From Thalassovita aquimarina (lineage in GTDB: Bacteria > Pseudomonadota > Alphaproteobacteria > Rhodobacterales > Rhodobacteraceae), in NCBI RefSeq assembly GCF_018219815.1, contig NZ_JADMKU010000004.1, forward strand, positions 62,001 through 126,000: DNA of 64,000 bases. The letters run 5' to 3'. The translations under genes were made by a program, and so were the position numbers. Below are positions 1 through 64,000 of this stretch, one piece after another. Each line of letters opens with the position of its first letter. Positions within the stretch are counted from its first letter, which is position 1. The notes below the pieces were generated by a model that was not told where the DNA came from, searched no databases, and saw only the letters and a program-made list of their open reading frames with translations.

Positions 1-864
1 GCCCATGACTTCCCCCGCCACATCGCGATGGCGCGCGGCAAGGGCACGGTCGCCGACGGCAAGGTGGTGGCGATGGACCTGTCGATCGCGTCGCCTTCGG
101 TGATGACGTCGCAGATGGGCCGGGCCGGCATTCCGGTGCCGGGGCCGGACATGCAGATCGTCGCCGGGGCGTGGAACAACGCCTATGCGCTGCCGAACCT
201 GCGGGTGCGGGGCTATCGGGTGCCGGAACTGGCGCCGGTATCGTCCTGGCGGTCGGTCGGGGCGGCGGGGGCCGGGTTCTTCTTCGACAGCTTCCTCGAC
301 GAACTGATCCACGAGGCCGGGGCCGACCCGATGGCGGAACGCATCCGGATGATGAACCACGACCTGTCGCGCAAGGTTCTGGAAACGGTGGCCGAGATGT
401 CGTCATGGGGCGGCGAATTGGCCCCGGGGAAGGGCCGCGGCGTCGCCTTCGTGGAAAGTTTCGGCGTGCCCACGGCGGAGGTGGTCGAGGTCACCAACAC
501 CGATGACGGCATCCGCATCGACAAGGTCTGGGTCGCTGCCGAGGTGGGCCAGGTGGTCGACCCGGTGAATTTCGAAAACCTGGTGCAGGGCGGCGTCGTC
601 TTCGGGCTTGGCCATGCGATGAACAGCCGGATCACCTATGCCGACGGCATGGCGGAACAGGCCAATTTCTGGGACGCGGAAGGTATGCGGAATTACCAGT
701 GCCCCGAGATCTTCGTGAAGGGGCTGGAAAACGGCAGCAAGGTGCGCGGCATCGGCGAACCCCCGGTGCCGCCCGCCGCCCCCGCGCTGGCCAACGCGAT
801 CTTCGCGGCGACCGGCAAACGCTTGCGCGAAATGCCGTTCAACCAGTTCGTCGATTTCGTCTGA
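1..864 (+). CDS. Molybdenum hydroxylase large subunit, C-terminal part (isoquinoline 1-oxidoreductase beta-like)
   Basis: The frame is open from the first base, so the gene starts before the window and only the last 287 residues are visible. Family enzymes hydroxylate N-heterocycles or aldehydes at a molybdopterin centre and pass electrons to a small 2Fe-2S subunit, which is not in view. Seen here are the blocks typical of IorB-like proteins: MTSQMGRAG, VPELAPVSSWRSVGA, FFFDSFLDELIHEAG and, near the end, the GIGEPPVPPAAP segment that carries the active-site glutamate of this superfamily. The gene ends 16 nt from the end of the convergent flavoprotein gene. The family assignment is firm, but the substrate cannot be told from this fragment. 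Confidence 0.88.
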   Translation, partial: AHDFPRHIAMARGKGTVADGKVVAMDLSIASPSVMTSQMGRAGIPVPGPDMQIVAGAWNNAYALPNLRVRGYRVPELAPVSSWRSVGAAGAGFFFDSFLDELIHEAGADPMAERIRMMNHDLSRKVLETVAEMSSWGGELAPGKGRGVAFVESFGVPTAEVVEVTNTDDGIRIDKVWVAAEVGQVVDPVNFENLVQGGVVFGLGHAMNSRITYADGMAEQANFWDAEGMRNYQCPEIFVKGLENGSKVRGIGEPPVPPAAPALANAIFAATGKRLREMPFNQFVDFV

Positions 865-880
865 CCATCGCGGCCCGGCA

Positions 881-3331
881 TCACGCCTTGGGGCGTTCGG
901 ATTTGGGATCGTACATCGGGGCGAGGCTTGCCTCCGCCTCGACGATCCGGCCCGCGACGTCGATCTGGTAGGTCGATCCAAGCAGGTCATCGGCCTTTTC
1001 GCCCGGGGTGCGGCAGGGCACGTAGCCCATGCCGATCGCGCCGCCAAGCGCGTGACCGTAATTGCCCGAGGTGACGAAGCTGACGATCTTGCCGTCGCGC
1101 AGGATCGGTTCATTGTGGAACAGCAGCGGTTCGGGGTCCTTCAGGCGGAACTGCATCATGCGGCGGCCCAGCCCTTCCTCGCGCTTGCGCAACACCGCGT
1201 CGCGGCCGATGAAATCGCCCTTCTTGGTCTTCACCGCGAAGCCCAGGCCGGCCTCCAGCACGTGGTCTTCGTCGGTGATGTCATGGCCGAAATGGCGGAA
1301 CGCCTTTTCGATCCGGCAACTGTCCATCGCGTGCAGCCCGCACAGCTTCAGCCCCAGCGGTTCGCCCGCTTCGACGATGCTTTCCCAGACATGGGCGGCC
1401 TGATCGGAACTGACATAGATTTCCCAGCCCAGTTCGCCGACATAGGTCACGCGGTGGGCGCGGGCCAATCCCATGCCGATCTCGATCTCGCGCGCCATGC
1501 CGAAGGGGTGGGCTTCGTTCGAGAAATCGTTGGGCGATACCTGCGCCAGAACATCGCGCGCCTTCGGCCCCATCAGCGGCAGCACGACTTCGGACGCGGT
1601 CACGTCGAGGATGGTGACCGCCGCGTCGCCGACATGGCGGCGCAGCCAGGCGAGGTCGCGCTGCAAGGTGGCGCCGGGCACGACGAGGAAGAAGGAGTTT
1701 TCGGCCAGCCGCGTCACGGTCAGGTCGCATTCGATGCCGCCGCGCGCGTTCAGCATCTGGGTATAGACGATGCGGCCCGGATCGACATCCATCTGGTTGG
1801 CGCAGACTGTCTGCATAAAGGCCAGCGCGTCGCGGCCATCGACGCGGATCTTGCCAAAGGAGGTCATATCGAGCAGCCCGACGCCGGTCCGCATCGCCAT
1901 ATGTTCGGCGCGCTGGTTGTCGAACCAGTTCTGCCGCTTCCAGCTGTAGCGGTATTCGCGTTCCTGGCCCGGATCGGCGAACCAGTTGGCGCGTTCCCAC
2001 CCGGCGGTTTCGCCGAAAACCGCGCCCTTGGCCTTCAGGTGTTCGTGCAGCGGCGAGCGTCGCACCCCACGCGCGGTTTCGGGCTGCCGGTAGGGAAAGT
2101 GATCGGCATAGAGCAGGCCCAGCGTTTCGCTGACCCGTTCGCGCAGGTAACGGCGGTTCTTCTGGAACGGCTGGGCCCGGCGGATGTCGATTTCCCACAG
2201 GTCGAACGGCGGTTCGCCGTCGTTCATCCACTGGGCCAGCGCCATGCCCGCCCCGCCCGAGGACACGATGCCGACCGAATTGTACCCGGCGGCGACCCAG
2301 TAGCCTTTCAGTTCGGGCGCCTCGCCCAGGTAATAGCGGTCGTCGGGGGTGAAGCTTTCGGGGCCATTGAAGAAGGTGTGGATGCCCGCCTCGGCCAGCA
2401 TCGGCATCCGGTTGACGCCCATTTCGAGGATCGGTTCGAAATGATCGAAATCCTCGGGCAGCTGATCGAAACAGAAATCTTCGCTGATGCCGTTCATGCC
2501 CCAAGGCTTGGCGACCGGTTCGAACGCGCCAAGCATCATCTTGCCCGCGTCTTCCTTGTAGTAGGCGCATTCGTCCGGCACCCGCAGCACCGGCATTTGG
2601 GCCAGGTCGGGGATGTTTTCGGTCACGATGTAGAAATGTTCGCAGGCATGCAGCGGCAGCGTCACGCCGTTTTGCGCCGCCAGGTCGCGGCCCCACATGC
2701 CGCCGCAATTGACCACCATGTCGGCGGCGATATGACCCTCGTCCCCGGCGCTTTGCCAGTTGACGCCGGTCACCCGGCCGTTTGCTTCGGTCACGCCGGT
2801 GACCTTGACCTGTTCGACGATCTTCGCGCCGCGCGCACGCGCGCCCTTGGCCAGCGCCAGCGCGATGTTGGCCGGATCCGCCTGCCCGTCCTTGGGCAGG
2901 TGCACGCCCGCGACCACGCCGTCGATGTTCATATGCGGGTAAAGCGCCTTGACCTCGTCGGGGGAAAGTTCGTTCACCTCGACGTCGAAGGCACGGGCCA
3001 TGCTGGCCTGACGCAGGATTTCTTCCTTGCGTTCCTCGGTCAACGCAACGGTGATTGACCCGCATTGCCGGAACCCGGTGGCCAGCCCGGTTTCGGCTTC
3101 CAGCCTTGTGTAGAGATCGGCGGAATACTTCGCCAGCCGGGTCATGTTCTGGCTGGCGCGCAATTGACCGACCAGACCGGCCGCGTGCCATGTGGTGCCG
3201 GATGTCAGCTGCTTGCGTTCCAAGAGGACGATATCGGTCCAGCCCAGTTCGGCCAGATGATAGGCGACGGAGCAGCCGGAAATACCGCCCCCGATGATGA
3301 CAACGCGGGCCTTGGTGGGAAGATCAGTCAT
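881..3331 (-). CDS. Dimethylglycine dehydrogenase-like FAD enzyme with GcvT folate domain
   Basis: The protein has 816 residues, the usual length of the DMGDH/sarcosine dehydrogenase family, which oxidises N-methyl amines and passes the one-carbon unit to tetrahydrofolate. The N-terminal DAO domain has the FAD motif IGGGISGCSVAYHL at residues 12-25. A TWHAAG motif at about 47-52 contains His49, equivalent to the covalently flavinylated histidine of rat DMGDH. The second half is an aminomethyltransferase (GcvT) fold ending in a typical barrel segment (GNYGHALGGAIGMGYV). It lies 93 nt after the dehydrogenase gene at the end of the polyamine-type transporter operon, so its substrate may be what that transporter imports. 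A second paralogue lies at 52336-54741. The exact amine is unknown. Confidence 0.87.
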   Translation of the reverse strand: MTDLPTKARVVIIGGGISGCSVAYHLAELGWTDIVLLERKQLTSGTTWHAAGLVGQLRASQNMTRLAKYSADLYTRLEAETGLATGFRQCGSITVALTEERKEEILRQASMARAFDVEVNELSPDEVKALYPHMNIDGVVAGVHLPKDGQADPANIALALAKGARARGAKIVEQVKVTGVTEANGRVTGVNWQSAGDEGHIAADMVVNCGGMWGRDLAAQNGVTLPLHACEHFYIVTENIPDLAQMPVLRVPDECAYYKEDAGKMMLGAFEPVAKPWGMNGISEDFCFDQLPEDFDHFEPILEMGVNRMPMLAEAGIHTFFNGPESFTPDDRYYLGEAPELKGYWVAAGYNSVGIVSSGGAGMALAQWMNDGEPPFDLWEIDIRRAQPFQKNRRYLRERVSETLGLLYADHFPYRQPETARGVRRSPLHEHLKAKGAVFGETAGWERANWFADPGQEREYRYSWKRQNWFDNQRAEHMAMRTGVGLLDMTSFGKIRVDGRDALAFMQTVCANQMDVDPGRIVYTQMLNARGGIECDLTVTRLAENSFFLVVPGATLQRDLAWLRRHVGDAAVTILDVTASEVVLPLMGPKARDVLAQVSPNDFSNEAHPFGMAREIEIGMGLARAHRVTYVGELGWEIYVSSDQAAHVWESIVEAGEPLGLKLCGLHAMDSCRIEKAFRHFGHDITDEDHVLEAGLGFAVKTKKGDFIGRDAVLRKREEGLGRRMMQFRLKDPEPLLFHNEPILRDGKIVSFVTSGNYGHALGGAIGMGYVPCRTPGEKADDLLGSTYQIDVAGRIVEAEASLAPMYDPKSERPKA

Positions 3332-3424
3332 GGGCGCACCCGTTTTTTCGGCAAACCGCCGGATCTGTTGGAAATTTCAGGGATCGTCAGGTCCGGAAAA
3401 AGTGTCAGGCCCGGCGATTCCTGT

Positions 3425-4222
3425 CTAGATGCATTCACCGCCATCGACGACCAGCGCGTGACCGGTCACGAAGGTCGACATGTCGGAGGCGAGGAAAACG
3501 ATCGCATCGGCAATTTCGCCGGTGGTGCCCCAGCGGCCCATCGGAATCGTGTCCGAGATATAGCTTTCCAGCGCGGCGCGGCCGCCCATTTGCACTTCGA
3601 ACCCGGCATTGAAGGGGGTGTCGATGAAACCCGGACAAAGCGCGTTGAAGCGGATGTTGTCACCCGCATAATCCGCCGCCATCTGCCGCGTCATCGCCAC
3701 CGCCGCGTGTTTGGTGGTGGCATAGGCGATCATTTCGCGGTCGTATTGCACGCCGGAATTCGACGCGGTGATGATGATGCTGCCGCCGCCCTGTTTTCTC
3801 ATCGGGCCAATCGCCGCACGGGCGGCCACGAAATGGGCGCGCACGTTCAGGTTCCAACTGGCATCCATGTTGCCGGGCGCCACCTGTTCCAGCTTGCCCT
3901 CGATCTGGATGCCGGCATGAGAATGCAAGATATCGAGCCGGCCATGCTGCTCCGCCGTCTGCAGGATCGCGGCTTCCAGCGCTGCGGAATCGGTCACGTC
4001 GACCCCCTGTGCCGTGGCCATGCCACCCGCTGTGGCGATCTCTTCCGCGGCCTCGCGGGCCAGCGATTCGTCGCGGTCGGTCACGACCACATGCGCCCCG
4101 CACCGGGCCATTGCCAGAGCACCGGCGCGCCCGATCCCTGACCCGGCACCGGTGACGAAGGCCACGCGGTCTTGCAGCGAAACCATCTCGGCCGGCGTTT
4201 TCACTCTTTCATGAACGCTCAT
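3425..4222 (-). CDS. Short-chain dehydrogenase/reductase (SDR)
   Basis: A classical SDR of 265 residues, predicted to be a cytosolic NAD(P)-dependent alcohol/ketone oxidoreductase. The cofactor motif TGAGSGIG is at residues 24-31. The catalytic set is Ser154 (ITASNSG), Tyr167 and Lys171 (YATTK). The NNAG motif is replaced by SHAG at 101-104. A PGFIDTPF segment follows the active site and the C-terminus has the usual VDGGECI ending. Its ATG overlaps the stop of the upstream permease gene (ATGA at 4219-4222), so it is translationally coupled to the ABC transporter and probably acts on the imported compound or its product. The substrate cannot be predicted. Confidence 0.9.
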   Translation of the reverse strand: MSVHERVKTPAEMVSLQDRVAFVTGAGSGIGRAGALAMARCGAHVVVTDRDESLAREAAEEIATAGGMATAQGVDVTDSAALEAAILQTAEQHGRLDILHSHAGIQIEGKLEQVAPGNMDASWNLNVRAHFVAARAAIGPMRKQGGGSIIITASNSGVQYDREMIAYATTKHAAVAMTRQMAADYAGDNIRFNALCPGFIDTPFNAGFEVQMGGRAALESYISDTIPMGRWGTTGEIADAIVFLASDMSTFVTGHALVVDGGECI

Positions 4223-5037
4223 GTCTTTCTCTTTTCTCCACGCCGCAGCAGGATCTGCGCGGTCACCAACATGATCAGCGACGCCGCCAGCACCAAGGTA
4301 CCGATGGCGTTGATTTCGGGCGTCACACCGCGCCGGATCGACGAGAACACGTAGATCGGCAGCGTGGTTTCGGACCCGGCGACGAAAAAGGCGATGATGA
4401 AATCATCGAAGCTGAAGGTGAAGCTGAGCAGGAACCCGGCCAGGACGCCGGGCAGGATCAGCGGCAGCGTCACCTGCCGGAAGGTGGCCATCGGCGTGGC
4501 GTAGAGGTCCGAGGACGCTTCGGTCAGCGACCGGTCCATCCCCGCCAGGCGCGCCCGCACGATGATGACGACAAGCGCCATGGTGAACATCGTATGCGCC
4601 GCGATCAGAGATCCCATGCCCATGCTGAGCTTGGGCGCCGTCACCCCTTCGGGCCAGACGGCGGCGATGGCCGGGTTGATCAGGTCGAACAGCGTCACCA
4701 GCCCGATCAGCGTGGCGATGCCGATGACGATCCCGGGGATCATCACCGCGATGTAGATCAGCCCGTCGAACACGGTGCGCAGCGGCCCCTTGATCCCCTG
4801 CAACGCCACCGCCGCCATGGTGCCGAACAGGCTGGCGAAGAGGGCCGAGAAGAAGGCCACGGTCAGGCTGGTCTGCAGCGCGTCCATGACGAAGGGGTTG
4901 TTCAGCGCCTTGCCGTACCACTGGGTCGAAAACCCCTGCAACTGGCTGGCATGGCGGCCGGCGTTGAAGCTGAAGATCGCGATCACGCCGATCGGGATAT
5001 AGAGGAACAGGTAGACGAAAATGGAATATAGCCGCAT
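4219..5037 (-). CDS. ABC transporter permease, PotC type
   Basis: An inner-membrane permease of the spermidine/putrescine type, 272 residues, with about six hydrophobic segments. The EAA loop that contacts the ATPase is seen at LTEASSDLYATPMATFRQVTLPL (region about residues 170-195). It pairs with the PotB-type permease just upstream. GTG at 5040 and ATG at 5037 are both possible starts; I chose the ATG because GAGGA lies at a normal distance. The gene is part of a minus-strand operon (ATPase, binding protein, permease, permease, SDR). Transporters of this subclass carry polyamines but also other organic cations, so the N-methyl-amine enzymes nearby make a methylated amine a reasonable alternative cargo. 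Confidence 0.88.
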   Translation of the reverse strand: MRLYSIFVYLFLYIPIGVIAIFSFNAGRHASQLQGFSTQWYGKALNNPFVMDALQTSLTVAFFSALFASLFGTMAAVALQGIKGPLRTVFDGLIYIAVMIPGIVIGIATLIGLVTLFDLINPAIAAVWPEGVTAPKLSMGMGSLIAAHTMFTMALVVIIVRARLAGMDRSLTEASSDLYATPMATFRQVTLPLILPGVLAGFLLSFTFSFDDFIIAFFVAGSETTLPIYVFSSIRRGVTPEINAIGTLVLAASLIMLVTAQILLRRGEKRKT

Positions 5038-5048
5038 CACTCAGATCC

Positions 5049-5900
5049 TCACATCAACGACACGTCTTCGCGCTGCGCGCCAAGTTTGCTGATCAGCCGC
5101 ATGTAGAGCGTCACGCTGATCAACATGATGATCACCAGCGTCGCCGCCACCGCCGAGCCGAAGGCCCAGTTACGCGATTGCAGGAACAGGTCGACCAGGG
5201 CGTTGCCGACGAAGAACACCTTGCCGCCACCCAGCAGCGCGGGGATCAGGTATTCGCCCATTAGCAGGATGAAGACCAGAAGGCTGCCTGTGGCGATGCC
5301 GGGAAGCGACAGTGGCAGCGTCACCTGCAGGAAGGTCCGGATACGGGTCGCGCCGAGGTCCGAGGACGCTTCGAGCAACCTTTTGTCCAGCCGGTCGAGA
5401 CTGACGAAGATCGGGAAGACCATCAGCGGCAGGTAGCCATAGACGATCCCGACCAGCACCGCGAAGGGGGTGTTGATCAACCGCACGTCCTCGATGCCGA
5501 TCATGGCCAGCAGCGCCGGGATGCCGCGGCCGCCCAGCAGGAAGATCCAGGCGTAGGAACGGATCAGGATAGAGGTCCAGAACGGCACGATGACCAGCAC
5601 CAGAAGCATGGTCTTCCATTTCGGGCTGGCCAGGACGGCCAGGTAATAGGCCAGCGGATAGGCGATCACGAGCGCCGCCAGCGTACCGACCGGCGCCAGT
5701 ATCAGGGTATTCTTGAACGCCGCCCAGCGAGCCGGCAGGTTGGCATATTGTTCCAGGGTGAACGCGGGGACATATCCACCGGAGGCCCCGCGTTCGCCGA
5801 AGCTGAAAACGAGAACGACCGTCAGCGGCACGATCAGCATGACCAGAAACCAGGTTCCGGCAGGTGCCAGCAGCAAGAGATTGCGGGTGCGTTGTGTCAT
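5049..5900 (-). CDS. ABC transporter permease, PotB type
   Basis: The first permease of the polyamine-type importer, 283 residues, with a long N-terminal hydrophobic segment (LLLLAPAGTWFLVMLIVPL) and further membrane spans. The coupling loop LEASSDLGATRIRTFLQVTLPL contains the EAA-type Glu-Ala-Ser and the conserved Gly. It starts 21 nt after the binding-protein gene and ends 11 nt before the second permease, consistent with one transcript. It should form a heterodimeric channel with the PotC-type protein. Confidence 0.88.
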   Translation of the reverse strand: MTQRTRNLLLLAPAGTWFLVMLIVPLTVVLVFSFGERGASGGYVPAFTLEQYANLPARWAAFKNTLILAPVGTLAALVIAYPLAYYLAVLASPKWKTMLLVLVIVPFWTSILIRSYAWIFLLGGRGIPALLAMIGIEDVRLINTPFAVLVGIVYGYLPLMVFPIFVSLDRLDKRLLEASSDLGATRIRTFLQVTLPLSLPGIATGSLLVFILLMGEYLIPALLGGGKVFFVGNALVDLFLQSRNWAFGSAVAATLVIIMLISVTLYMRLISKLGAQREDVSLM

Positions 5901-5921
5901 GTCGTTCTCGTCGTTTTCAGA

Positions 5922-7082
5922 TCAGGCCGATTTGAAGCGGGCCATCAGTTCGGCCCGGTTCGGGTCGGTCAGCGTCACGGCCGCGCCGAATTCCAGCGCA
6001 TTCAGCAGTTCTTGCGCCGGGTAGAGGATCGGATCGTTCAGCAGTTCTTCGGGCAGCAGCGCGTTGGTATGCGCATCCGCCGACGGGTAGCCATGTGCCA
6101 GAACTTCCTTGGCGTTGACCTGCGGATCGAGCAGGAAGTTGATCAGCGCGTAGCCTGCGGCGCGGTGCGGGGCACCCTTGGGAACGGCGTAGTAGTCGCT
6201 CCAGATTTCGCCGCCTTCCTTGCCCAGGACATAGGCGATTTCGGGCATGTCGTTGTTCAGCTGCTTGCCGTCGCCGGTCCAGGCCATCGACATCCAGGCA
6301 TCGCCGTTGCGAATCGACGGCTGGTAGTCCGACGAGATTGCGAACAGGTGCGGTTTGCATTCGATCAGCAGCTTCTCGGCGTCGGCCAGTTCCTTCTCGT
6401 CCACCGAGTTGAAGGAATAGCCGAAATATTTCAGCGCGTTGCCGATGGTGGTCAGCTGGTAGTCATGCACCATGGTACGGCCGGAGAATTCGTTCTTGGT
6501 CATGTCGAAGAACTGTTTCCAGCTGTCGACCTTCACACCGTTGGTATGCTTGGTGTTGACAACGAAACCGGTGGTACCCCAGTCCTTCGGCACCGCGTAG
6601 AGCTTGCCGTCGACCGATCCGGCATCAGAGAAGCGCGAGTCATAGGCCTTGGGATCGTAGTTCGGAATCAGCGAGGTATCGAGCGGTTCGATCAGGTCTT
6701 CGCCGACATAGGTGGTGATAGTGTAGTTGGTGGGCACGAAAACGTCCCAGCCGGTGGCGCCCGCCTGCAGCTTGGCCAGCATTTCTTCGTTCGACCCGAA
6801 CACGTTGACCTGCACATAGGCGCCGGTGGCTTCGGTGAAGGCCTCGAAGTTTGCCGGGTCATGGTAGTTCGGCCAGGTCGCAAGCACCACGCGGTCGCCG
6901 ATATCGCCGGCGGCGAAGGCCGGGCGCGGGCGCAAGCCGGGAACTGCGGCCCCCATGACGGCGGTGGCCATGCCGAGACCGGTCACGCCAAGGAAATGAC
7001 GACGGCTGACCGACCCCTTCTTGTAGCGGTACAGTTCTTCCATGAACTGCTTCTTGGTGATTGGTTTATCATCGCGTTGCAT
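5922..7082 (-). CDS. Periplasmic substrate-binding protein of polyamine-type ABC transporter (Tat signal)
   Basis: The protein has 386 residues and belongs to the PotD/PotF family of extracellular solute-binding proteins. The N-terminus carries a twin-arginine signal, SRRHFLG with RR at 27-28, followed by a hydrophobic stretch and a likely cleavage site after AFA near residue 57, so it may be exported folded. The mature part has the PotD-like start (VVLATWPNYHDPANFEAF). A strong ribosome site (AGGGAG) precedes the ATG. It lies between the ATPase gene (33 nt) and the PotB gene (21 nt). A Tat signal is less usual than Sec for PotD proteins. The ligand is unknown. Confidence 0.87.
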   Translation of the reverse strand: MQRDDKPITKKQFMEELYRYKKGSVSRRHFLGVTGLGMATAVMGAAVPGLRPRPAFAAGDIGDRVVLATWPNYHDPANFEAFTEATGAYVQVNVFGSNEEMLAKLQAGATGWDVFVPTNYTITTYVGEDLIEPLDTSLIPNYDPKAYDSRFSDAGSVDGKLYAVPKDWGTTGFVVNTKHTNGVKVDSWKQFFDMTKNEFSGRTMVHDYQLTTIGNALKYFGYSFNSVDEKELADAEKLLIECKPHLFAISSDYQPSIRNGDAWMSMAWTGDGKQLNNDMPEIAYVLGKEGGEIWSDYYAVPKGAPHRAAGYALINFLLDPQVNAKEVLAHGYPSADAHTNALLPEELLNDPILYPAQELLNALEFGAAVTLTDPNRAELMARFKSA

Positions 7083-7115
7083 TTGGATACTCCCTGTGAA
7101 GAGTTTTTATTGGCT

Positions 7116-8243
7116 TTAGGTATTTTCCAGAACGAGCGCCGCGCCGGGATCCCAGAAGGCCCGTAGCACGTCACCCGTATTGAACGGCCCTTCGTTCAAT
7201 TCCGCGATCCTGGGAGCCAGCACGAGGAATTCTCCAAGGCTGTCATGCCGCACCAGGTATTCCGTGTGTTCGCCGAGGAAGATCCGGTTCAGCACCGTGA
7301 CCTGAAGGCTGTCTTCGCCGGCCGTGGCGCTGAGGCGGATCTGTTCAGGACGGACGCTGACCGTTACGTCCTGACCGGGGCGGACGTCATGCACCGCCTC
7401 GCCGGTCACGTCCTGGCCGTTGCTCAGCGTGACCGTCGCGACCTGCGCGGAAACACCGGCAACCTTGCCGTCGAAGAAGTTGGTCGAGCCGACGAAGCCC
7501 GCCACGTAGCGGTTGCGCGGCCGGTCGTAGAGGTCCTGCGGCGATCCGATCTGTTCGATCTTGCCCGCCCGCATGATGCAAACCCGATCGCTCATCGACA
7601 GCGCTTCTTCCTGGTCATGCGTGACGAGGATGAAGGTGATGCCAAGCCGGCGCTGGATGTTCTGCAACTCGATCTGCATCTCCTTGCGCAGCTTGCGGTC
7701 CAGCGCGGCCAGAGGTTCGTCGAGCAGCAGGAGCTTCGGTTCATTCACCACCGCGCGGGCCAGTGCGACACGCTGTTGCTGGCCCCCGGACATTTCCCAG
7801 ATGCGGCGGTCCTCGAACCCCTGCAGCTGCACCAGTTCGAGAGCATTGGCCACCTTTTCGGCGATTTCGGTCTTGGGCAGGCGCGGACGGCGCTGTTTCA
7901 GGCCATAGCCGATATTCTGCGCCACGGTCAGGTGCGGGAACAGGGCGTATTGCTGGAACACCATGTTCACCGGGCGCAGATGCGCGTCGAGCGTGTTCAC
8001 AACCTCACCGTCGATCAGGACCTCACCTTCGGTCGGGGCCTCAAATCCCGCCAGCATCCGCAGCGCGGTGGTCTTGCCGCAGCCCGACGGACCGAGGAAG
8101 GACAGGAATTCGCCCTCCGCGATCGCCAGGTTCAAATCGTCCGCCGCCAGCACCGCGCCGAAGCGCTTCGAAACGCCCCGCAGCTCGGCGATGATTTTCT
8201 TGCCGCCCGTGTCGCGGCCCGGGGTATATTCACCCTTGTCCAT
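7116..8243 (-). CDS. ABC transporter ATP-binding protein, PotA type
   Basis: The ATPase of the polyamine-type importer, 375 residues with the chosen start. Walker A GPSGCGKT is at about residues 51-58, the Q-loop is VFQQYALFPHL, the signature is MSGGQQQRVALARA, Walker B is LLLLDEPLAALD and the H-loop is THD. A C-terminal TOBE regulatory domain follows. The frame is open further upstream to 8465, but that would overlap the divergent LuxR-type gene. The ATG at 8243 with AGGGA upstream, or the ATG at 8273, fits better. This is the first gene of the operon and its promoter must lie between 8244 and 8373. Confidence 0.9.
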   Translation of the reverse strand: MDKGEYTPGRDTGGKKIIAELRGVSKRFGAVLAADDLNLAIAEGEFLSFLGPSGCGKTTALRMLAGFEAPTEGEVLIDGEVVNTLDAHLRPVNMVFQQYALFPHLTVAQNIGYGLKQRRPRLPKTEIAEKVANALELVQLQGFEDRRIWEMSGGQQQRVALARAVVNEPKLLLLDEPLAALDRKLRKEMQIELQNIQRRLGITFILVTHDQEEALSMSDRVCIMRAGKIEQIGSPQDLYDRPRNRYVAGFVGSTNFFDGKVAGVSAQVATVTLSNGQDVTGEAVHDVRPGQDVTVSVRPEQIRLSATAGEDSLQVTVLNRIFLGEHTEYLVRHDSLGEFLVLAPRIAELNEGPFNTGDVLRAFWDPGAALVLENT

Positions 8244-8373
8244 TTTCTTGATTGTTTCCCTGTTGGGTGGCATATCATCTGATTTGAGAAAATCGTAAGA
8301 AAATCCCGTTTCATTGTATATACCACGAATTAGGTAGTGCTTTTTTGATAGCCGGGATGGAGGGAGGACCGCA

Positions 8374-9165
8374 GTGACCACTTGGGCCGAGGCAACCGGC
8401 GACTTGATATCGGCGATCGACACCGATGACTTCGCGGCAAAACTTTCCAATTCTTTGAAAGGCATAGCCCCCTTCGACTACACGGTCGTGTTCGGCTACC
8501 TCGGCTCTGCCCGGCCGCTGGACCTTTACGACGACTTCCCGCGCGGCAAGCGGCGGGCGTTCGTCGAGGATTACCAGGCGGGGCCCTATCTGCTCGATCC
8601 GTTCTACCTTGCCAGCACGACGCCGGTGGATTCGGGGCTGTACCGGCTGCGCGATCTGGCGCCGGACCGCTTCTATCAGGGTGAATATTTTCGCAACTAT
8701 TATGTCCAGACGGGACTTGCGGAGGAAATCGGGTATTTCATCAACCTGCCCGACAACGCGGTTGTGGTGGTTTCGCTGATGCGGGCAGAAAAGGCGTTTT
8801 CGGCCAAGGAAGTCCGTGAATTGCGCAGCTACTGGCCGGTGGTGAACGCCGCCTGCAGCAAGCACTGGCGCGGGCTGGCTGAAAACTTCGGTGTCCCCGG
8901 CGGCAAAACGACCGAATACGGACTGCACAAGAGCCTTGAACTGGCGTTTCAGACCTTCGGCAAGGGCGTCTTGACCCCGCGCGAACGCGAGGTGGTCGAG
9001 TTCACCCTGAAGGGCCATTCCGCCGAAGCGGTCGGACGGATCCTTGAAATCGCCCCCGGCACGGTGCGGATCCACCGGCGTAACATCTATTCCAAGCTGC
9101 ATATCCGGTCGCAGGGCGAATTGTTTTCCGAATTCATCGACACCCTGATCGAAAGCTCGACCTGA
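8374..9165 (+). CDS. LuxR-family transcriptional regulator
   Basis: The protein has 263 residues. It starts at GTG 8374 behind an excellent ribosome site (GGAGGGAGG at 8359-8367). The last 65 residues are a LuxR/GerE helix-turn-helix beginning LTPREREVVEF and including GTVRIHRRNIYSKL. The N-terminal 170 residues look like a GAF/autoinducer-type sensor fold, but I do not see the aromatic/Asp set that binds acyl-homoserine lactones, so the signal is probably another small molecule. It is transcribed divergently from the transporter operon and very likely controls it. It ends 25 nt from the end of the convergent GlxA-type gene. Confidence 0.82.
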   Translation: MTTWAEATGDLISAIDTDDFAAKLSNSLKGIAPFDYTVVFGYLGSARPLDLYDDFPRGKRRAFVEDYQAGPYLLDPFYLASTTPVDSGLYRLRDLAPDRFYQGEYFRNYYVQTGLAEEIGYFINLPDNAVVVVSLMRAEKAFSAKEVRELRSYWPVVNAACSKHWRGLAENFGVPGGKTTEYGLHKSLELAFQTFGKGVLTPREREVVEFTLKGHSAEAVGRILEIAPGTVRIHRRNIYSKLHIRSQGELFSEFIDTLIESST

Positions 9166-9190
9166 TCCGGGCGCGCGGCGCCCGCCACAC

Positions 9191-10234
9191 TCAGGCATCC
9201 TGCAGCCCCAGATGCATTTTACGCTTTCGGAAGGTCGTCGGAGACACGCCGCAACGGGCCTTGAAATGCTTGGCCAGATGGCCGGCATCGGTGAAACCGC
9301 AGCTTACCGCCACCTCGATCAGCGATAGATCTGTCGTGTCGATCAGCTTCAGCGCCTTGTCCAGGCGCATGTTGATCAGGAACTGGTAAGGCGTTGTATC
9401 GAAAGCCTTGCGGAATTTGCGCTCCAGCGCCTTCGGGCTGATCCCCAACTGCCGGGTCAGATCGGCAATGCTCATGTCGGTATCGAAGTTCCGTTCCATC
9501 ACCGTGATCGCCGTTTTCAGCGCCGGGTCGAACGGGCCGAGCGTGGTCGAACGCGGGCTGATCTGCAGCATGTCGCCGGGGCGGATGTTGTCATGGAGAA
9601 AGATCGCCGACACCGTCCTGACGATCACTGGCGCGACATGGTCGGAAAGCAGGTTCAGCATCATGTCCAGCGTCGCCGACATGCCCGCCGCAGTGATCGT
9701 GCCGTCGTGGCTTTCCACCAGCCGGTCGGAAATGTCGGCCCCGGCCAACTGTTCGACAAGAACCGATTTGTTTTCCCAATGCGTCGTCATCGGGCAACTG
9801 GCGCCTCGGTTTTGGAAAATAAATTCGGCGGCGGCCTCGGACAGCAGGATGACCTTGGCGTGGGATTGCCGCGCCGTGCGGATACGGGCCAGGGACGGCC
9901 TGTCGAGGAAGCGATGCGCACGGTTGCCGGCAACGATCAGGTAATCCGGCACGGCGGGCAGATCGTCGAACGCCACCGCGTTCACGCAAAGCCCCCCTGC
10001 CCCTTCGATGCCGCCTTCCTGCGTCGAACAATAGGTCCAGCGAAACAGTTCCCTGCCGCTGACCCGGTTGCAGACCCGCAGGGTGTCGACGACCGAGGCG
10101 ACCTCCGTCGCGACGAAACCGGGCTGGACCAGCACGTCGATTGCGATGGGCCTTTGGGGTGAGACGGATTCGCGTACCTTGGTTTCCTTGCCGGGGAAGC
10201 CCAGGTTGGCGACAATCGCATTGGAGCCGGTCAT
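9191..10234 (-). CDS. GlxA/GbdR-like AraC-family regulator with DJ-1/PfpI domain
   Basis: The protein has 347 residues from the ATG at 10234, which has AAGGAG at a good distance; a GTG at 10258 is in frame but lacks this. An N-terminal class I glutamine-amidotransferase-like (DJ-1/PfpI) sensor domain fills about residues 25-200, and an AraC helix-turn-helix pair fills the last 110, with SIADLTRQLGISPKALERKF and SLIEVAVSCGFTDAGHLAKHF. Members of this class control glycine betaine, carnitine and dimethylglycine catabolism in other proteobacteria. It follows the bicupin gene by 33 nt on the same strand and is a candidate regulator of the adjoining TMADH-like pair, which is divergent. Confidence 0.87.
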   Translation of the reverse strand: MTGSNAIVANLGFPGKETKVRESVSPQRPIAIDVLVQPGFVATEVASVVDTLRVCNRVSGRELFRWTYCSTQEGGIEGAGGLCVNAVAFDDLPAVPDYLIVAGNRAHRFLDRPSLARIRTARQSHAKVILLSEAAAEFIFQNRGASCPMTTHWENKSVLVEQLAGADISDRLVESHDGTITAAGMSATLDMMLNLLSDHVAPVIVRTVSAIFLHDNIRPGDMLQISPRSTTLGPFDPALKTAITVMERNFDTDMSIADLTRQLGISPKALERKFRKAFDTTPYQFLINMRLDKALKLIDTTDLSLIEVAVSCGFTDAGHLAKHFKARCGVSPTTFRKRKMHLGLQDA

Positions 10235-10267
10235 ATCAGATAACTCCTTGGTTGGCACTCTCGGCGA

Positions 10268-11023
10268 TCACGTGTCGAGAACGGCGAAGTATTTCTTGAC
10301 GTATGCCTTGATATTCCAGCTGCAGACCGCCCCCTTGGGCACGAAGAAACAGTCGCCCGCGCGGAAGGTCTGGGCGGTGCCGTCTTCTGCGGTGATGGTG
10401 ACCTCGCCTTCCAGCATCTGGACGAATTCATGCACCGGGAAGGGCTGCATCTCGCTCACCATCGCATCGCTTTCCCAGACCCCCACGGACATGTTGCCCG
10501 CATCATTGGTGAATTCGATATGTGCGCGCTGCACCGGCCGGGGGCCGATGATGGTGAACGGCGCAGTGCCGTCCAGCAGCATCAAAGGAACCTGCGGATC
10601 CATCACCCGCACGCCGCCTTCCGCGCTGTCGATTTGCGGCGTATCGGCCATCGGGTCGAGGTAGGTCATAAAAAATTTCTTCAGGTACCCATCCTGTTTC
10701 CAGCTGATCGGAATCGCGTTGCGGAAAAGGGCGCTTTGACCCTGCTTGACCCCGACCGCCGTGCCATCGCCATCGATCATCTCGAATGCACCCTCCAGCA
10801 CCCAGATGAATTCGTCGCCGGGATAAGGCCCGAAGGTTTCCTGCATTGTGGTGGTATCCCAGACGCCGACGGTCAGCCCCAGGTCTTCGTCGCTGAAATA
10901 GACATGCAGGTGCTGGGTCGGCAGCGGCGATTGGAAATCGGCCGGGTCGCATTCCATTTCCGCCAGCCAGATTCCGGGCGGACCGTTCGGTTCAAGAAGA
11001 ATGACTTTCCGGCTCGCTGTCAT
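10268..11023 (-). CDS. Bicupin protein (two DUF861/cupin_3-like domains)
   Basis: The protein has 251 residues from the ATG at 11023, preceded by GGGAGGG. The sequence is an internal duplication: GVWDTTTMQETFGPYPGDEF then VLEGAFEMID in the first half, and GVWESDAMVSEMQPFPVHEF then MLEGEVTITA in the second. Each half is one cupin barrel, and both contain the G-S/D-x-x-x-(V/F)P or R-N-x-I-P strand typical of the fold. The metal ligands are not complete in the classic pattern, so it may be a binding or sensing protein rather than an enzyme. It shares its upstream region with the divergent TMADH-like genes and is probably co-transcribed with the GlxA-like regulator. Function unknown. Confidence 0.75.
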   Translation of the reverse strand: MTASRKVILLEPNGPPGIWLAEMECDPADFQSPLPTQHLHVYFSDEDLGLTVGVWDTTTMQETFGPYPGDEFIWVLEGAFEMIDGDGTAVGVKQGQSALFRNAIPISWKQDGYLKKFFMTYLDPMADTPQIDSAEGGVRVMDPQVPLMLLDGTAPFTIIGPRPVQRAHIEFTNDAGNMSVGVWESDAMVSEMQPFPVHEFVQMLEGEVTITAEDGTAQTFRAGDCFFVPKGAVCSWNIKAYVKKYFAVLDT

Positions 11024-11107
11024 GTTCTGCACCCTCCCAAGGCCGCCCTGCGGTCGCACAGCGCGCATCTGACGGACCTGTCCGGGTGACATCCGGCGCC
11101 GCGACGC

Positions 11108-11119
11108 ATTTGATCAAAT
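11108..11119. promoter_or_regulatory. 12-bp perfect palindrome ATTTGATCAAAT
   Basis: Seen directly. It is a short perfect inverted repeat in the divergent control region. It resembles an FNR half-site pair without the usual four-base spacer, so it is not a normal FNR box. It may be a second operator. Confidence 0.35.
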
Positions 11120-11153
11120 CCTGACTTGACTTGCGGCAAAAATCAACACAACG

Positions 11154-11171
11154 ATTGAATGATCATTCAAT
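11154..11171. promoter_or_regulatory. 18-bp perfect palindrome ATTGAATGATCATTCAAT, probable operator
   Basis: Seen directly: nine bases mirrored exactly with no spacer. The size and TGAATGATCATTCA core are typical of TetR- or similar dimeric repressor operators. It lies about 130 nt before the bicupin gene and 185 nt before the TMADH-like pair, so one bound dimer could affect both. The cognate regulator is unknown; the adjacent GlxA-type protein normally uses non-palindromic sites. Confidence 0.55.
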
Positions 11172-11355
11172 TGCTAGAGTGCAGAAGCGATTATTGTCCA
11201 AATGGCATTCGTTCCGCGACAGCAGCGCCTTGCAGCGCCGGACCGGCATGACGGAAGGAATTTCCGGCGCCATTTCAGGGGCCTGAGACCGGACCCGACC
11301 GCCCAAGGCCCCTTCTTGTAACCTTCTGACGCCGCCGTAAAACAAAAGGACCGAC

Positions 11356-13413
11356 ATGCTCCGCGACCCCCGTTACGACATCCTGTTCGAACCTGTGAAG
11401 ATTGGTCCGGTGACCGCCAAGAACCGATTCTACCAGGTGCCCCATTGCAACGGGATGGGGCACCAATACCCCTCCAGCATGACGGCAATGCGCGGCATCA
11501 AGGCCGAGGGCGGCTGGGGCGTCGTCAACACCGAGGAGGTGGAGATCAGCCACACCTCGGAACTCAGCCCGATCCCCGAGGGGCGGCTTTGGGATGACAG
11601 CGACATCCCGGTCCTGGCCAAGATGGTCGACAAGATCCACGCGCATGGGGCGCTGGCCGGGATCGAACCGGCGCATCTGGGTGGCGGGGCATCGAACCTT
11701 TACAGCCGCGAGGTTCCGATGGGCCCCTCGGCGCGCCCGGTCGACCTGATAGACCCGATCCAGGTCCGGGCGATGGACAAGGCCGATATCAGGGCCTTCC
11801 GCAAGATGCATGTGGAGGCGGCGTTGCGGTCCAAGAAGGCGGGGTTCGACATCGTCTACCTGTATGCCGGGCACGACATGACCACCTTCACGCATTTCCT
11901 GTCTCGCAGCCGCAATGACCGGGGCGACGAATATGGCGGGTCGCTGGAAAACCGCGTGCGACTGCTGCGCGAGGTGCTGCAGGACACCAAGGAAGCGATC
12001 GGCGACACCTGCGCGGTGGCGATCCGACTGATGGTGGACGAACTGCGCGGGTCCGGCGGGCTGACCTGCGACGGCGAGGGGCGCGACATCGTCGAGATGC
12101 TGGCCGACCTGCCCGACCTGTGGGACGTGAATATCAGCGACTGGGCCAATGACAGCGCACCGTCGCGTTTTACCGAACAGGGGTTCCAGGACAGCTATGT
12201 GTCTTTCGTCAAGAAGGTGACGAACAAATCCGTCGTGGGGGTGGGCCGCTATACCTCGCCCGACGCGATGGTGTCGCTGATCAAGAGCGGTGCGCTGGAC
12301 CTGATCGGCGCGGCACGGCCGTCGATCGCCGATCCGTTCCTGCCTAAGAAGGTCGAGGAAGGCCGGATCGAGGATATCCGCGAATGCATCGGCTGCAACA
12401 TGTGCGTCAGTGGCGATTACCTCGCCGTGCCGATGCGCTGCACCCAGAACCCGACCATGGGCGAGGAATGGCGGCGCGGCTGGCACCCCGAAAAGATCAA
12501 GGAAAAGACCGCCGAGGAAACCGTGCTGATCGTCGGTGCCGGGCCTTCGGGGCTGGAAGCCGCCCGCGCCCTTGGTCAGCGCGGGTACACCGTGACCCTG
12601 GCCGAGGCCGGGATCGAGGCCGGCGGCCGGGTGGCGGTGGAAAGCCGCCTGCCGGGCCTGTCCGAATGGCGGCGGGTGGCAGATTACCGGCAGTACCAGA
12701 TCAGCCAGATGGCCAATGTAGAGCTGTTCTTCGACAGCCGCCTGACGGCCGAGCAGGTACTGGAATTCGACGCCGATCACGTGGTGATCGCCACCGGGTC
12801 GAAATGGGTGCGCAGTGGCATCGGGCGCGCCAACCGCCGACCGATCCCGGTCGATGCGGATGCGGTGGTGCTGACCCCGGACGAGGTTTCGGCCGGTCGG
12901 CGGCCCGAAAAAGGCCCCGTCGTGGTGTTCGACGACGACCATTACTACATGGGTGGGCTGATGGCCGAAAAACTGCGGCTGGAAGGGTTCGACGTGACCT
13001 ATGTCACCCCAGCCGCCGATGTGTCGCACTGGACCCACAACACGATGGAACAGGGCCGGATTCAGACCCGCCTGATCGAGCTGGGCATCAAGATCGTGCC
13101 GCTGCACAACCTCGCCGCCATTCAGGCCGACCGGGTCGAGCTGTCCTGCGTCTTCACCGACAAGATGCACCCCCTGGCCTGCACCGCGGTGGTGATGGTG
13201 ACCATGCGCGAAGCCGTGGACGGGCTGTACCACGACTTGACGGCGGATGGCGTGTCGGGGCCGAAATCTGTCACCCGGATCGGCGATTGCCTGGCCCCGG
13301 GGACGATTGCCGCTGCCGTCTATGCCGGGCATCGTTACGCCCGCGAACTGGGCGAACCGGTTGCCGAGGGCGTGCCGTTCCGGCGCGAACTGCCCGCCTT
13401 GTCGAACGACTGA
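11356..13413 (+). CDS. TMADH/DMADH-family iron-sulfur flavoprotein, paralogue A
   Basis: The protein has 685 residues and is similar from end to end to trimethylamine dehydrogenase: an FMN TIM barrel, a 4Fe-4S cluster and FAD/NAD-like C-terminal domains. NRFYQVPHC gives Cys31, equivalent to the cysteine that forms 6-S-cysteinyl-FMN in TMADH. The cluster ligands are CIGCNMC plus a Cys eleven residues later. A Rossmann motif (LIVGAGPSGLEAARAL) follows. Compared with TMADH as I recall it, the His172 and Asp267 equivalents are kept, but the substrate-binding aromatic bowl is changed: Tyr60 is Glu, Trp264 is Trp, Trp355 is Asp. It should therefore demethylate or oxidise another amine. Paralogue B starts 21 nt downstream. 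Confidence 0.88.
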   Translation: MLRDPRYDILFEPVKIGPVTAKNRFYQVPHCNGMGHQYPSSMTAMRGIKAEGGWGVVNTEEVEISHTSELSPIPEGRLWDDSDIPVLAKMVDKIHAHGALAGIEPAHLGGGASNLYSREVPMGPSARPVDLIDPIQVRAMDKADIRAFRKMHVEAALRSKKAGFDIVYLYAGHDMTTFTHFLSRSRNDRGDEYGGSLENRVRLLREVLQDTKEAIGDTCAVAIRLMVDELRGSGGLTCDGEGRDIVEMLADLPDLWDVNISDWANDSAPSRFTEQGFQDSYVSFVKKVTNKSVVGVGRYTSPDAMVSLIKSGALDLIGAARPSIADPFLPKKVEEGRIEDIRECIGCNMCVSGDYLAVPMRCTQNPTMGEEWRRGWHPEKIKEKTAEETVLIVGAGPSGLEAARALGQRGYTVTLAEAGIEAGGRVAVESRLPGLSEWRRVADYRQYQISQMANVELFFDSRLTAEQVLEFDADHVVIATGSKWVRSGIGRANRRPIPVDADAVVLTPDEVSAGRRPEKGPVVVFDDDHYYMGGLMAEKLRLEGFDVTYVTPAADVSHWTHNTMEQGRIQTRLIELGIKIVPLHNLAAIQADRVELSCVFTDKMHPLACTAVVMVTMREAVDGLYHDLTADGVSGPKSVTRIGDCLAPGTIAAAVYAGHRYARELGEPVAEGVPFRRELPALSND

Positions 13414-13434
13414 TCCGCAGGAAAGGAACGAAAA

Positions 13435-15495
13435 ATGGCCCGCGACCCGCGCTGTGACATCCTGTTCGAACCGGTGAAGATCGGGCCGGTGACGGCGAAG
13501 AACCGGTTCTACCAGGTGCCACACTGCACCGGCATGGGCTGGCTGCGCCCGCGCACGCTGGCCGAAATGCGCGGCGTGAAAGCTGAGGGCGGCTGGGGCG
13601 TTGTCTGCACCGAATACAACTCGATCCATCCCAGTTCCGACGACTTGCCGCATCCGTCTGCCTCGCTCTGGGATGATGGCGATATCCGAGCGCATGCGCT
13701 GATGACTGAAAAGGTGCACGAACACGGCGCCCTGGCCGGGGCCGAGCTGTGGTATGGCGGCGCGCGCACCGCGAACCTGCATACCCGGGAAGTGCCGATG
13801 GATATCGGCAGTTTCCCCAACCTCGCCGGACACCCGTTCCAGACCCGCGCGATGGACAAAACCGATATCCGCACCCTGCGCCGCTGGCACCGCAAGGCCG
13901 CCCTGCGCGCCCGCGATGCCGGGTTCGACATCGTCTATGTCTACGCCACGCACGGCTACCTGCTGTCGAATTTCCTGAACCCGCGGGTGAACACGCGCGG
14001 CGACGAATATGGCGGATCGCTGGAAAACCGCACCCGTCTGGTGCGCGAGCTGATCGAGGAAACCAAGGACGCGGTCGGCGACCGCTGCGCCGTGGCGGTG
14101 CGCTTCGCGGCCGACGAAAAGACCGGCGAGGACGGCGTACCGATCCATGGCGAACGCCGCGACATGTTCGAGATGCTGGCCGAACTGCCGGATCTGTGGG
14201 ACATCAACATCGCCGATTATTCGCTGGAAATGGGGGTGTCGCGCTTCGTGAAGGAAGCGCCGCTGGAACCCTACATGGATTTCGTCAAAAGCGTGACCTC
14301 GAAACCGGTGGTCACGGTGGGCCGCTTCACCTCGCCCGACACGATGGTTTCCCAGGTGAAACGCGGGGTGACCGACCTGATCGGGGCGGCGCGCCCGTCG
14401 ATCGCCGACCCGTTCCTGCCGAAAAAGATCGAAGAGGGCCGGCCGGAAACGATCCGCGAATGCATCGGCTGCAACATCTGCTATTCCGGCGACACGATCG
14501 GGGTGCCGATCCGCTGCACCCAGAACCCCACGATGGGCGAGGAATGGCGGCGCGGCTGGCATCCCGAAAAGATCGCCCCGAAGACATCGCAGGCCAAGAT
14601 CCTGATCGTCGGCGCCGGGCCGACCGGGCTGGAAGCCGCCCGGGCGCTTGGCGCGCGCGGGTACAAGGTGATGCTGGCCGAGGCGTCGCGCGATCTGGGC
14701 GGGCGCGTCACCCGCGAAAGCGCCCTGCCGGGGATGAGCGAATATGCCCGCGTGCGCGATTACCGCGAACAGGCGCTGCTTGATCTGCCCAATGTCGAGG
14801 TGTTCCGCGAAAGCGCGCTGAGCGCCGAGGATGTGTTAGATGTCGGCGCCGATCACGTCGCCATCGCCACCGGCGCGACCTGGCGACGCGACCGCTTCGA
14901 TGGCGAGCGTTTCGTTTCCATCGCCGCGCCGGGAACCACGCCGGAAATCCTGACTGCCGACGATATCATGGCGGGGCGGATGCCCTCGGGGGCCACGCTG
15001 GTTTACGACGAAGATAACTATTACCTCGGCGGGGTGATCGCCGAGCGGGTGAAGCAGGCGGTGGTTCCGGTGACGCTTTGCACCCCGTCCGATTCCGTGT
15101 CGGACTGGGCCGGGAAGACCTCGGAACGCTGGCGGATACGCAGCCACCTGATGCGTGCAGGCGGCGGGATCGAACTGGCCCACAGCCTGACCCGCTTCGA
15201 CGGTCAGCATGCGGTGTTGACCTGCGAATACAGCGGCGCCGAAAAGGAATTGCCGGTGTCATCGGTGGTGATGGTGACGCAGCGCAGGCCCAATGACGGG
15301 CTTTATCACGACATCCTGTCACGGGCGGGCGGCGATCCCGACGCCCTGCCCTTCACCCTGAAGCGAATCGGCGATTGCGAAGCGCCGGGCATCATCGCCG
15401 CCGCCACCCACGCCGGGCACCGCTATGCCCGCGAGCTGGACGCGGCGGTCGATCCGGACGAACCGCTGAAACATGACCGCGTCGATGTGGGGTAA
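13435..15495 (+). CDS. TMADH/DMADH-family iron-sulfur flavoprotein, paralogue B
   Basis: The protein has 686 residues, with a good ribosome site (GGAAAGGAA) and a 21-nt gap after paralogue A. The sequences are clearly related along their whole length. Cys31 for covalent FMN, the CIGCNIC cluster motif with the fourth Cys eleven residues later, and the FAD-domain LIVGAGPTGLEAARAL are all present. In the substrate pocket the TMADH Tyr60 is kept (Tyr61), but Trp264 is Tyr, Asp267 is Glu and Trp355 is Asp. The two paralogues may act on successive substrates or as a heterodimer (inference). Electrons would normally go to ETF. The ending faces the RND operon with a hairpin between them. Confidence 0.88.
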   Translation: MARDPRCDILFEPVKIGPVTAKNRFYQVPHCTGMGWLRPRTLAEMRGVKAEGGWGVVCTEYNSIHPSSDDLPHPSASLWDDGDIRAHALMTEKVHEHGALAGAELWYGGARTANLHTREVPMDIGSFPNLAGHPFQTRAMDKTDIRTLRRWHRKAALRARDAGFDIVYVYATHGYLLSNFLNPRVNTRGDEYGGSLENRTRLVRELIEETKDAVGDRCAVAVRFAADEKTGEDGVPIHGERRDMFEMLAELPDLWDINIADYSLEMGVSRFVKEAPLEPYMDFVKSVTSKPVVTVGRFTSPDTMVSQVKRGVTDLIGAARPSIADPFLPKKIEEGRPETIRECIGCNICYSGDTIGVPIRCTQNPTMGEEWRRGWHPEKIAPKTSQAKILIVGAGPTGLEAARALGARGYKVMLAEASRDLGGRVTRESALPGMSEYARVRDYREQALLDLPNVEVFRESALSAEDVLDVGADHVAIATGATWRRDRFDGERFVSIAAPGTTPEILTADDIMAGRMPSGATLVYDEDNYYLGGVIAERVKQAVVPVTLCTPSDSVSDWAGKTSERWRIRSHLMRAGGGIELAHSLTRFDGQHAVLTCEYSGAEKELPVSSVVMVTQRRPNDGLYHDILSRAGGDPDALPFTLKRIGDCEAPGIIAAATHAGHRYARELDAAVDPDEPLKHDRVDVG

Positions 15496-15502
15496 TTGAA
15501 AA

Positions 15503-15524
15503 GGGCGGGCCGCTTGGCCCGCCC
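15503..15524 (-). terminator. Intrinsic terminator between convergent genes
   Basis: Nine-bp perfect stem GGGCGGGCC / GGCCCGCCC with a GCTT loop. Read on the minus strand it is followed by TTTT, so it best serves the RND operon. In the plus direction there is no T-run, though the stem could still hinder read-through from paralogue B. Confidence 0.7.
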
Positions 15525-15535
15525 GGATCGCGTTG

Positions 15536-18500
15536 TCAGGTCTTGGCGATGCGATAGATCGCCGGGATCACCAGCACCGTGAAGGCGGTGGAGGACGCCA
15601 GTCCGAACAAGAGCGAAATCGCCAGCCCCTGGAAGATCGGGTCGAACAGGATCACCGCCGCCCCGATCATCGCCGCGATGGCGGTCAACAGGATCGGCTT
15701 GAACCGGGTCGCCCCCGCCTCGATCAGGATGTCGATGGTGACCCGTCGTTCCGGGTCCGCATGACGGATGAAATCCACCAGCAGGATCGAGTTGCGCACG
15801 ATGATCCCCGCCAGCGCGATGAAGCCGATCATCGACGTGGCCGAAAACGGCGCCCCGAACAGCCAGTGGCCCAGCATGATCCCGAGGAAGGTCAGCGGCA
15901 CCGGCGTCAGGATCACCAGCGGCAGGCGGAAGCTGCCGAACTGCGCCACCACGAGGATATAGATCCCCAGAAGCGCCACCCCGAAGGCCGCCCCCATGTC
16001 GCGGAATGTGACCCAGGTGACTTCCCATTCGCCGTCCCACAGCAGCACCGGCTGATCGGTGGTTTCCGGCTGGCCGTTCATCCGGATCGTGGGCTTGTAA
16101 CCCTCGGGCCAGTTGACCGCGTCCAGACGCTTGGCCACTTCCAGCATACCGTAAAGCGGCGCCTCGAAGTCGCCGGCCAATTCGCCGGTGACCATGATCA
16201 CGTCATAGCCGTTGTGCCGGAACACCGGGAAGGAGGCACGCTCCTCGGCGATGTCCACCACGTCGCCCAGTTCGACCACGCCGCGGTTTCCCGGCAGCGC
16301 GTTGGCCGGAACCGGCGTCGATAGCGCCTCGGCGTCCATCACCCGGTCCGATTTGGCGCGCGCCATGACGATCGGGATCGGCCGGCGGCCGTCGCCGCGA
16401 TGCGAATACCCCACTGTGGTTTCCCCGTTCAGCATGCGCAGCGTGTCGAGAGCGTCGCTTTCCTGAACGCGGTAGAAATCCATGTCCGTGGGGCGCAGTT
16501 CGGCCCGCAACCGGCGCGACCGTTCGCCATAGCTGTCGTCGACGTCCACCACGAAGGGGATGTCTTCGAACGCCTTGCGCACCAGGCTTGCCACTTCGCG
16601 CCGGACCTCGGCGTCGGGGCCATAGATTTCGGCCAGCAGGGTCGCGATCACCGGCGGGCCGGGCGGCGGTTCGACCACCTTGACCACGGTGCCCTCGGGC
16701 ACCTCGACCTGATCGGCCAGCAATTGGCGCAGTTCCAGCGCGATCTCGTGGCTCACCCGGTCGCGTTCGCCCTTCGGCAACAGGTTGAGCTGCACATCGC
16801 CCTGTTCGGGCAGCCCGCGCAGATAGTAATGCCGCACCAGCCCGTTGAAGTTGAACGGCGCCGCGGTACCGGCATGGACCTGGGCCGAAATCACCTCGGG
16901 CAGGTCCATCGCGACCCGCGCGGCGCTTTGCAGCACGGCATCGGTCGCCTCGACGCTGGCGCCTTCGGGCAGGTCGACGACGATGGCCAGTTCCGACTTG
17001 TTGTCGAAGGGCAAGAGCTTCACCGTCACGTCCTTGGTGAAAAGCGCGGCAAGCGACCCGAAGGACAGCCCCACCACCACCAGCAGGAACAGCGCGGAAC
17101 GCCCCTTGGAGGCGATCACCGGCCGCGCGATGGAAGCATAGAACCGCCCCAGACGACCGCCGGGAAATCCGCCCTCTTCGTGATGCAAAGGCGCGCGGCC
17201 TGCGACCTTGAGCATCAGCCACGGCGTGATCATCACCGCCACGAAGAACGAAAAAATCATCGCCGCCGAGGCATTGGCGGGAATCGGGCTCATGTAGGGC
17301 CCCATCAGCCCCGACACGAACAGCATCGGCAGCAGCGCCACCACCACGGTCAGTGTGGCGACGATGGTGGGATTGCCGACCTCGGCGACCGCGGCGACCG
17401 CGGCGCCGAAGCGGCTTTGGTCTTCGCGCTTCATGCCCCAGTGGCGGGCGATGTTTTCGATCACCACGATGGCATCATCGACCAGGATACCGATCGAGAA
17501 GATCAGCGCGAACAACGACACCCGGTTCAGCGTGTAGCCCATGATATAGGCGGCAAACAGCGTCAGCAGGATGGTGACCGGGATCACGATGGCCACCACG
17601 ATCGCTTCGCGCCAGCCGATCGCCAGCAGCACCAGGATGACGATGGACACGGTGGCCAGCGCCAGGTGGAACAGCAGTTCGTTGGCCTTTTCATCCGCCG
17701 TTTCGCCGTAATCGCGGGTGACCTCGACCGCGACGCTGTCGGGGATCAGTTCGCCCTGCATCTCGTGCACCCTGTGGAGGATTTCCTCGGCCACGGTCAC
17801 CGCGTTGGCTCCGGCACGCTTGGCCAGCGACAGCGTCACCGCCGGTTCGCGGCTGATATTGCCGTCCTCGTCCCGTTCCAGAGTGGTGACATAGTGTTCT
17901 TCCTGCCCGGTGACGAAGGAAATGTCGGCCACGTCGCGGACATAAACGGTGCGGCCATCCCGCGCGGTCAGTTCCAGATTGCCGATTTCCGCCGGGGTCG
18001 CCAGCGTCTTGCCGATCACCAGCGGGATCTGTTCGCCGCCGTCGCGCAACCGCCCCGCCGGGGCGGCGGAATTGGCGCCCTGCACCTTGCCCGCCAGCTG
18101 CTGCAACGTGATGCCTTGCAGCGCCAGCTTTTCGGGATCGGGCGCGACGCGCAGCACCTCGTCGGTGGCGCCGGTCAGGTAGGTCAGGCCGACATTTTCG
18201 ATCTGGGCCAGCTTCACCTCGACCTCGCGGGCGATCCGCGTCAGCTGCGCAGCATCGACGGCCCCGGCATCGGCAGCGGCCGAGAAGGTCAGCGACACGA
18301 TGGGCACGTCGTTGATGCCGCGCCCGACCACCAGCGGCTGCGGTATCCCCACCGGGATCCGATCCAGGTTGGCAAGGATCTTGTCGCGCACCCGCAGGAT
18401 CGCGGTATCGGCGGACACGCCAACCATGAAGCGCGCGGTCACCATGACCTGATCGTCACGGGTGTCGGAATAGACGTGTTCGACCTGGTCGATCCCCTTG

Positions 18501-18763
18501 ACGATGGTTTCTAACGGTTCGGTCACCAGTTTCACCGCATCCTCGGCGCGCAGCCCGTCGGCCTGCACGTGGATGTCGACCAGCGGCACCGAAATTTGCG
18601 GTTCTTCCTCGCGCGGCAGGCTGATCAGCGCGATCATCCCCACGGCCAGCGAAGCCAGCAGCAGAAGCGGCGTGAGAGGCGAGGTGATGAAACCGCGCGT
18701 CAGCCGCCCGGCGATCCCCAATGCGCCCGAAGGGGCCTGACCTGAAGGTTCACTCATGTCCAT
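15536..18763 (-). CDS. RND-family efflux transporter permease
   Basis: The protein has 1075 residues, the normal size of an AcrB/MexB-like (HAE1 or heavy-metal-type) inner-membrane proton antiporter. It has an N-terminal membrane helix (LLLLASLAVGMIALISL), two large periplasmic loops and clusters of membrane helices including VDDAIVVIENIARHWGMKRE, which holds the paired charged residues of helix 4. A second block ends with helices around VRNSILLVDFIRHADPE. Its start overlaps the end of the adaptor gene by 14 nt, so the two are coupled. No outer-membrane TolC partner is encoded here. The substrate is unknown. Confidence 0.92.
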   Translation of the reverse strand: MDMSEPSGQAPSGALGIAGRLTRGFITSPLTPLLLLASLAVGMIALISLPREEEPQISVPLVDIHVQADGLRAEDAVKLVTEPLETIVKGIDQVEHVYSDTRDDQVMVTARFMVGVSADTAILRVRDKILANLDRIPVGIPQPLVVGRGINDVPIVSLTFSAAADAGAVDAAQLTRIAREVEVKLAQIENVGLTYLTGATDEVLRVAPDPEKLALQGITLQQLAGKVQGANSAAPAGRLRDGGEQIPLVIGKTLATPAEIGNLELTARDGRTVYVRDVADISFVTGQEEHYVTTLERDEDGNISREPAVTLSLAKRAGANAVTVAEEILHRVHEMQGELIPDSVAVEVTRDYGETADEKANELLFHLALATVSIVILVLLAIGWREAIVVAIVIPVTILLTLFAAYIMGYTLNRVSLFALIFSIGILVDDAIVVIENIARHWGMKREDQSRFGAAVAAVAEVGNPTIVATLTVVVALLPMLFVSGLMGPYMSPIPANASAAMIFSFFVAVMITPWLMLKVAGRAPLHHEEGGFPGGRLGRFYASIARPVIASKGRSALFLLVVVGLSFGSLAALFTKDVTVKLLPFDNKSELAIVVDLPEGASVEATDAVLQSAARVAMDLPEVISAQVHAGTAAPFNFNGLVRHYYLRGLPEQGDVQLNLLPKGERDRVSHEIALELRQLLADQVEVPEGTVVKVVEPPPGPPVIATLLAEIYGPDAEVRREVASLVRKAFEDIPFVVDVDDSYGERSRRLRAELRPTDMDFYRVQESDALDTLRMLNGETTVGYSHRGDGRRPIPIVMARAKSDRVMDAEALSTPVPANALPGNRGVVELGDVVDIAEERASFPVFRHNGYDVIMVTGELAGDFEAPLYGMLEVAKRLDAVNWPEGYKPTIRMNGQPETTDQPVLLWDGEWEVTWVTFRDMGAAFGVALLGIYILVVAQFGSFRLPLVILTPVPLTFLGIMLGHWLFGAPFSATSMIGFIALAGIIVRNSILLVDFIRHADPERRVTIDILIEAGATRFKPILLTAIAAMIGAAVILFDPIFQGLAISLLFGLASSTAFTVLVIPAIYRIAKT

Positions 18764-19721
18764 CCACCACGATCACGTCGCCCGCATTGAGGCCGGTCAG
18801 AATTTCGCGCCAAGCGCGCCCATCCCGGACAACTAGCCCCCCGGGAACGACTGCCCGCTTCAGCACCCCCTGCGCGGTTTCGACCTGTACCAGGTCGATG
18901 CCACCGACCCGTTCCAGGGCCTCGTCGGGCACCAGCAGCGCCTCGCGTTCGGCCACCGGCAGCCGTACCGGCAGCCGCCTGCCGACAAAACGGGTATCCA
19001 ATCCGTCGACTTCCACATCGGCCTGCACCCGGCCGCCTTCGATAAGCGGGTAAAGCTTGACCAACTCGCCCTGCCGGGCTTCGCCGTCCTGGCCAATTTC
19101 GATCACATCGCCCTCGGCCAGCGCACCGGCGAACCGTTCCGGTACGGCGAGACGCAGGAAAGCGCCGCCACCGCCGATTTCCGCCACGGCCTCGCCCGGT
19201 CCCACAACCGATCCACGCGCCACCGGCACCCGCAACACCACCCCGGTTTCAGGGGCAAGAACCGCGCCCTCCGTGATCTGTTGTTCGATCACCAGCCGTT
19301 CCGATGAGAGGCTCGAAATCTCGCCCTGAAGCACCTGAACCTGGGTCCGCAGCTGATCCATCCGCTGGGTGGTGATCACGCCACGTTCCAACAATTGTTC
19401 GCCGCGGTCCAGATCGGTCTGCGCGGTGGCAAGCTGGGCACGCGCCGAGTCGAGCCGGGCATCGATCGCATCAATGCGGAAGGCCAGCTTGTCATCCTCG
19501 ATCACCGCGATCCGCGCGCCCGCCTCGACCCGGTCGCCTTCGGTCACCAGCAATTCGTTGATCGTGCCGCCGATCCGTGCCCGCGCAGGCACCCTGTCGC
19601 GGGTTTCGATTTGACCATAAACGGGTTTCCATTCCGTCACGGTTTCCGGCGTCACTTCCAGCGTCTCGGCTGAAAGCGGTGCCGCAAATAGGCAGAATAG
19701 AACGAAAAATCGTTTCATCAT
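18750..19721 (-). CDS. RND efflux periplasmic adaptor (membrane fusion protein)
   Basis: The protein has 323 residues from the ATG at 19721, with AGGGGA upstream; a longer in-frame start at 19790 lacks support. The N-terminus is a signal peptide (MMKRFFVLFCLFAAPLSAET). Next come a biotinyl-lipoyl-like half-motif (RARIGGTINELLVTEGDRVE), a helical hairpin with coiled-coil character (residues about 80-140), the returning lipoyl half (GAVLAPETGVVLRVPVARG) and a beta-barrel. It links the RND pump to an outer-membrane channel encoded elsewhere. Confidence 0.9.
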   Translation of the reverse strand: MMKRFFVLFCLFAAPLSAETLEVTPETVTEWKPVYGQIETRDRVPARARIGGTINELLVTEGDRVEAGARIAVIEDDKLAFRIDAIDARLDSARAQLATAQTDLDRGEQLLERGVITTQRMDQLRTQVQVLQGEISSLSSERLVIEQQITEGAVLAPETGVVLRVPVARGSVVGPGEAVAEIGGGGAFLRLAVPERFAGALAEGDVIEIGQDGEARQGELVKLYPLIEGGRVQADVEVDGLDTRFVGRRLPVRLPVAEREALLVPDEALERVGGIDLVQVETAQGVLKRAVVPGGLVVRDGRAWREILTGLNAGDVIVVDGHE

Positions 19722-20116
19722 GTTTCCCCTGAATGCAGGTTTGGGCGTCCCGTGGACGCTATCGCCAGCCCCCGCACATTTCTTTGACATAACGCAAACT
19801 CACGCTGCATCGCTTCTGAGGGCCGTGCACCGGAACAAAAATCCGGTGCCGATCCTTCTGGCCTCCGAACATGAAGCGGCGACAAAACGGGCGCAAGCAC
19901 TCCACCCGGTCCTGACGCTGGTGCAAGAGTGTTTTTCTATAATCGGGCTTAATCGTTCGAATGCTGCGTTGGATTCATGCGCCCACCCTTTTTCAGTCAG
20001 CAGGCATCGATGAGTTGTTCGGCCCTTCCTTTCCTTCCCGGTTCGGCCCTGTGCCCGACGGTGCGCGCCTGACCGATCCGACCCACCGATGACCGACAGC
20101 CGCAGGAGCGCGCGAA
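19722..20116. other. 395-nt divergent intergenic region
   Basis: No supported gene. It must hold the promoters for the efflux operon (minus) and for the DsbA-like gene (plus). A TATAAT is seen at 19938-19943, inside a motif shared with the cyclase promoter region (19923-19952). The small open frames here lack ribosome sites and family resemblance. Confidence 0.5.
19923..19952 (+). promoter_or_regulatory. Bipartite motif shared with the cyclase upstream region, copy 1
   Basis: GCAAGAGTGTTTTTC, nine bases, GCTTAA. The same blocks with the same nine-base gap occur at 21762-21791. A TATAAT starts just after the first block. It is probably an operator/promoter for the DsbA-like gene, 165 nt downstream, and may be bound by the LysR protein encoded between the two copies. 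Confidence 0.5.
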
Positions 20117-20764
20117 ATGAGCACCCCAATAGCAATCGATTTCTATCACGACACCGTCTGCGCCTGGTGTTTCAACCTTTCTTCGCGCTTGCGCCTGTTG
20201 GCGCAGGAGTTCGAACTAGACATCCGCCACCGGACCTTTGTTCTGCAGGCCAGCCGCAAGGAAATGGCGATGCGATGGGGCAGCCCGCAACAGGCCCGCG
20301 ATACGATCCTCGGACATTGGCACCATTGCCGAGAAGCCAGCGACCGGCCCGAGCTGATCAATATCGACGCCATGCGTGCGGCACCCTTTGACTATCCGCA
20401 TGGCATGACGGCGGCGCTGGCCTGCAAGGCGGCCGAGGTGTTGGGCGGCCAGGAACGGCACTGGGACATGTTCGACCGCATACAGCTGGCGCATCTGAGC
20501 GAAGCGCGCAACATCGCCGATCCGAAAGTGTTGCTGGACCTGGCGCAGGAAATTGGGCTGGAGCCGGAAACGTTCAAACGGCTGCTGAACGATCCGGCGG
20601 TCGCCAAAAAGGTCGAGGCAGACCGCCGCCAGGCCTATCTGGATCGGGTACAAGCCGTGCCGACCCTGATTGTCACCGCGACGGGCACGCGGCTCATGAC
20701 CGGATCGATTGCGGAATTGCGCACCCATATCCGGGCGGTCAGCCGCCACTTGGAGCACCTTTGA
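20117..20764 (+). CDS. DsbA-family oxidoreductase, FrnE/HCCA isomerase-like
   Basis: The protein has 215 residues with a good ribosome site (GCAGGAGC). It is a thioredoxin-fold protein with a CAWC motif at residues 15-18 (DTVCAWCFNLSS) and a helical insertion, as in the FrnE branch of DsbA proteins; the cis-Pro segment AVPTLIV is near residue 180. There is no signal peptide, so it acts in the cytoplasm. Members of this group are thiol-disulphide isomerases or glutathione-linked enzymes. A LysR gene follows on the same strand after 96 nt. Its specific role is unknown. Confidence 0.87.
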   Translation: MSTPIAIDFYHDTVCAWCFNLSSRLRLLAQEFELDIRHRTFVLQASRKEMAMRWGSPQQARDTILGHWHHCREASDRPELINIDAMRAAPFDYPHGMTAALACKAAEVLGGQERHWDMFDRIQLAHLSEARNIADPKVLLDLAQEIGLEPETFKRLLNDPAVAKKVEADRRQAYLDRVQAVPTLIVTATGTRLMTGSIAELRTHIRAVSRHLEHL

Positions 20765-20860
20765 GGCCACCGCCCGCCCCGGCGCAGGGCCGCGCAGCAG
20801 GCAATGGTTTGTGAAGCGGCGGACATAGTGTTTTATGGGCACGTACCAGTGGAGCAAACT

Positions 20861-21754
20861 ATGGACAAGCTGAGCGTCATGCGGGCCTTCTGCCGGATCG
20901 TCGACCGGGGCAGCATCGCCCGCGCGGCCGAAGATCTTGGCGTCTCGCCCAGCCTGCTAAGCCGTGATCTGAAGCTGCTGGAAGAAAGCCTTGGCTGCGG
21001 CCTGATCACCCGCACCACCCGCAGCATGTCCCTGACCGGACATGGCCGGCTGTATTACGAAGAGGCCGACCGGATTCTCCAGGCGGTCGGCCTGGCCGAG
21101 GAACGGGTGCGTTCGGGCGCGCAGGTGGTGCGTGGACTGTTGCGGATCAATGCGCCCCATTCCTTTGGCACCACGGTTCTGGCCGGCCTGTTGCCGCGCT
21201 TTTCCAAGCAGCATCCCGACGTGCAGTTGTCGCTCATTTTCGATGACAATGTGCTCGACATGGTCGAAGGCGGCTTTGACGTAGCCATTCGCATCCGCGC
21301 CAAGCTGCCGGATTCCGGTTTGATTTCCAATAAGATCATGCCGGTGCACCAAGGCATCTTTGCCTCCCCGGGCTATCTTGCCGATCATGGCAATCCCGAA
21401 ACCCCGCAGGATCTGAAGGCGCATACCACGCTTTGCTACAGCCTCGCCGAAACGCCGCTGTCATGGGACCTGACGGGACCGGAAGGGCAAGTTTCCGTTC
21501 CCATATCACCGCATCTGCGCCTCAGCAGCAGTCTGGTTCTGCGCGACATGATCGTCGCGGACATGGGCATTGGCACCCTGCCGAACTTCCTGTCCGACCC
21601 GCTTGAGAAACGCGGCCTGATCAAGCGGTTGCTGCCGGAATGGCGGCTTCCCGAACGCACGATCTACACGCTGGCGGCCTCGCGGCTGAGCACGGACGCC
21701 AAGGTTTCCGCCTTCATCGGTTTCTTGGCGCGCGAGCTGTCAACGCATTCCTGA
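20861..21754 (+). CDS. LysR-family transcriptional regulator
   Basis: The protein has 297 residues from the ATG at 20861 (GTGGAG eight bases upstream); an earlier in-frame GTG has no ribosome site. The N-terminal winged helix-turn-helix is MDKLSVMRAFCRIVDRGSIA and onward to TRTTRSMSLTGHG. The rest is the two-lobe effector-binding domain of the CrgA/DmlR-like group. The gene lies between two targets that share an upstream motif, which makes it their likely regulator (inference). Confidence 0.92.
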   Translation: MDKLSVMRAFCRIVDRGSIARAAEDLGVSPSLLSRDLKLLEESLGCGLITRTTRSMSLTGHGRLYYEEADRILQAVGLAEERVRSGAQVVRGLLRINAPHSFGTTVLAGLLPRFSKQHPDVQLSLIFDDNVLDMVEGGFDVAIRIRAKLPDSGLISNKIMPVHQGIFASPGYLADHGNPETPQDLKAHTTLCYSLAETPLSWDLTGPEGQVSVPISPHLRLSSSLVLRDMIVADMGIGTLPNFLSDPLEKRGLIKRLLPEWRLPERTIYTLAASRLSTDAKVSAFIGFLARELSTHS

Positions 21755-21761
21755 CACAGGC

Positions 21762-21791
21762 GTAAGAGTGTCTTTCGACGGCCCTGCTTAA
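21762..21791 (+). promoter_or_regulatory. Bipartite motif shared with the DsbA-like upstream region, copy 2
   Basis: GTAAGAGTGTCTTTC, nine bases, GCTTAA. It has the same spacing as the copy at 19923-19952. Within it AAGA-GTG-TCTT is an exact inverted repeat. It sits 55 nt before the cyclase-family gene. A weaker similar stretch (CATAGTGTTTTATG) lies at 20824-20837, just before the LysR gene. Confidence 0.5.
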
Positions 21792-21846
21792 ACCGATCCC
21801 ATCATAGCCACACAGTGAAGCCGGTTCTTACCAGCAACAGGAAGTT

Positions 21847-22830
21847 ATGATGATCAAGACAACACTTTTCGCCGCCGCAATGGGTCTTTTGCTCGGTGCG
21901 CCGCTTCAGGCCGCCGGCACGGCCACCGTCGGTCAAAGCCCTTGGGGACCACAGGATGAACTGGGTGCCCTGAACCTGATGACCGAAGCGTCCCGCGCCG
22001 CGATCCTGTCGCGCGTTTCAGGCGGAGAAGCCTACGACCTGTCGGTGGAATATTTCATCGGCATGCCCGGCTGGCACGCGGCCGGCGATCCGCGTTACCA
22101 GATGTGGATGACCCATACCCCGCGCGGTACGGTCAAGTCGGACCCGATGCATCTGGGCGAAGAGATGAACGCCCATGTCAGCTATACCGGCTCGGCGATT
22201 TCGATGTATGCGCATACCGGAACCCATATCGATGCGCTGAACCACTTTGGCCTGAACGGCGAGATCTACAATGGCTTCCGCGCCGACGACCATCTGGGCG
22301 ATACCGGCTGGAACGTGACCGGCGCCGAAACCATCCCGCCGATCATCGCTCGGGGGGTGCTGATCGATGTTGCCGGCGCCAAGGATCTCGAGATGCTGCC
22401 CGACAACTACCGCATCACCCGCGCCGACCTCGAAGAAACGCTGGCCGCTCAGGAAGTCACCCTGCAGAAGGGCGATGTGGTGCTGATCCGTACCGGCCGT
22501 ATGGCGGCGTACGAGGATGCGGACGCCTTTATGAATGCCGCGCCGGGGCTCGGCATGGAGGCCGCGGCGTTCTTGGCGGAAGAATCCGGCGCGATGATCG
22601 TGGGCGCCGACAATCTCAGCTTCGAGGCTTTCCCGTCCGAAATCGAAGGCAACTATGTGCCGGTTCACACCTATTTGCTGGCGCAGCAGGGCGTTCCGAT
22701 CATGGAACTGGTCTACCTCGAGGAGCTGGCCGCACAGGACATCCACGAATTCGCCTTCATCGGAGGGTCTTTGAAACTGCGCGGTGCCGATGCGGCCCCG
22801 ATGCGCCCGATCGCGCTGCCGATCAAATGA
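21847..22830 (+). CDS. Secreted cyclase-family (kynurenine formamidase-like) hydrolase
   Basis: The protein has 327 residues and starts with a signal peptide (LFAAAMGLLLGAPLQAAG), so it is exported. It contains the metal-binding signature of the cyclase/KynB superfamily, HTGTHIDALNH at residues 123-133 (His123, His127, Asp129, His133). Family members hydrolyse amides, lactones or cyclic acids with a metal centre. ATG 21847 and 21850 are adjacent; AGGAAG is closer to the ideal distance from the second. A periplasmic location suggests action on an external compound before uptake. Confidence 0.87.
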   Translation: MMIKTTLFAAAMGLLLGAPLQAAGTATVGQSPWGPQDELGALNLMTEASRAAILSRVSGGEAYDLSVEYFIGMPGWHAAGDPRYQMWMTHTPRGTVKSDPMHLGEEMNAHVSYTGSAISMYAHTGTHIDALNHFGLNGEIYNGFRADDHLGDTGWNVTGAETIPPIIARGVLIDVAGAKDLEMLPDNYRITRADLEETLAAQEVTLQKGDVVLIRTGRMAAYEDADAFMNAAPGLGMEAAAFLAEESGAMIVGADNLSFEAFPSEIEGNYVPVHTYLLAQQGVPIMELVYLEELAAQDIHEFAFIGGSLKLRGADAAPMRPIALPIK

Positions 22831-23198
22831 CCTGGACTGCGGAAAGCCGTTCGTTTCTGACAATTCGCGCACCTTTGGCCGCGCGATGAAGCGGGGCCTT
22901 CCAAAGGTACCGGCTTGCCGGGGATGAGCGGCATGCACGGCCAGGATTCGCATAAACGGAGCCTTGGCCGTGCAGCACGGCGACAACCAGAAAACACCAG
23001 CCCCGAACAGCCCGTCGGCATCCCGGCCGACCGCATCCTTGTCAAACGCGTCGCCACAGAAATTTCGCAGTGACGCATGCGCTTGCCCCCGATCCCAATT
23101 TGCCAGTCCGAGCGTCTACAAATACTGGGGGCTGCTGAGAATCAGCTCCCGACGGGCGGATCATGTAAGGCTTTCCGCCCGCCTGGGGCCGCGCCGCT
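22831..23198. other. 368-nt convergent gap with a hairpin
   Basis: No supported gene. An 8-bp stem CGGGCGGA (23153-23160) / TCCGCCCG (23174-23181) lies just downstream of the end of the TIGR01620 gene on the minus strand and may help end that transcript, though no T-run follows. Nothing else was recognised. Confidence 0.45.
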
Positions 23199-24188
23199 CT
23201 ATCCCTTCGAAAACAGCCCAGTCAACGCCCGCGACACCAGCGCCGACACTGACGGGCGACGCTTGCGGGCAAATGGCAGCGGGCGGCAGACCTCCATCGC
23301 GGCCACCCCCACGCGCGCGGTCAGCGCGCCGTTGACCACGCCTTCGCCGAACCGGCGCGACAGTTTCGACATCAACCCGCCGCCGGCCAGAGACCCCAGC
23401 ATATCGTCGCCGACCGCAACGGCGCCGGTCGCGACCAGATGCGCCATGACGGCCCGCATCAACCGCCAGCTACCCAAGGTGCCCGACCGGCCGCCGTAGA
23501 TTTCCGCCACCCGCCGGATCATCCGCAGGTTCGCGGTCAGCGCCGCCGCCACGTCGGCCAGCGCCAGCGGCACCAGCGCCGTGACCGTCGCCACCTGCCG
23601 TGCCGCGGCCTGAACCTCGGCCTGCGCCGCCTTGTCCAGCGGCGCCAGAAGCTCGGCCTCTGCCAGGTCCATCAGCGCGGAGGCGTCGAATTGTTCACCC
23701 TGCCTCTCCTCGAACCGCGCCCGGGCCCAGTCGAGATCGGCCCGCGACTGGTATAGCCGCATCAGGCTGCCGCCTACCTGCCGCGCCTTGTCCAGATCGT
23801 CCTGCGCCAGCGCCTCCTCGGCCTGTTTGTGCAGCTTGTCGATCCGCGCCAACCGCGAAAACGCCGCCAGTTCGCGGATCACCGCGACCGCCACCGCCAG
23901 CAGCAGGGCGATGCCCAGAAGCGCCACCGCCGTGCCCAGCACCGGCGATCGCGCGATCAGCCCGGTCACGAAATCCCATGCCGCCACCGATACCACCGCC
24001 CCGATGAAGGACAGCGCCAGCCCCCAGATCCACCGCGCCAGCCGCGACGGTTTCCGCCCGGCCGTGCTCAGCACCGAATGCATCGCCGCCGCCTGCGGCA
24101 GACCCTCGTCGCCAATCGGCGGCGCACTGTCGGGGCCCGGCGCCTCGGGCGCGTTTTCCAGATCGATCAGGATCGGTCCGTTCGTCAT
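23199..24188 (-). CDS. TIGR01620/YcjF family inner-membrane protein
   Basis: The protein has 329 residues and looks like the YcjF/DUF697 family that accompanies YcjX GTPase-like proteins. Two hydrophobic segments are seen (LALSFIGAVVSVAAWDFVTG and, after a short link, TAVALLGIALLLAVAVAVI). The C-terminal DUF697-like part has LVPLALADVAAALTANLRMI. The start ATG overlaps the stop of the acetyltransferase gene (ATGA at 24185-24188). Its role is unknown, but in other bacteria the pair belongs to envelope-stress regulons. Confidence 0.85.
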   Translation of the reverse strand: MTNGPILIDLENAPEAPGPDSAPPIGDEGLPQAAAMHSVLSTAGRKPSRLARWIWGLALSFIGAVVSVAAWDFVTGLIARSPVLGTAVALLGIALLLAVAVAVIRELAAFSRLARIDKLHKQAEEALAQDDLDKARQVGGSLMRLYQSRADLDWARARFEERQGEQFDASALMDLAEAELLAPLDKAAQAEVQAAARQVATVTALVPLALADVAAALTANLRMIRRVAEIYGGRSGTLGSWRLMRAVMAHLVATGAVAVGDDMLGSLAGGGLMSKLSRRFGEGVVNGALTARVGVAAMEVCRPLPFARKRRPSVSALVSRALTGLFSKG

Positions 24189-24634
24189 GCGGTGGTCTCC
24201 TTGCGCCAGATCATCTGGATGTCGGGCAGGTTTTCATCATTACGCGTCCCGTCGCTGCGGCCACTTTCGGTGAAGCGTTCGCGGGCATAGAACCGCCGCG
24301 CGCCCGTATTGGCCTGAAACACCCAGAGCTGCAGGGTGTCGCTTGCGGATTTCGCCGAATCGAGCAACCGCCTGCCGACCGCCTGCCCGGTTTGATCCGG
24401 CCGCAGGTAGAGCGAACAAATCTCAATGCCGTCACGGGCCAGGAACCCGATCACGCGGCCATCGCGTTCCGCCACCGTGACCCAGCCGCGATCGATCATC
24501 GCGCCGCAAAACGCGATGGTTTCGGCCTGCGAATGCAGCTTCGGCATCCAGTCGGCACCGCTGTTGAACAGATGCAGGATCTCGCCGGTCTGCCCGGCAT
24601 CGAGGGCACGCGCGGGACGCAGGACGACGCTCAT
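24185..24634 (-). CDS. GNAT-family N-acetyltransferase
   Basis: The protein has 149 residues from the ATG at 24634. The acetyl-CoA binding motif A is seen as LYLRPDQTGQAVGRRLLDSA (Q-x-x-G-x-A), followed by QLWVFQANTGARRFYARERF, the usual beta-alpha ending. Both ends are coupled by ATGA overlaps: to ycjX upstream and to the TIGR01620 gene downstream. The acceptor is unknown. Its place between two genes that usually act together is worth noting. Confidence 0.87.
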   Translation of the reverse strand: MSVVLRPARALDAGQTGEILHLFNSGADWMPKLHSQAETIAFCGAMIDRGWVTVAERDGRVIGFLARDGIEICSLYLRPDQTGQAVGRRLLDSAKSASDTLQLWVFQANTGARRFYARERFTESGRSDGTRNDENLPDIQMIWRKETTA

Positions 24635-26046
24635 AGCCGATCCCCGATCAGGAACTGCGCCGCCCGGTCGAGCCGGATATGCGGCGGTCCCTCGCCCGGC
24701 TTCAGGTTCAACGCCGCAGGGGCGAATTTCATCACCTCGTATTCGGCATCGAGCCACGCCCCGGCCCCCTTGCGCGCCGGCGACAACAGACGCGCCGGGT
24801 CCTCGGGCAAGGCACCGGGATAGAACGCCGCCTGCTTGCCGGTTTCCAACAGCCGCCCACGCACGCAATCCACCTGCCGGCCGTCATGGGTCAGCGTTTC
24901 CTCGGTGGTGGCGCGCAGCGCGGCGATCGCCATCGCTTGGGTGTCGGCCCCGGCGAAATCGGCGCGGTCGCGCGCCTCGCGCAGCAACGCTTCCATGATC
25001 GCGGTCAGGCGGGCATGCTGGCTGTGATGCAGATGGTCGGATTTGGTGGCCGCGAACAGGATCTTTTCCACCCGCTTGCCCCCCAGGAGCCGCGTCAGCA
25101 ATGCCGCCCGTCCGGGCCGGAACGCGCCCAGGATATCGCCCATCGCCAGCCGCAGGTCTTCCAGCGCGCGTGGCCCGGAATGAATCGCCCCCAAGGCATC
25201 GACCAGAACCACCTGCCGGTCGATACGGGCGAAATGATCGCGGAAGAACGGTTTCACCACGCGCGATTTGTAAGCCTCGAACCGCCGTTCCATTTCCCGG
25301 TGCAGCGATCCCCGCTTGGAGGCACCATCCACCGGCAGCGGCGCGAAGGTCAGAACCGGCGATCCGGCCAGGTCGCCGGGCAGCAGGAACCGCCCCGGGG
25401 TGCAATCGGAATAGCCCTCCGCCCGCGCCTGGTGCAGATAGTCGGTGTAGGCGCGCGCCAAATCCTGCGCCACCACCTCGTCATGCGCGGCCTCGGGTTC
25501 CACCGCCCCGATCCGGTCCAGATAGGTCCGCGCCGAATCCCGCACCGCCAGCCGGTCCAGCATGTCCCGCGACCAGTCGGCGTAGCTTTTCTCCAGCAGT
25601 CCCAGGTCAAGCAGCCATTCACCTGGATAGTCGACGATATCCAGATGCACCGTGCGCGGCCCCTGCAGCCCCGACAGAAGCCCCGTGGGCCGCACCCTGA
25701 GCGACAGGCGCAGTTCGGATATCGTGCGGGTGCTTTCGGGCCAATGCGGGTCCGGCCCGGTCAGCGCCGCCAGATGGGATTCGAAATCGAACCGCGGCAC
25801 CGTGTCGTCGGGCTGCGGCTGCAGATACGCCGCCTCGATCCGCCCGTCGGCGGCGGCGACCAGCTGCGGCATCCGCCCGCGATCCATCAGGTTGGCAATC
25901 AGAGAGGTGATGAAGACGGTCTTGCCCGACCGCGCCAGCCCGGTCACCCCGAGCCGGATCACCGGTTCGAACAGGGTTTCCGAAATCGCATCGCCGACCG
26001 CCTCAACCTGCCGGGTCAGGCTGTCCGCCAAAGTGGTGATGACCAA
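24631..26046 (-). CDS. ycjX: YcjX family P-loop NTPase-like protein
   Basis: The protein has 471 residues, the usual size. Walker A GLARSGKTVFITSLIANL is at about residues 34-51 and is typical of the YcjX family. Further family blocks are VDYPGEWLLDLGLL, VLVDALGAIHSGPRALEDL and FAATKSDHLHHSQHARL. These proteins are stress-linked GTPase-like proteins of unclear biochemical role, acting with a YcjF-type membrane protein, which is found two genes downstream here. First gene of a three-gene coupled operon; its promoter lies in the 143-nt gap shared with the divergent truA. Confidence 0.9.
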   Translation of the reverse strand: MVITTLADSLTRQVEAVGDAISETLFEPVIRLGVTGLARSGKTVFITSLIANLMDRGRMPQLVAAADGRIEAAYLQPQPDDTVPRFDFESHLAALTGPDPHWPESTRTISELRLSLRVRPTGLLSGLQGPRTVHLDIVDYPGEWLLDLGLLEKSYADWSRDMLDRLAVRDSARTYLDRIGAVEPEAAHDEVVAQDLARAYTDYLHQARAEGYSDCTPGRFLLPGDLAGSPVLTFAPLPVDGASKRGSLHREMERRFEAYKSRVVKPFFRDHFARIDRQVVLVDALGAIHSGPRALEDLRLAMGDILGAFRPGRAALLTRLLGGKRVEKILFAATKSDHLHHSQHARLTAIMEALLREARDRADFAGADTQAMAIAALRATTEETLTHDGRQVDCVRGRLLETGKQAAFYPGALPEDPARLLSPARKGAGAWLDAEYEVMKFAPAALNLKPGEGPPHIRLDRAAQFLIGDRL

Positions 26047-26189
26047 GGGCCCTGCCTTTCAAATCTCTCTTTCGTTCCAACATAAGTACACAGCAGCGCC
26101 GGCAAAACCACCTGCGTTTCATCTTGGCAAAAAACACCCAAACTGCCCCGCCGCTTCCCAAGGCGAAGAATTTGCGGTAAGGGCGCGCC

Positions 26190-26957
26190 ATGCCCAGATT
26201 TGCCCTCGAAGTCGAATATCACGGCGCCCCTTTCGCCGGCTGGCAACGCCAGGCCGATCAGCCCTCGGTACAGGGGGCGATCGAGGATGCGCTGGCCAAG
26301 CTGGAACCGGGGCCGCACACCATCGCCGCCGCCGGGCGCACCGATGCGGGCGTGCATGCGATCGCGCAGGTGGCGCATTGCGACCTGCAAAAGGACTGGG
26401 ACCCGTTCCGCCTGTCCGAGGCGCTGAATTACCACCTGAAACCGCAGCCGGTGGCGATCCGCCGCGCGGCGCTTGTGCCCGACGACTGGCATGCGCGGTT
26501 CTCGGCGCTGGAACGGCGTTACGTGTTCCGGCTTCTGATGCGCCGCGCGCCCGCCACCCACGATGCCGGGCTGGTCTGGCAGGTGTCGCAACGGCTCGAC
26601 CCGGACGCGATGCGCCAGGCCGCCGCCTATCTGATCGGCAAGCACGATTTCACCACATTCCGCTCCTCGATCTGCCAGGCTGCCAGCCCGGTCAAGACGC
26701 TCGACGAGTTGACGATCGAAGAGGTCGATGGCTGGTCCGGCCCCGAACTGCGTTTCTTCCTGCGCGCCCGGTCCTTCCTGCACAACCAGGTGCGCAGCTT
26801 CGTGGGCACCTTGGAACGGGTCGGCGCCGGGTCATGGGCGCCCGAAGACGTGCGCGCCGCGCTGGAGGCGCGCGACCGCGCCGCCTGCGGCCCGGTCTGC
26901 CCGCCGCAGGGGCTTTATCTGGCCGGGGTGCAATACCCCGAAGATCCGTTCGGCTGA
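26190..26957 (+). CDS. truA: tRNA pseudouridine synthase A
   Basis: The protein has 255 residues, the normal size. It converts uridines 38-40 of tRNA anticodon stem-loops to pseudouridine. The catalytic aspartate is Asp52 in the GRTDAGVHA motif. Other family blocks are present: [17 protein letters not shown] at the N-terminus, [13 protein letters not shown] and [17 protein letters not shown]. It stands alone between a divergent ycjX operon and a convergent D-amino-acid dehydrogenase gene. Confidence 0.96.
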
Positions 26958-26960
26958 GAA

Positions 26961-26975
26961 GGGCGTATTCCGCCC
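26961..26975 (+). terminator. Short hairpin after truA
   Basis: Stem GGGCG / CGCCC with loop TATTC, three nt after the truA stop and between convergent genes. Only five base pairs and no clear T-run, so a weak candidate. Confidence 0.3.
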
Positions 26976-26992
26976 GTGCTCGCCTGACCAAT

Positions 26993-28240
26993 TCACGCCC
27001 TGAACCGGCCCGGATCATAGGGTGACATGTCGATATTGGGGGGCTTGCCGCCGATCATCTGCGCCAGCAGACGCCCGGTCTTCGCCCCGCCGGTCAGCCC
27101 GACATGCTGGTGCCCGAATCCCATGAACACCCCCGGATGGCCGGGAGCCGGGCCGATCACCGGCACGGAATCGGTCAGCGTCGGACGGTGGCCCATCCAT
27201 TCGGTTGCCCGATCCCACGTCAGCCCGGGCATCGCGGCCTTGACCTGCTTCATCTGCAATCTGAAGGGCGCCCGCGACGGTCCCGCTTCAAGCCCGCCGA
27301 ATTCGACAATGCCTGCCAGGCGCAAGCGGCCCTCCATCGGGGTGATAACGAAAGATCCCGTCGTCATCATCACCGGCGACCGGGGCATAACAGACGGGTT
27401 CCACAGTTCGATATGATAACCGCGTTCGGTTTCCAGCGGCATTTTCAGCCCCAGGGCACTGGACATCGGCCCTGACCATGCGCCAGTGGCGATCAACACC
27501 GCGTCGCCGCGCAGCGGGCCTTCGCTGCTTTGCACGCCCACGACCCTGCCGCCGTCGCGGATCAGCCCGGTCACGTCGGCGGTGACCAATTGCCCGCCCC
27601 GATCAACGACATGCGCGGCAAGATCCTTTACATACTGGCCGGGATCGGAAATCCGGCCATGATTGGGCATCGCCGCGCCGAACCCCATCGTGTCACCGAA
27701 GGCCGGGTCGTATGCGCGCAAGGCATCGCCTTCATATTCGACCGGTGCGAAGCCGTATTCGCGGTTGAACTTCCATTCGTAGGCATCGGCCAGATAGTCG
27801 CGGCGCGACCGATACAGATAGACGAAATCGGCCTCCGTGATCCATTTCTCGGCCCCGGTCCCTTCAGCCAGCGCCCGGTGATCGGCCAGACTGTCACCGA
27901 CAATCGGATAGAGCGCCTTCGCCGTGCGACGCACGTCGCGATCGTTGGCATGACTGAGATACCGCGCCAGCCAAGGCAGCATCCGGGGCAGGTAGGACCA
28001 GCGCAGGAACAGCGGGCTGTCCGGGTCCAGCACCATGCGCGGGGCTTTCCGCCACAGCCCCGGCGTCGTCACCGGAACGACCGATGCAGAGGCCAGCACC
28101 CCGCCATTGCCGAAAGACGCGCCCTCGGCCGGCCCCGCGCGATCGACGAGAACCACCTCATGCCCGTCGCGTTGCAGCCACACGGCCGTCGATACGCCGA
28201 CAATCCCCGCCCCGACAACGATGATCCGTTTTGCAGCCAT
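26993..28240 (-). CDS. D-amino-acid dehydrogenase-like FAD oxidoreductase
   Basis: The protein has 415 residues and belongs to the DadA branch of the DAO family, which oxidises D-amino acids to 2-oxo acids and passes electrons to the respiratory chain. The FAD motif VVGAGIVGVSTAVWLQRDGHEV lies at residues 8-29. The family block AGPAEGASFGNGGVL follows, and PVIGPAPGHPGVFMGFGHQH then GLTGGAKTGRLLAQM lie near the C-terminus. It stands alone. Its substrate could be a D-amino acid or 4-hydroxy-D-proline, which sequence alone does not decide. Confidence 0.88.
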   Translation of the reverse strand: MAAKRIIVVGAGIVGVSTAVWLQRDGHEVVLVDRAGPAEGASFGNGGVLASASVVPVTTPGLWRKAPRMVLDPDSPLFLRWSYLPRMLPWLARYLSHANDRDVRRTAKALYPIVGDSLADHRALAEGTGAEKWITEADFVYLYRSRRDYLADAYEWKFNREYGFAPVEYEGDALRAYDPAFGDTMGFGAAMPNHGRISDPGQYVKDLAAHVVDRGGQLVTADVTGLIRDGGRVVGVQSSEGPLRGDAVLIATGAWSGPMSSALGLKMPLETERGYHIELWNPSVMPRSPVMMTTGSFVITPMEGRLRLAGIVEFGGLEAGPSRAPFRLQMKQVKAAMPGLTWDRATEWMGHRPTLTDSVPVIGPAPGHPGVFMGFGHQHVGLTGGAKTGRLLAQMIGGKPPNIDMSPYDPGRFRA

Positions 28241-28761
28241 GCCTTACCCTTTCGATTCCGCCCGAAGCGTAGCGGCAAACCCCGGCGGGCGAAATACGGG
28301 CGACACGGCGGGCCGGATTTTTTCGCCTGAAGCGAAAACTTGGCACGTGACTTGCTTGGCACCCCCCGCAGCAAGGATGCTACGCGCTTGGCCCCGGCCT
28401 GATCCGTCTCTTGCGACCGGTCCTTCCTCTCTTTCTCTCCTAAACGGGGGATCGACGTGGGGGAACAGACCGCAGGTCACGCGCGTCATCCACTGTTTTG
28501 CATTCGCATCCGGGATGCAATTACTCAGCGTCCTCCTCGACCATGGCCTGCAGCTCGTCGAGGAGGCCCCTTTTTGGCGAAAATTCCCCGCAAAGTGCCG
28601 GTTGTATCCGATCGGAAAATTCCGACGCGCTTTATTCTGGTAACAACCGCACATCGCCCCCGAGAGGGACATTTCCACGATTGTCGTGCCAAACCGCGCC
28701 CTTTACCACGAAGGCCGATCCCAAACAGCGGCCCGCAGGGCCGGAAACGCATGGACCCCAG
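28241..28761. other. 521-nt region upstream of purU
   Basis: No convincing gene. It holds the promoters for the divergent dehydrogenase and purU. Two consecutive stem-loops, the second followed by TTTTT, lie at 28498-28575 (listed separately). The purU frame is open upstream to 28498, but this stretch has no resemblance to PurU. Confidence 0.5.
28498..28575 (+). promoter_or_regulatory. Possible leader attenuator before purU
   Basis: A first element has GCATCC/GGATGC (28506-28518), nested within TTGCAT (28498-28503) / ATGCAA (28515-28520). A second element is a 10-bp perfect stem CCTCCTCGAC (28532-28541) / GTCGAGGAGG (28557-28566) followed by CCCC and TTTTT (28571-28575), which resembles an intrinsic terminator. 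It is 187 nt before the purU ATG. It may be an attenuator or riboswitch expression platform. No known riboswitch class was recognised. A leftover terminator of another transcript is also possible. Confidence 0.4.
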
Positions 28762-29646
28762 ATGACCGATTACGCCCTCACCGTGAAATGCAAATCCTCG
28801 CGCGGTATCGTCGCGTCGATTGCCAATTTCCTGTCCGACAACGGCTGCAACCTGACCGACAGTTCGCAATTCGACGACGCGGAAACCGGCAATTTCTTCA
28901 TGCGCGTCAGTTTCCGCAGCGAAAAGGGCAAGGAACTGGAAGAGCTTTCCCAGTCCTTCCAGAGCGTCGCGGACGACAAGGGCATGGCCTATGACTTCCA
29001 CGACGAAAAGCGCAAGATGAAGGTCGTTATCATGGTGTCGCGCTTCGGCCATTGCCTGAACGACCTGCTGTATCGCTGGCGCATCGGCGCGCTGCCGATC
29101 GATATCGTGGCGGTGATTTCCAACCACATGGAATATCAGAAAGTCGTGGTGAACCACGACATCCCGTTCCATTTCATCAAGGTGACCAAGGACAACAAGG
29201 CCCAGGCCGAAGCCCAGCAGATGGCGATCGTCGAGGACACTGGCGCGGAACTGATCGTGCTGGCGCGCTACATGCAGGTGCTGTCGGATGAAATGTGCCA
29301 GAAGATGTCGGGACGCATCATCAACATCCACCATTCCTTCCTGCCCTCGTTCAAGGGCGCGAACCCCTACAAGCAGGCCTTTGAGCGCGGGGTGAAGCTG
29401 ATCGGGGCAACGTCGCATTACGTCACCGCCGACCTGGACGAGGGGCCGATCATCGAACAGGACATCGTCCGCGTCACCCATGCCCAAAGCCCGTCCGATT
29501 ACGTGTCTTTGGGCCGCGACGTGGAAAGCCAGGTGTTGGCCCGCGCGATCCACGCGCATATCCATCACCGGGTGTTCCTGAACGGCAACAAGACGGTCGT
29601 TTTCCCGGCCTCGCCCGGGTCCTACGCGTCGGAACGGATGGGTTGA
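28762..29646 (+). CDS. purU: Formyltetrahydrofolate deformylase
   Basis: The protein has 294 residues, the normal size. It hydrolyses 10-formyl-THF to formate and THF, which balances the folate one-carbon pool when methyl groups are being oxidised. An N-terminal ACT domain (YALTVKCKSSRGIVASIANF onward) covers residues 1-80. The formyltransferase-like catalytic domain has RIINIHHSFLPSFKGANPY (catalytic Asn and His) and ADLDEGPIIEQD (catalytic Asp). The ATG at 28762 starts the ACT domain; the ribosome site is weak (GGAC). In a genome region full of methylamine demethylases this gene fits the theme. Confidence 0.95.
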   Translation: MTDYALTVKCKSSRGIVASIANFLSDNGCNLTDSSQFDDAETGNFFMRVSFRSEKGKELEELSQSFQSVADDKGMAYDFHDEKRKMKVVIMVSRFGHCLNDLLYRWRIGALPIDIVAVISNHMEYQKVVVNHDIPFHFIKVTKDNKAQAEAQQMAIVEDTGAELIVLARYMQVLSDEMCQKMSGRIINIHHSFLPSFKGANPYKQAFERGVKLIGATSHYVTADLDEGPIIEQDIVRVTHAQSPSDYVSLGRDVESQVLARAIHAHIHHRVFLNGNKTVVFPASPGSYASERMG

Positions 29647-29678
29647 TCTTCGGCGCGGGGCGGGCCACAACCCGCCCC

Positions 29679-29974
29679 ATGATCCGCCATATCGTCTTTT
29701 TCACCGCCCGCGATCCGAAGGACCGCGAAACCGTTTTCGACGGCCTGTCCCTGCTGACGCAGATTCCGCACAAGCGGCATTTCGAAATCGGCGCAATGCC
29801 AAATCCGACTTCATCGCGGGACCGGAGCCGGATTTCGTGGTCTATGGCGAATTCGACGACGCGGCGCAGCTGGCGGCGTTCAAGGCGCATCCGCTGTATC
29901 AGCGGTCGATCGACATCGTGCGGCCGCTGCGCGACATGCGGATCGCGGCGGATTTCCTGACCGATCAGGCGTAG
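29679..29974 (+). pseudogene. Dabb (stress-responsive alpha/beta barrel) domain gene with a 1-nt frameshift
   Basis: The first frame begins MIRHIVFFTARDPKDRE and runs to HFEIG, then loses all resemblance. In another frame the sequence continues as NAKSDFIAGPEPDFVVYGEF and HPLYQRSIDIVRPL, the normal second half of a Dabb protein, and ends at TAG 29972-29974. The two halves join if one C is restored in GGCGCAATGCC near 29798 (GGCCGCAATGCC). So one base was lost, either in the organism or by sequencing error. The intact protein would be about 98 residues, a small dimeric barrel of unknown role. The end overlaps the convergent kinase-like gene by 10 nt. Confidence 0.72.
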
Positions 29975-30519
29975 CTTGCCGTCAGCGCCGGGTGATCCAG
30001 CACCGTCTTGACCTGTTCCTCCGTCGGTCGGGTGCCGTCGATCCGCAGCACTGGGTAACGAAGCGATTGCAACCAGTCTTCGTGCCGCCCGCGGTTGCGG
30101 CCGGAAAAACCGGGATCGTCATAGCGCGCGGCCCAAGCCATGAACCCCGCATGAATGGCGGCCATGTCGCCGCCTTCCTCGATCCTGTCGCCGAACCGGG
30201 CCCGTTCGCGGGCGCGCAGGCGGGCCAGCCGGATGCCCGTCGGAGCGGTGACGAACAGTACCAGGTCAACCTGTGACAACAGCGGGTCGCCCCAGCGGTC
30301 GAACGATCCGCTCAGCACCCATCCATCATGCTCCAAGGCACGCCGCAGCAAGGTCAGGCGGTCATTGACGCGGCGTTTCTGAGTGAAGGGAGGATCGGTC
30401 GGCAGCCAGTAGGAATCATCGACATCGGCATGCGGCAGGTTCAGCGCCCGCGCCAGCCCCTGCCCCAAGGTGGTCACACCGGCCCCCGATGCACCGGTGA
30501 TATAGATCCTTCGCCCCAT
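29965..30519 (-). CDS. Small P-loop kinase-like protein (adenylate-kinase-like)
   Basis: The protein has 184 residues from the ATG at 30519; a TTG at 30537 is in frame but less likely. The N-terminal loop is GASGAGVTTLG at residues 9-19. This is a P-loop in which the usual lysine is replaced by Val. Related small ATPases of alphaproteobacteria often have Thr there. A lid-like basic stretch is seen around LARLRARERARFGDRIEEGG. The fold suggests a nucleotide or small-molecule kinase, but the missing Lys leaves catalysis uncertain. The gene stands alone, convergent with the Dabb gene. Confidence 0.75.
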   Translation of the reverse strand: MGRRIYITGASGAGVTTLGQGLARALNLPHADVDDSYWLPTDPPFTQKRRVNDRLTLLRRALEHDGWVLSGSFDRWGDPLLSQVDLVLFVTAPTGIRLARLRARERARFGDRIEEGGDMAAIHAGFMAWAARYDDPGFSGRNRGRHEDWLQSLRYPVLRIDGTRPTEEQVKTVLDHPALTASYA

Positions 30520-30561
30520 ATCCGTGTTCAGCCCCAATCCTTTGTGCCCCTTGGGGTTTCA

Positions 30562-30703
30562 GGCTAATGCTGCACCTGCAAAATGCTCAAACTGTTTTTA
30601 CAGTTCCCTTGCGAAACATGCACATTCCCCGGCGATTTCAAAGGGAAACACACGCCAAAGTCGCGAGAGACGCGGGAAGCAACCGTGCAAGTGCAGCATA
30701 GCC
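30562..30703. repeat. Near-perfect 18-bp inverted repeat around about 105 nt of structured DNA
   Basis: Left arm GGCTAATGCTGCACCTGCA (30562-30580) and right arm TGCAAGTGCAGCATAGCC (30686-30703) are inverted copies with one mismatch and one missing base. Inside are a hairpin AACTGT-TTTT-ACAGTT (30590-30605) and a further pair TTCCCTT (30604-30610) / AAGGGAA (30641-30647). It fills most of the gap between the kinase-like gene and the acyl-CoA dehydrogenase gene. It could be a structured RNA, a MITE-like element or paired protein sites. No target-site duplication was recognised. Confidence 0.55.
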
Positions 30704-30735
30704 AACACACGCCTCTCTGTTGATTCGGGCCGTTT

Positions 30736-31887
30736 TCAGTTCCGCCCGCGTTCGTCCAATCCCAATCCGCGGCCGATGATTTCGCGCATGATCTCCGAGG
30801 TCCCGGCATAGATCCGGCTGATCCGCGCATCACTGTAGAGCCGGGAGATTTCGTATTCGTCCATGAACCCCGCACCGCCATGCAGCTGCAGACATTCGTC
30901 CACCACCCGACCTTCGACCTCGGAGGTGTAGAGCTTCGCCTCCGCCGCCATTTCCGCGCTCAGCTCGCCCGCCAGATGTTCGCGCGCGCAATGATCCGTC
31001 AGCGCCCAGGCGGCATCCAGTTCGGTCCGCATCGACGCCATCTTGAAGCGTGAATTCTGGAACGTCCCGACCGGTTGGCCGAAGGCGCGCCGCTCCATCA
31101 CGTAGTCCTTCGTGATGCCGAAGGCGTATTCGGCCCGCGCCACAAATCCCAGTGCGCCGATAATCCGTTCCTCGGCCAGGTTCATCATCATCGTCTTGAA
31201 CCCGCGCTTGGGGTCGCCCAGCACGTTTTCCTTCGGAACCTTGACGTTGTCGAAAAACAGCTCCGCCGTGTCCTGCGATTTCAGCCCCATCTTTTTCAGG
31301 TTGCGGCCGCGCTCAAACCCTTCCATGCCCTCCTCGACCAGAAACAGCCCGATTTCATGCCCCTCGCCGGTGCGCGCGGCAACCACGACCAATCCGGCCA
31401 GCAACCCGTTCGAGATGTAGGTCTTGGACCCGTTCAACAGCCAATGATCGCCCATGTCGGTGGCGCGCGTCTTGACCCCGCCCAGATCCGACCCGGTGCC
31501 CGGTTCGGTCATCGCGATGGCCAGAACGGTTTCGCCCGACACGATACCCGGCATGAACCTTTCGCGCTGTTCCTCGCTGCCCAGCTTGTGCAGGTAGGGA
31601 CCGACAATGCGGTTGTGCAGCCCGATGAAGAACCCCGGTTCGCGCGGGTTGATTTCCTCGCACAGGATCATGTCATAACGGAAATCGTCCAGCCCCAGCC
31701 CGCCGTATTTTTCATCCGCGTACATGCACAGGAATCCCTGTTCGCCGGCCTTGCGCCAGACCTCGCGGCTGACGCAACCGGCTTCTCGCCATTCCTCGAT
31801 ATGCGGAAACACCTCGGCCTGGGCCCATTTGCGCACCGAGTTACGGAAAATTTCATGTTCTTCGTCGTAAAGGGTCCGTTTCAGCAC
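30736..31887 (-). CDS. Acyl-CoA dehydrogenase
   Basis: The protein has 383 residues, a standard FAD-dependent acyl-CoA dehydrogenase that makes a 2,3-double bond in an acyl-CoA and passes electrons to ETF. FAD-binding blocks AMTEPGTGSDLGGVKT (residues 125-140) and QLHGGAGFMDEYEISRLYSD are present. The C-terminal position where MCAD has its base Glu is Ala here (IYAGTSEIM). Instead Glu253 in RAEYAFGITKDY lines up with the base of long-chain and isovaleryl enzymes, which favours long or branched acyl chains (inference). It follows the ABC transporter operon after a terminator-like hairpin. Confidence 0.9.
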   Translation of the reverse strand: MLKRTLYDEEHEIFRNSVRKWAQAEVFPHIEEWREAGCVSREVWRKAGEQGFLCMYADEKYGGLGLDDFRYDMILCEEINPREPGFFIGLHNRIVGPYLHKLGSEEQRERFMPGIVSGETVLAIAMTEPGTGSDLGGVKTRATDMGDHWLLNGSKTYISNGLLAGLVVVAARTGEGHEIGLFLVEEGMEGFERGRNLKKMGLKSQDTAELFFDNVKVPKENVLGDPKRGFKTMMMNLAEERIIGALGFVARAEYAFGITKDYVMERRAFGQPVGTFQNSRFKMASMRTELDAAWALTDHCAREHLAGELSAEMAAEAKLYTSEVEGRVVDECLQLHGGAGFMDEYEISRLYSDARISRIYAGTSEIMREIIGRGLGLDERGRN

Positions 31888-31927
31888 CGGATGCCTCCTG
31901 CCTCGTCAAGTTTGTTGTTGTGTGTGG

Positions 31928-31957
31928 GAAAAGGGGCGGGGCGACATACGCCCCGCC
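31928..31957 (-). terminator. Intrinsic terminator after the LivJ-like gene
   Basis: Perfect 9-bp stem GGCGGGGCG (31935-31943) / CGCCCCGCC (31949-31957) with loop ACATA. On the minus strand it is followed by CC and TTTT, right after the end of the substrate-binding gene. It should reduce read-through into the acyl-CoA dehydrogenase gene. Confidence 0.72.
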
Positions 31958-31967
31958 GGTCAGACCT

Positions 31968-33140
31968 TCATTCGATGGTCTTGATCAGTTTCCACGATCC
32001 GTTTTCGACCGCCGAGACATAGATCGAGGTTGCGGCAACGTGGTTTTCGGGGCTCATCGAAACCATGCTGCCAGCCACCACATCATCATAGCTCAGCCCT
32101 TCCATCGCCTTGATGAAATTCTCGCGGGTCAGGTCGGGTCCGGCCGCTTCCAGCGCGCGCACCATCAACTCCGCCGCCGAACGGCCCAGCAAAGCGCCGG
32201 TACCGGGGAATTTTTCACCCGTTGCTTCGGTATAGGATTTGACCCAGCCGGCCACCGCCGGATCGGACAGACGCGCTTCGAGGTCCTGCCAGCCGGCCCC
32301 GGCATAGACGCCCCCCATGACACCCTGTCCCGCCAGCCCCTTGGCCACCACGGTATGGAACCCGGCCGAGGACAGCAGGAATTTCAGGTCGCTCATGCCC
32401 AGCTTGTTGGCGGTTGCGATCACGTTGATGACCTGGCTGACACCCAGCGCGAGCCCGACGGTATCACAGCCGCCTTCGCGGATCTTGCCAAGCGCGCCCG
32501 AGAAGTCGGTTTCGTCCGGTTTGTGCTTGGTTTCGACCCCATAGGAGGTACCCGAGGCGGCGGCACCGTCGATCAAGCCTTTCTGAATTTCCACCCCGAA
32601 ATCGGTCGGCAAGTACATCAGGCAGAAGGTTTTCGACCCCTGCTCGGCCGCCATGTATTCCGTGGTCGCCTTCACCGCGTCGAAATAAGCGGCGGTGCCG
32701 GCAAATTTCCACGGTGCCGGCGGATCGACCATCTGCCGCGCGGCGGTCAGCGGGCTGACATTCGGCACACCCTTGGGTTCCATCAGCTTGAACATCGCGA
32801 TGTTATGCGGCGTGCCGAGGCTCAGCAGCATTGCAAAGACGCCGTCGCGATTGATCAGCTTGTTGGCGGCCTGAACCGCCTTGGGCACCTGATATCCGTG
32901 GTCTTCGACGGTATAGGTGATCTTGCGGCCATGCACGCCGCCAGCGGCATTGATTTCGTCGAAGTAAAGCTGCGCGGCTTTCACCGCGGGAACCGAAAAC
33001 GGCGCGAAGATGCCCGACAGGTCATGCGCCCCGCCGATCTTGATCTCACTATCCGTCACCCCGGTTTCGGCCCGTGCCGCCGGTGCCGACAGCCCCAGCG
33101 ACAGCGCCGCGGCGGCGGCAATTCCTTTCCAGATCTTCAT
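31968..33140 (-). CDS. Branched-chain amino acid-type ABC transporter substrate-binding protein
   Basis: The protein has 390 residues, with a signal peptide (KGIAAAAALSLGLSAPAARA) and then the periplasmic-binding fold of the LivJ class beginning EIKIGGAHDLSGIFAPFSVP. It is the last gene of the unit livH-livM-livG-livF-ligase-SBP types. LivJ-like proteins that sit beside acyl-CoA ligases often bind aromatic or short organic acids rather than amino acids, so the ligand here is probably the acid that the ligase activates (inference). A palindrome lies just upstream at 33159-33172. Confidence 0.88.
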   Translation of the reverse strand: MKIWKGIAAAAALSLGLSAPAARAETGVTDSEIKIGGAHDLSGIFAPFSVPAVKAAQLYFDEINAAGGVHGRKITYTVEDHGYQVPKAVQAANKLINRDGVFAMLLSLGTPHNIAMFKLMEPKGVPNVSPLTAARQMVDPPAPWKFAGTAAYFDAVKATTEYMAAEQGSKTFCLMYLPTDFGVEIQKGLIDGAAASGTSYGVETKHKPDETDFSGALGKIREGGCDTVGLALGVSQVINVIATANKLGMSDLKFLLSSAGFHTVVAKGLAGQGVMGGVYAGAGWQDLEARLSDPAVAGWVKSYTEATGEKFPGTGALLGRSAAELMVRALEAAGPDLTRENFIKAMEGLSYDDVVAGSMVSMSPENHVAATSIYVSAVENGSWKLIKTIE

Positions 33141-33158
33141 TGGTCTTCCTCCCTTATC

Positions 33159-33172
33159 GTTATTCGAATAAC
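33159..33172. promoter_or_regulatory. 14-bp perfect palindrome GTTATTCGAATAAC
   Basis: Seen directly in the 55-nt gap between the ligase gene and the LivJ-like gene, 18 nt upstream of the latter's ATG. It could be an internal operator giving separate control of the binding protein, or form a small hairpin in the messenger. Confidence 0.4.
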
Positions 33173-33195
33173 CGGCCCGACCCTCCCCGGCCGGA

Positions 33196-35049
33196 TCAGT
33201 ACATGCTCTCGATCAAGGCGGCGTGACGCGAGTTCACGAAATTCCGCTTGAGCTTCATCGTCGGAGTAAGTTCCTCATCTTCCGCCGTAAGCAGAATATC
33301 GATCAAGCGGAAATCCTTGATCTGTTCGACCTGGGCGAAGGATTTGTTGACCTCCTTCACCACGTCGCCGATCAGGTCGACCACTTCCTTTGCACGGGTC
33401 AGAGAAGCGAAGTCGGCATAGGGAATCTGCCGGTCCTGCGCGAAACGTTCGACATTTTCCTGGTCGATCATGATCAGGCAGGTCAGGTATTTACGCCGAT
33501 CCCCGATCACCACCGCGTCTGAAATGTAAGGCGAAAACTTCAGTTTGCTTTCGATCTCGGCGGGAGTGATGTTCTTGCCGCCCGCGGTGATGATGATGTC
33601 CTTCAATCGCCCGGTGATTTTCAGCGCGCCGTGATTGTCCATCATGCCGACATCGCCGGTTTTCAGCCAACCGTCCTCGGTAAAGGTTTCGGCGGTCTTT
33701 TCCGGCTTCTTCCAGTAGCCGGCAAAGATGCCCGGTCCCTTAAGCTGAATTTCCCCGTCCGGCGCGATGCGCACCTGCGTGCCCGGCAACACCTCGCCGA
33801 CGGTGCCGACGAAGTTGGAGGCCAGCGTGTTCACCGTCGCGACACCGGCGGTTTCGGTCATGCCGTAACCTTCAAGCAGATGCACGTCGATCGCTTCGAA
33901 CCAGCGCAAGAGATCGGGCGAAATCGGCGCCGCCCCGGTGGTACAGCGGCGGGTCCGGCCCAGCCCCACCAGGTTGCGCAGATTACGCAGCACCAGAAGA
34001 TCGGCCAGCGCGAGGTTCAGGCTGTCGAACGCGCCAAGCCGCCTGCCGTCTTCCTTGGCCTGCGCTTTCTTCATGCCTGCTGCCACCGCCCAGTCGAAGG
34101 CGGTGCGCCCGATCCATCCGGCCTCGGACCGCATGATGCTGATACGGCTGTAGATCTTTTCCCAGATCCGCGGCACCCCGGTAAAGGAATGCGGGCTGAC
34201 TTCGCGCAGGTTGTCGAACACCGTTTCGGGGCTTTCGGCGAAATTCACCTTGCACCCCGACAGGATCGGGAATTCGACCGAAATCAGCCGTTCCAGAACG
34301 TGACACAGCGGCAGGAAACACAGCAATTCGTCGGTGGGATAGAATTCAAGCGTCTGTTCGCCTGCAAATCCCTGATACATCATGTTGCGATGGGTGATCA
34401 TCGCGCCCTTGGGCGGCCCGGTTGTGCCCGAGGTATAGATCAGCATGCGCGCGTCGTCGGGCTTCACCGCCTCCAGCGTCGCCTCGAACTTCTTCGGGTT
34501 GGCCTGTTCCTCGGCCTGCCCAATCGTCATCAATTCGTCCCAGAACATCACCTGCGGGTCGCTGAACCCGGCCAACCCGTCCCGATCGAACACGATGACC
34601 TTGCGCAGCCCCGGCATCTGATCACGGACTTTTAGGAACTTGTCGAGCTGTTCATCGTTTTCCACGAACAGGAACGGCGCACCGGAATCGTTGATCAGAT
34701 AGGCCAGTTGTTCGGCGCTGTCGGTGGTGTAGACGCCCGACGGGATACCCCCGACAGCCGCCACGCCCAGATCGACGTAAAGCCATTCGCGCCGGTCCTC
34801 GGACAGGATCTGCACCGGCTGGCCCTTTTCCAATCCCAGCGCCAGCAATCCCAGCCCGGCCCATTTGCCGCCCTGATAGTAATCGGTCCAGCTATAGGCC
34901 TGCCAGACGCCCAGTTGCTTTTCCCGGTGCGCGGTCTGATCGCCCAGTTCGTGGCACCGCTTCGCCCACAGCTTCACCACCGTGTCGCAGCCATCCATCG
35001 CGATGGGCGCGTCGTCGGGGATGATCATGTCTGTCGTCATTTCAACCAT
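33196..35049 (-). CDS. AMP-dependent (long-chain-type) acyl-CoA ligase
   Basis: The protein has 617 residues from the ATG at 35049, preceded by GTGGAGG. It activates a carboxylic acid with ATP and CoA. The AMP-binding P-loop motif YTSGTTGPPKGAM is seen, then EGYGMTETAGVATVN and the hinge region GWLKTGDVGMMDNHGALKITGR with DIIITAGGKNITPAEIE. The C-terminal TLTPTMKLKR-type segment (ELTPTMKLKRNFV) fits the long-chain ligase FAA1-like branch. It is placed between the ABC transporter ATPase (5 nt) and binding-protein genes, which indicates that import and CoA activation are linked. Confidence 0.9.
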   Translation of the reverse strand: MVEMTTDMIIPDDAPIAMDGCDTVVKLWAKRCHELGDQTAHREKQLGVWQAYSWTDYYQGGKWAGLGLLALGLEKGQPVQILSEDRREWLYVDLGVAAVGGIPSGVYTTDSAEQLAYLINDSGAPFLFVENDEQLDKFLKVRDQMPGLRKVIVFDRDGLAGFSDPQVMFWDELMTIGQAEEQANPKKFEATLEAVKPDDARMLIYTSGTTGPPKGAMITHRNMMYQGFAGEQTLEFYPTDELLCFLPLCHVLERLISVEFPILSGCKVNFAESPETVFDNLREVSPHSFTGVPRIWEKIYSRISIMRSEAGWIGRTAFDWAVAAGMKKAQAKEDGRRLGAFDSLNLALADLLVLRNLRNLVGLGRTRRCTTGAAPISPDLLRWFEAIDVHLLEGYGMTETAGVATVNTLASNFVGTVGEVLPGTQVRIAPDGEIQLKGPGIFAGYWKKPEKTAETFTEDGWLKTGDVGMMDNHGALKITGRLKDIIITAGGKNITPAEIESKLKFSPYISDAVVIGDRRKYLTCLIMIDQENVERFAQDRQIPYADFASLTRAKEVVDLIGDVVKEVNKSFAQVEQIKDFRLIDILLTAEDEELTPTMKLKRNFVNSRHAALIESMY

Positions 35050-35054
35050 GCCCG

Positions 35055-35819
35055 TCACCTCCACGTCTTGCGCCGTTTCCAGCGTTTCTGCCCGCGTTGG
35101 GTTTCTTCCTGCCGGCCGAGGTAGAATTCCTGGATGTCATCGCTGGCGCGCAGTTCCTCGCAACTGCCCGCCATCACGATCCGGCCCATTTCCAGCACGT
35201 ACCCCTTATGCGCCGTGTGCAGCGCCACGTTGGCGTTCTGTTCCACCAGAAGCATGGTCACGCCCTGTTCGGTATTCAGCCGCTTGATGATGGCGAAAAT
35301 TTCCTGCGTCAGCAGCGGCGACAGGCCCAGCGAGGGTTCGTCCAGCAGCATCAACTTGGGCCGCGCCATCAGCCCCCGGCCGATGGCCAGCATCTGCTGC
35401 TGCCCGCCCGACAGGAACCCGGCCGACTGGGCGCGGCGTTCCTTCAGGATCGGGAAATAGCTGTAGACCATGTCGATATCGTCGCGAATATCGGCGCCGC
35501 GGCGGGTATAGGCACCCATGCGCAGGTTTTCCTCGATCGTCAGGTAGGGGAACACCTCGCGCCCTTCGGGCACATGGGCCAGGCCCATCGCGACGATCTT
35601 GTCCGGCTCCATCCCGTCGATCCGCACCCCGTTGAAATCGATGCTGCCCTTTTCGGGGTCCATCAGGCCGGAAATGGTTTTCATCAGCGTCGTCTTGCCC
35701 GCGCCATTGGCGCCGAGGATGGTGACGATTTCGCCCTGCTCCACCGTCAGCGACACCCCGCGCAATGCCATGATCGCGCCGTAGAAGGTTTCCACATTTC
35801 GGATGTCCAGAACGCTCAT
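35055..35819 (-). CDS. ABC transporter ATP-binding protein, LivF type
   Basis: The protein has 254 residues. Walker A GANGAGKTT is at residues 34-42, the signature is FLSGGQQQMLAIGRGLM and Walker B is LMLLDEPSLGLSP. It is one of the two ATPases of the branched-chain-type importer. Its ATG overlaps the stop of the LivG-type gene (ATGA at 35816-35819). The C-terminus is longer than usual and very basic (EETQRGQKRWKRRKTWR). Confidence 0.92.
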   Translation of the reverse strand: MSVLDIRNVETFYGAIMALRGVSLTVEQGEIVTILGANGAGKTTLMKTISGLMDPEKGSIDFNGVRIDGMEPDKIVAMGLAHVPEGREVFPYLTIEENLRMGAYTRRGADIRDDIDMVYSYFPILKERRAQSAGFLSGGQQQMLAIGRGLMARPKLMLLDEPSLGLSPLLTQEIFAIIKRLNTEQGVTMLLVEQNANVALHTAHKGYVLEMGRIVMAGSCEELRASDDIQEFYLGRQEETQRGQKRWKRRKTWR

Positions 35820-36586
35820 GCATCCACCTCCGTCCCCAGATAGGCGGCCTGCACCTGCTTATCGGCCTGCACTTCGGCGGGTGTGCCCATCGCCAGGGAT
35901 TCGCCATTGGCCACCGCCAGAACCCGGTCGCTGACCTGGTTCACAAGGCTCATGTCATGTTCGACCATCAGCACGGTCAGCCCCATGTCGCGGCGCATGT
36001 CCTCGACCCAGTAGGCGACGTCCTGGCTTTCCTCCACCGACAGGCCGGAGGCCGGTTCGTCCAAGAGGATCATCTTCGGCCCCATCGCCAGCGCGCGGCC
36101 AATCTCGACCACCTTGCGCACACCGTAAGGCAGGCCGGCGATCAGCTTGTCGCGATAGGCTTCGAGTTCGAGGAACTCGATCACCTCCTCGACCTTCTGT
36201 CGATGCCCACGCTCGGCCCGGCGCACCTTGGGCAGGAACAGCGTGTCCTGCACCCAGTTGGTGGACCGGTGCGTGTGGCGCCCCATCAGCAGGTTGTCGA
36301 GAACGGTGGAATGATCGAACAGTTCGATATTCTGATAGGTCCGCGCGATGCCCAAGGGCGCGATCTGGTGCGCCGACAGGTGGGTGATGTCCTGCCCATC
36401 GAAGCGGATGGTGCCGCGCGTCGGTTTGTAGAAGCGCGAAATCAGGTTGAAGATGGTCGATTTCCCGGCCCCGTTCGGACCGATGATGGAAAACACCTCG
36501 CCCGCCTCGACGCTGAAGGACACGCCGTCGACCGCCTTCACCCCGCCGAAATGGATGGCAAGGTCTTCGACTTGCAAAAGGCTCAT
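35816..36586 (-). CDS. ABC transporter ATP-binding protein, LivG type
   Basis: The protein has 256 residues. Walker A GPNGAGKST is at about residues 37-45. A LivG-type insertion follows, then the signature-like segment LPYGVRKVVEIGRALAMGPK, the usual LivG variant, and Walker B MILLDEPASGLS. It forms an ATPase pair with the LivF-type protein. It is coupled on both sides by ATGA overlaps. Confidence 0.92.
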   Translation of the reverse strand: MSLLQVEDLAIHFGGVKAVDGVSFSVEAGEVFSIIGPNGAGKSTIFNLISRFYKPTRGTIRFDGQDITHLSAHQIAPLGIARTYQNIELFDHSTVLDNLLMGRHTHRSTNWVQDTLFLPKVRRAERGHRQKVEEVIEFLELEAYRDKLIAGLPYGVRKVVEIGRALAMGPKMILLDEPASGLSVEESQDVAYWVEDMRRDMGLTVLMVEHDMSLVNQVSDRVLAVANGESLAMGTPAEVQADKQVQAAYLGTEVDA

Positions 36587-37680
36587 CGCATCCTCTCCGT
36601 CTTCAGGTATGATTTCTGGCGGCGGAACATGTCGCGCCGGGCCAGCGGGAACAGTTGGAACCAGACCCGGGTTTTCAGCCAGCGGCCATAAAGCCCGGCC
36701 GGTTCGTAGATGATGAAGCCCACCAGGATGGCCGAGAAGATCAGCGTATCGAGACCGGGGACCGAGCCAAGGTCGATCCCGGTGGTGCTGTTCAGCCCGT
36801 CGCGCAAGATCGCGATCAGCTGCGGCACGGCGGTGATCAAGATGGCACCGAAAAACGCCCCCTGGATGAAACCAAGCCCGCCAATCGTCACCACCAGAAG
36901 CAGGTTGATCGAGATGAAGATCGAGAACAGTTCGTAATTGAAGAAGCTGATGTAGTGCCCCATCAGCGCCCCGGCCAACCCCGTCATCGCGCAGCTGAGG
37001 CCGAAGGCCAGCGCCCGGGTGCGGGTCACGTTGATGCCAAGCGCCCGCGCCGACACCTCGCTGTCACGCACCGCCAGGAAACTGCGCCCGGTCGGGCTGC
37101 GCAGCAGGTTGGCATAGGCCCAGGTGATCCCCACCACGCAGGCCAGGCACAGCCAGTAGAAATTGTTCAGGCTGGCGTATCGGTCGAAATCCACCCCGGC
37201 GATGGTGATCGAAGGGGCAAAGATGCCCCCCACCCCGCCGGTGATCGGCTCCATGATGATGATCATCTCCTCCACGATGACGAACAGCGCCAGCGTGGCG
37301 ATGGCCAGATAGATGCCCGACATCCGCACCGCCGGGATCGCCACCAGCGCCCCGAACAGCCCCGCCGTCAATCCCGCCAGCGGGAAGGCGACGATCCACG
37401 GCACGCCCACATTCATCAACGCCGCGTCGGTATAGGCCCCGATCGCCATGAAGGCCGCGTGGCCAAGGCTGACCTGCCCGGTATGGCCGACCAGCACCAT
37501 CAACCCCATCCCCGCCAGCGACCAGATCAGCGTATTGGTCGCCTCGGCCAGGTAATATTCCCCCACCAGAAAGGGCAGCACCGCCATCACCGCAACCAGC
37601 GCTATGATCTTGCCGCGGTCCCACCAGTCTTCGTGCAGATCGATATCGTTGTCGTAGCTTGTCTTGAAAATCACTCTCAT
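36583..37680 (-). CDS. ABC transporter permease, LivM type
   Basis: The protein has 365 residues from the ATG at 37680 (AGAAGG upstream), with a hydrophilic N-terminus (IFKTSYDNDIDLHEDWWDRG) and then eight to ten membrane spans. LivM landmarks are LVGHTGQVSLGHAAFMAIGAY and RDSEVSARALGINVTRTRALAFGLS, the ATPase contact. It begins 4 nt after the end of the LivH-type gene. The substrate is not determined by the permease sequence. Confidence 0.92.
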   Translation of the reverse strand: MRVIFKTSYDNDIDLHEDWWDRGKIIALVAVMAVLPFLVGEYYLAEATNTLIWSLAGMGLMVLVGHTGQVSLGHAAFMAIGAYTDAALMNVGVPWIVAFPLAGLTAGLFGALVAIPAVRMSGIYLAIATLALFVIVEEMIIIMEPITGGVGGIFAPSITIAGVDFDRYASLNNFYWLCLACVVGITWAYANLLRSPTGRSFLAVRDSEVSARALGINVTRTRALAFGLSCAMTGLAGALMGHYISFFNYELFSIFISINLLLVVTIGGLGFIQGAFFGAILITAVPQLIAILRDGLNSTTGIDLGSVPGLDTLIFSAILVGFIIYEPAGLYGRWLKTRVWFQLFPLARRDMFRRQKSYLKTERMR

Positions 37681-37684
37681 CGGC

Positions 37685-38560
37685 TCAGACCTTCTTTGCG
37701 TAGATCTGGGCGAAAAGCCCATTGGGACGGGTGATCAGCACCGCAAGCATGATGATGTAGGGGCTCATCTGGCTGATGCCGCTGGGCAGGTAACGCGCCG
37801 CGACGGGTTCGACCACGCCGATCAGGATTCCGCCCAGAAGCGCGCCGGGCAGGCTGCCGAATCCGCCGATCACGGCTGCGGCGAAGGCCTTGATCCCCAG
37901 CAACCCGATATTAGGATCGATCGCCCCATTTGAGGCATAAAGCACCCCCGCGATGGTCGACACCGCGCCGGAAAGCGCCCAGATCGTCGAATTGATCCGC
38001 CGCACCGGCACGCCCACGATATAGGCCGCCATCTGGTTCTGCGACGCGGCCTGCGCCGCCAGCCCGATCCGCGTGTACTGGAAAAACAGCCACAACCCAA
38101 TCGTCAGAAGCGCGGTCACGATGATGGTGACGAGATCCTCGTAACCGATGATGACGCCGCCGAATTGCAGGCTGCGCCCGGCAAACGGGGTTTCCAGCAC
38201 CAGCGGCGTGAAGCCCCAGATCGCGCCTGCGGCGAAGCGGAACACGAACCCCATCGCGATGGTCAGTATGACAAGCGCGAATTGCGGCTGACCGAAAATC
38301 TGCCGCACCACGAAGCGGTCGACGCCATAGCCGACCCCGCCCATGATCGCGGCCGCCAGTATGACACCCGGTATGAATGGCAGCGCCGAATAGTCCGAAT
38401 TCACAAGGCCAAGCGCAACGAAGGCGCCCAGCATCATCATGTCGCCCTGGGCGAAGTTCACCCCTTCGGTGGCCTTGTAGATCAGCACGAAACCAAGCGC
38501 GACCAACCCATAGACGCACCCGGTGGCGATCCCACCGATTACCAGCTGAATCAGTTCCAT
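37685..38560 (-). CDS. ABC transporter permease, LivH type
   Basis: The protein has 291 residues and is the first gene of the minus-strand transporter unit. Family blocks GIATGCVYGLVALGFVLIYKAT and VNFAQGDMMMLGAFVALGL are at the N-terminus, and the coupling loop is GLAAQAASQNQMAAYIVGVPV. It has about eight membrane spans. The 204-nt region upstream is shared with the divergent TetR gene and holds overlapping promoters and an operator-like repeat. Confidence 0.92.
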   Translation of the reverse strand: MELIQLVIGGIATGCVYGLVALGFVLIYKATEGVNFAQGDMMMLGAFVALGLVNSDYSALPFIPGVILAAAIMGGVGYGVDRFVVRQIFGQPQFALVILTIAMGFVFRFAAGAIWGFTPLVLETPFAGRSLQFGGVIIGYEDLVTIIVTALLTIGLWLFFQYTRIGLAAQAASQNQMAAYIVGVPVRRINSTIWALSGAVSTIAGVLYASNGAIDPNIGLLGIKAFAAAVIGGFGSLPGALLGGILIGVVEPVAARYLPSGISQMSPYIIMLAVLITRPNGLFAQIYAKKV

Positions 38561-38707
38561 CCGATCCCCTTCCCCGTCGCAGCTCCGGCGGCCGCCTTAA
38601 CGAAAAGGGCGTTTGACACATTGCCCCGCATGCGCGGGATTGGGGCCGTCCGGGCCCCGGCGCAGTTCGCATCCATGCCGTCTCCTCCCTTGACCGAATG
38701 AACGCTG

Positions 38708-38745
38708 TTGACATTATCTAAACACGGGTGTTCAATTTCTGTCAA
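38708..38745. promoter_or_regulatory. Overlapping divergent promoters with TetR-type operator
   Basis: Plus-strand TTGACA (38708-38713) and minus-strand TTGACA (38745-38740) face each other. Between them lies TAAACA-CGGG-TGTTCA (38719-38734), an imperfect 16-bp palindrome. Candidate -10 boxes are TTCAAT (plus, 38731-38736) and TTTAGA (minus, 38722-38717), each 17 bp from its -35. A repressor on the palindrome would block both the transporter unit and the tetR-thiolase unit. Confidence 0.6.
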
Positions 38746-38764
38746 CTTCAATGATTGATCCCCG

Positions 38765-39415
38765 ATGAAAAACGTCAAATCCCGCATCATCCACGCCGCC
38801 ATGCGGCTGTTTGCCGAACAGGGCACCATGCAGATCGCCATCAGCGACCTGGCGAAAGAGGCCGGACTGTCGCGCGGCACGATCTACAACAACCTGGAAA
38901 ATCCCGACGAATTGTTCCGCATCACCTGCGGGATGCTTTTTCAGGAATTGCGCGACAGCATCCGATCGCTTTCGAACGCGGATGAAGATCCCGCGCTCAG
39001 CATTGCCACGCTCATGCGCCAGTTGATCAGGCGGGTGCATGATGAACCCGATTGGGGCCGGTTTATCGCGCTCTTCGCGATGACCGAACCGCAGCTTGGC
39101 AAGATATGGGCGCTGGAACCGGCCGACATCCTGCTCAGGGGGCAAAGAAGCGGCCGTTTCGATTTCCCGCGTGACCAGATTCATTCGATCACGACGCTTG
39201 GCGGCGGCGCGATGATGGGATCGATTTCGCAGGTGCTGCAAGGGACAGTGACTTGGCGCAAGTCCAGTTCCGAAATCGCGGAACTATATCTGCGAGCGAT
39301 GGGAATCGGCCGGCGCGAAGCGCGCCGCCTGGCATCCGTGGATTTCGACCCGCTGCCGCGACTGGATTTTTCAGACGTGGCGCAAGGTCTTGCACGGCCG
39401 GAAGCAACGGCCTGA
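38765..39415 (+). CDS. TetR/AcrR-family transcriptional regulator
   Basis: The protein has 216 residues. The N-terminal helix-turn-helix is typical: SRIIHAAMRLFAEQG, then AISDLAKEAGLSRGTIYNNLEN. The C-terminal ligand domain is not specific enough to name the effector, but an acyl-CoA is likely because the gene lies between a CoA-ligase/transporter unit and a beta-oxidation unit. The thiolase gene follows after 29 nt and may be co-transcribed. A matching palindrome lies in the promoter region just upstream. Confidence 0.9.
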   Translation: MKNVKSRIIHAAMRLFAEQGTMQIAISDLAKEAGLSRGTIYNNLENPDELFRITCGMLFQELRDSIRSLSNADEDPALSIATLMRQLIRRVHDEPDWGRFIALFAMTEPQLGKIWALEPADILLRGQRSGRFDFPRDQIHSITTLGGGAMMGSISQVLQGTVTWRKSSSEIAELYLRAMGIGRREARRLASVDFDPLPRLDFSDVAQGLARPEATA

Positions 39416-39444
39416 TCTAACTAGGTTTTTGGGAGGAGAACCCG

Positions 39445-40653
39445 ATGGCGGAAACCGCTTACATATACGATGCAATCAGAACCCCCCGGTCAAAGGGCAA
39501 GGCCGATGGTTCCCTGAACGAGGTAAAACCGATCAACCTCGTCACCACGCTGCTGGATGAAATGCAGCAGCGTCATGATCTGGATACGTCGCGCGTCGAC
39601 GACGTGATGCTGGGCTGCGTGTCGCCGGTCATGGAACAGGGCGCGGTGCTGCCCAAGGTCGCGCTGCAGAAGGCCGGATGGGCCGAAAACGTGCCCGGCG
39701 CGCAGGTCAACCGGTTCTGCGCCAGCGGGTTGGACACCTTCAACACCGCCGCCGCCAAGATCGCCAGCGGCTGGGAAGACGTGGTCTGCGCCGGCGGCTA
39801 TGAAAGCATGAGCCGGGTGCCGATGGGCGCCGATGGCGGGCCGTTCGCCGAAGACCCCGAAACCTCGATCCAGACCGGATTCGTGCCGCAGGGCATCGGC
39901 GCCGACCTGATCGCCACCATCGAAGGCTGGACCCGCGACGATGTCGACGCCTTCGCTGTAGAATCGCAGAAACGCGCCGCCCATGCCCGCGACAGCGGCT
40001 GGTTCGACCGCTCGGTTGTGCCGGTACGCGACGAAAACGGCGTGGTGATCCTCGAAAAGGACGATTTCATCAAGCCGGGCACCGACATGCAGAAACTGGC
40101 GGCGCTAAAACCCAGCTTCGCCATCCCCGGCCAGATGGGTTTCGACGCGGTCGCGCTGGCGAAATACACCGACGTGGAACGGATCGACCATGTCCATACC
40201 CCCGGCAATTCGTCGGGCATCGTCGACGGTGCATCGCTGATCTTGCTGGGCAACGAACGGGCAGGCAAGGACCTGGGCCTGACCCCGCGCGGCCGGGTCG
40301 TGTCGATCGCGCTGACCGCGACCGATCCTACCATCATGCTGACCGGCCCCGGCCCCGCGTCAAAAAAGGCGCTGGCCAAGGCCAGCCTGACCATCGACGA
40401 CATCGACCTGGTGGAAATCAACGAAGCCTTCGCGAGCGTCGCGTTGCGGCTGCAGCGCGATCTCGACGTGCCGGACGAGAAACTGAACGTGGTGGGCGGC
40501 GCCATCGCCATGGGCCACCCGCTGGGCGCGACCGGCGGTTGCCTTGTCTCGACCATGCTGGACGAACTGGAACGGCGAAACCAGAAACGCGCGCTGATCT
40601 GCATGTGCGTCGGCGGCGGCATGGGTATCGCCAGCATCATCGAACGGGTCTGA
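39445..40653 (+). CDS. Acetyl-CoA C-acyltransferase (thiolase)
   Basis: The protein has 402 residues. It cleaves 3-oxoacyl-CoA with CoA in the last step of a beta-oxidation turn. The nucleophile is Cys92 in [11 protein letters not shown]. The second and third catalytic blocks are [15 protein letters not shown] (His) and [11 protein letters not shown] (Cys). Length and pattern fit the FadA/AtoB family. The ribosome site is strong (GGGAGGAG). It is the first structural gene of a five-gene unit. Confidence 0.94.
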
Positions 40654-40664
40654 GGGGGACGGAC

Positions 40665-42812
40665 ATGACTGATTTCATTTACGAAAAAGATGCCGACGGC
40701 ATCGTGATCGTCACCATGGACATGCAGGGCCAGTCGGCCAACACGATGAACGAACGCTACGTGCCCGGCATGGACGAGGTTCTAACCAAGCTGCGGGCCG
40801 AAGACGACCTGAAAGGCGTCGTCTTCGCCTCGGCCAAGAAAACCTTCTTCGCGGGCGGCGATCTCCGCCTGATCCTCGGGATCGAAAAGGCGGACGCCGA
40901 GACGTTCCATTACATCGAGGAAAACAAGCGCCCCTATCGCGAGCTAGAACAGCTGCCCGTACCGGTCGTGGCGGCGATCAACGGCGCGGCCCTGGGTGGC
41001 GGGTACGAACTGTGCCTGGCCTGCAACCACCGCATCATCGCCGATGTGAAGGGCGCCGTTGTCGGCCTGCCCGAGGTGACGCTGGGCCTGCTGCCCGGTG
41101 CCGGTGGCGTGGTGCGGCTGACCAAGCTGCTGGGCCTTGAAAGGGCACTGCCCCACCTGACCGAGGGCAAGCCGGTGAAACCGGCCAAAGCGCTGAGCGA
41201 AGGCATGGTCGATGCCGTGGTGGACAGCACCGACGACCTGATCCCCGCCGCCAAGGCCTGGATCAAGGCCAATCCCGACGCCCATACGCAACCGTGGGAT
41301 CAGAGGGGTTTCCGCTATCCGGGCGGCGACGCATTGCACCCCAAGGTGCGGCAGGTCGCGGTGGCCGCGCCTGCGGTGCTGTATCAGAAAACCCGTGGCC
41401 TGCTGCCCGCGCCTGCCAAGATCCTCGACATCGCGGTGAATTCAATGCGGATGGGGTACGACGCGGCGCTGCGCAACGAAAGCCGGGGCATCTGCGCGCT
41501 TGCCGTCACGCCGGAATGCAAGGCGGCGATCACCACCTTCTTCTTCGGCATGCAGGCGATCAAGGGCGGCAAGGTCCGCCCCGAGGGCGATCATTGGCGG
41601 GCCTCGTCCGCCGCCATCCTCGGCGCCGGCATGATGGGCAGCGGCATCGCCTGGGCCCATGCCAATGCGGGCCTGCCCTCGGTGCTGAAGGACATGGAGA
41701 TGGACAATGCCGAGAAGGGCAAATCCTACACCGCGATGCTGGCCGACAAGCGGATCAAGCGCGGCCGGATGGATGAGGCCAGGAAGAACGCTCTGCTCGA
41801 CCTGATCACCCCGGCGACCGAGGACAGTGCGTTCGAGGACACCGACCTGATCATCGAGGCGGTATTCGAGGACATCGCCCTGAAGGAAAAGGTCATCCCC
41901 GAGACCTTCAAGATGCTGGGCGAAAACGGCATTTACGGCTCGAACACCTCGACCCTGCCGATCTCGATCCTCGCCGAATCCTGCCCCGACCCGAGCCGCT
42001 TCATCGGGCTGCATTTCTTCAGCCCGGTGGACAAGATGAAGGTGGTCGAAATCATACTCGGCGAAAAAACCAGCGAGGAAACGCTGCGCAAGGCCTACGA
42101 TTACGTGCAGCAGATCGGCTACATGCCCATCGTGGTCAATGACAGCCGCGGGTTCTTCACCTCCCGCGTGTTCGGCACCTATCTGGATGAAGGCATTTCG
42201 CTGATGGTCGACGGCATGAACCCGGTGGCGGTGGAACGCGCCGGGTGGCTGGCGGGGATGCCCGTCGGCCCCTTGGCCGTGCATGACGAAGTGTCGCTGG
42301 TGCTGAGTCAGAAGGTCGCCAACACGCACAAGGCTCTCGACGAACGGCTGCATGTCGACAGCGGCTTCGGCAAGCACAACACCGCGTCGAAAACCGTCTG
42401 CGACGCGATGATCGAACAGGGACGCGGCGGGCGGCATTACGGCGGCGGGTTCTACGAATACGCCGCCGACGGGTCGAAAGCGCTGTGGTCCGGGCTGGAT
42501 CAGTTCGCCAAGGGCAATGCGGACATAGATGTGCAGGACGCCATCGACCGGCTGCTCTATCGCCAGGCAATCGAAACCCTGCGCTGCCTGAATGAAGGCG
42601 TGCTGAGGACCGAGGTCGAGGCCAACCTGGGCGGCATCTTCGCCATCGGATTTCCGGCCCATACCGGCGGCGCCATCCAGTTCATCCGGGGCATCGGCAT
42701 CGATGCCTTCGCCGCCCGCGCGGCGGAACTGGTCGACCGCTACGGCGAACGCTTCGCGCTTGATGCCGACGCATTTGACATCCTGCGCGGCAAACAGGCC
42801 GTGGCGGCATGA
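40665..42812 (+). CDS. Bifunctional enoyl-CoA hydratase / 3-hydroxyacyl-CoA dehydrogenase (FadB-like)
   Basis: The protein has 715 residues from the ATG at 40665 (GAGGGGGA upstream). The N-terminal crotonase domain (residues 1-190) has the oxyanion region SAKKTFFAGGDLRL and NGAALGGGYELCLACNHRI, and ends with VTLGLLPGAGGVVRLTKLLG. The central NAD domain begins AAILGAGMMGSGIAWAHANAG at about 323, followed by the dehydrogenase C-terminal domains with GLHFFSPVDKMKVVEII. It hydrates the enoyl-CoA and oxidises the 3-hydroxyacyl-CoA. It starts 11 nt after the thiolase gene and overlaps the racemase gene by ATGA. Confidence 0.94.
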   Translation: MTDFIYEKDADGIVIVTMDMQGQSANTMNERYVPGMDEVLTKLRAEDDLKGVVFASAKKTFFAGGDLRLILGIEKADAETFHYIEENKRPYRELEQLPVPVVAAINGAALGGGYELCLACNHRIIADVKGAVVGLPEVTLGLLPGAGGVVRLTKLLGLERALPHLTEGKPVKPAKALSEGMVDAVVDSTDDLIPAAKAWIKANPDAHTQPWDQRGFRYPGGDALHPKVRQVAVAAPAVLYQKTRGLLPAPAKILDIAVNSMRMGYDAALRNESRGICALAVTPECKAAITTFFFGMQAIKGGKVRPEGDHWRASSAAILGAGMMGSGIAWAHANAGLPSVLKDMEMDNAEKGKSYTAMLADKRIKRGRMDEARKNALLDLITPATEDSAFEDTDLIIEAVFEDIALKEKVIPETFKMLGENGIYGSNTSTLPISILAESCPDPSRFIGLHFFSPVDKMKVVEIILGEKTSEETLRKAYDYVQQIGYMPIVVNDSRGFFTSRVFGTYLDEGISLMVDGMNPVAVERAGWLAGMPVGPLAVHDEVSLVLSQKVANTHKALDERLHVDSGFGKHNTASKTVCDAMIEQGRGGRHYGGGFYEYAADGSKALWSGLDQFAKGNADIDVQDAIDRLLYRQAIETLRCLNEGVLRTEVEANLGGIFAIGFPAHTGGAIQFIRGIGIDAFAARAAELVDRYGERFALDADAFDILRGKQAVAA

Positions 42813-43936
42813 GCGGACCTCTGAAGGGCATGGAGGTGGTCGAGATGGAAGGTCTCGGCCCCGCCCCCTTGGCCGGGCAGTTCCTGTCCGACCTGGGGGC
42901 CGAGGTGACGCTGATCACCCGCAAATCGGGCAAGCCCGACCCGACTGACATCAACAACCGGGGCAAGCGATCCGTCGCCCTGAACCTGAAGGCGCCGGAA
43001 GGGATCGAGGCCGCGCTGCGGCTGATCGAACGGGCCGATGTGCTGATCGAAGGCTTCCGACCCGGCGTGATGGAACGGATGGGGCTGGGGCCCGATACCT
43101 GCCAGACCCGCAATCCGGGGCTGGTCTATGGCCGCATGACCGGCTGGGGCCAGACCGGGCCGATGGCGCAGATGGCCGGGCATGACATCAACTACCTGGG
43201 CCTGACCGGGGTGCTGAACGCCATCGGCAAGAAGGATGAACCGCCTATCCCGCCACTCAATATCGCCGCCGATTACGCAGGCGGCACGATGTTCCTGCTT
43301 CTGGGCATCCTGTCGGCGCTGTTCGAACGGCAGTCGTCGGGCAAGGGGCAGGTGATCGACGCGGCGATGGTCGACGGCGCGCCGGCGCTGCTGGCGCTGG
43401 TCCATGCGATGATCGCGCGCGGCCGCTGGGGCGAGGAACGCGAAAGCAACTGGCTCGACGGCGGCGCACCGTTCTACCGGACCTATGAATGCGCCGACGG
43501 CAAATACGTCTCGGTCGGGCCGCTGGAGCCGCAATTCTTCTCCCAGCTGGTTGATCTGGGCGGATTGCCGGAGCATCACAAGGCGACCCAATATGACGAA
43601 ACGTCATGGGCGCAACGGCGCGAAAGCTATGCCAAACTGTTCAAGACGAAAACGCGCGACGAATGGACCGCGATCTTCGACGGCACCGACGCCTGTGTCG
43701 GCCCCGTGCTGAGCTGGAGCGAAGCCCCCGGGCACCCGCACATGCAGGCGCGCGGCGTCTTCACCGATGTGGGCGGCGTGACGCAGGTCACCCCGGCGCC
43801 GCGTTTCGACCGGACACCGCCGGGCCCGGTGGGCGCCCCGCCCGCCCCCGGCGCCGATACCGACAGCGTTCTGGCCGAACTGGGCTATGACGCCGACACC
43901 ATTGCCGGCCTCCGCGACAGCGGCGTGCTGACCTGA
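42809..43936 (+). CDS. Alpha-methylacyl-CoA racemase (CaiB/BaiF family)
   Basis: The protein has 375 residues. The family also contains CoA-transferases, but this one carries the racemase catalytic set known from AMACR/MCR: His125 in AGHDINYLGLTGVL, Asp155 in NIAADYAGG and Glu240 in VGPLEPQFF. These enzymes interconvert 2R- and 2S-methylacyl-CoA so that methyl-branched chains can enter beta-oxidation. The gene is coupled to the FadB-like gene by ATGA. This is the best clue that the pathway handles a methyl-branched acid such as an isoprenoid or sterol side chain. Confidence 0.87.
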   Translation: MSGPLKGMEVVEMEGLGPAPLAGQFLSDLGAEVTLITRKSGKPDPTDINNRGKRSVALNLKAPEGIEAALRLIERADVLIEGFRPGVMERMGLGPDTCQTRNPGLVYGRMTGWGQTGPMAQMAGHDINYLGLTGVLNAIGKKDEPPIPPLNIAADYAGGTMFLLLGILSALFERQSSGKGQVIDAAMVDGAPALLALVHAMIARGRWGEERESNWLDGGAPFYRTYECADGKYVSVGPLEPQFFSQLVDLGGLPEHHKATQYDETSWAQRRESYAKLFKTKTRDEWTAIFDGTDACVGPVLSWSEAPGHPHMQARGVFTDVGGVTQVTPAPRFDRTPPGPVGAPPAPGADTDSVLAELGYDADTIAGLRDSGVLT

Positions 43937-43946
43937 GGAGGAAAAG

Positions 43947-44717
43947 ATGAGCGACGTGATCCGCATCACCCGTGACGGGGCCATCGCCACCGTCACCCTG
44001 ACCCGCCCCGAGGCGTTCAACGCCATCAACGCCGACATGCGCAAGGCCCTGATCGACGCGGTGGCCGAAATCGACGCCGACGACGCCATCCGGGTGGTGA
44101 TCCTGAAGGGCGAAGGCCGCGGCTTCTGCGCCGGGGCCGACCTGAAAGGCGGGCTCGACCCCAAGGTCGACAACATGCTGGAAACCGAATACCGCCCGTC
44201 GCTGGAAGGCATCGCCAGGTCGCCGAAGATCTGGATCGCGCAGGTGCATGGATCGGCGGCCGGGATCGGGGCTGCCTATGCAATGAATTGCGACATGGTG
44301 GTGATGGCCGACAACGCTTCGCTCTACATGGCGTTCGCCGCGATTTCGCTGGTGCCAGATGGCGGCAACACCTGGCTGCTGCTGAAGGGCATGGGCTATC
44401 ACCGGGCGCTGCAGGCGATCATCGAAGGACAGAAGATCCCTGCCGCCGATTGCCTGCAATACGGTCTGGTGAACCAGGTCGTGCCCGAGGATCAGCTGGA
44501 AGCCGAATCCCGCGCCCTTGCCGACCGCATCGCCAGCGCCGCGCCGCTGGCGGCGCAGGCAGCGAAACGAATCCTGCGCACAGTCGGCGAAGGGTCGTTC
44601 GGCGAGGCGTTCAGCGCCGAGGCGCGCGAACAGCAGGCTTTGACCAAGTCAGACGATTTCCGCGAAGGCGTTCAAGCCTTCATCGAAAAACGCAAACCCG
44701 AATTCCAAGGCAAGTGA
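43947..44717 (+). CDS. Enoyl-CoA hydratase/isomerase, PaaG-like
   Basis: The protein has 256 residues with the crotonase fold. The oxyanion hole is GRGFCAGADLKGG, and GSAAGIGAAYAMNCDMVVMAD is the second part. In place of the two catalytic glutamates of hydratases there is SLVPDGGNTWLL, whose Asp matches the catalytic aspartate of PaaG-type isomerases, and the C-terminus also looks like PaaG (DDFREGVQAFIEKRKPEFQGK region). It may therefore move a double bond rather than add water. No other phenylacetate genes are nearby. Confidence 0.87.
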   Translation: MSDVIRITRDGAIATVTLTRPEAFNAINADMRKALIDAVAEIDADDAIRVVILKGEGRGFCAGADLKGGLDPKVDNMLETEYRPSLEGIARSPKIWIAQVHGSAAGIGAAYAMNCDMVVMADNASLYMAFAAISLVPDGGNTWLLLKGMGYHRALQAIIEGQKIPAADCLQYGLVNQVVPEDQLEAESRALADRIASAAPLAAQAAKRILRTVGEGSFGEAFSAEAREQQALTKSDDFREGVQAFIEKRKPEFQGK

Positions 44718-44724
44718 GATACCG

Positions 44725-45711
44725 ATGACCCTGCCCGCCCAATTGCAAAACCTGCGGATTCCGCTGATCGGCAGCCCGCTGTTCATCATTTCCAACCCCG
44801 ACCTGGTCATCGCCCAGTGCAAGGCCGGGATCGTCGGGTCCTTCCCGGCGCTCAACGCGCGCGAAAAGGACGGCGATCCGATCCTGCTGGAACAATGGCT
44901 GACCCGGATCAATGAGGAACTGGACCGGCACAATCAGGCCAACCCGGACAATCCCGCAGCGCCCTACGCGGTAAACCAGATCGTGCACCGCTCGAACGGG
45001 CGGCTGGAGCGCGACATCGAGATCTGCGTCAAGCACAAGGTGCCGGTCTGGATCACCTCGCTCGGCGCGCGGGTCGAGGTCAACGAGGCCGCCCATTCCG
45101 TGGGCGGCATCACCCTGCATGACGTGATCAACGATAAATTCGCCCACAAGGCGATCGAAAAGGGCGCCGACGGGCTGATCGCCGTGGCCGCGGGCGCCGG
45201 CGGCCATGCCGGGGCGCTGTCGCCGATGGCCTTGGTGCAGGAAATCCGAGCCTGGTTCGACGGCCCGCTGTTTCTGTCCGGATCGATCGCCACCGGCGAC
45301 GCGCTTCTGGCGGCGCAGGCGATGGGTGCGGATGGCGGCTATGCCGGGTCGGCCTTCATCGCCACCGAGGAAGCCAATGCCGAAGACCGCTACAAGCATA
45401 TGATCGTCGAAAGCGGCGCCTCGGACATCGTGTATTCCGACCTGTTCACCGGGGTCTGGGGCAACTACCTCAAGCCGTCGATCGCGGCGGCAGGGATGGA
45501 CCCCGAGAACCTGGAACGCTCGGACCCGTCGAAGATGAATTTCGGCGAGAACCGCAAGAAGCCGAAAAGCTGGAAGGAAATCTGGGGATCGGGCCAAGGC
45601 ATCGGCGCTGTGAAGGACGTGGTTCCCGCAGCCCAGCTGATCGACCGCATCGCCACGGAATATTTCGCGGCGTTCGAGCGGCTTTCCGGGCAGGTCGGGC
45701 GATATCGCTGA
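44725..45711 (+). CDS. Nitronate monooxygenase (2-nitropropane dioxygenase family)
   Basis: The protein has 328 residues, an FMN TIM-barrel protein. Blocks are IGSPLFIISNPDLVIAQCKA, GLIAVAAGAGGHAG (FMN loop and active-site His) and LSGSIATGDALLAAQAMGAD followed by AGSAFIATEEA (phosphate binding). Family members oxidise alkyl nitronates, but those inside fatty-acid operons may serve as 2,3-enoyl or other CoA-thioester oxidoreductases, as with FabK relatives. It is the last gene of the unit, 7 nt after the hydratase gene and before a hairpin. Confidence 0.87.
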   Translation: MTLPAQLQNLRIPLIGSPLFIISNPDLVIAQCKAGIVGSFPALNAREKDGDPILLEQWLTRINEELDRHNQANPDNPAAPYAVNQIVHRSNGRLERDIEICVKHKVPVWITSLGARVEVNEAAHSVGGITLHDVINDKFAHKAIEKGADGLIAVAAGAGGHAGALSPMALVQEIRAWFDGPLFLSGSIATGDALLAAQAMGADGGYAGSAFIATEEANAEDRYKHMIVESGASDIVYSDLFTGVWGNYLKPSIAAAGMDPENLERSDPSKMNFGENRKKPKSWKEIWGSGQGIGAVKDVVPAAQLIDRIATEYFAAFERLSGQVGRYR

Positions 45712-45725
45712 CGGCGCCGGGGGCT

Positions 45726-45742
45726 GGGGGGCTCTACCCCCC
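45726..45742 (+). terminator. Hairpin at the end of the beta-oxidation unit
   Basis: Stem GGGGGG / CCCCCC with loop CTCTA, 15 nt after the stop of the monooxygenase gene. There is no T-run straight after it, so it is a moderate candidate. Confidence 0.5.
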
Positions 45743-45760
45743 GCTGTGCGCCCCCCCTGG

Positions 45761-45794
45761 GGTATTTGCACCAAGAAGGTATTTGCACCAAGAA
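45761..45794. repeat. Tandem duplication of a 17-bp unit GGTATTTGCACCAAGAA
   Basis: Two exact adjacent copies (45761-45777 and 45778-45794). Sequences of the form CCGGGGTATTTnnnCCAAGAAGA after genes are common in Rhodobacterales genomes in my recollection, so the unit may be a local doubling of that post-gene element. Confidence 0.7.
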
Positions 45795-46343
45795 AAAGAC
45801 CCGTTCAGGTTTCGGGACCGGTCGCCAGGTCAGCCGATATCTTCGAAGCAGCGGATGGGTTTCGCAGGCAGGCCCGACCGGTGAGCCACATCACCGATAA
45901 CCGATATATGTGCAGTTTCCTTTTCGTGGCTCTGGCGGGGGCGAAGTGCAGGCGCAGCGCTTAAATGGCGTCGCTGATGCCGACCGAGACCAAAGCGGCG
46001 GGGTTCGAAGTCAGCCGTCCGGGACAGCCAAAGCGGTGTTTCGGACACACACCGGAAACCGCGCCGGAACCGCGGCGCTTGACTTTGCTGCAACAATCCA
46101 TAGATAGGGTCCATCGCTGCGCTGCCGCGTGAGCACGCCGCGCCAGGTCATCGATACCTCGGGCGCACCAGCGATAAACCAGTTCCCATCACGCAGGGTT
46201 CTCCGGACGGGCCGGGTCATACGGGAAACGCCTGTGTGATCCCGCGGCACCGCCGAACCCCGATTGGGGCCGCAATGCGTGCGGCCTGTGAAACCCGGCG
46301 CCGGGTCGTCCGAGGACGTCTGCGCGCTCCGAAAGGACATTAC
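45795..46343. other. 549-nt region upstream of the RNA helicase gene
   Basis: No supported gene; the small open frames on both strands lack ribosome sites and family resemblance. It probably holds the helicase promoter and a long 5' leader, as cold-shock-type helicase genes often have. No specific element was recognised. Confidence 0.4.
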
Positions 46344-47615
46344 TTGTCAGATTTCAATTCGCTGGGCCTTGGCCCGACGCTTCTCAAGGCGCTTGAACGT
46401 GCCGAATTCACCCAACCCACCAAGATTCAGGAAAAGGCGATCCCGCTGGCGCTGGACGGCCATGACATCATGGGCCTGGCCCAGACCGGCACCGGCAAGA
46501 CGCTGGCCTTCGGTCTGCCGATGATCGACCGCCTGCTGGGCGAGCCGGGCAAACCGGCGCCGGGAACGGCAAAGGCGCTGATCCTGGCCCCGACCCGCGA
46601 ACTGGTGGGCCAGATCGCCGACAACATGCGCCCGCTGATGCACAACACCCCGCTGAAGATCATGACGGTGGTGGGCGGCCAGTCGATCAACCGCCAGATC
46701 AACGCGCTGTCGCGCGGCACCGATATCCTGGTCGCGACGCCCGGGCGGCTGATCGACCTGATGGATCGCGGTGCGGTGGACCTGTCCACCGTGCGTAACC
46801 TTGTGCTGGACGAAGCCGACCAGATGCTGGACATGGGCTTCATTCATGCGCTGCGCAAAATCGCCCCCAAGCTGGGGTCGCCGCGCCAGACCATGCTGTT
46901 TTCCGCCACCATGCCGAAACAGATGGAAGAGCTTAGCCGCAGCTACCTGAGCAATCCGCGCCGTGTCGAGGTCGCCCCTCCGGGCAAGACCGCCGACAAG
47001 ATCGAACAGTCGGTGCAGTTCATGCCCAAGGGTGACAAACCGGGCCGGCTGCGGGAAATCCTCTCCGAAGATCCCGATGCGCTGACCCTCGTCTTCATGC
47101 GGACCAAGCACACCGCCGAACGGCTGATGAAGAAACTGGTCGCCGACGGTTACAACGCCGCCTCGATCCACGGCAACAAAAGCCAGGGCCAGCGCGACCG
47201 CGCCATCAAGGCGTTCCGCGCGGGCGAGGTCACCGTTCTGGTCGCCACCGATGTGGCAGCACGCGGGATCGACATTCCCGGCGTCGCCCGGGTGATCAAC
47301 TTCGACCTTCCCAACGTCGCAGAATCCTACGTGCACCGGATCGGCCGCACCGCCCGCGCCGGGCGCGAAGGCGTGGCGATTTCCTTCTGCAGTTCCGACG
47401 AACGCGAGTATCTGCGCGACATCGAAAAGCTGGTCGGCCTGCGCTTCGGCGCCACCCCGCCGGAAGGCAGGGGATCGGATCGCGGCGGCGCGCAACCGGA
47501 TTCCGCCAAACCCTCCGCGCGGGCCGTGAAACCCGGCGGCAATTCGCGCAACCGTAATCGCAACCGCAACCGCCGGGGCGGCAAACCCGCCGCGGCCAAG
47601 CTGCAATCGGCCTGA
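46344..47615 (+). CDS. DEAD-box ATP-dependent RNA helicase, RhlE-like
   Basis: The protein has 423 residues from a TTG start at 46344, where AAAGGA is well placed and the protein begins as the family does (SDFNSLGLGPTLL). Helicase motifs are in order: Q motif with FTQPTKIQEKAIP, motif I AQTGTGKT, Ia PTRELVGQI, Ib TPGRLID, II DEAD, III SAT, then VFMRTKHTAERL, V VATDVAARGID and VI HRIGRTARAG. The C-terminal tail is basic with an Asn-Arg repeat (NRNRNRNRRGGKP), for RNA binding. It remodels RNA in ribosome assembly or mRNA decay. Confidence 0.93.
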   Translation: MSDFNSLGLGPTLLKALERAEFTQPTKIQEKAIPLALDGHDIMGLAQTGTGKTLAFGLPMIDRLLGEPGKPAPGTAKALILAPTRELVGQIADNMRPLMHNTPLKIMTVVGGQSINRQINALSRGTDILVATPGRLIDLMDRGAVDLSTVRNLVLDEADQMLDMGFIHALRKIAPKLGSPRQTMLFSATMPKQMEELSRSYLSNPRRVEVAPPGKTADKIEQSVQFMPKGDKPGRLREILSEDPDALTLVFMRTKHTAERLMKKLVADGYNAASIHGNKSQGQRDRAIKAFRAGEVTVLVATDVAARGIDIPGVARVINFDLPNVAESYVHRIGRTARAGREGVAISFCSSDEREYLRDIEKLVGLRFGATPPEGRGSDRGGAQPDSAKPSARAVKPGGNSRNRNRNRNRRGGKPAAAKLQSA

Positions 47616-47650
47616 CGCGACGCGCGGGAAACCCCGCGGACCTGACAAAG

Positions 47651-47690
47651 AAAAACGCCAATGCTTCTCAAGCATTGGCGTTTTTTATGT
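47651..47690. terminator. Bidirectional intrinsic terminator
   Basis: Sixteen-nt arms AAAAACGCCAATGCTT (47651-47666) and AAGCATTGGCGTTTTT (47670-47685) with loop CTC; one strand ends in TTTTTT and the other in TTTTT. It lies between the convergent helicase and ATPase genes and should stop both transcripts. Confidence 0.93.
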
Positions 47691-47713
47691 CTTCAAGGCA
47701 GGCGGGATATCCC

Positions 47714-48763
47714 CTAGCGCACAGTGCCTTTTTCCCCCGTCCGGGTGGGTACCAGCGCCCGCACCAGATCTTTCATATGCAGAATACCGACATCTTCGCC
47801 GTTTTTCTGCACCTTGAAGTTATGCGTCGTGTCGCCGCCAGACAGTTCGATCAGCTTTTCGAGGTTGTCGTTCACGTCCACGACGCCGGCAAACGCGGTT
47901 TCCCCGTTCAGCGGCGACATGACAGAACGCACGCGCAGCACACGCGCGCGGTTGATGTCGCTGACGAAGTCCTCAATGTAGGGATCGTTCGGATTGAGCA
48001 GGATATGCTGCGGTTCGCCCTGCTGCACCACGTAGCCGTCCTTCAGGATCACGAGGTGATCGGCCAGCTTCAGCGCCTCGTCCAGATCGTGGGTGATGAA
48101 GACGACGGTTTTCTGCAATTCGTTTTGCAGTTCCAGAAGCAGATCCTGCATATCGGTACGGATCAACGGGTCGAGCGCGGAAAATGCTTCGTCCATCAGC
48201 ATGATATCGCTGTCCGAAGCCAGCGCCCGGGCGATCCCCACCCGTTGCTGCATGCCGCCCGAAAGCTGGTGCGGATAGTGGTCTTCGTACCCATCCAGCC
48301 CAACCCGCTGCAGCCACGGCCTGCCATGGCTTTCCGCCGTGGTCTCGTCCTCGCCGCGCACCAGGCGCGACATGCCCGCGTTCTGCAGCACGGTGCGGTG
48401 CGGCAGCAGCGCGAATTTCTGGAACACCATCGACATCTTTTCGCGGCGCAACCGGCGCAGCTGTTGTTCGTCATAGTCCAGCACGTTCTCGCCGTCGACG
48501 ATGACCTCGCCGGTGGTCGGTTCGATCAGCCGGTTCAGGTGGCGGATGAGGGTTGATTTGCCCGACCCCGACAGCCCCATGATCACCGTGATCTCTCCGG
48601 CCTGCATGTCGACATTGATGTCCTGCAGGCCCAGCACGTGGTTGTAGGTATCCAGCAGCTCGGGCTTGCCCATGCCGCCATGGACATGCGGCAGCATCGC
48701 TTGGGGATTCGATCCGAAGATCTTGTACAGTCCGCGGATCGAGACTTTGGGTCCGTTGCTCAT
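47714..48763 (-). CDS. proV: Glycine betaine/proline-type ABC transporter ATP-binding protein
   Basis: The protein has 349 residues from the ATG at 48763, preceded by AGGAGAGG; an upstream in-frame start is less likely. Walker A is MGLSGSGKSTLIRHLNRLIE, a signature segment specific to the ProV/OpuAA family. The ABC signature is LSGGMQQRVGIARAL and Walker B is IMLMDEAFSALDP. A C-terminal CBS-like regulatory region (LRVRSVMSPLNGETAFAGVV) follows. It powers uptake of glycine betaine, proline betaine or related quaternary amines and is the last gene of the minus-strand proX-proW-proV operon. Confidence 0.93.
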   Translation of the reverse strand: MSNGPKVSIRGLYKIFGSNPQAMLPHVHGGMGKPELLDTYNHVLGLQDINVDMQAGEITVIMGLSGSGKSTLIRHLNRLIEPTTGEVIVDGENVLDYDEQQLRRLRREKMSMVFQKFALLPHRTVLQNAGMSRLVRGEDETTAESHGRPWLQRVGLDGYEDHYPHQLSGGMQQRVGIARALASDSDIMLMDEAFSALDPLIRTDMQDLLLELQNELQKTVVFITHDLDEALKLADHLVILKDGYVVQQGEPQHILLNPNDPYIEDFVSDINRARVLRVRSVMSPLNGETAFAGVVDVNDNLEKLIELSGGDTTHNFKVQKNGEDVGILHMKDLVRALVPTRTGEKGTVR

Positions 48764-48773
48764 GTCCCTCTCC

Positions 48774-49823
48774 TTACTGTTTCTGGGTGACGTTGATGCG
48801 ACCAAGCGATGCCTTGGTCACCCGGTCGAGAAGAATCGCCAGAAGCACGATGCCGAAGCCCGACACCAGACCGACGCCTAGTTCCAAATTGCGGATACCG
48901 CGCAGAACCAGCACACCCAGACCGGGGGCCGATACCAGGGACGCGATCACGACCATTGCCAGGCTCATCATGATGGTCTGGTTCACGCCGGCCATGATGT
49001 TGGGCATTGCCAGCGGGATTTGAACGCCGAACAGCTTCTGCTTGTCGGTCATGCCGAAAGCGTCGGCGGCTTCGATCACATCCTTGTCGACAAGCCGGAT
49101 GCCCAGGTCGGTCAGCCGGATCACCGGCACGATCGCGTAAAGAATGATCGCGATACCGTAGAGTTTCGATTCCGTCACCGAAAACAGGAAGATCAGCGGG
49201 ATCAGGTACACGAAGGTCGGCAGCGTCTGTAGCATGTCGAGCACCGGCAGGGACACCCTCTGAAAGCCATCGCTGCGGGACATCAAGATGCCTATTGGCA
49301 CCCCGAGCAACACGCTGAAGCCGGTACAGACGAAAATGATCGACAGGGTCTGGATCGCAGGCACGTAATGATCGATGAAGGCCATGAACAGGAATGAAAT
49401 CGCGACAAAGGCGACCAGTTTCCACGATTTCGTCGCGCCCCAGACCGCCAGCAGCAAGAGCGGGATCACGATGAACCACGGCACCGTCTGGAACAGCCAC
49501 AGCGACCCGTCCAGCGCCCAGCTCAGCGGTTGGGAAATCGGGTCCAGCACCACCTTCAGAGGGTCCTTGATCGACAGGAACAGGTTTTCCACCCAAGACG
49601 TCATGTCCCGGGTCCGCGCCACCGAACTGCAGGATTCGTGCAGCACATCGAGCGACGGAAACGGCGCATCCCACAAGGACCCCGCCGCTTCCTCGGCGGC
49701 TCCTTCGACTTTCTTGCCCGATTGCGCCAGCAACTGCGCCATGGTCATCGGACCGCCGGACGCTTCTTGTTCGCACCAGTCTTTCAGGCCCAATGCGCCG
49801 AACAGCCAATCATAAGCGGCCAT
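48774..49823 (-). CDS. proW: Glycine betaine/proline-type ABC transporter permease
   Basis: The protein has 349 residues. A long hydrophilic N-terminal part (about 100 residues) is followed by six to seven membrane spans, as in ProW. The coupling loop is DAFGMTDKQKLFGVQIPLAMPNIMAGVNQTIM. It begins after a pair of stem-loops that separate it from the binding-protein gene and ends 10 nt before proV. The homodimeric channel moves the quaternary amine through the inner membrane. Confidence 0.93.
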   Translation of the reverse strand: MAAYDWLFGALGLKDWCEQEASGGPMTMAQLLAQSGKKVEGAAEEAAGSLWDAPFPSLDVLHESCSSVARTRDMTSWVENLFLSIKDPLKVVLDPISQPLSWALDGSLWLFQTVPWFIVIPLLLLAVWGATKSWKLVAFVAISFLFMAFIDHYVPAIQTLSIIFVCTGFSVLLGVPIGILMSRSDGFQRVSLPVLDMLQTLPTFVYLIPLIFLFSVTESKLYGIAIILYAIVPVIRLTDLGIRLVDKDVIEAADAFGMTDKQKLFGVQIPLAMPNIMAGVNQTIMMSLAMVVIASLVSAPGLGVLVLRGIRNLELGVGLVSGFGIVLLAILLDRVTKASLGRINVTQKQ

Positions 49824-49850
49824 CTACTATCCCCTTGTTGTTCATTCTTG

Positions 49851-49896
49851 GCGGGGCCTCCCCCGCAGAAGCGAAGGGCGCCCACCGGGCGCCCTT
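49851..49896 (-). other. Two intercistronic stem-loops between proX and proW
   Basis: On the minus strand, right after proX, is a perfect 10-bp stem (AAGGGCGCCC / GGGCGCCCTT, 49874-49896, three-base loop) and then a 6-bp stem GCGGGG / CCCCGC (49851-49866). No T-run follows either. Such hairpins often protect the upstream part of the messenger, giving more binding protein than permease. Confidence 0.65.
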
Positions 49897-49909
49897 GTGT
49901 CTTTGTCGT

Positions 49910-50887
49910 TTACTTCAGAAGCGCTGCGAGCTTTTCCTTGGCCGCGTCATCCAGCCAAGCGCCCCAGACATCAGGCTTGCTGGTCAGGAAGTAGACCGCC
50001 GCTTCCTCGGTCGAGGCGGTATTGGCTTCTTTCCACGCCAGGATGTCGTTCATCTGCGCGTTGGTGAAGGACAGGTTCTTCATGAACGCAGCTTCGGCGG
50101 GATGCGTGTCCTTGAATTCGGCGGTCACGACCGTTTTGACCGGGCTGACCGGATATTCCGATTTCCCGACCCCACGATTGGGGCATTCGGGGTCCGAGTC
50201 ACAGGCGTGGACTTCGGCGTTGTAGTCGCCAAGGTCGATCTTCACCATCGGGTATTTGCCCAGGATCGCAGTCGGACCCCAGTAATATCCGAACCACGGT
50301 TCCTTGTTTTCATAGGCCGCCGCGATCGACGAGGCGAGGGTTTCGCCCGAACCGTGCTGGAACACCTCGATACCGGCATCGACCACGCCGAAGGCCTTGG
50401 TTTTCGACGCGTTGGCGCGCTGACAGCCCCAGCCTTCGGGACACTGGTGGAAACGGTTTCCGATCAGGTCGGGATTGGCCAGGATGCCTTCCAGCGTGCC
50501 GGCTTCGGGATGTTCGGCGACGATGTAATCGGGCACCCACCAGCCTTCGACACCGCCATCGGACAGTACGTCGGTCAGGGTGCTGATCTTGCCTTCGGAT
50601 TCCAGTTTCTCATAGGACGGCGCACCGTTGATCCACAGTTCGGTCACGATATCGGGTTCGCCAGTTTCCGCCACCGAGGCCAGCGCCGGAACGGTCGAGG
50701 ACGGCACCATCTCGATGCTGCAACCATAGCCCTGTTCCAGAATGAACTTGGCCACGCCCGAGACGACCTGGCTCGACGCCCAGTTCATTTCGGTCATGGT
50801 GACTTCGCCGCAACTGGCCGACGCTGCGCCGGCGGACAGGGCGATGGCGGTCGCAGCGACCCCGCTCTTGAGTAGATTATTTGACAT
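49910..50887 (-). CDS. proX: Glycine betaine-type ABC transporter substrate-binding protein
   Basis: The protein has 325 residues from the ATG at 50887, which has a near-ideal AGGAGG. A signal peptide (LLKSGVAATAIALSAGAASA) precedes the mature start near residue 25. It belongs to the OpuAC/ProX family. Aromatic residues suited to hold a trimethylammonium group are seen at Trp36, Trp85, Trp116-Trp117, Trp198 and Trp203; that they form the cation-pi box is inference. Cysteines in QCPEGWGCQ and ACDSDPECP could form disulphides. Fits uptake of a betaine for the demethylation operon on the other side of the TetR gene. Confidence 0.9.
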   Translation of the reverse strand: MSNNLLKSGVAATAIALSAGAASASCGEVTMTEMNWASSQVVSGVAKFILEQGYGCSIEMVPSSTVPALASVAETGEPDIVTELWINGAPSYEKLESEGKISTLTDVLSDGGVEGWWVPDYIVAEHPEAGTLEGILANPDLIGNRFHQCPEGWGCQRANASKTKAFGVVDAGIEVFQHGSGETLASSIAAAYENKEPWFGYYWGPTAILGKYPMVKIDLGDYNAEVHACDSDPECPNRGVGKSEYPVSPVKTVVTAEFKDTHPAEAAFMKNLSFTNAQMNDILAWKEANTASTEEAAVYFLTSKPDVWGAWLDDAAKEKLAALLK

Positions 50888-51481
50888 CAGGATACCTCCT
50901 ATTTGGATGTAATTATTGAATTTTTCTTGACTATTTCCCAAGCCGCAGTTTCGGCAGGGCATTATCGCAGTCGATTGGATCGGGAGTAATCAAGCAGTAG
51001 CAGCGAAATCGCCGACGTCGCGTCGACGCTTGGCCCCACGATACCCACGCCCGGGAAATTCGGCCATTTCAGCCGCCAGACTGGGGAGAACGCTATTTGG
51101 TCGCTGTCTCGCACTTCGGCTTAAGGGAATAGCATTTGATTCAGGGGTTCAAGGGCATCGATGTAAAAAGTCCTTTCCCTTCCCCGAGGTAAGGCACCCA
51201 TCCCCGGCACCTGGCCCACGACATTCATGCTGTCCCTTGCGGCGAGGACGCAGCCATCACAACAAGCACCTTGATGTCCGTATCCTCGCCCTCCTTTGCC
51301 ATTCGACCATGCGCGGCAACCAAAACCTGACAGAGCAGTTTTCACATATCCGCCGGATCAGGCTGCATCATTGGACACCCCTGTTCAGGGCACTTTACGG
51401 CAGATAATGGAACAGAAGCGACATAGCTTGTCAAATAGCGACCTGGCCACCGCCTGACAAGCAAGCGCGGCGGCCCCGGCG
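50888..51481. other. 594-nt intergenic region between proX and tetR
   Basis: No supported gene. It must contain the proX promoter and the end of the tetR transcript. A 16-mer TGGACA-CCCC-TGTTCA at 51372-51387 resembles the operators upstream of tetR (listed separately). Nothing else was recognised. Confidence 0.45.
51372..51387. promoter_or_regulatory. Operator-like 16-mer downstream of tetR
   Basis: TGGACA-CCCC-TGTTCA, whose reverse complement is TGAACA-GGGG-TGTCCA, the same form as the copy at 52233-52248. It lies 95 nt beyond the tetR stop and about 485 nt upstream of proX, so it may put the transporter under the same regulator. Confidence 0.45.
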
Positions 51482-52153
51482 TCACCCGGATCCGACGGAC
51501 AGGCAGAAAGCCTTGTGATCCTCGATGTCTTCCGGCTCGGGGGCGACACCGGTGAAACCGACAAGGTACTGTTCCAGCCGGTCGATACGCGCCGACATTG
51601 GTTCGCGCACTTCCAGCGCATGATACCCAAGCTGCATGTAATAGAGAATCCGAGCCCGCGCATCCGCGTCGTCCGGGGCATAGCCATACCGTTCGAACAT
51701 CTCTTGCACCGCCTGCAGCCGGGTGCTGTCGGCCGCGTCGATGCGCTGGCGCACCGATCCGCTGCGCCGCGACCATTCGCGGACCGCGAAATCCAGCCCC
51801 TGATCGAACAGGTCCGGATCGATGAAACAGCGGAAGAAATTGCACACGGCGGCGTTGATGCTGCGGGCGGGCATCCGGCAATGGCTGACGATGGTGGCGG
51901 TATTGCGCGCTTCCCAATCGTCAAGCAGCGCCTCGAGCAGGTGTTTGCGGCTCTTGAAATACCAGTAGAAACTGGATCGCGAAACGCCCAGCCGCTGACC
52001 GATGGTCAGCACCTTGACCTCCCCCACCCCGTCACTGACCAGGATGTCGCGCGCCACGTTGAGCCAGTCTTCGCGGGTGACCTTGATGTTCCCCACCAGT
52101 TCCGGCTTGTCCGGATCTTCACGATGCAACGGCACCGGCTGGGATTTGGGCAT
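51482..52153 (-). CDS. TetR/AcrR-family regulator of the demethylation operon
   Basis: The protein has 223 residues from the ATG at 52153, with GGAGG six bases upstream. The helix-turn-helix is seen as DWLNVARDILVSDGVGEVKV then IGQRLGVSRSSFYWYFKSRKH. The rest is a helical ligand domain without clear specificity. It is divergent from the DMGDH-mttB-sox operon, with two operator-like 16-mers in the gap. Its role is like that of BetI in choline metabolism (inference). Confidence 0.9.
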   Translation of the reverse strand: MPKSQPVPLHREDPDKPELVGNIKVTREDWLNVARDILVSDGVGEVKVLTIGQRLGVSRSSFYWYFKSRKHLLEALLDDWEARNTATIVSHCRMPARSINAAVCNFFRCFIDPDLFDQGLDFAVREWSRRSGSVRQRIDAADSTRLQAVQEMFERYGYAPDDADARARILYYMQLGYHALEVREPMSARIDRLEQYLVGFTGVAPEPEDIEDHKAFCLSVGSG

Positions 52154-52232
52154 TCGACACCTCCGATGGTAAAGACACACCCGCCTTTTCGGCTTGTCGG
52201 ACGGGCGGGCAGGTCACCGAATTTTGCACAAC

Positions 52233-52280
52233 TGAACAGAAATGTCCAAAGCCGTTCCGAGTACTGGACAGTTTTGTCTA
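52233..52280. promoter_or_regulatory. Two operator-like 16-mers in the tetR/DMGDH-like divergent region
   Basis: TGAACA-GAAA-TGTCCA (52233-52248) and TGGACA-GTTT-TGTCTA (52265-52280). Their centres are 32 bp apart, three helical turns, so two dimers could bind the same face. The second overlaps the perfect 10-mer TGTCTAGACA (52275-52284). The operon start codon is 56 nt downstream. Confidence 0.65.
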
Positions 52281-52335
52281 GACAGGCAAAAAACACGCGC
52301 TTACCGTCGCGGTGAATCAACCTTTCGGAGGGATC

Positions 52336-54741
52336 ATGAAGTCGCATTATCGTGTCGTGGTGATCGGCGGCGGCATCGTGGGGACGTCGGTTCTCTATCA
52401 CCTAGCCAAATTCGGCTGGCCCGACGTCTGCCTGATCGAACGCAAGGTCCTGACCGCCGGGTCCAGCTGGCACGCCGCCGGCGGGGTGCACGCGCTGAAC
52501 GCCGATCCGAACATCGCGGCACTGCAGGGTTACACGATCGACCTTCTGTCCGAGATCGAAAAGGAATCGGGCCAATCGATCGGCATGCACATGACCGGCG
52601 GCATGACGCTGGCCTCCACGCCGGAGCGTTGGGAATGGCTGCAATCGGCCTATCGCGTGTTCCAGACCATCGGCATCGAGGATTGCCGCCTGATCAGCGC
52701 CGAGGAAGCCGCCGCGCTGAACCCGCTGATGAACCCAGAAGGGGTGCAAGGCGCGCTCTGGGCCGACCGCGAAGGCTATGTCGACACCACCGGCACCGTG
52801 CACGCCTATGCCGGGGCGGCCAAGAAACGCGGCGCGACGGTGATCGAAAACAACCGGGTGCTGGAGCTCCACGAATTTCCCGACGGCTGGCAGGTGGTGA
52901 CCGAAAAGGGCATCATCACATGCGAACACGTGGTCAATGCCGCCGGGCTCTGGGCCAAGCAGGTCGGGCGCATGGCCGGGATCGAATTGCCGGTGTCGCC
53001 CTTGAACCACCACTACCTGATCACCGATACCATCCCCGAGGTCGCGGCATTGGACGAAGAACTGCCGATGATCATGGACCCCGAAGGCTTCACCTATATG
53101 CGGCAGGACCAGAAAGGGATGCTGCTGGGCATCTACGAGGCCGATCACGACCACTGGATGATGGACGGCGCGCCGTGGGATTACGGGTTCGAATTGCAGC
53201 AGGAAGATATCGGCCGGATCGAAAACGAATTGCTGAAGGGATTCGAACGCTACCCCTGCCTGAACGACGTCGGGATCAAGACATGGGTCAACGGCGCCTT
53301 CACCTTCTCGCCCGACGGCAACCCCTTGGTCGGGCCGGTGCGCGGCAAGCGCAATTACTGGTGCGCCTGCGCCGTGATGGCCGGATTCCTGCAAGGCGGC
53401 GGGGTCGGCAAATCGCTGGCCGAATGGATCATCCACGGCGAACCCGAGGCCGATATCTTCGGCATGGACGTGGCGCGCTACGGCGATTACGCCCAGAACA
53501 AGCGGTACATCAAGGGAACCACCGGGCAATTCTATTCCCGCCGCTTCGTGATGTCCTATCCCAACGAACAGCTTCCCGCGGGACGGCCAGCGCGTATGGC
53601 GCCGAGCTATTCCGACATGACGGCGGCGGGTTGCAGATGGGGCGTCAGCTACGGGCTGGAAGTGCCGCTCTACTTCGCCCCGCAAGGCTTCGAGGAAGCC
53701 CCGACGCTGAAACGGTCGAACGCCTTCGACATCGTGGGCGCGGAATGCAGGGCCACGCGCGACGCGGCCGGGCTGATCGACATCTCGGGCTATTCCCGGT
53801 TCGAAATCTGCGGACCGAATGCCGAAGCCTGGCTCGATCACCTGCTGGCCTGCAAACTGCCACCGGCGGGCCGCGCCAAACTGGCCCCGATGCTGTCCCC
53901 CGAAGGCAAGCTGAAAGGCGACCTGACCGTGTTCAACTGGGGCGACGGGACGTGGTGGCTGATGGGATCCTATTACCTGCGTGAATGGCACATGCGCTGG
54001 TTCACCGATCACATGGTCGACGGGATTACCGTGCGCGATATCGGCGACGGCACCGTCGGGTTTTCCATCGCCGGGCCGAAAAGCCTTGCCATCCTCCAAA
54101 GCCTGACCGACGGACCCATCGCCGAGTTGCCACTGATGGGCTGCGGGACCTTCGATATCGGGCTGACCCGGGCGCGTGTGGGACGGCTGTCGGTGACCGG
54201 CGAAAGGGGGTATGAAATCCACTGCTCGGCCGCCGATCACATCGCCTTGCGCCGGGCGCTGTTGCGGGCCGGGGCCGATCACGGGTTGCGCGAGGTCGGC
54301 TTCAACGCGGTGCTGTCGATGCGGCTGGAAAAAAGCTTCGGCATCTGGTCGGCGGAATTCACCCAAGGCTATACGGCGGGACAAACCGGGCTGGACCGCT
54401 GGATCGCCTGGGACAAGGGCGATTTCATCGGACGCGATGCGGCCCTGACAGAACGCGGCGGACCGGGCCCGGCGCAGGTTCTGGCGACGCTCGAGGTCGG
54501 CGCGGTTGACGCCGATTGCAGCGGCTACGAACCCGTCTGGCAAGGCGGCGAACGTGTCGGCTTCGTCACCTCGGGCGGCTATGGTCATTCGATCGGAAAA
54601 TCGCTGGCCATGGCGATGATCGATCGCGACAAGGCGGCCGAAGGGACCGAACTGACGGTACATGTGGTCGGCGTCGAACGCCCCGCGACGGTGATCGCGC
54701 CGTCGCCCTATGACCCCAGCGGCAAAGCGATGAGGGCGTGA
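52336..54741 (+). CDS. DMGDH-like FAD enzyme with GcvT folate domain, operon lead gene
   Basis: The protein has 801 residues from the ATG at 52336 with CGGAGGGA upstream. N-terminal FAD motif VVIGGGIVGTSVLYHLAKFG; His46 in SSWHAAGG is equivalent to the covalent flavin histidine of DMGDH. The C-terminal half is a GcvT-type folate domain that ends GYGHSIGKSLAMAMIDRDKA. It should oxidise a tertiary or secondary N-methyl amine and give methylene-THF. Directly coupled to mttB (stop and start share bases at 54739-54743). A likely substrate is dimethylglycine or the product of MttB. Confidence 0.88.
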   Translation: MKSHYRVVVIGGGIVGTSVLYHLAKFGWPDVCLIERKVLTAGSSWHAAGGVHALNADPNIAALQGYTIDLLSEIEKESGQSIGMHMTGGMTLASTPERWEWLQSAYRVFQTIGIEDCRLISAEEAAALNPLMNPEGVQGALWADREGYVDTTGTVHAYAGAAKKRGATVIENNRVLELHEFPDGWQVVTEKGIITCEHVVNAAGLWAKQVGRMAGIELPVSPLNHHYLITDTIPEVAALDEELPMIMDPEGFTYMRQDQKGMLLGIYEADHDHWMMDGAPWDYGFELQQEDIGRIENELLKGFERYPCLNDVGIKTWVNGAFTFSPDGNPLVGPVRGKRNYWCACAVMAGFLQGGGVGKSLAEWIIHGEPEADIFGMDVARYGDYAQNKRYIKGTTGQFYSRRFVMSYPNEQLPAGRPARMAPSYSDMTAAGCRWGVSYGLEVPLYFAPQGFEEAPTLKRSNAFDIVGAECRATRDAAGLIDISGYSRFEICGPNAEAWLDHLLACKLPPAGRAKLAPMLSPEGKLKGDLTVFNWGDGTWWLMGSYYLREWHMRWFTDHMVDGITVRDIGDGTVGFSIAGPKSLAILQSLTDGPIAELPLMGCGTFDIGLTRARVGRLSVTGERGYEIHCSAADHIALRRALLRAGADHGLREVGFNAVLSMRLEKSFGIWSAEFTQGYTAGQTGLDRWIAWDKGDFIGRDAALTERGGPGPAQVLATLEVGAVDADCSGYEPVWQGGERVGFVTSGGYGHSIGKSLAMAMIDRDKAAEGTELTVHVVGVERPATVIAPSPYDPSGKAMRA

Positions 54742-56285
54742 TGGATCAGCAGGCAAACTCCCGGCCTCGCCGCCGTGGCCGCGACCGCGGCGCCAAGGCG
54801 ACCCCGCAGCGGCAGGTGAATTACCGCCAGCTGCGCAATCCCTTCCCGCCGATGCCCGCCTTTTCCGAAGACCGCATCGCCGCGATCCACCACACCGCCC
54901 TGCGGGTGCTGGAAGAACAGGGGATGAAGGTGTTGCTGCCGCAGGCGCGGGCACTGTTCCGGCAGGCCGGGGCGCGGGTCGACGAGGCGTCCGGGATGGT
55001 GTTCGTCGGCCGCGATATCGTCGAGGCGGCGCTCGCCTCCGCGCCGCGTTCGATCCTGTGCCGCGCCGGGACGCGCGACCGCGACGTGTTGCTGGATCCC
55101 GGTGCACTGACCTTCCTGCCGGGATCGGGCACGCCGCATGCCACTGACCTGAAACGTGGCCGCCGCCCCGGCACCGGGCGGGATTTCCGCGAACTGGTGC
55201 AGATCGCCCAGCATTTCGACGTCATGCACATGCTGCCGCCGATGGTCGAACCGCAGGACATCCCGACCCAGACGCGCCATCTGTTCACCATGGAGGCGCA
55301 GTTGACGCTCAGCGACAAGCTGCCCTTTGTCTACGCCCGCGGTACCCCGCAGGTCGAAGACAGTTTTGAAATGCTGCACGATTTCCGCGGCCTGTCGGAC
55401 GCCGAATTTCGGGCCGCCCCCCACTGCTTCACCATCATCAACACAAATTCGCCGCGCGTTCTGGATATCCCGATGGCGCAGGGGCTGATCGATTTCGCCC
55501 GGTTCGGGCAGGTGTCGATCGTCACCCCGTTCACGCTGATGGGGGCGATGGCGCCGATCACCGTGGCCGGCGCGGTGATGCTGTCGCATGCCGAAGCGCT
55601 GGCGGCGATCACCCTGACCCAGCTGGCGAAACCCGGTGCGCCGGTGCTCTATGGCACGTTCACCTCGAACGTGGACATGAAATCGGGGGCGCCCGCCTTC
55701 GGCACACCGGAACATTTCAAGGCCTCGCTGGCGGCGGGGCAACTGGCGCGGCTGATCGGGCTGCCGTGGCGTTGCGCCGGCGGATCGGCAGCCAATCTCA
55801 ACGATGCGCAGGCGGCCAACGAAACCCAGTTCGCGCTCTGGGGCAGCCTGATGGCGGGGGCGACCGTGATCCTGCATTCCGCCGGTTGGCTGGAGGGCGG
55901 GTTGACCCTATCGTATGAAAAGATGATCACCGATATGGAAGTGCTTCAGATGGTGGCGGAAATGTGCGTCGCGGCGGCGGCCGAAGACAGCGACATCGCC
56001 TTCGACGCGCTGGCCGAAGTGGAACCTGCCGGCCATTTCTTCGGCGCTGCCCACACGTTGGAACGCTACCAGACCGAGTTCTATGACCCGCTGGTCGCGG
56101 ACTGGTCCAACTTCGGCACATGGACCGAAAAGGGTGAACGCAGCGCCAGCGAGCGGGCCAGCGATATCTGGCAGAACATCCTGTCCGAGGATGCCCGCCC
56201 CCCGGTCGATGGCGACCGGTTCGAGGCGATGCAGACCTTCATCGCCAAGCGAACCGCCGCCGGCGGCGCCCCACCGGAGAGCTGA
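54741..56285 (+). CDS. MttB-superfamily (trimethylamine methyltransferase-like) protein, non-pyrrolysine
   Basis: The protein has 514 residues. The central TIM-barrel-like part has family blocks seen here as GSGTPHATDLKRGRRPGTGR, PMVEPQDIP, TPFTLMGAMAPITVAGAVML and ANLNDAQAANETQFALWGSL, and the C-terminal HTLERYQTEFYDPLVADWSN. Archaeal MttB has pyrrolysine at an amber codon; this gene has no in-frame TAG, so it belongs with the non-pyrrolysine group, which includes betaine methyltransferases such as MtgB. Those enzymes need a corrinoid protein, and none is encoded in this window. The first 25 residues are unusually rich in Arg. It may remove the first methyl group of a quaternary amine. Confidence 0.87.
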   Translation: MDQQANSRPRRRGRDRGAKATPQRQVNYRQLRNPFPPMPAFSEDRIAAIHHTALRVLEEQGMKVLLPQARALFRQAGARVDEASGMVFVGRDIVEAALASAPRSILCRAGTRDRDVLLDPGALTFLPGSGTPHATDLKRGRRPGTGRDFRELVQIAQHFDVMHMLPPMVEPQDIPTQTRHLFTMEAQLTLSDKLPFVYARGTPQVEDSFEMLHDFRGLSDAEFRAAPHCFTIINTNSPRVLDIPMAQGLIDFARFGQVSIVTPFTLMGAMAPITVAGAVMLSHAEALAAITLTQLAKPGAPVLYGTFTSNVDMKSGAPAFGTPEHFKASLAAGQLARLIGLPWRCAGGSAANLNDAQAANETQFALWGSLMAGATVILHSAGWLEGGLTLSYEKMITDMEVLQMVAEMCVAAAAEDSDIAFDALAEVEPAGHFFGAAHTLERYQTEFYDPLVADWSNFGTWTEKGERSASERASDIWQNILSEDARPPVDGDRFEAMQTFIAKRTAAGGAPPES

Positions 56286-56286
56286 C

Positions 56287-57540
56287 ATGGCGAAACGCTA
56301 TTCCGCATGGAACCTCTTTCTTCAGGGGATGCGCGGCCACAAGGGCTGGGGCCAGGCCTGGCGTTCGCCCGAGCCGAAGAAACGCTATGACGTGATCGTC
56401 ATCGGCGGCGGTGGGCACGGATTGGCCACCGCTTACTACCTCGCGAAGAAACACGGCATCACCAATGTGGCGGTGCTGGAAAAGGGATGGCTGGGCGGCG
56501 GCAACACGGGCCGCAACACCACGGTGATCCGGTCGAACTACTTCTATCCCGAAAGCGTCGCGCTTTATGACCTGTCGGTGCGGCTCTACGAGGGACTGTC
56601 GCGGGATCTGAATTACAACGTGATGTTTTCCCAGCGCGGCGTCACCAACCTGTGCCATTCCGAACCGGAAATGGAAATGGCCGCGCGGCTGGTCAACGCC
56701 ATGCGCCTCAATGGCACCGACGCCGAATTGCTGGACGCCGATCAGCTGCGCAAATTCATCCCCGCGCTGAACATCCGCCCCGATGCCCGCCTGCCGATCC
56801 ACGGCGCCGTGTTGCAGCCGCGCGGCGGGACCGGGCGGCACGACGCGGTGGCCTGGGGCTTTGCCCGCGCCGCCGATGCCGCCGGGGTCGACATCATCCA
56901 GAATTGCGAAGTCTTGGATTTCCTGACCGAAGGCGGGCGCTGTGTCGGCGTGTCGACCAACCGGGGCGATATCCACGCCGGTCGCGTCGGCGCGGCGGTG
57001 GCCGGGCATTCCTCGGTGCTGGCGGAAAAGGCAGGCGTCGGGTTGCCGATCAATTCCTACGCGCTGCAGGCTTTCGTGTCGGAACCGCTGAAACCGGTGC
57101 TGGACACGGTACTGATTTCCCCGATCACCGGCACCTATGTCAGCCAGTCAGACAAGGGCGGATTGGTGATCGGCGGCGCGCTGGACCGGGTGCCGTCCTA
57201 TGGCCAGCGCGGCAACCTGCCGGTGCAGGAAGCCGTGATGGCGGGGCTGACCGAAATGCTGCCGATGCTGTCCAAGGTCAAGATCGTGCGCCACTGGGCC
57301 GGGATCGTCGATGTGACCCCGGACAGTTCCCCGATCCTAGGCCCCTCGGCGCTGCAGGGGCTCTATTTCAACTTCGGCTGGGGCACCGGCGGGTTCAAGG
57401 CGATCCCCGCCGGCGGCTATCTGTTCGCCCATATCCTTGCAACCGGCAGCCATCACGACATCAGCCGCCCGTTCGATCAAAACCGCTTCACCACCGGGCG
57501 CTTGATCGACGAAGGCGCAGCGTCCGGCATCGCGCATTAG
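56287..57540 (+). CDS. soxB: Sarcosine oxidase beta subunit
   Basis: The protein has 417 residues and carries the sarcosine-oxidising FAD site of heterotetrameric sarcosine oxidase. The dinucleotide motif is VIVIGGGGHGLATAYYLAKK (residues 36-55). His185 in GRHDAVAWGFARAAD corresponds to the histidine that holds FMN covalently in the Corynebacterium enzyme. The C-terminal block is WAGIVDVTPDSSPILGP then NFGWGTGGFKAIPAGG. It starts one base after the mttB stop. The genes follow the usual order B-D-A-G. Confidence 0.94.
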   Translation: MAKRYSAWNLFLQGMRGHKGWGQAWRSPEPKKRYDVIVIGGGGHGLATAYYLAKKHGITNVAVLEKGWLGGGNTGRNTTVIRSNYFYPESVALYDLSVRLYEGLSRDLNYNVMFSQRGVTNLCHSEPEMEMAARLVNAMRLNGTDAELLDADQLRKFIPALNIRPDARLPIHGAVLQPRGGTGRHDAVAWGFARAADAAGVDIIQNCEVLDFLTEGGRCVGVSTNRGDIHAGRVGAAVAGHSSVLAEKAGVGLPINSYALQAFVSEPLKPVLDTVLISPITGTYVSQSDKGGLVIGGALDRVPSYGQRGNLPVQEAVMAGLTEMLPMLSKVKIVRHWAGIVDVTPDSSPILGPSALQGLYFNFGWGTGGFKAIPAGGYLFAHILATGSHHDISRPFDQNRFTTGRLIDEGAASGIAH

Positions 57541-57548
57541 GAGGTTTC

Positions 57549-57815
57549 ATGCAGCTTTTCCCCTGCCCTTTCTGCGGCCCGCGCGACGAACACGAATTCC
57601 ATTTCGCCGGGGAGGCCGGCAAGGCGCGCCCCGACACCACACGCACCGTCAGCCCGGAGGGCTGGGCGCATTACCTGAACGATCAGCGCAACGAAAAAGG
57701 CCGCGTGCGCGAGGTCTGGATGCACCTGACCTGTTCCGAGCTTTTCGCGATGGAACGCGACAGCGTGACGATGGAGGTTCTGTCGTCCGCCCCGTTGCGG
57801 GAGGATGCGCAATGA
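57549..57815 (+). CDS. soxD: Sarcosine oxidase delta subunit
   Basis: The protein has 88 residues with a strong AGGAGG. It is the small zinc-binding subunit. Zinc ligands are Cys6 and Cys9 (CPFCG), His59 and Cys62 (MHLTC). In the family the last pair is usually His-x3-Cys, here His-x2-Cys, so one residue is missing, and Trp-Phe after the Cys is Leu-Phe. The rest of the subunit is normal (FHFAGEAGKARPD). It ends with an ATGA overlap into soxA. Confidence 0.9.
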   Translation: MQLFPCPFCGPRDEHEFHFAGEAGKARPDTTRTVSPEGWAHYLNDQRNEKGRVREVWMHLTCSELFAMERDSVTMEVLSSAPLREDAQ

Positions 57816-60610
57816 CTTCCCGCCGCACCGCCGAGGGCGGTCTGATCGACCGGTCGCGCCCGCTGCAATTCAGCTTCGACGGCAAGTCGTATCAGGGTTT
57901 CAAAGGCGACACACTGGTGTCGGCGCTCTTGGCCAACGGCGTGCGGGTCATGGGGCGCAGTTTCAAATATCACCGCCCGCGTGGACCGTGGGGGGCGTGG
58001 ATCGAAGATCCGAACGCGGTCTTCAACGTGACCCTGGATGGTGCTGAACTCCCCAACTGCCTGGGCGCCGCGACGATGCTGGAAACGGGCATGGAAGCGC
58101 GGTCTGTGAACGCCTTTCCCTCGGCCCGGTTCGATCTGAAGGGCGGGCTGGACCTTTTGCATCGCTGGCTTGGCGCGGGATTTTATTACAAGACCTTCAT
58201 CTGGCCCGACTGGCACCTGTTCGAACCGATGATCCGCCGCATGGCCGGGCTTGGCGAACTTAACACCGACCTTATCGACGGCTATGCCTCGGACCAGTTG
58301 CACGATCATTGCGAGGTTCTGATCGTCGGCGGCGGTGCAGCAGGGCTGGCGGTCGCACGCGCGGCAGCGGAGGCCGGTCAGGACGTGGTTCTGGTCGACG
58401 ACCACGACGTCGCGGGCGGCAGGCTCTATCAGCTCGACAGCGTCGAAGGACAAACGCCGCGCGATTGGGTCGACGATCAACTGGCGGCGATCGAAGCCGC
58501 AGGCGGCCGGGTGATGACCGCGACCACCGCCTTCGGCGTCTTCGACCACCGCTTGGTGGGGCTAGCGCAGCAGGGCGCGTTCGGCACCGCGCCGCGGCTG
58601 TGGCGGATACGGGCGGACCGGATCGTTCTGGCCAGCGGTGCGATCGACCGCCCCATCACCTTCGCCGACAATGACCGGCCCGGCGTGATGTCGTTGGACG
58701 CGGCCTGCGAATGGCTGGCGCGGTATGGCGTGTTGGCCGGGCGGGACATCGCGGTGTTGTCCAACAACAGCTTTGCCGCCCCCGCCGTGCGGATGCTGGC
58801 GCGGGCCGGGGCCAATGTCACCGAAATCGACCCAACCGACGGCGCGATCCGCGCCTTGGGCGGCAAGCGCCTGAAAGGGGTCGAAGTGGCGGGCAAACGC
58901 CACCCCGCCGACACCGTTCTGGTGTCGGGCGGCATGACCCCGCTGGTGCACCTGTGGCGCCATGCCGGCGGCAAGCTGGACTGGTGCGAGCAGCGACAGG
59001 CTTTCCTGCCCGGCGCGACACCAGAAGGCATGGCGGCTATCGGGGCGGCCAACGGCAGCTTCGACCTGGATCATGCGCTGGCCGAAGCCCGCGCGGTGGC
59101 CCGGCATGAACCCCGCCCTGACGGGACGGGCACCTACCGGCTTACCCCGCTCTGGCCGAAACCGGGGTCAAAAGGGCGGCAATGGATCGATTTCCAGCAT
59201 GACGTGACGCTGAAGGATATCGAACTGGCGGCGCGTGAAAACTATGTCTCGGTCGAGCATCTGAAACGCTACACCACGCTGGGCATGGCGCCGGATCAGG
59301 GCAAAACCTCGAATATGGCGGGGCTAGCGGCGATGGCGGCGATACAGGGCCGGGCGATTCCCGAGGTCGGCACCACCACTTTCCGCCCGCCCTTCGTGCC
59401 GCAGCCCATCGCGCTTTATTCCGGCCCCCATGCCGGGCAGCTTTATCATCCGCTGAAACGGCTGACGCTGGAAGCGCAGCACCGCGCGGCGAATGCGGCC
59501 CTGGGTGAATATGGCGGCTGGCTGCGCCCCGGCTGGTACGGGTCGGGCGATCCGAAATTCCATATCCGCGACGAGGTTGTGACAGCGCGCAAGGTGGCGG
59601 GCATCCTCGACGCCTCGCCGTTGGGCAAGATCGAGGTGATAGGGCCGGATGCCGAAAGGTTCGTCGATTTCATCTACTACAACACCGTCTCCACCCTGAA
59701 GCCGGGTCAAATCCGCTATGGTTTCATGCTGACGGAACGGGGCCATATCATGGATGACGGGGTCATCGCGCGGCTGGACCGGAACCGGTTCCTGATTTCC
59801 TGCTCCTCCTCCCATACCGATCACGTTCGAGCGCATCTCGAAACCTGGCGGCAGGACGGCAACGACCCCGACCGGATTTTCATCCACGACCTGACGCAAG
59901 CCTGGTCAACCGTCACCGTGACAGGCCCCAAGGCGCGCGACATCGTGGCGGCGCTGGACATACCGCTGGACCTGTCCGCAGGGGCTTTTCCTCATATGAC
60001 ACTGCACTACAGCAGCTTCGACGGCACCCCGGTGCGCATCGCGCGGGTCAGTTTCACTGGCGATCTGAGTTACGAGATCTCGATCCGCAGCAGCCGTGCC
60101 GCGGACCTGTGGCAGGCGCTTGCCGCTGCAGGCGAAAAGCTGGGGGCATGCCCGGTCGGGATCGAGGCGCTGTCAGTGCTGCGCGCCGAAAAGGGATACA
60201 TCCTGATCGGCAAGGATACCGAGGGCGAAACCATGCCGCATGACCTTGGCTTCGGCATCCCGCGACAGAAGAAAAGGGCCGCCTTTGTCGGCGACCGCAG
60301 CCTGCACATGGAGGGCGCCAACCGCGACGACCGCAAGCAGCTGGTCGGGTTCAGCGTGGAACCGGGCGCCCCGGCCCTGCCCGTTGGCGCGCATCTGGTC
60401 GGCGAAGGGGAACGGCCCCGCTCGCAAGGCTATGTCACCACCAGCCATGACAGCACGACGCTGGGTCACCCCATCGCACTTGGCCTGCTGGAACGCGGGG
60501 CCGACCGGATCGGCGAACGCGTCACCGCCTGGCACCAGGGACAGCGATTCACCGCGACGATCTGCGCCCCCTGTTTTTTCGATGCGGAAGGAGAGCGCCT
60601 GCATGCGTGA
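57812..60610 (+). CDS. soxA: Sarcosine oxidase alpha subunit
   Basis: The protein has 932 residues. The N-terminal ferredoxin-like domain without cysteines (PLQFSFDGKSYQGFKGDTLV, then GRSFKYHRPRGP) is followed by an NAD-binding domain with LIVGGGAAGLAVARAAAEAG at about residue 169 and a C-terminal GcvT-like folate domain (GYILIGKDTEGETMPHDLGF). It binds NAD and THF and receives formaldehyde equivalents from the beta subunit. It overlaps soxD and soxG. Slightly shorter than the usual 970-1000 residues. Confidence 0.94.
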   Translation: MTSRRTAEGGLIDRSRPLQFSFDGKSYQGFKGDTLVSALLANGVRVMGRSFKYHRPRGPWGAWIEDPNAVFNVTLDGAELPNCLGAATMLETGMEARSVNAFPSARFDLKGGLDLLHRWLGAGFYYKTFIWPDWHLFEPMIRRMAGLGELNTDLIDGYASDQLHDHCEVLIVGGGAAGLAVARAAAEAGQDVVLVDDHDVAGGRLYQLDSVEGQTPRDWVDDQLAAIEAAGGRVMTATTAFGVFDHRLVGLAQQGAFGTAPRLWRIRADRIVLASGAIDRPITFADNDRPGVMSLDAACEWLARYGVLAGRDIAVLSNNSFAAPAVRMLARAGANVTEIDPTDGAIRALGGKRLKGVEVAGKRHPADTVLVSGGMTPLVHLWRHAGGKLDWCEQRQAFLPGATPEGMAAIGAANGSFDLDHALAEARAVARHEPRPDGTGTYRLTPLWPKPGSKGRQWIDFQHDVTLKDIELAARENYVSVEHLKRYTTLGMAPDQGKTSNMAGLAAMAAIQGRAIPEVGTTTFRPPFVPQPIALYSGPHAGQLYHPLKRLTLEAQHRAANAALGEYGGWLRPGWYGSGDPKFHIRDEVVTARKVAGILDASPLGKIEVIGPDAERFVDFIYYNTVSTLKPGQIRYGFMLTERGHIMDDGVIARLDRNRFLISCSSSHTDHVRAHLETWRQDGNDPDRIFIHDLTQAWSTVTVTGPKARDIVAALDIPLDLSAGAFPHMTLHYSSFDGTPVRIARVSFTGDLSYEISIRSSRAADLWQALAAAGEKLGACPVGIEALSVLRAEKGYILIGKDTEGETMPHDLGFGIPRQKKRAAFVGDRSLHMEGANRDDRKQLVGFSVEPGAPALPVGAHLVGEGERPRSQGYVTTSHDSTTLGHPIALGLLERGADRIGERVTAWHQGQRFTATICAPCFFDAEGERLHA

Positions 60611-61109
60611 CGACCGCCACAGATGGGCCGCTCATGACGGCCGATGGCCCCGGTTCGATGCCCAGGGCATTTCCCTTGCAACTACCGAACCGGAGCGCCA
60701 GACGCTGATTTCGGGTCCTTCCATCCTGTCGCATTATCCCGGCGCAATCGAATGGCCGGACATCGCGACCGATGACAGCTATTCACTCTGCCTGCGGCGC
60801 GACCGGATTCTGCGGGTGAACGGGCTGGAGATGCCGGACGGCTGGAACCAGGAACAAGAACAGGCGGTGTCAGACGCAAGCGACGCCTATACCGTCTTCG
60901 ACCTGTCGGGCCCGAAAGCGCTGGACCTGCTGAAACATGGTGCGGAACTCAGCTTGCAGAAACCATCGCGCTCGGTCGCGCGGAATCTGTTCGGTTTTGG
61001 CGTGTTTCTTTACCGCTACGGGGCCGAGGACGGGTATCGGCTACATGTCCCCCGCGCCCAGGCGCACCCCGCCTGGCAGACCCTGACCCGACAGGCGGTC
61101 CGGCTCTGA
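60603..61109 (+). CDS. soxG: Sarcosine oxidase gamma subunit
   Basis: The protein has 168 residues from the ATG at 60603, inside the end of soxA (8-nt overlap). It resembles a single GcvT-like domain: YTVFDLSGPKALDLLKHGAEL in the middle and SRSVARNLFGFGVFLYRYGA near the end. The gamma subunit is the most variable one and this sequence is divergent, but the place in the operon is decisive. It completes the soxBDAG set and is the last gene of the operon. Confidence 0.85.
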   Translation: MRDDRHRWAAHDGRWPRFDAQGISLATTEPERQTLISGPSILSHYPGAIEWPDIATDDSYSLCLRRDRILRVNGLEMPDGWNQEQEQAVSDASDAYTVFDLSGPKALDLLKHGAELSLQKPSRSVARNLFGFGVFLYRYGAEDGYRLHVPRAQAHPAWQTLTRQAVRL

Positions 61110-61269
61110 CCCCGACGCCGGGCGGTTGCGTGCAGGCATCTGCAGCCTGCGCAAAGCCCCGGCCCAAATTGGTGCTGGGTTTCTTGCCGATCCGTTCCCC
61201 GGACCGGCGACCCCGTGCCGGAAAAGCTTCGCGAAACCGTCATCGCCCTGTGACATGGCGCGCCCAGAA

Positions 61270-61291
61270 CCGATTCATCCGAATGAATCGG
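61270..61291. promoter_or_regulatory. 22-bp palindrome just before phnF
   Basis: Arms CCGATTCAT (61270-61278) and ATGAATCGG (61283-61291) are exact inverted copies around CCGA. It ends seven bases before the phnF ATG and covers the ribosome-site position. This is a likely PhnF auto-operator or a hairpin that hides the translation start. Confidence 0.6.
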
Positions 61292-61298
61292 GACGACG

Positions 61299-62006
61299 AT
61301 GAGCAGAGACAAATGGAAATCCATCCGGGACGCGATCGAGGACGATATCGCCTCGGGGCAGTTGCAACCGGGTGAACGGCTGCCCACCGAACCGCAACTG
61401 GCCGAACGGCATCAGGCCGGGCGCCATTCGGTCCGCAAGGCGATCGCGGAACTGGCCAAGACCGGCAAGCTGCGCGTCGAACAGGGCCGCGGCACCTTCG
61501 TGGAAACCGCGCCCACGATCGCCTATGCCATCGGCAGGCGCACGAGGCTGCATGCGCAGGGCATTGATGTCAGCGGCGAATTGCTGGGCGCCGAACGGAT
61601 CGCGGCCAGCGGCCGGGTGCAGCATGCGCTGTGGCTGGAACCGGGGGCGCCGGTGATCGAAAGCCGCCGCCTGACCCGCGCCAACAAGGTACCGATCGCG
61701 TTCGGCCGCGCCTATCGCTCGGCCGAACGCTTCCCCGATTTCGTCGAGCGCATGGACCTGCTGGGGTCGGCCACCGAAACCTGGAAATCCTATGGCATCG
61801 CCGACTACCTGCGCGGCGAAACCTCCATCCATGGCAGGCTTGCCCGTCCCGAGGAAGCGCGTCTGCTGAAACAGCACCCCGACCTGCCGGTGATGGTCAT
61901 TCGCGCCGTCGACACGATGATGGACGGCACGCCGCTGAGCTTCAGCGAAGTGATCTGGTCCGCCACGCGGGTGAAATTCACCTTCGAAACCGACGGTGTC
62001 CAGTGA
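61299..62006 (+). CDS. phnF: GntR/HutC-family regulator, PhnF-like
   Basis: The protein has 235 residues. An N-terminal winged helix with WKSIRDAIEDDIASGQLQPG and GRHSVRKAIAELAKTGKLRV is followed by a UTRA ligand-binding domain (FVETAPTIAYAIGRRTRLHA onward) of the PhnF type, regulators of phosphonate use. No phnGHIJKL genes are in the window, but phnM follows. A 22-bp palindrome lies directly before its start. Confidence 0.88.
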   Translation: MSRDKWKSIRDAIEDDIASGQLQPGERLPTEPQLAERHQAGRHSVRKAIAELAKTGKLRVEQGRGTFVETAPTIAYAIGRRTRLHAQGIDVSGELLGAERIAASGRVQHALWLEPGAPVIESRRLTRANKVPIAFGRAYRSAERFPDFVERMDLLGSATETWKSYGIADYLRGETSIHGRLARPEEARLLKQHPDLPVMVIRAVDTMMDGTPLSFSEVIWSATRVKFTFETDGVQ

Positions 62007-62152
62007 TGATCCAATCCCTTCCCGATACCCCGCACGAGGCACTGCCCAGCCCCCTGTTCCGCACCGCCTTGGACGCACGTCTGATCGACAGCGTCATCGG
62101 CCCGACCAAGGATGTCCCCCAGCCAGAGGAGCGCGAAGATGTGGCTGTCTGA
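62006..62152 (+). CDS. 48-residue protein between phnF and phnM, function unknown
   Basis: The ATG shares its A with the phnF stop codon (TGATG at 62004-62008), and the stop lies 14 nt inside phnM. So it is tightly coupled on both sides, which speaks for real translation. The peptide (MIQSLPDTPHEALPSPLF to EEREDVAV) has no signal, membrane segment or motif that I recognise. It may be a true small protein, a coupling leader, or a remnant of a larger phn gene. Confidence 0.45.
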   Translation: MIQSLPDTPHEALPSPLFRTALDARLIDSVIGPTKDVPQPEEREDVAV

Positions 62153-63320
62153 TTTCACCCTCATCCTGCCCGACCGTGTGGTCGATCACGGTTCGATCCG
62201 CATCGAAAACGGCCTGATCGCCGACATCGCGGAAACCCCGGTGCCCGGCGGGCTGCAAGGCCGCGGGCTGCAGATTTTTCCCGGCTTCATCGACATGCAT
62301 GGCGACATGATCGAGGTCGAGATGGAACCGCGGCTGAAGGTCGATTTCCCGATGCAGGTGGCGCTGCCGCATCTCGATGCCCGACTGACGGCCTCGGGCG
62401 TGACCACCGCCTATGCCGCCGTCAGCTTTTCGCGCGGGACGCGGGATGGCGAACGGCGCTTCTTCGAGCATACCAGCGGAACCATCCGCACCCTGCACGC
62501 GCTGCGCGGCGACTGCCGGGTGGATCACCGCATCCATGCCCGGTTCGACATCACCTTCGACAATGCGGTCGCTGTGATTGCCGATCTGATCGCGGCGGGC
62601 ACCGTCGACCTGGTGTCGCTGATGGATCACACGCCGGGTCAGGGGCAGTATCGCGACATCGAACGCCACATCGCACATGTCGCCGCCCATCGTGGCGTTA
62701 GCCAGACCGAAGCGCGGCAGATCGTGACCACCAGGATCGCCGAACGCAGCCGGCCACAGCAGGTCCTGCTGGACAATATGCGCCAGGTGTCCGAGCTATG
62801 CCGGGGCCATGGCGTGCCGTTGGCAAGCCATGATGACGACACCGAGGAAAAGGCCCATCTGATGGCCGAACTGGGGGCTGCCATCGGTGAATTCCCAGTC
62901 ACCCTTGAAGCGGCAAGGGCCACCGCCGACCGGGGCATGATGAACGCGATGGGCGCGCCCAACGCGCTGCGCGGACAAAGCTATTCCGGTAACCTGTCAG
63001 CCCGGTAGGCCCACGCAGAAGGTTTATTGCATATCCTTGCCGCCGATTATCACCCCGGCGCGATCCTGCCTGCGTTCCAGGTCCTTGCCGGGACCGATCC
63101 CAAGGGGCTGGCGGGGGCGGCGGTGCTGGCGACGGCAAACCCGGCCAAGGCGCTTGGGCTGGATGATCGTGGCCGGTTGCAGCCGGGGCTGCGCGCCGAT
63201 CTTGCCGTGGTCGATCCCGCCGGCATGGGGCGGGTGATCGCCAGTTTTTCGCGCGGCGAGGTGATTTTTTCCAACGGATCGCTGCCCGGTCTGGCCGAGC
63301 GCGTTCAGGCGGTGGCCTGA
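62139..63320 (+). pseudogene. phnM: phnM (alpha-D-ribose 1-methylphosphonate 5-triphosphate diphosphatase) with in-frame amber codon
   Basis: The gene reads from the ATG at 62139 (AGAGGAG upstream) as a normal PhnM: amidohydrolase block FPGFIDMHGDMIEVEMEPR (metal His-x-His type), later GVPLASHDDDTEEKAHLM and GAPNALRGQSYSGN. After residue 289 a TAG (63006-63008) interrupts it, and the same frame continues without any shift as AHAEGLLHILAADYHPGAIL to the stop at 63318. Aligned with E. coli PhnM as I recall it, the TAG falls on a Glu, so a single GAG-to-TAG change explains it. The enzyme removes diphosphate in C-P lyase phosphonate breakdown. The metal site of the lost end (SSDYYP-like AADYHP) would be missing from a truncated product. 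Confidence 0.82.
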
Positions 63321-63413
63321 GCCCGGAAACCGGATTGCGGCGTCAGGACCGCAAACCCGCTACCCAGTGCAGGGCCGGTTTCGGGGCCCGCCGATTGGCG
63401 CGCTGGATAACAA

Positions 63414-64000
63414 TCAGAACAGGCGCTGTCGCAAACACTGGACAAACACGCGGGCGCCGATCGCGATCAGGCTATCGGGGAAATCATAGTCGGGATTATG
63501 CAGTGCGGCACAGTCGGTTCCCGACCCAAGCAGCATCATGGCCGATTTCGACACATCGCCGAAGCGTCCGAAATCTTCCGATGCGCGCATCGGCAATTTG
63601 CCCGGTTCCGTCGGAATGTTCTCGGCCTCCAGCGCGCTTGCCAGCAATTGCGTTGCCTCGGCATCATTGTCGCAGTGGCGGAACACGTCGTGATAGCTGA
63701 TCGCGTGCTGCAGCCCGGCCTCGATCGCGGCCGCACCCACGGCGGCTTCGGCCCGCGCCACAAGCGCATCCATACCCGCATCGTTCTGGGTGCGAAGCGT
63801 GACCCAAAGCTCCGCCTGCCCCGGCGCGACGCCGAAGGCGGGTTCGCCGACCCGCGCATGGGTCACGGTCACCAGGGAAAAATCGGGGTCCGATGGCACG
63901 CCCCCCGTCCCCAGCCCCGTCAGCAAGGGCATCAGCCGTGACATGGCCGGAACCGGTGACAGTCCGGTTTCGGGCTGGGACGCATGCGCGGTCCGGCCGG
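63414..64000 (-). CDS. M20-family amidohydrolase/peptidase, C-terminal part
   Basis: The frame is open to the window end, so the N-terminal part is outside. The visible 195 residues start within the dimerisation domain (GRTAHASQPETGLSPVPAM) and finish with the catalytic domain end: MRASEDFGRFGDV and CAALHNPDYDFPDSLIAIGA with the metal-binding His of LHNPDYDFPD. It is of the hippurate/N-acyl-amino-acid amidohydrolase type. Convergent with phnM. Confidence 0.87.
   Translation of the reverse strand, partial: GRTAHASQPETGLSPVPAMSRLMPLLTGLGTGGVPSDPDFSLVTVTHARVGEPAFGVAPGQAELWVTLRTQNDAGMDALVARAEAAVGAAAIEAGLQHAISYHDVFRHCDNDAEATQLLASALEAENIPTEPGKLPMRASEDFGRFGDVSKSAMMLLGSGTDCAALHNPDYDFPDSLIAIGARVFVQCLRQRLF

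Follow-up and report, generated by a model that had tools for sequence, protein, structure and literature searches.

The stretch of DNA analysed here, which we call the window, comprises 64 kb (C44:62001-126000) of the 4.33-Mb, 67-contig genome of Thalassovita aquimarina. Six plus-strand genes follow one another in the window, with overlaps or gaps of at most 8 bases between neighbours. The first encodes a DMGDH-like flavoprotein (52336-54741 from an ATG, with a GTG at 52312 as alternative start) that carries the full dimethylglycine dehydrogenase domain set of Pfam DAO, FAO_M, GCV_T and GCV_T_C. It is followed by a gene for an MttB-superfamily methyltransferase of a non-pyrrolysine, short-loop branch (54738-56285; PF06253) and by genes for four sarcosine oxidase-type subunits: SoxB, beta type (56287-57540; TIGR01373, 677.3 bits, cut-off 529); SoxD, delta type (57549-57815; TIGR01374, 81.7 bits, below the cut-off of 116.5); SoxA, alpha type with a GCV_T folate domain (57812-60610; TIGR01372, 1044.5 bits, below the cut-off of 1164); and SoxG, the gamma subunit (60603-61109), assigned by position and a weak GCV_T match (30.4 bits). 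Divergent from this operon, on the minus strand, lies a gene for a TetR-family regulator (51482-52153; TetR_N PF00440, 38.9 bits), whose ORF runs from a GTG at 52180 and whose likely start is the ATG at 52153. An ABC importer (47714-50962) is encoded beyond it. The family matches and coordinates bear out the gene content given in an earlier note on this DNA, which had described an operon of DMGDH-like, MttB-family and SoxBDAG genes, nearly all of them coupled, next to a TetR gene. Directly after soxG, a PhnF-like GntR regulator gene and a PhnM-like gene begin (61299-63320); the PhnM-like frame hits a stop near 63007, after which there is a second ORF, an arrangement that may reflect a pseudogene or a fault in the assembly.

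The best PDB matches of the DMGDH-like protein are dimethylglycine dehydrogenases (489 bits to chain 4pab), and it carries the WHAAG motif (residue 53 when numbered from the GTG). In SoxA, Pfam identifies SO_alpha_A3, GCV_T and GCV_T_C domains, and the zinc residues C6, C9, H59 and C62 are present in SoxD; we take these residues and the WHAAG histidine to be functional. The window genes thus share their domain layout, the WHAAG motif and the B-D-A-G order within one operon with known dimethylglycine dehydrogenase and heterotetrameric sarcosine oxidase. An NCBIfam search at E 1e-8 gave no match for SoxG. Because SoxA and SoxD fall under the curated NCBIfam cut-offs and SoxG has only its weak GCV_T match, we regard the set as a divergent SoxBDAG.

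Both enzymes have counterparts elsewhere in the genome. The DMGDH-like protein is 31-33% identical to the four other FAO_M proteins, two of which score higher against dimethylglycine dehydrogenase (557 and 548 bits). Window SoxB is 61-80% identical to nine operon-linked SoxB proteins and 53% identical to the SoxB of the genome's second SoxBDAG set, on contig C67; the operon-linked proteins are 51-55% identical to that C67 SoxB, and the SoxA proteins of the two sets share 38%. By these identities, the window DMGDH-like and Sox proteins are classed as paralogues of the genome's other copies and not as shared enzymes. Among the other FAO_M proteins, C65:38k has 66% and window 881-3331 has 71% identity to the members of a closely spaced pair in R. 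pomeroyi SZCCDBG043 (L172, L169). SPO3400 and SPO3396 have been named as DMG and sarcosine dehydrogenases (PMC4744692), and we take the pair for these two genes by its spacing alone, the assignment of SZCCDBG043 copies to SPO numbers by distance being approximate. The window copy of these two belongs to a second N-methyl-type cluster (881-15495), which holds this DMGDH/SarDH-like gene (71% to L169), an SDR gene, a polyamine-type importer (PotD-like binding protein, the other subunits named by eye), a LuxR-type gene, a GbdR-like AraC regulator (below cut-off), an EutQ-like cupin and two tandem OYE-type flavoproteins; it could be another betaine route.

The window MttB matches PF06253 over positions 1-499 of 500 (664.9 bits, cut-off 25) and is encoded by one of three PF06253 genes in the genome. 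A scan of the gene for an in-frame stop, a sign of pyrrolysine, found none; the protein scores 287 bits against the pyrrolysine-type model TIGR02369, below the cut-off of 525; and X334 of Pyl-MttB 7xcl, which we take to be the catalytic pyrrolysine, aligns to a gap. On these grounds, we class the window MttB as not of the pyrrolysine type. It is 35% identical to the MtgB of the same genome, encoded on contig C11, and reaches 278 bits against 4yyc, presumably a Sinorhizobium meliloti protein, and 264 bits against the chain named glycine betaine methyltransferase (2QNE). The C11 copy reaches 726 and 400 bits, respectively, and is 84% identical to copy L155 of R. pomeroyi SZCCDBG043. Upstream of the mtgB copy, on the opposite strand, each of the two genomes has a gene that by eye resembles a GMP synthase gene; it adjoins the mtgB copy at L155 and is separated from it by two ORFs in L004.

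A maximum-likelihood tree of 48 sequences gave a clade of window-type MttB at 100/100 (22 rows, including L158 of R. pomeroyi) and a separate clade of C11, L155 and 4yyc at 100/97. A branch at 100/100 split the window type from the MtgB-like rows (C11, L155, 4yyc and 2qne), leaving 8 ungrouped rows uncounted. Long branches (L159-L162) and odd composition (2qne, L161) were flagged, none of them inside the window-type or the C11/L155/4yyc clade. The tree places the window MttB outside the MtgB glycine betaine methyltransferase group. An alignment of 127 sequences gives a further distinction: the loop from W344 to D356 has 13 residues in the window MttB, one fewer than in MtgB and Pyl-MttB, a length that is certain even if the exact placement of the gap inside the loop is not. 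The 13-residue loop is shared by 97/97 window-type gene calls (92 distinct), 16/16 sister-group sequences, L156, L158 and L159; 14 residues are found in C11, C15, L155, L157, L160-L162, 2qne, 4yyc and 7xcl. Within the loop, a lysine common to C11, L155, 2qne, 4yyc and 7xcl is Asn353 in the window protein. The shortened loop argues for a different substrate pocket, and not for any given substrate. In the AlphaFold model, pLDDT is below 50 at 348-359, so that the loop is poorly modelled and the model too weak to judge the pocket.

Other MttB groups share the short loop and have different neighbours (L156, L159, the sister group; L192, L193, L175-L191), among them a PehA/sulfatase-like enzyme and a GbdR-like regulator. 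At L194 of R. pomeroyi SZCCDBG043, a relative of the C15 MttB of T. aquimarina lies beside a TetR-like gene and two OYE-type flavoprotein genes, a pairing of MttB with another flavoprotein class. A Mesorhizobium mttB knock-out has been tested for salt resistance (PMC4302635).

First demethylation of a betaine by an MttB-family enzyme in an aerobe is already published, for R. pomeroyi MtgBCD. In the parts of Mausz et al. (2025, PMC12478193) at hand, R. pomeroyi needs MtgC and MtgD to grow on glycine betaine, which raises two of its PF06253 proteins, and MtgB is proposed as the first enzyme. The same source finds up to seven PF06253 genes in such marine bacteria, with genes for later demethylation steps often near mtgBCD, suggests that additional MtgB-like genes serve other methylated compounds, and counts MtgBCD in only 28/239 genomes with metH.

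Types of MtgB, MtgC, DUF1638, MtgE and MtgD all occur on contig C11 of T. aquimarina. The MtgC-type corrinoid protein gene (C11:198266-198961; best NCBIfam match MtgC NF047996, 194 bits, below the cut-off of 370) adjoins the DUF1638 gene. A gene for an MtgD-type pterin-binding methyltransferase lies at L024:1327-2487 (NF005719, 405.6 bits, cut-off 259), and the MtgE or 'BHMT'-type gene at L016:12354-13451 (NF005718, 613 bits). The ORF before mtgD, in the metF2 position, gave no match in a Pfam search at 1e-5. The genome encodes three PF02574 proteins: MetH, the one of MtgE/'BHMT' type and one that matches homocysteine methyltransferase weakly. A full MetH (L014:10409-14161) coexists here with an MtgC/MtgE split system (L016:9603-13451). 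Matches to PF00848, the ring-hydroxylase domain to which we take GbcA to belong, numbered 0 in the genome at E 0.001; 4/14 control genomes were positive.

These results change the earlier note's account in part. Its module was called likely complete, yet the operon contains neither a corrinoid protein nor a corrinoid:THF methyltransferase gene, the candidates for both being on contig C11. The layout, with a non-pyrrolysine MttB and in a genome with no PF00848 match, suits its inference that a trimethyl compound is taken down to the amino acid. That the window MttB replaces GbcA or BHMT on glycine betaine is not our first choice, because a closer MtgB is encoded on contig C11. The note had also asked whether a GbcAB or BHMT gene elsewhere accounts for betaine use: PF00848 found nothing, as above, and the only gene here named 'BHMT' belongs to a type that has been reinterpreted as MtgE by Mausz et al. 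(PMC12478193).

Relatives of the window MttB with at least 62% identity occur in 54/295 genomes of the family (about one genome per genus, at most 5 candidates scored in each; the 54 were counted by hand from rows). Neighbourhoods were compared in 96 non-redundant loci plus the window; one source of loci was the best 80 of at least 555 candidates and is therefore biased to close relatives. Named holders are mostly Rhodobacteraceae and include Ruegeria, Leisingera, Roseovarius, Tateyamaria and Jannaschia, as well as a MAG of the Granulosicoccaceae, which are gammaproteobacteria. Neighbours were counted by tblastn, because the gene caller missed MttB in L056, L068 and L093. With the window included, the DMGDH-like gene lies immediately 5' of mttB in 79/89 loci with enough upstream sequence, leaving 10/89 where it is not the neighbour, and a TetR homologue is near mttB in 73/89 of the non-redundant loci that extend 2.5 kb or more downstream, leaving 16/89 with no TetR in reach. 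Elsewhere this gene is usually just downstream of mttB; in the window it is divergent from the operon. SoxB is linked in 9/89 loci, again counting the window, and a single-chain FAD oxidase (c3) in 19/89; the two never share a locus, where about two overlaps would be expected, a difference that is not significant.

The gene order that the earlier note proposed to look for in other genomes thus recurs for DMGDH, mttB and TetR, but SoxB joins them in few loci. The conserved core consists of the DMGDH-like gene, MttB, TetR and a palindrome described below, with SoxBDAG in a minority of loci only, and the module is a real, well conserved variant of the route published in 2025. Among the papers listed by searches of the open-access literature, none was on this DMGDH-MttB-TetR module. 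MtgC is present in 51 of the 54 genomes with a window-type MttB; its co-occurrence is uninformative, because it is nearly universal in the family (273/295). One of the three genomes where it was not found is 96% complete. Other neighbours (oligopeptide ABC, branched-chain ABC, RND pump and zinc ABC genes, partly named by eye) seem to reflect species synteny and give no clue to the substrate. A beta-keto-acid cleavage type enzyme (NCBIfam: 3-oxoadipate:acetyl-CoA acetyltransferase) lies near mttB in L058, L070 and L099 only.

The palindrome, TNGACANNNNTGTCNA, was derived from frequent words 5' of the DMGDH start and counted on the same data. It is perfect in 35 of 80 distinct regions upstream of DMGDH and present with at most one mismatch in 58, against an expectation at that tolerance of 0.35 (shuffled regions) or 1.45 (random stretches of the same loci); the remaining 22 regions do not contain it at one mismatch. 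A count over 1.91 Mb from 101 partly redundant loci gives 65 perfect copies, of which 51 precede a DMGDH call, 2 precede mttB and 2 precede other calls at the corresponding position; 5 fall within DMGDH calls, which are probably too long, and 5 within unrelated genes. In the window, five copies occur at no more than one mismatch, and the sole perfect one, TGGACAGTTTTGTCTA at 52265-52280, is the putative operator. A second operator-like copy at 52233-52248, which lies 32 bases away and contains one mismatch, is weak when taken alone. The module is probably under its own TetR switch, with the palindrome as putative operator. Near the importer beyond the TetR gene, the only operator-like site has one mismatch, no better than chance.

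All three importer genes are on the minus strand. The binding protein (49910-50962) scores 425 bits against 7YLE and only 38 bits against the next PDB chain, and 130/204 residues are identical to 7YLE over the two blocks compared. The permease (48774-49823; TIGR03416 228 bits and PRK10952 210 bits, both below cut-off) and the ATPase (47714-48805; TIGR01186 proV, 334.8 bits, cut-off 326.6) would be DmpW and DmpV by position. Li et al. (2023), a paper that names 7YLE, describes DmpX and gives the pocket of the Roseovarius protein as W35, T64, W84, E113, W152, A153, Y200 and W202 (PMC10030565); in 7YLE numbering, seven of these eight residues are identical in the window protein, A153 being G. The importer is consequently predicted, by its binding protein, to be a DMSP importer of the DmpXWV type, with the pocket and the three-gene make-up of that transporter, and the quaternary-amine ProVWX of the earlier note does not hold. 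This likeness belongs to the neighbour at 47714-50962 and not to the demethylation module.

No DmpX importer (binding protein or ATPase at 55% identity or above) was found in any of the 67 further loci whose sequence extends 9 kb or more to each side of mttB, for which reason its position next to the module is probably chance and the binding protein gene adjacent to, and probably outside, the module. With a binding protein of DmpX type and this absence from other window-type loci, we rejected a ProVWX importer as part of the module; among the matches listed for 100 window-type loci, none to ProV, ProW or ProX reached 38%. In some sister-group relatives the link to an importer is real, with a different binding protein: in 2/17 loci (L180, L186), genes for a ProVW-type importer, with ProV at 46-47%, lie no more than about 10 kb from mttB, and the L180 binding protein scores 272 bits against 4xz6 and is hence not DmpX. 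L186 combines a short-loop MttB, TetR, this importer, an SDR, DMGDH (66%) and SoxB (68%) with an enzyme of the beta-keto-acid cleavage type, which passes its cut-off at 512 bits, and a Rieske gene that NCBIfam matches best to GbcA, at a score (155 bits) far short of the cut-off of 670. As a lead only, this set is perhaps for a hydroxylated betaine such as carnitine.

Taking these lines of evidence together, we propose, at about even chances, a TetR-controlled operon that removes the methyl groups one by one from a carboxylated trimethylammonium compound. This would be an amino-acid betaine, and probably one other than glycine betaine. By analogy with MtgBCD, and sharing the MtgC and MtgD of contig C11, the MttB-family enzyme would transfer one methyl group to cob(I)alamin on MtgC, the product of a gene outside the operon, and MtgD would hand it on to tetrahydrofolate. 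The DMGDH-like flavoprotein would then oxidise the N,N-dimethyl product and pass the carbon to THF as methylene-THF. In SoxBDAG-linked loci, the Sox paralogue would take the last methyl group and leave the free amino acid; a single-chain FAD oxidase or general enzymes may substitute for it in other genomes. TetR would bind TNGACA-N4-TGTCNA before the DMGDH gene and act as a repressor in the absence of the compound. The most probable class of substrate is an amino-acid betaine, because the substrates identified for the superfamily, with the exception of phosphocholine, are quaternary amines with a carboxylic acid group (as stated in the portion of PMC12155760 at hand), and DMGDH and Sox enzymes act on N-methyl amino acids.

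The same genes might instead constitute a second, inducible glycine betaine set, with the window MttB, DMGDH and SoxBDAG as isozymes for glycine betaine, dimethylglycine and sarcosine. The 489-bit match of the DMGDH-like protein and a SoxB over its family cut-off are what such a set would contain, and in R. pomeroyi glycine betaine raises the level of two PF06253 proteins; in marine bacteria, genes for later steps are often close to mtgBCD (PMC12478193). The genome, however, already holds a closer MtgB on contig C11, relatives (66%, 71%) of the presumed R. pomeroyi DMG and sarcosine dehydrogenases, a second SoxBDAG and two FAO_M proteins that match dimethylglycine dehydrogenase better (557, 548 bits), and the MttB loop differs; we consider this reading unlikely. 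Less probable again is a mosaic, in which the DMGDH-like and MttB enzymes share one compound and SoxBDAG is a later addition for another, sharing only the transcript. The presence of SoxB in merely 9/89 loci would be explained, but the operon-linked SoxB proteins resemble one another (61-80% to the window) and stand further from the C67 SoxB (51-55%), and the Sox genes of the window are coupled by overlaps.

We give very little credence to the two readings that depart further from betaine demethylation. If the operon acted on DMSP or a related sulfonium imported by the adjacent DmpXWV, the seven pocket residues of the neighbouring binding protein would have a ready explanation; against this, the importer stands beside no other window-type module in the 67 full-flank loci, its sole operator-like site is at chance level, the DMGDH and Sox families work on N-methyl groups, and Li et al., in the part at hand, describe dmpXWV as not colocalised with known DMSP catabolic genes (PMC10030565). 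A short-loop MttB that has given up methyl transfer to a corrinoid for another role, such as binding, sensing or a different transfer, would account for the residue missing at the special position of Pyl-MttB and for Asn353 in place of the conserved lysine. Against it stand a PF06253 match over virtually the whole family model and an alignment to MtgB over residues 36-506, and we regard it as highly improbable.

Extending the amino-acid betaine proposal beyond the window, we suggest tentatively, and at slightly less than even confidence, that the short-loop branch (the window type and its sisters) is a distinct class of corrinoid-dependent methyltransferase in aerobic Rhodobacteraceae, acting on one or more betaines other than glycine betaine through the MtgC/MtgD relay, to which the window type would add its own flavoprotein demethylases and a single TetR switch. 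With this module, one MtgB-like gene, of a kind whose function Mausz et al. left open (PMC12478193), can be linked to a conserved operon, to a regulator and an operator, both predicted, and to a loop mark. If the proposal is true, it adds a vitamin B12-dependent route by which a further dissolved nitrogen compound is used.

That paralogues can differ in their quaternary-amine substrates has a precedent in MtpB, MtcB, MtyB and MthB of the acetogen Eubacterium limosum (PMC8604678, PMC12155760). Desulfitobacterium hafniense MtgB (2QNE) is likewise a non-pyrrolysine member of the MttB superfamily, to which the window protein aligns over residues 36-506 (264 bits); MtgB keeps the loop residue that the window MttB is without. 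R. pomeroyi DSS-3 MtgBCD (PMC12478193) shares with the system described here a PF06253 enzyme in an aerobic marine bacterium, MtgC and MtgD types encoded in the genome, and DMG/sarcosine-type demethylases for the subsequent steps. The window MttB differs in falling outside the MtgB clade, with 35% identity to the genome's own MtgB and a shorter loop, and in having DMGDH and Sox paralogues of its own in the same operon, next to a TetR gene.
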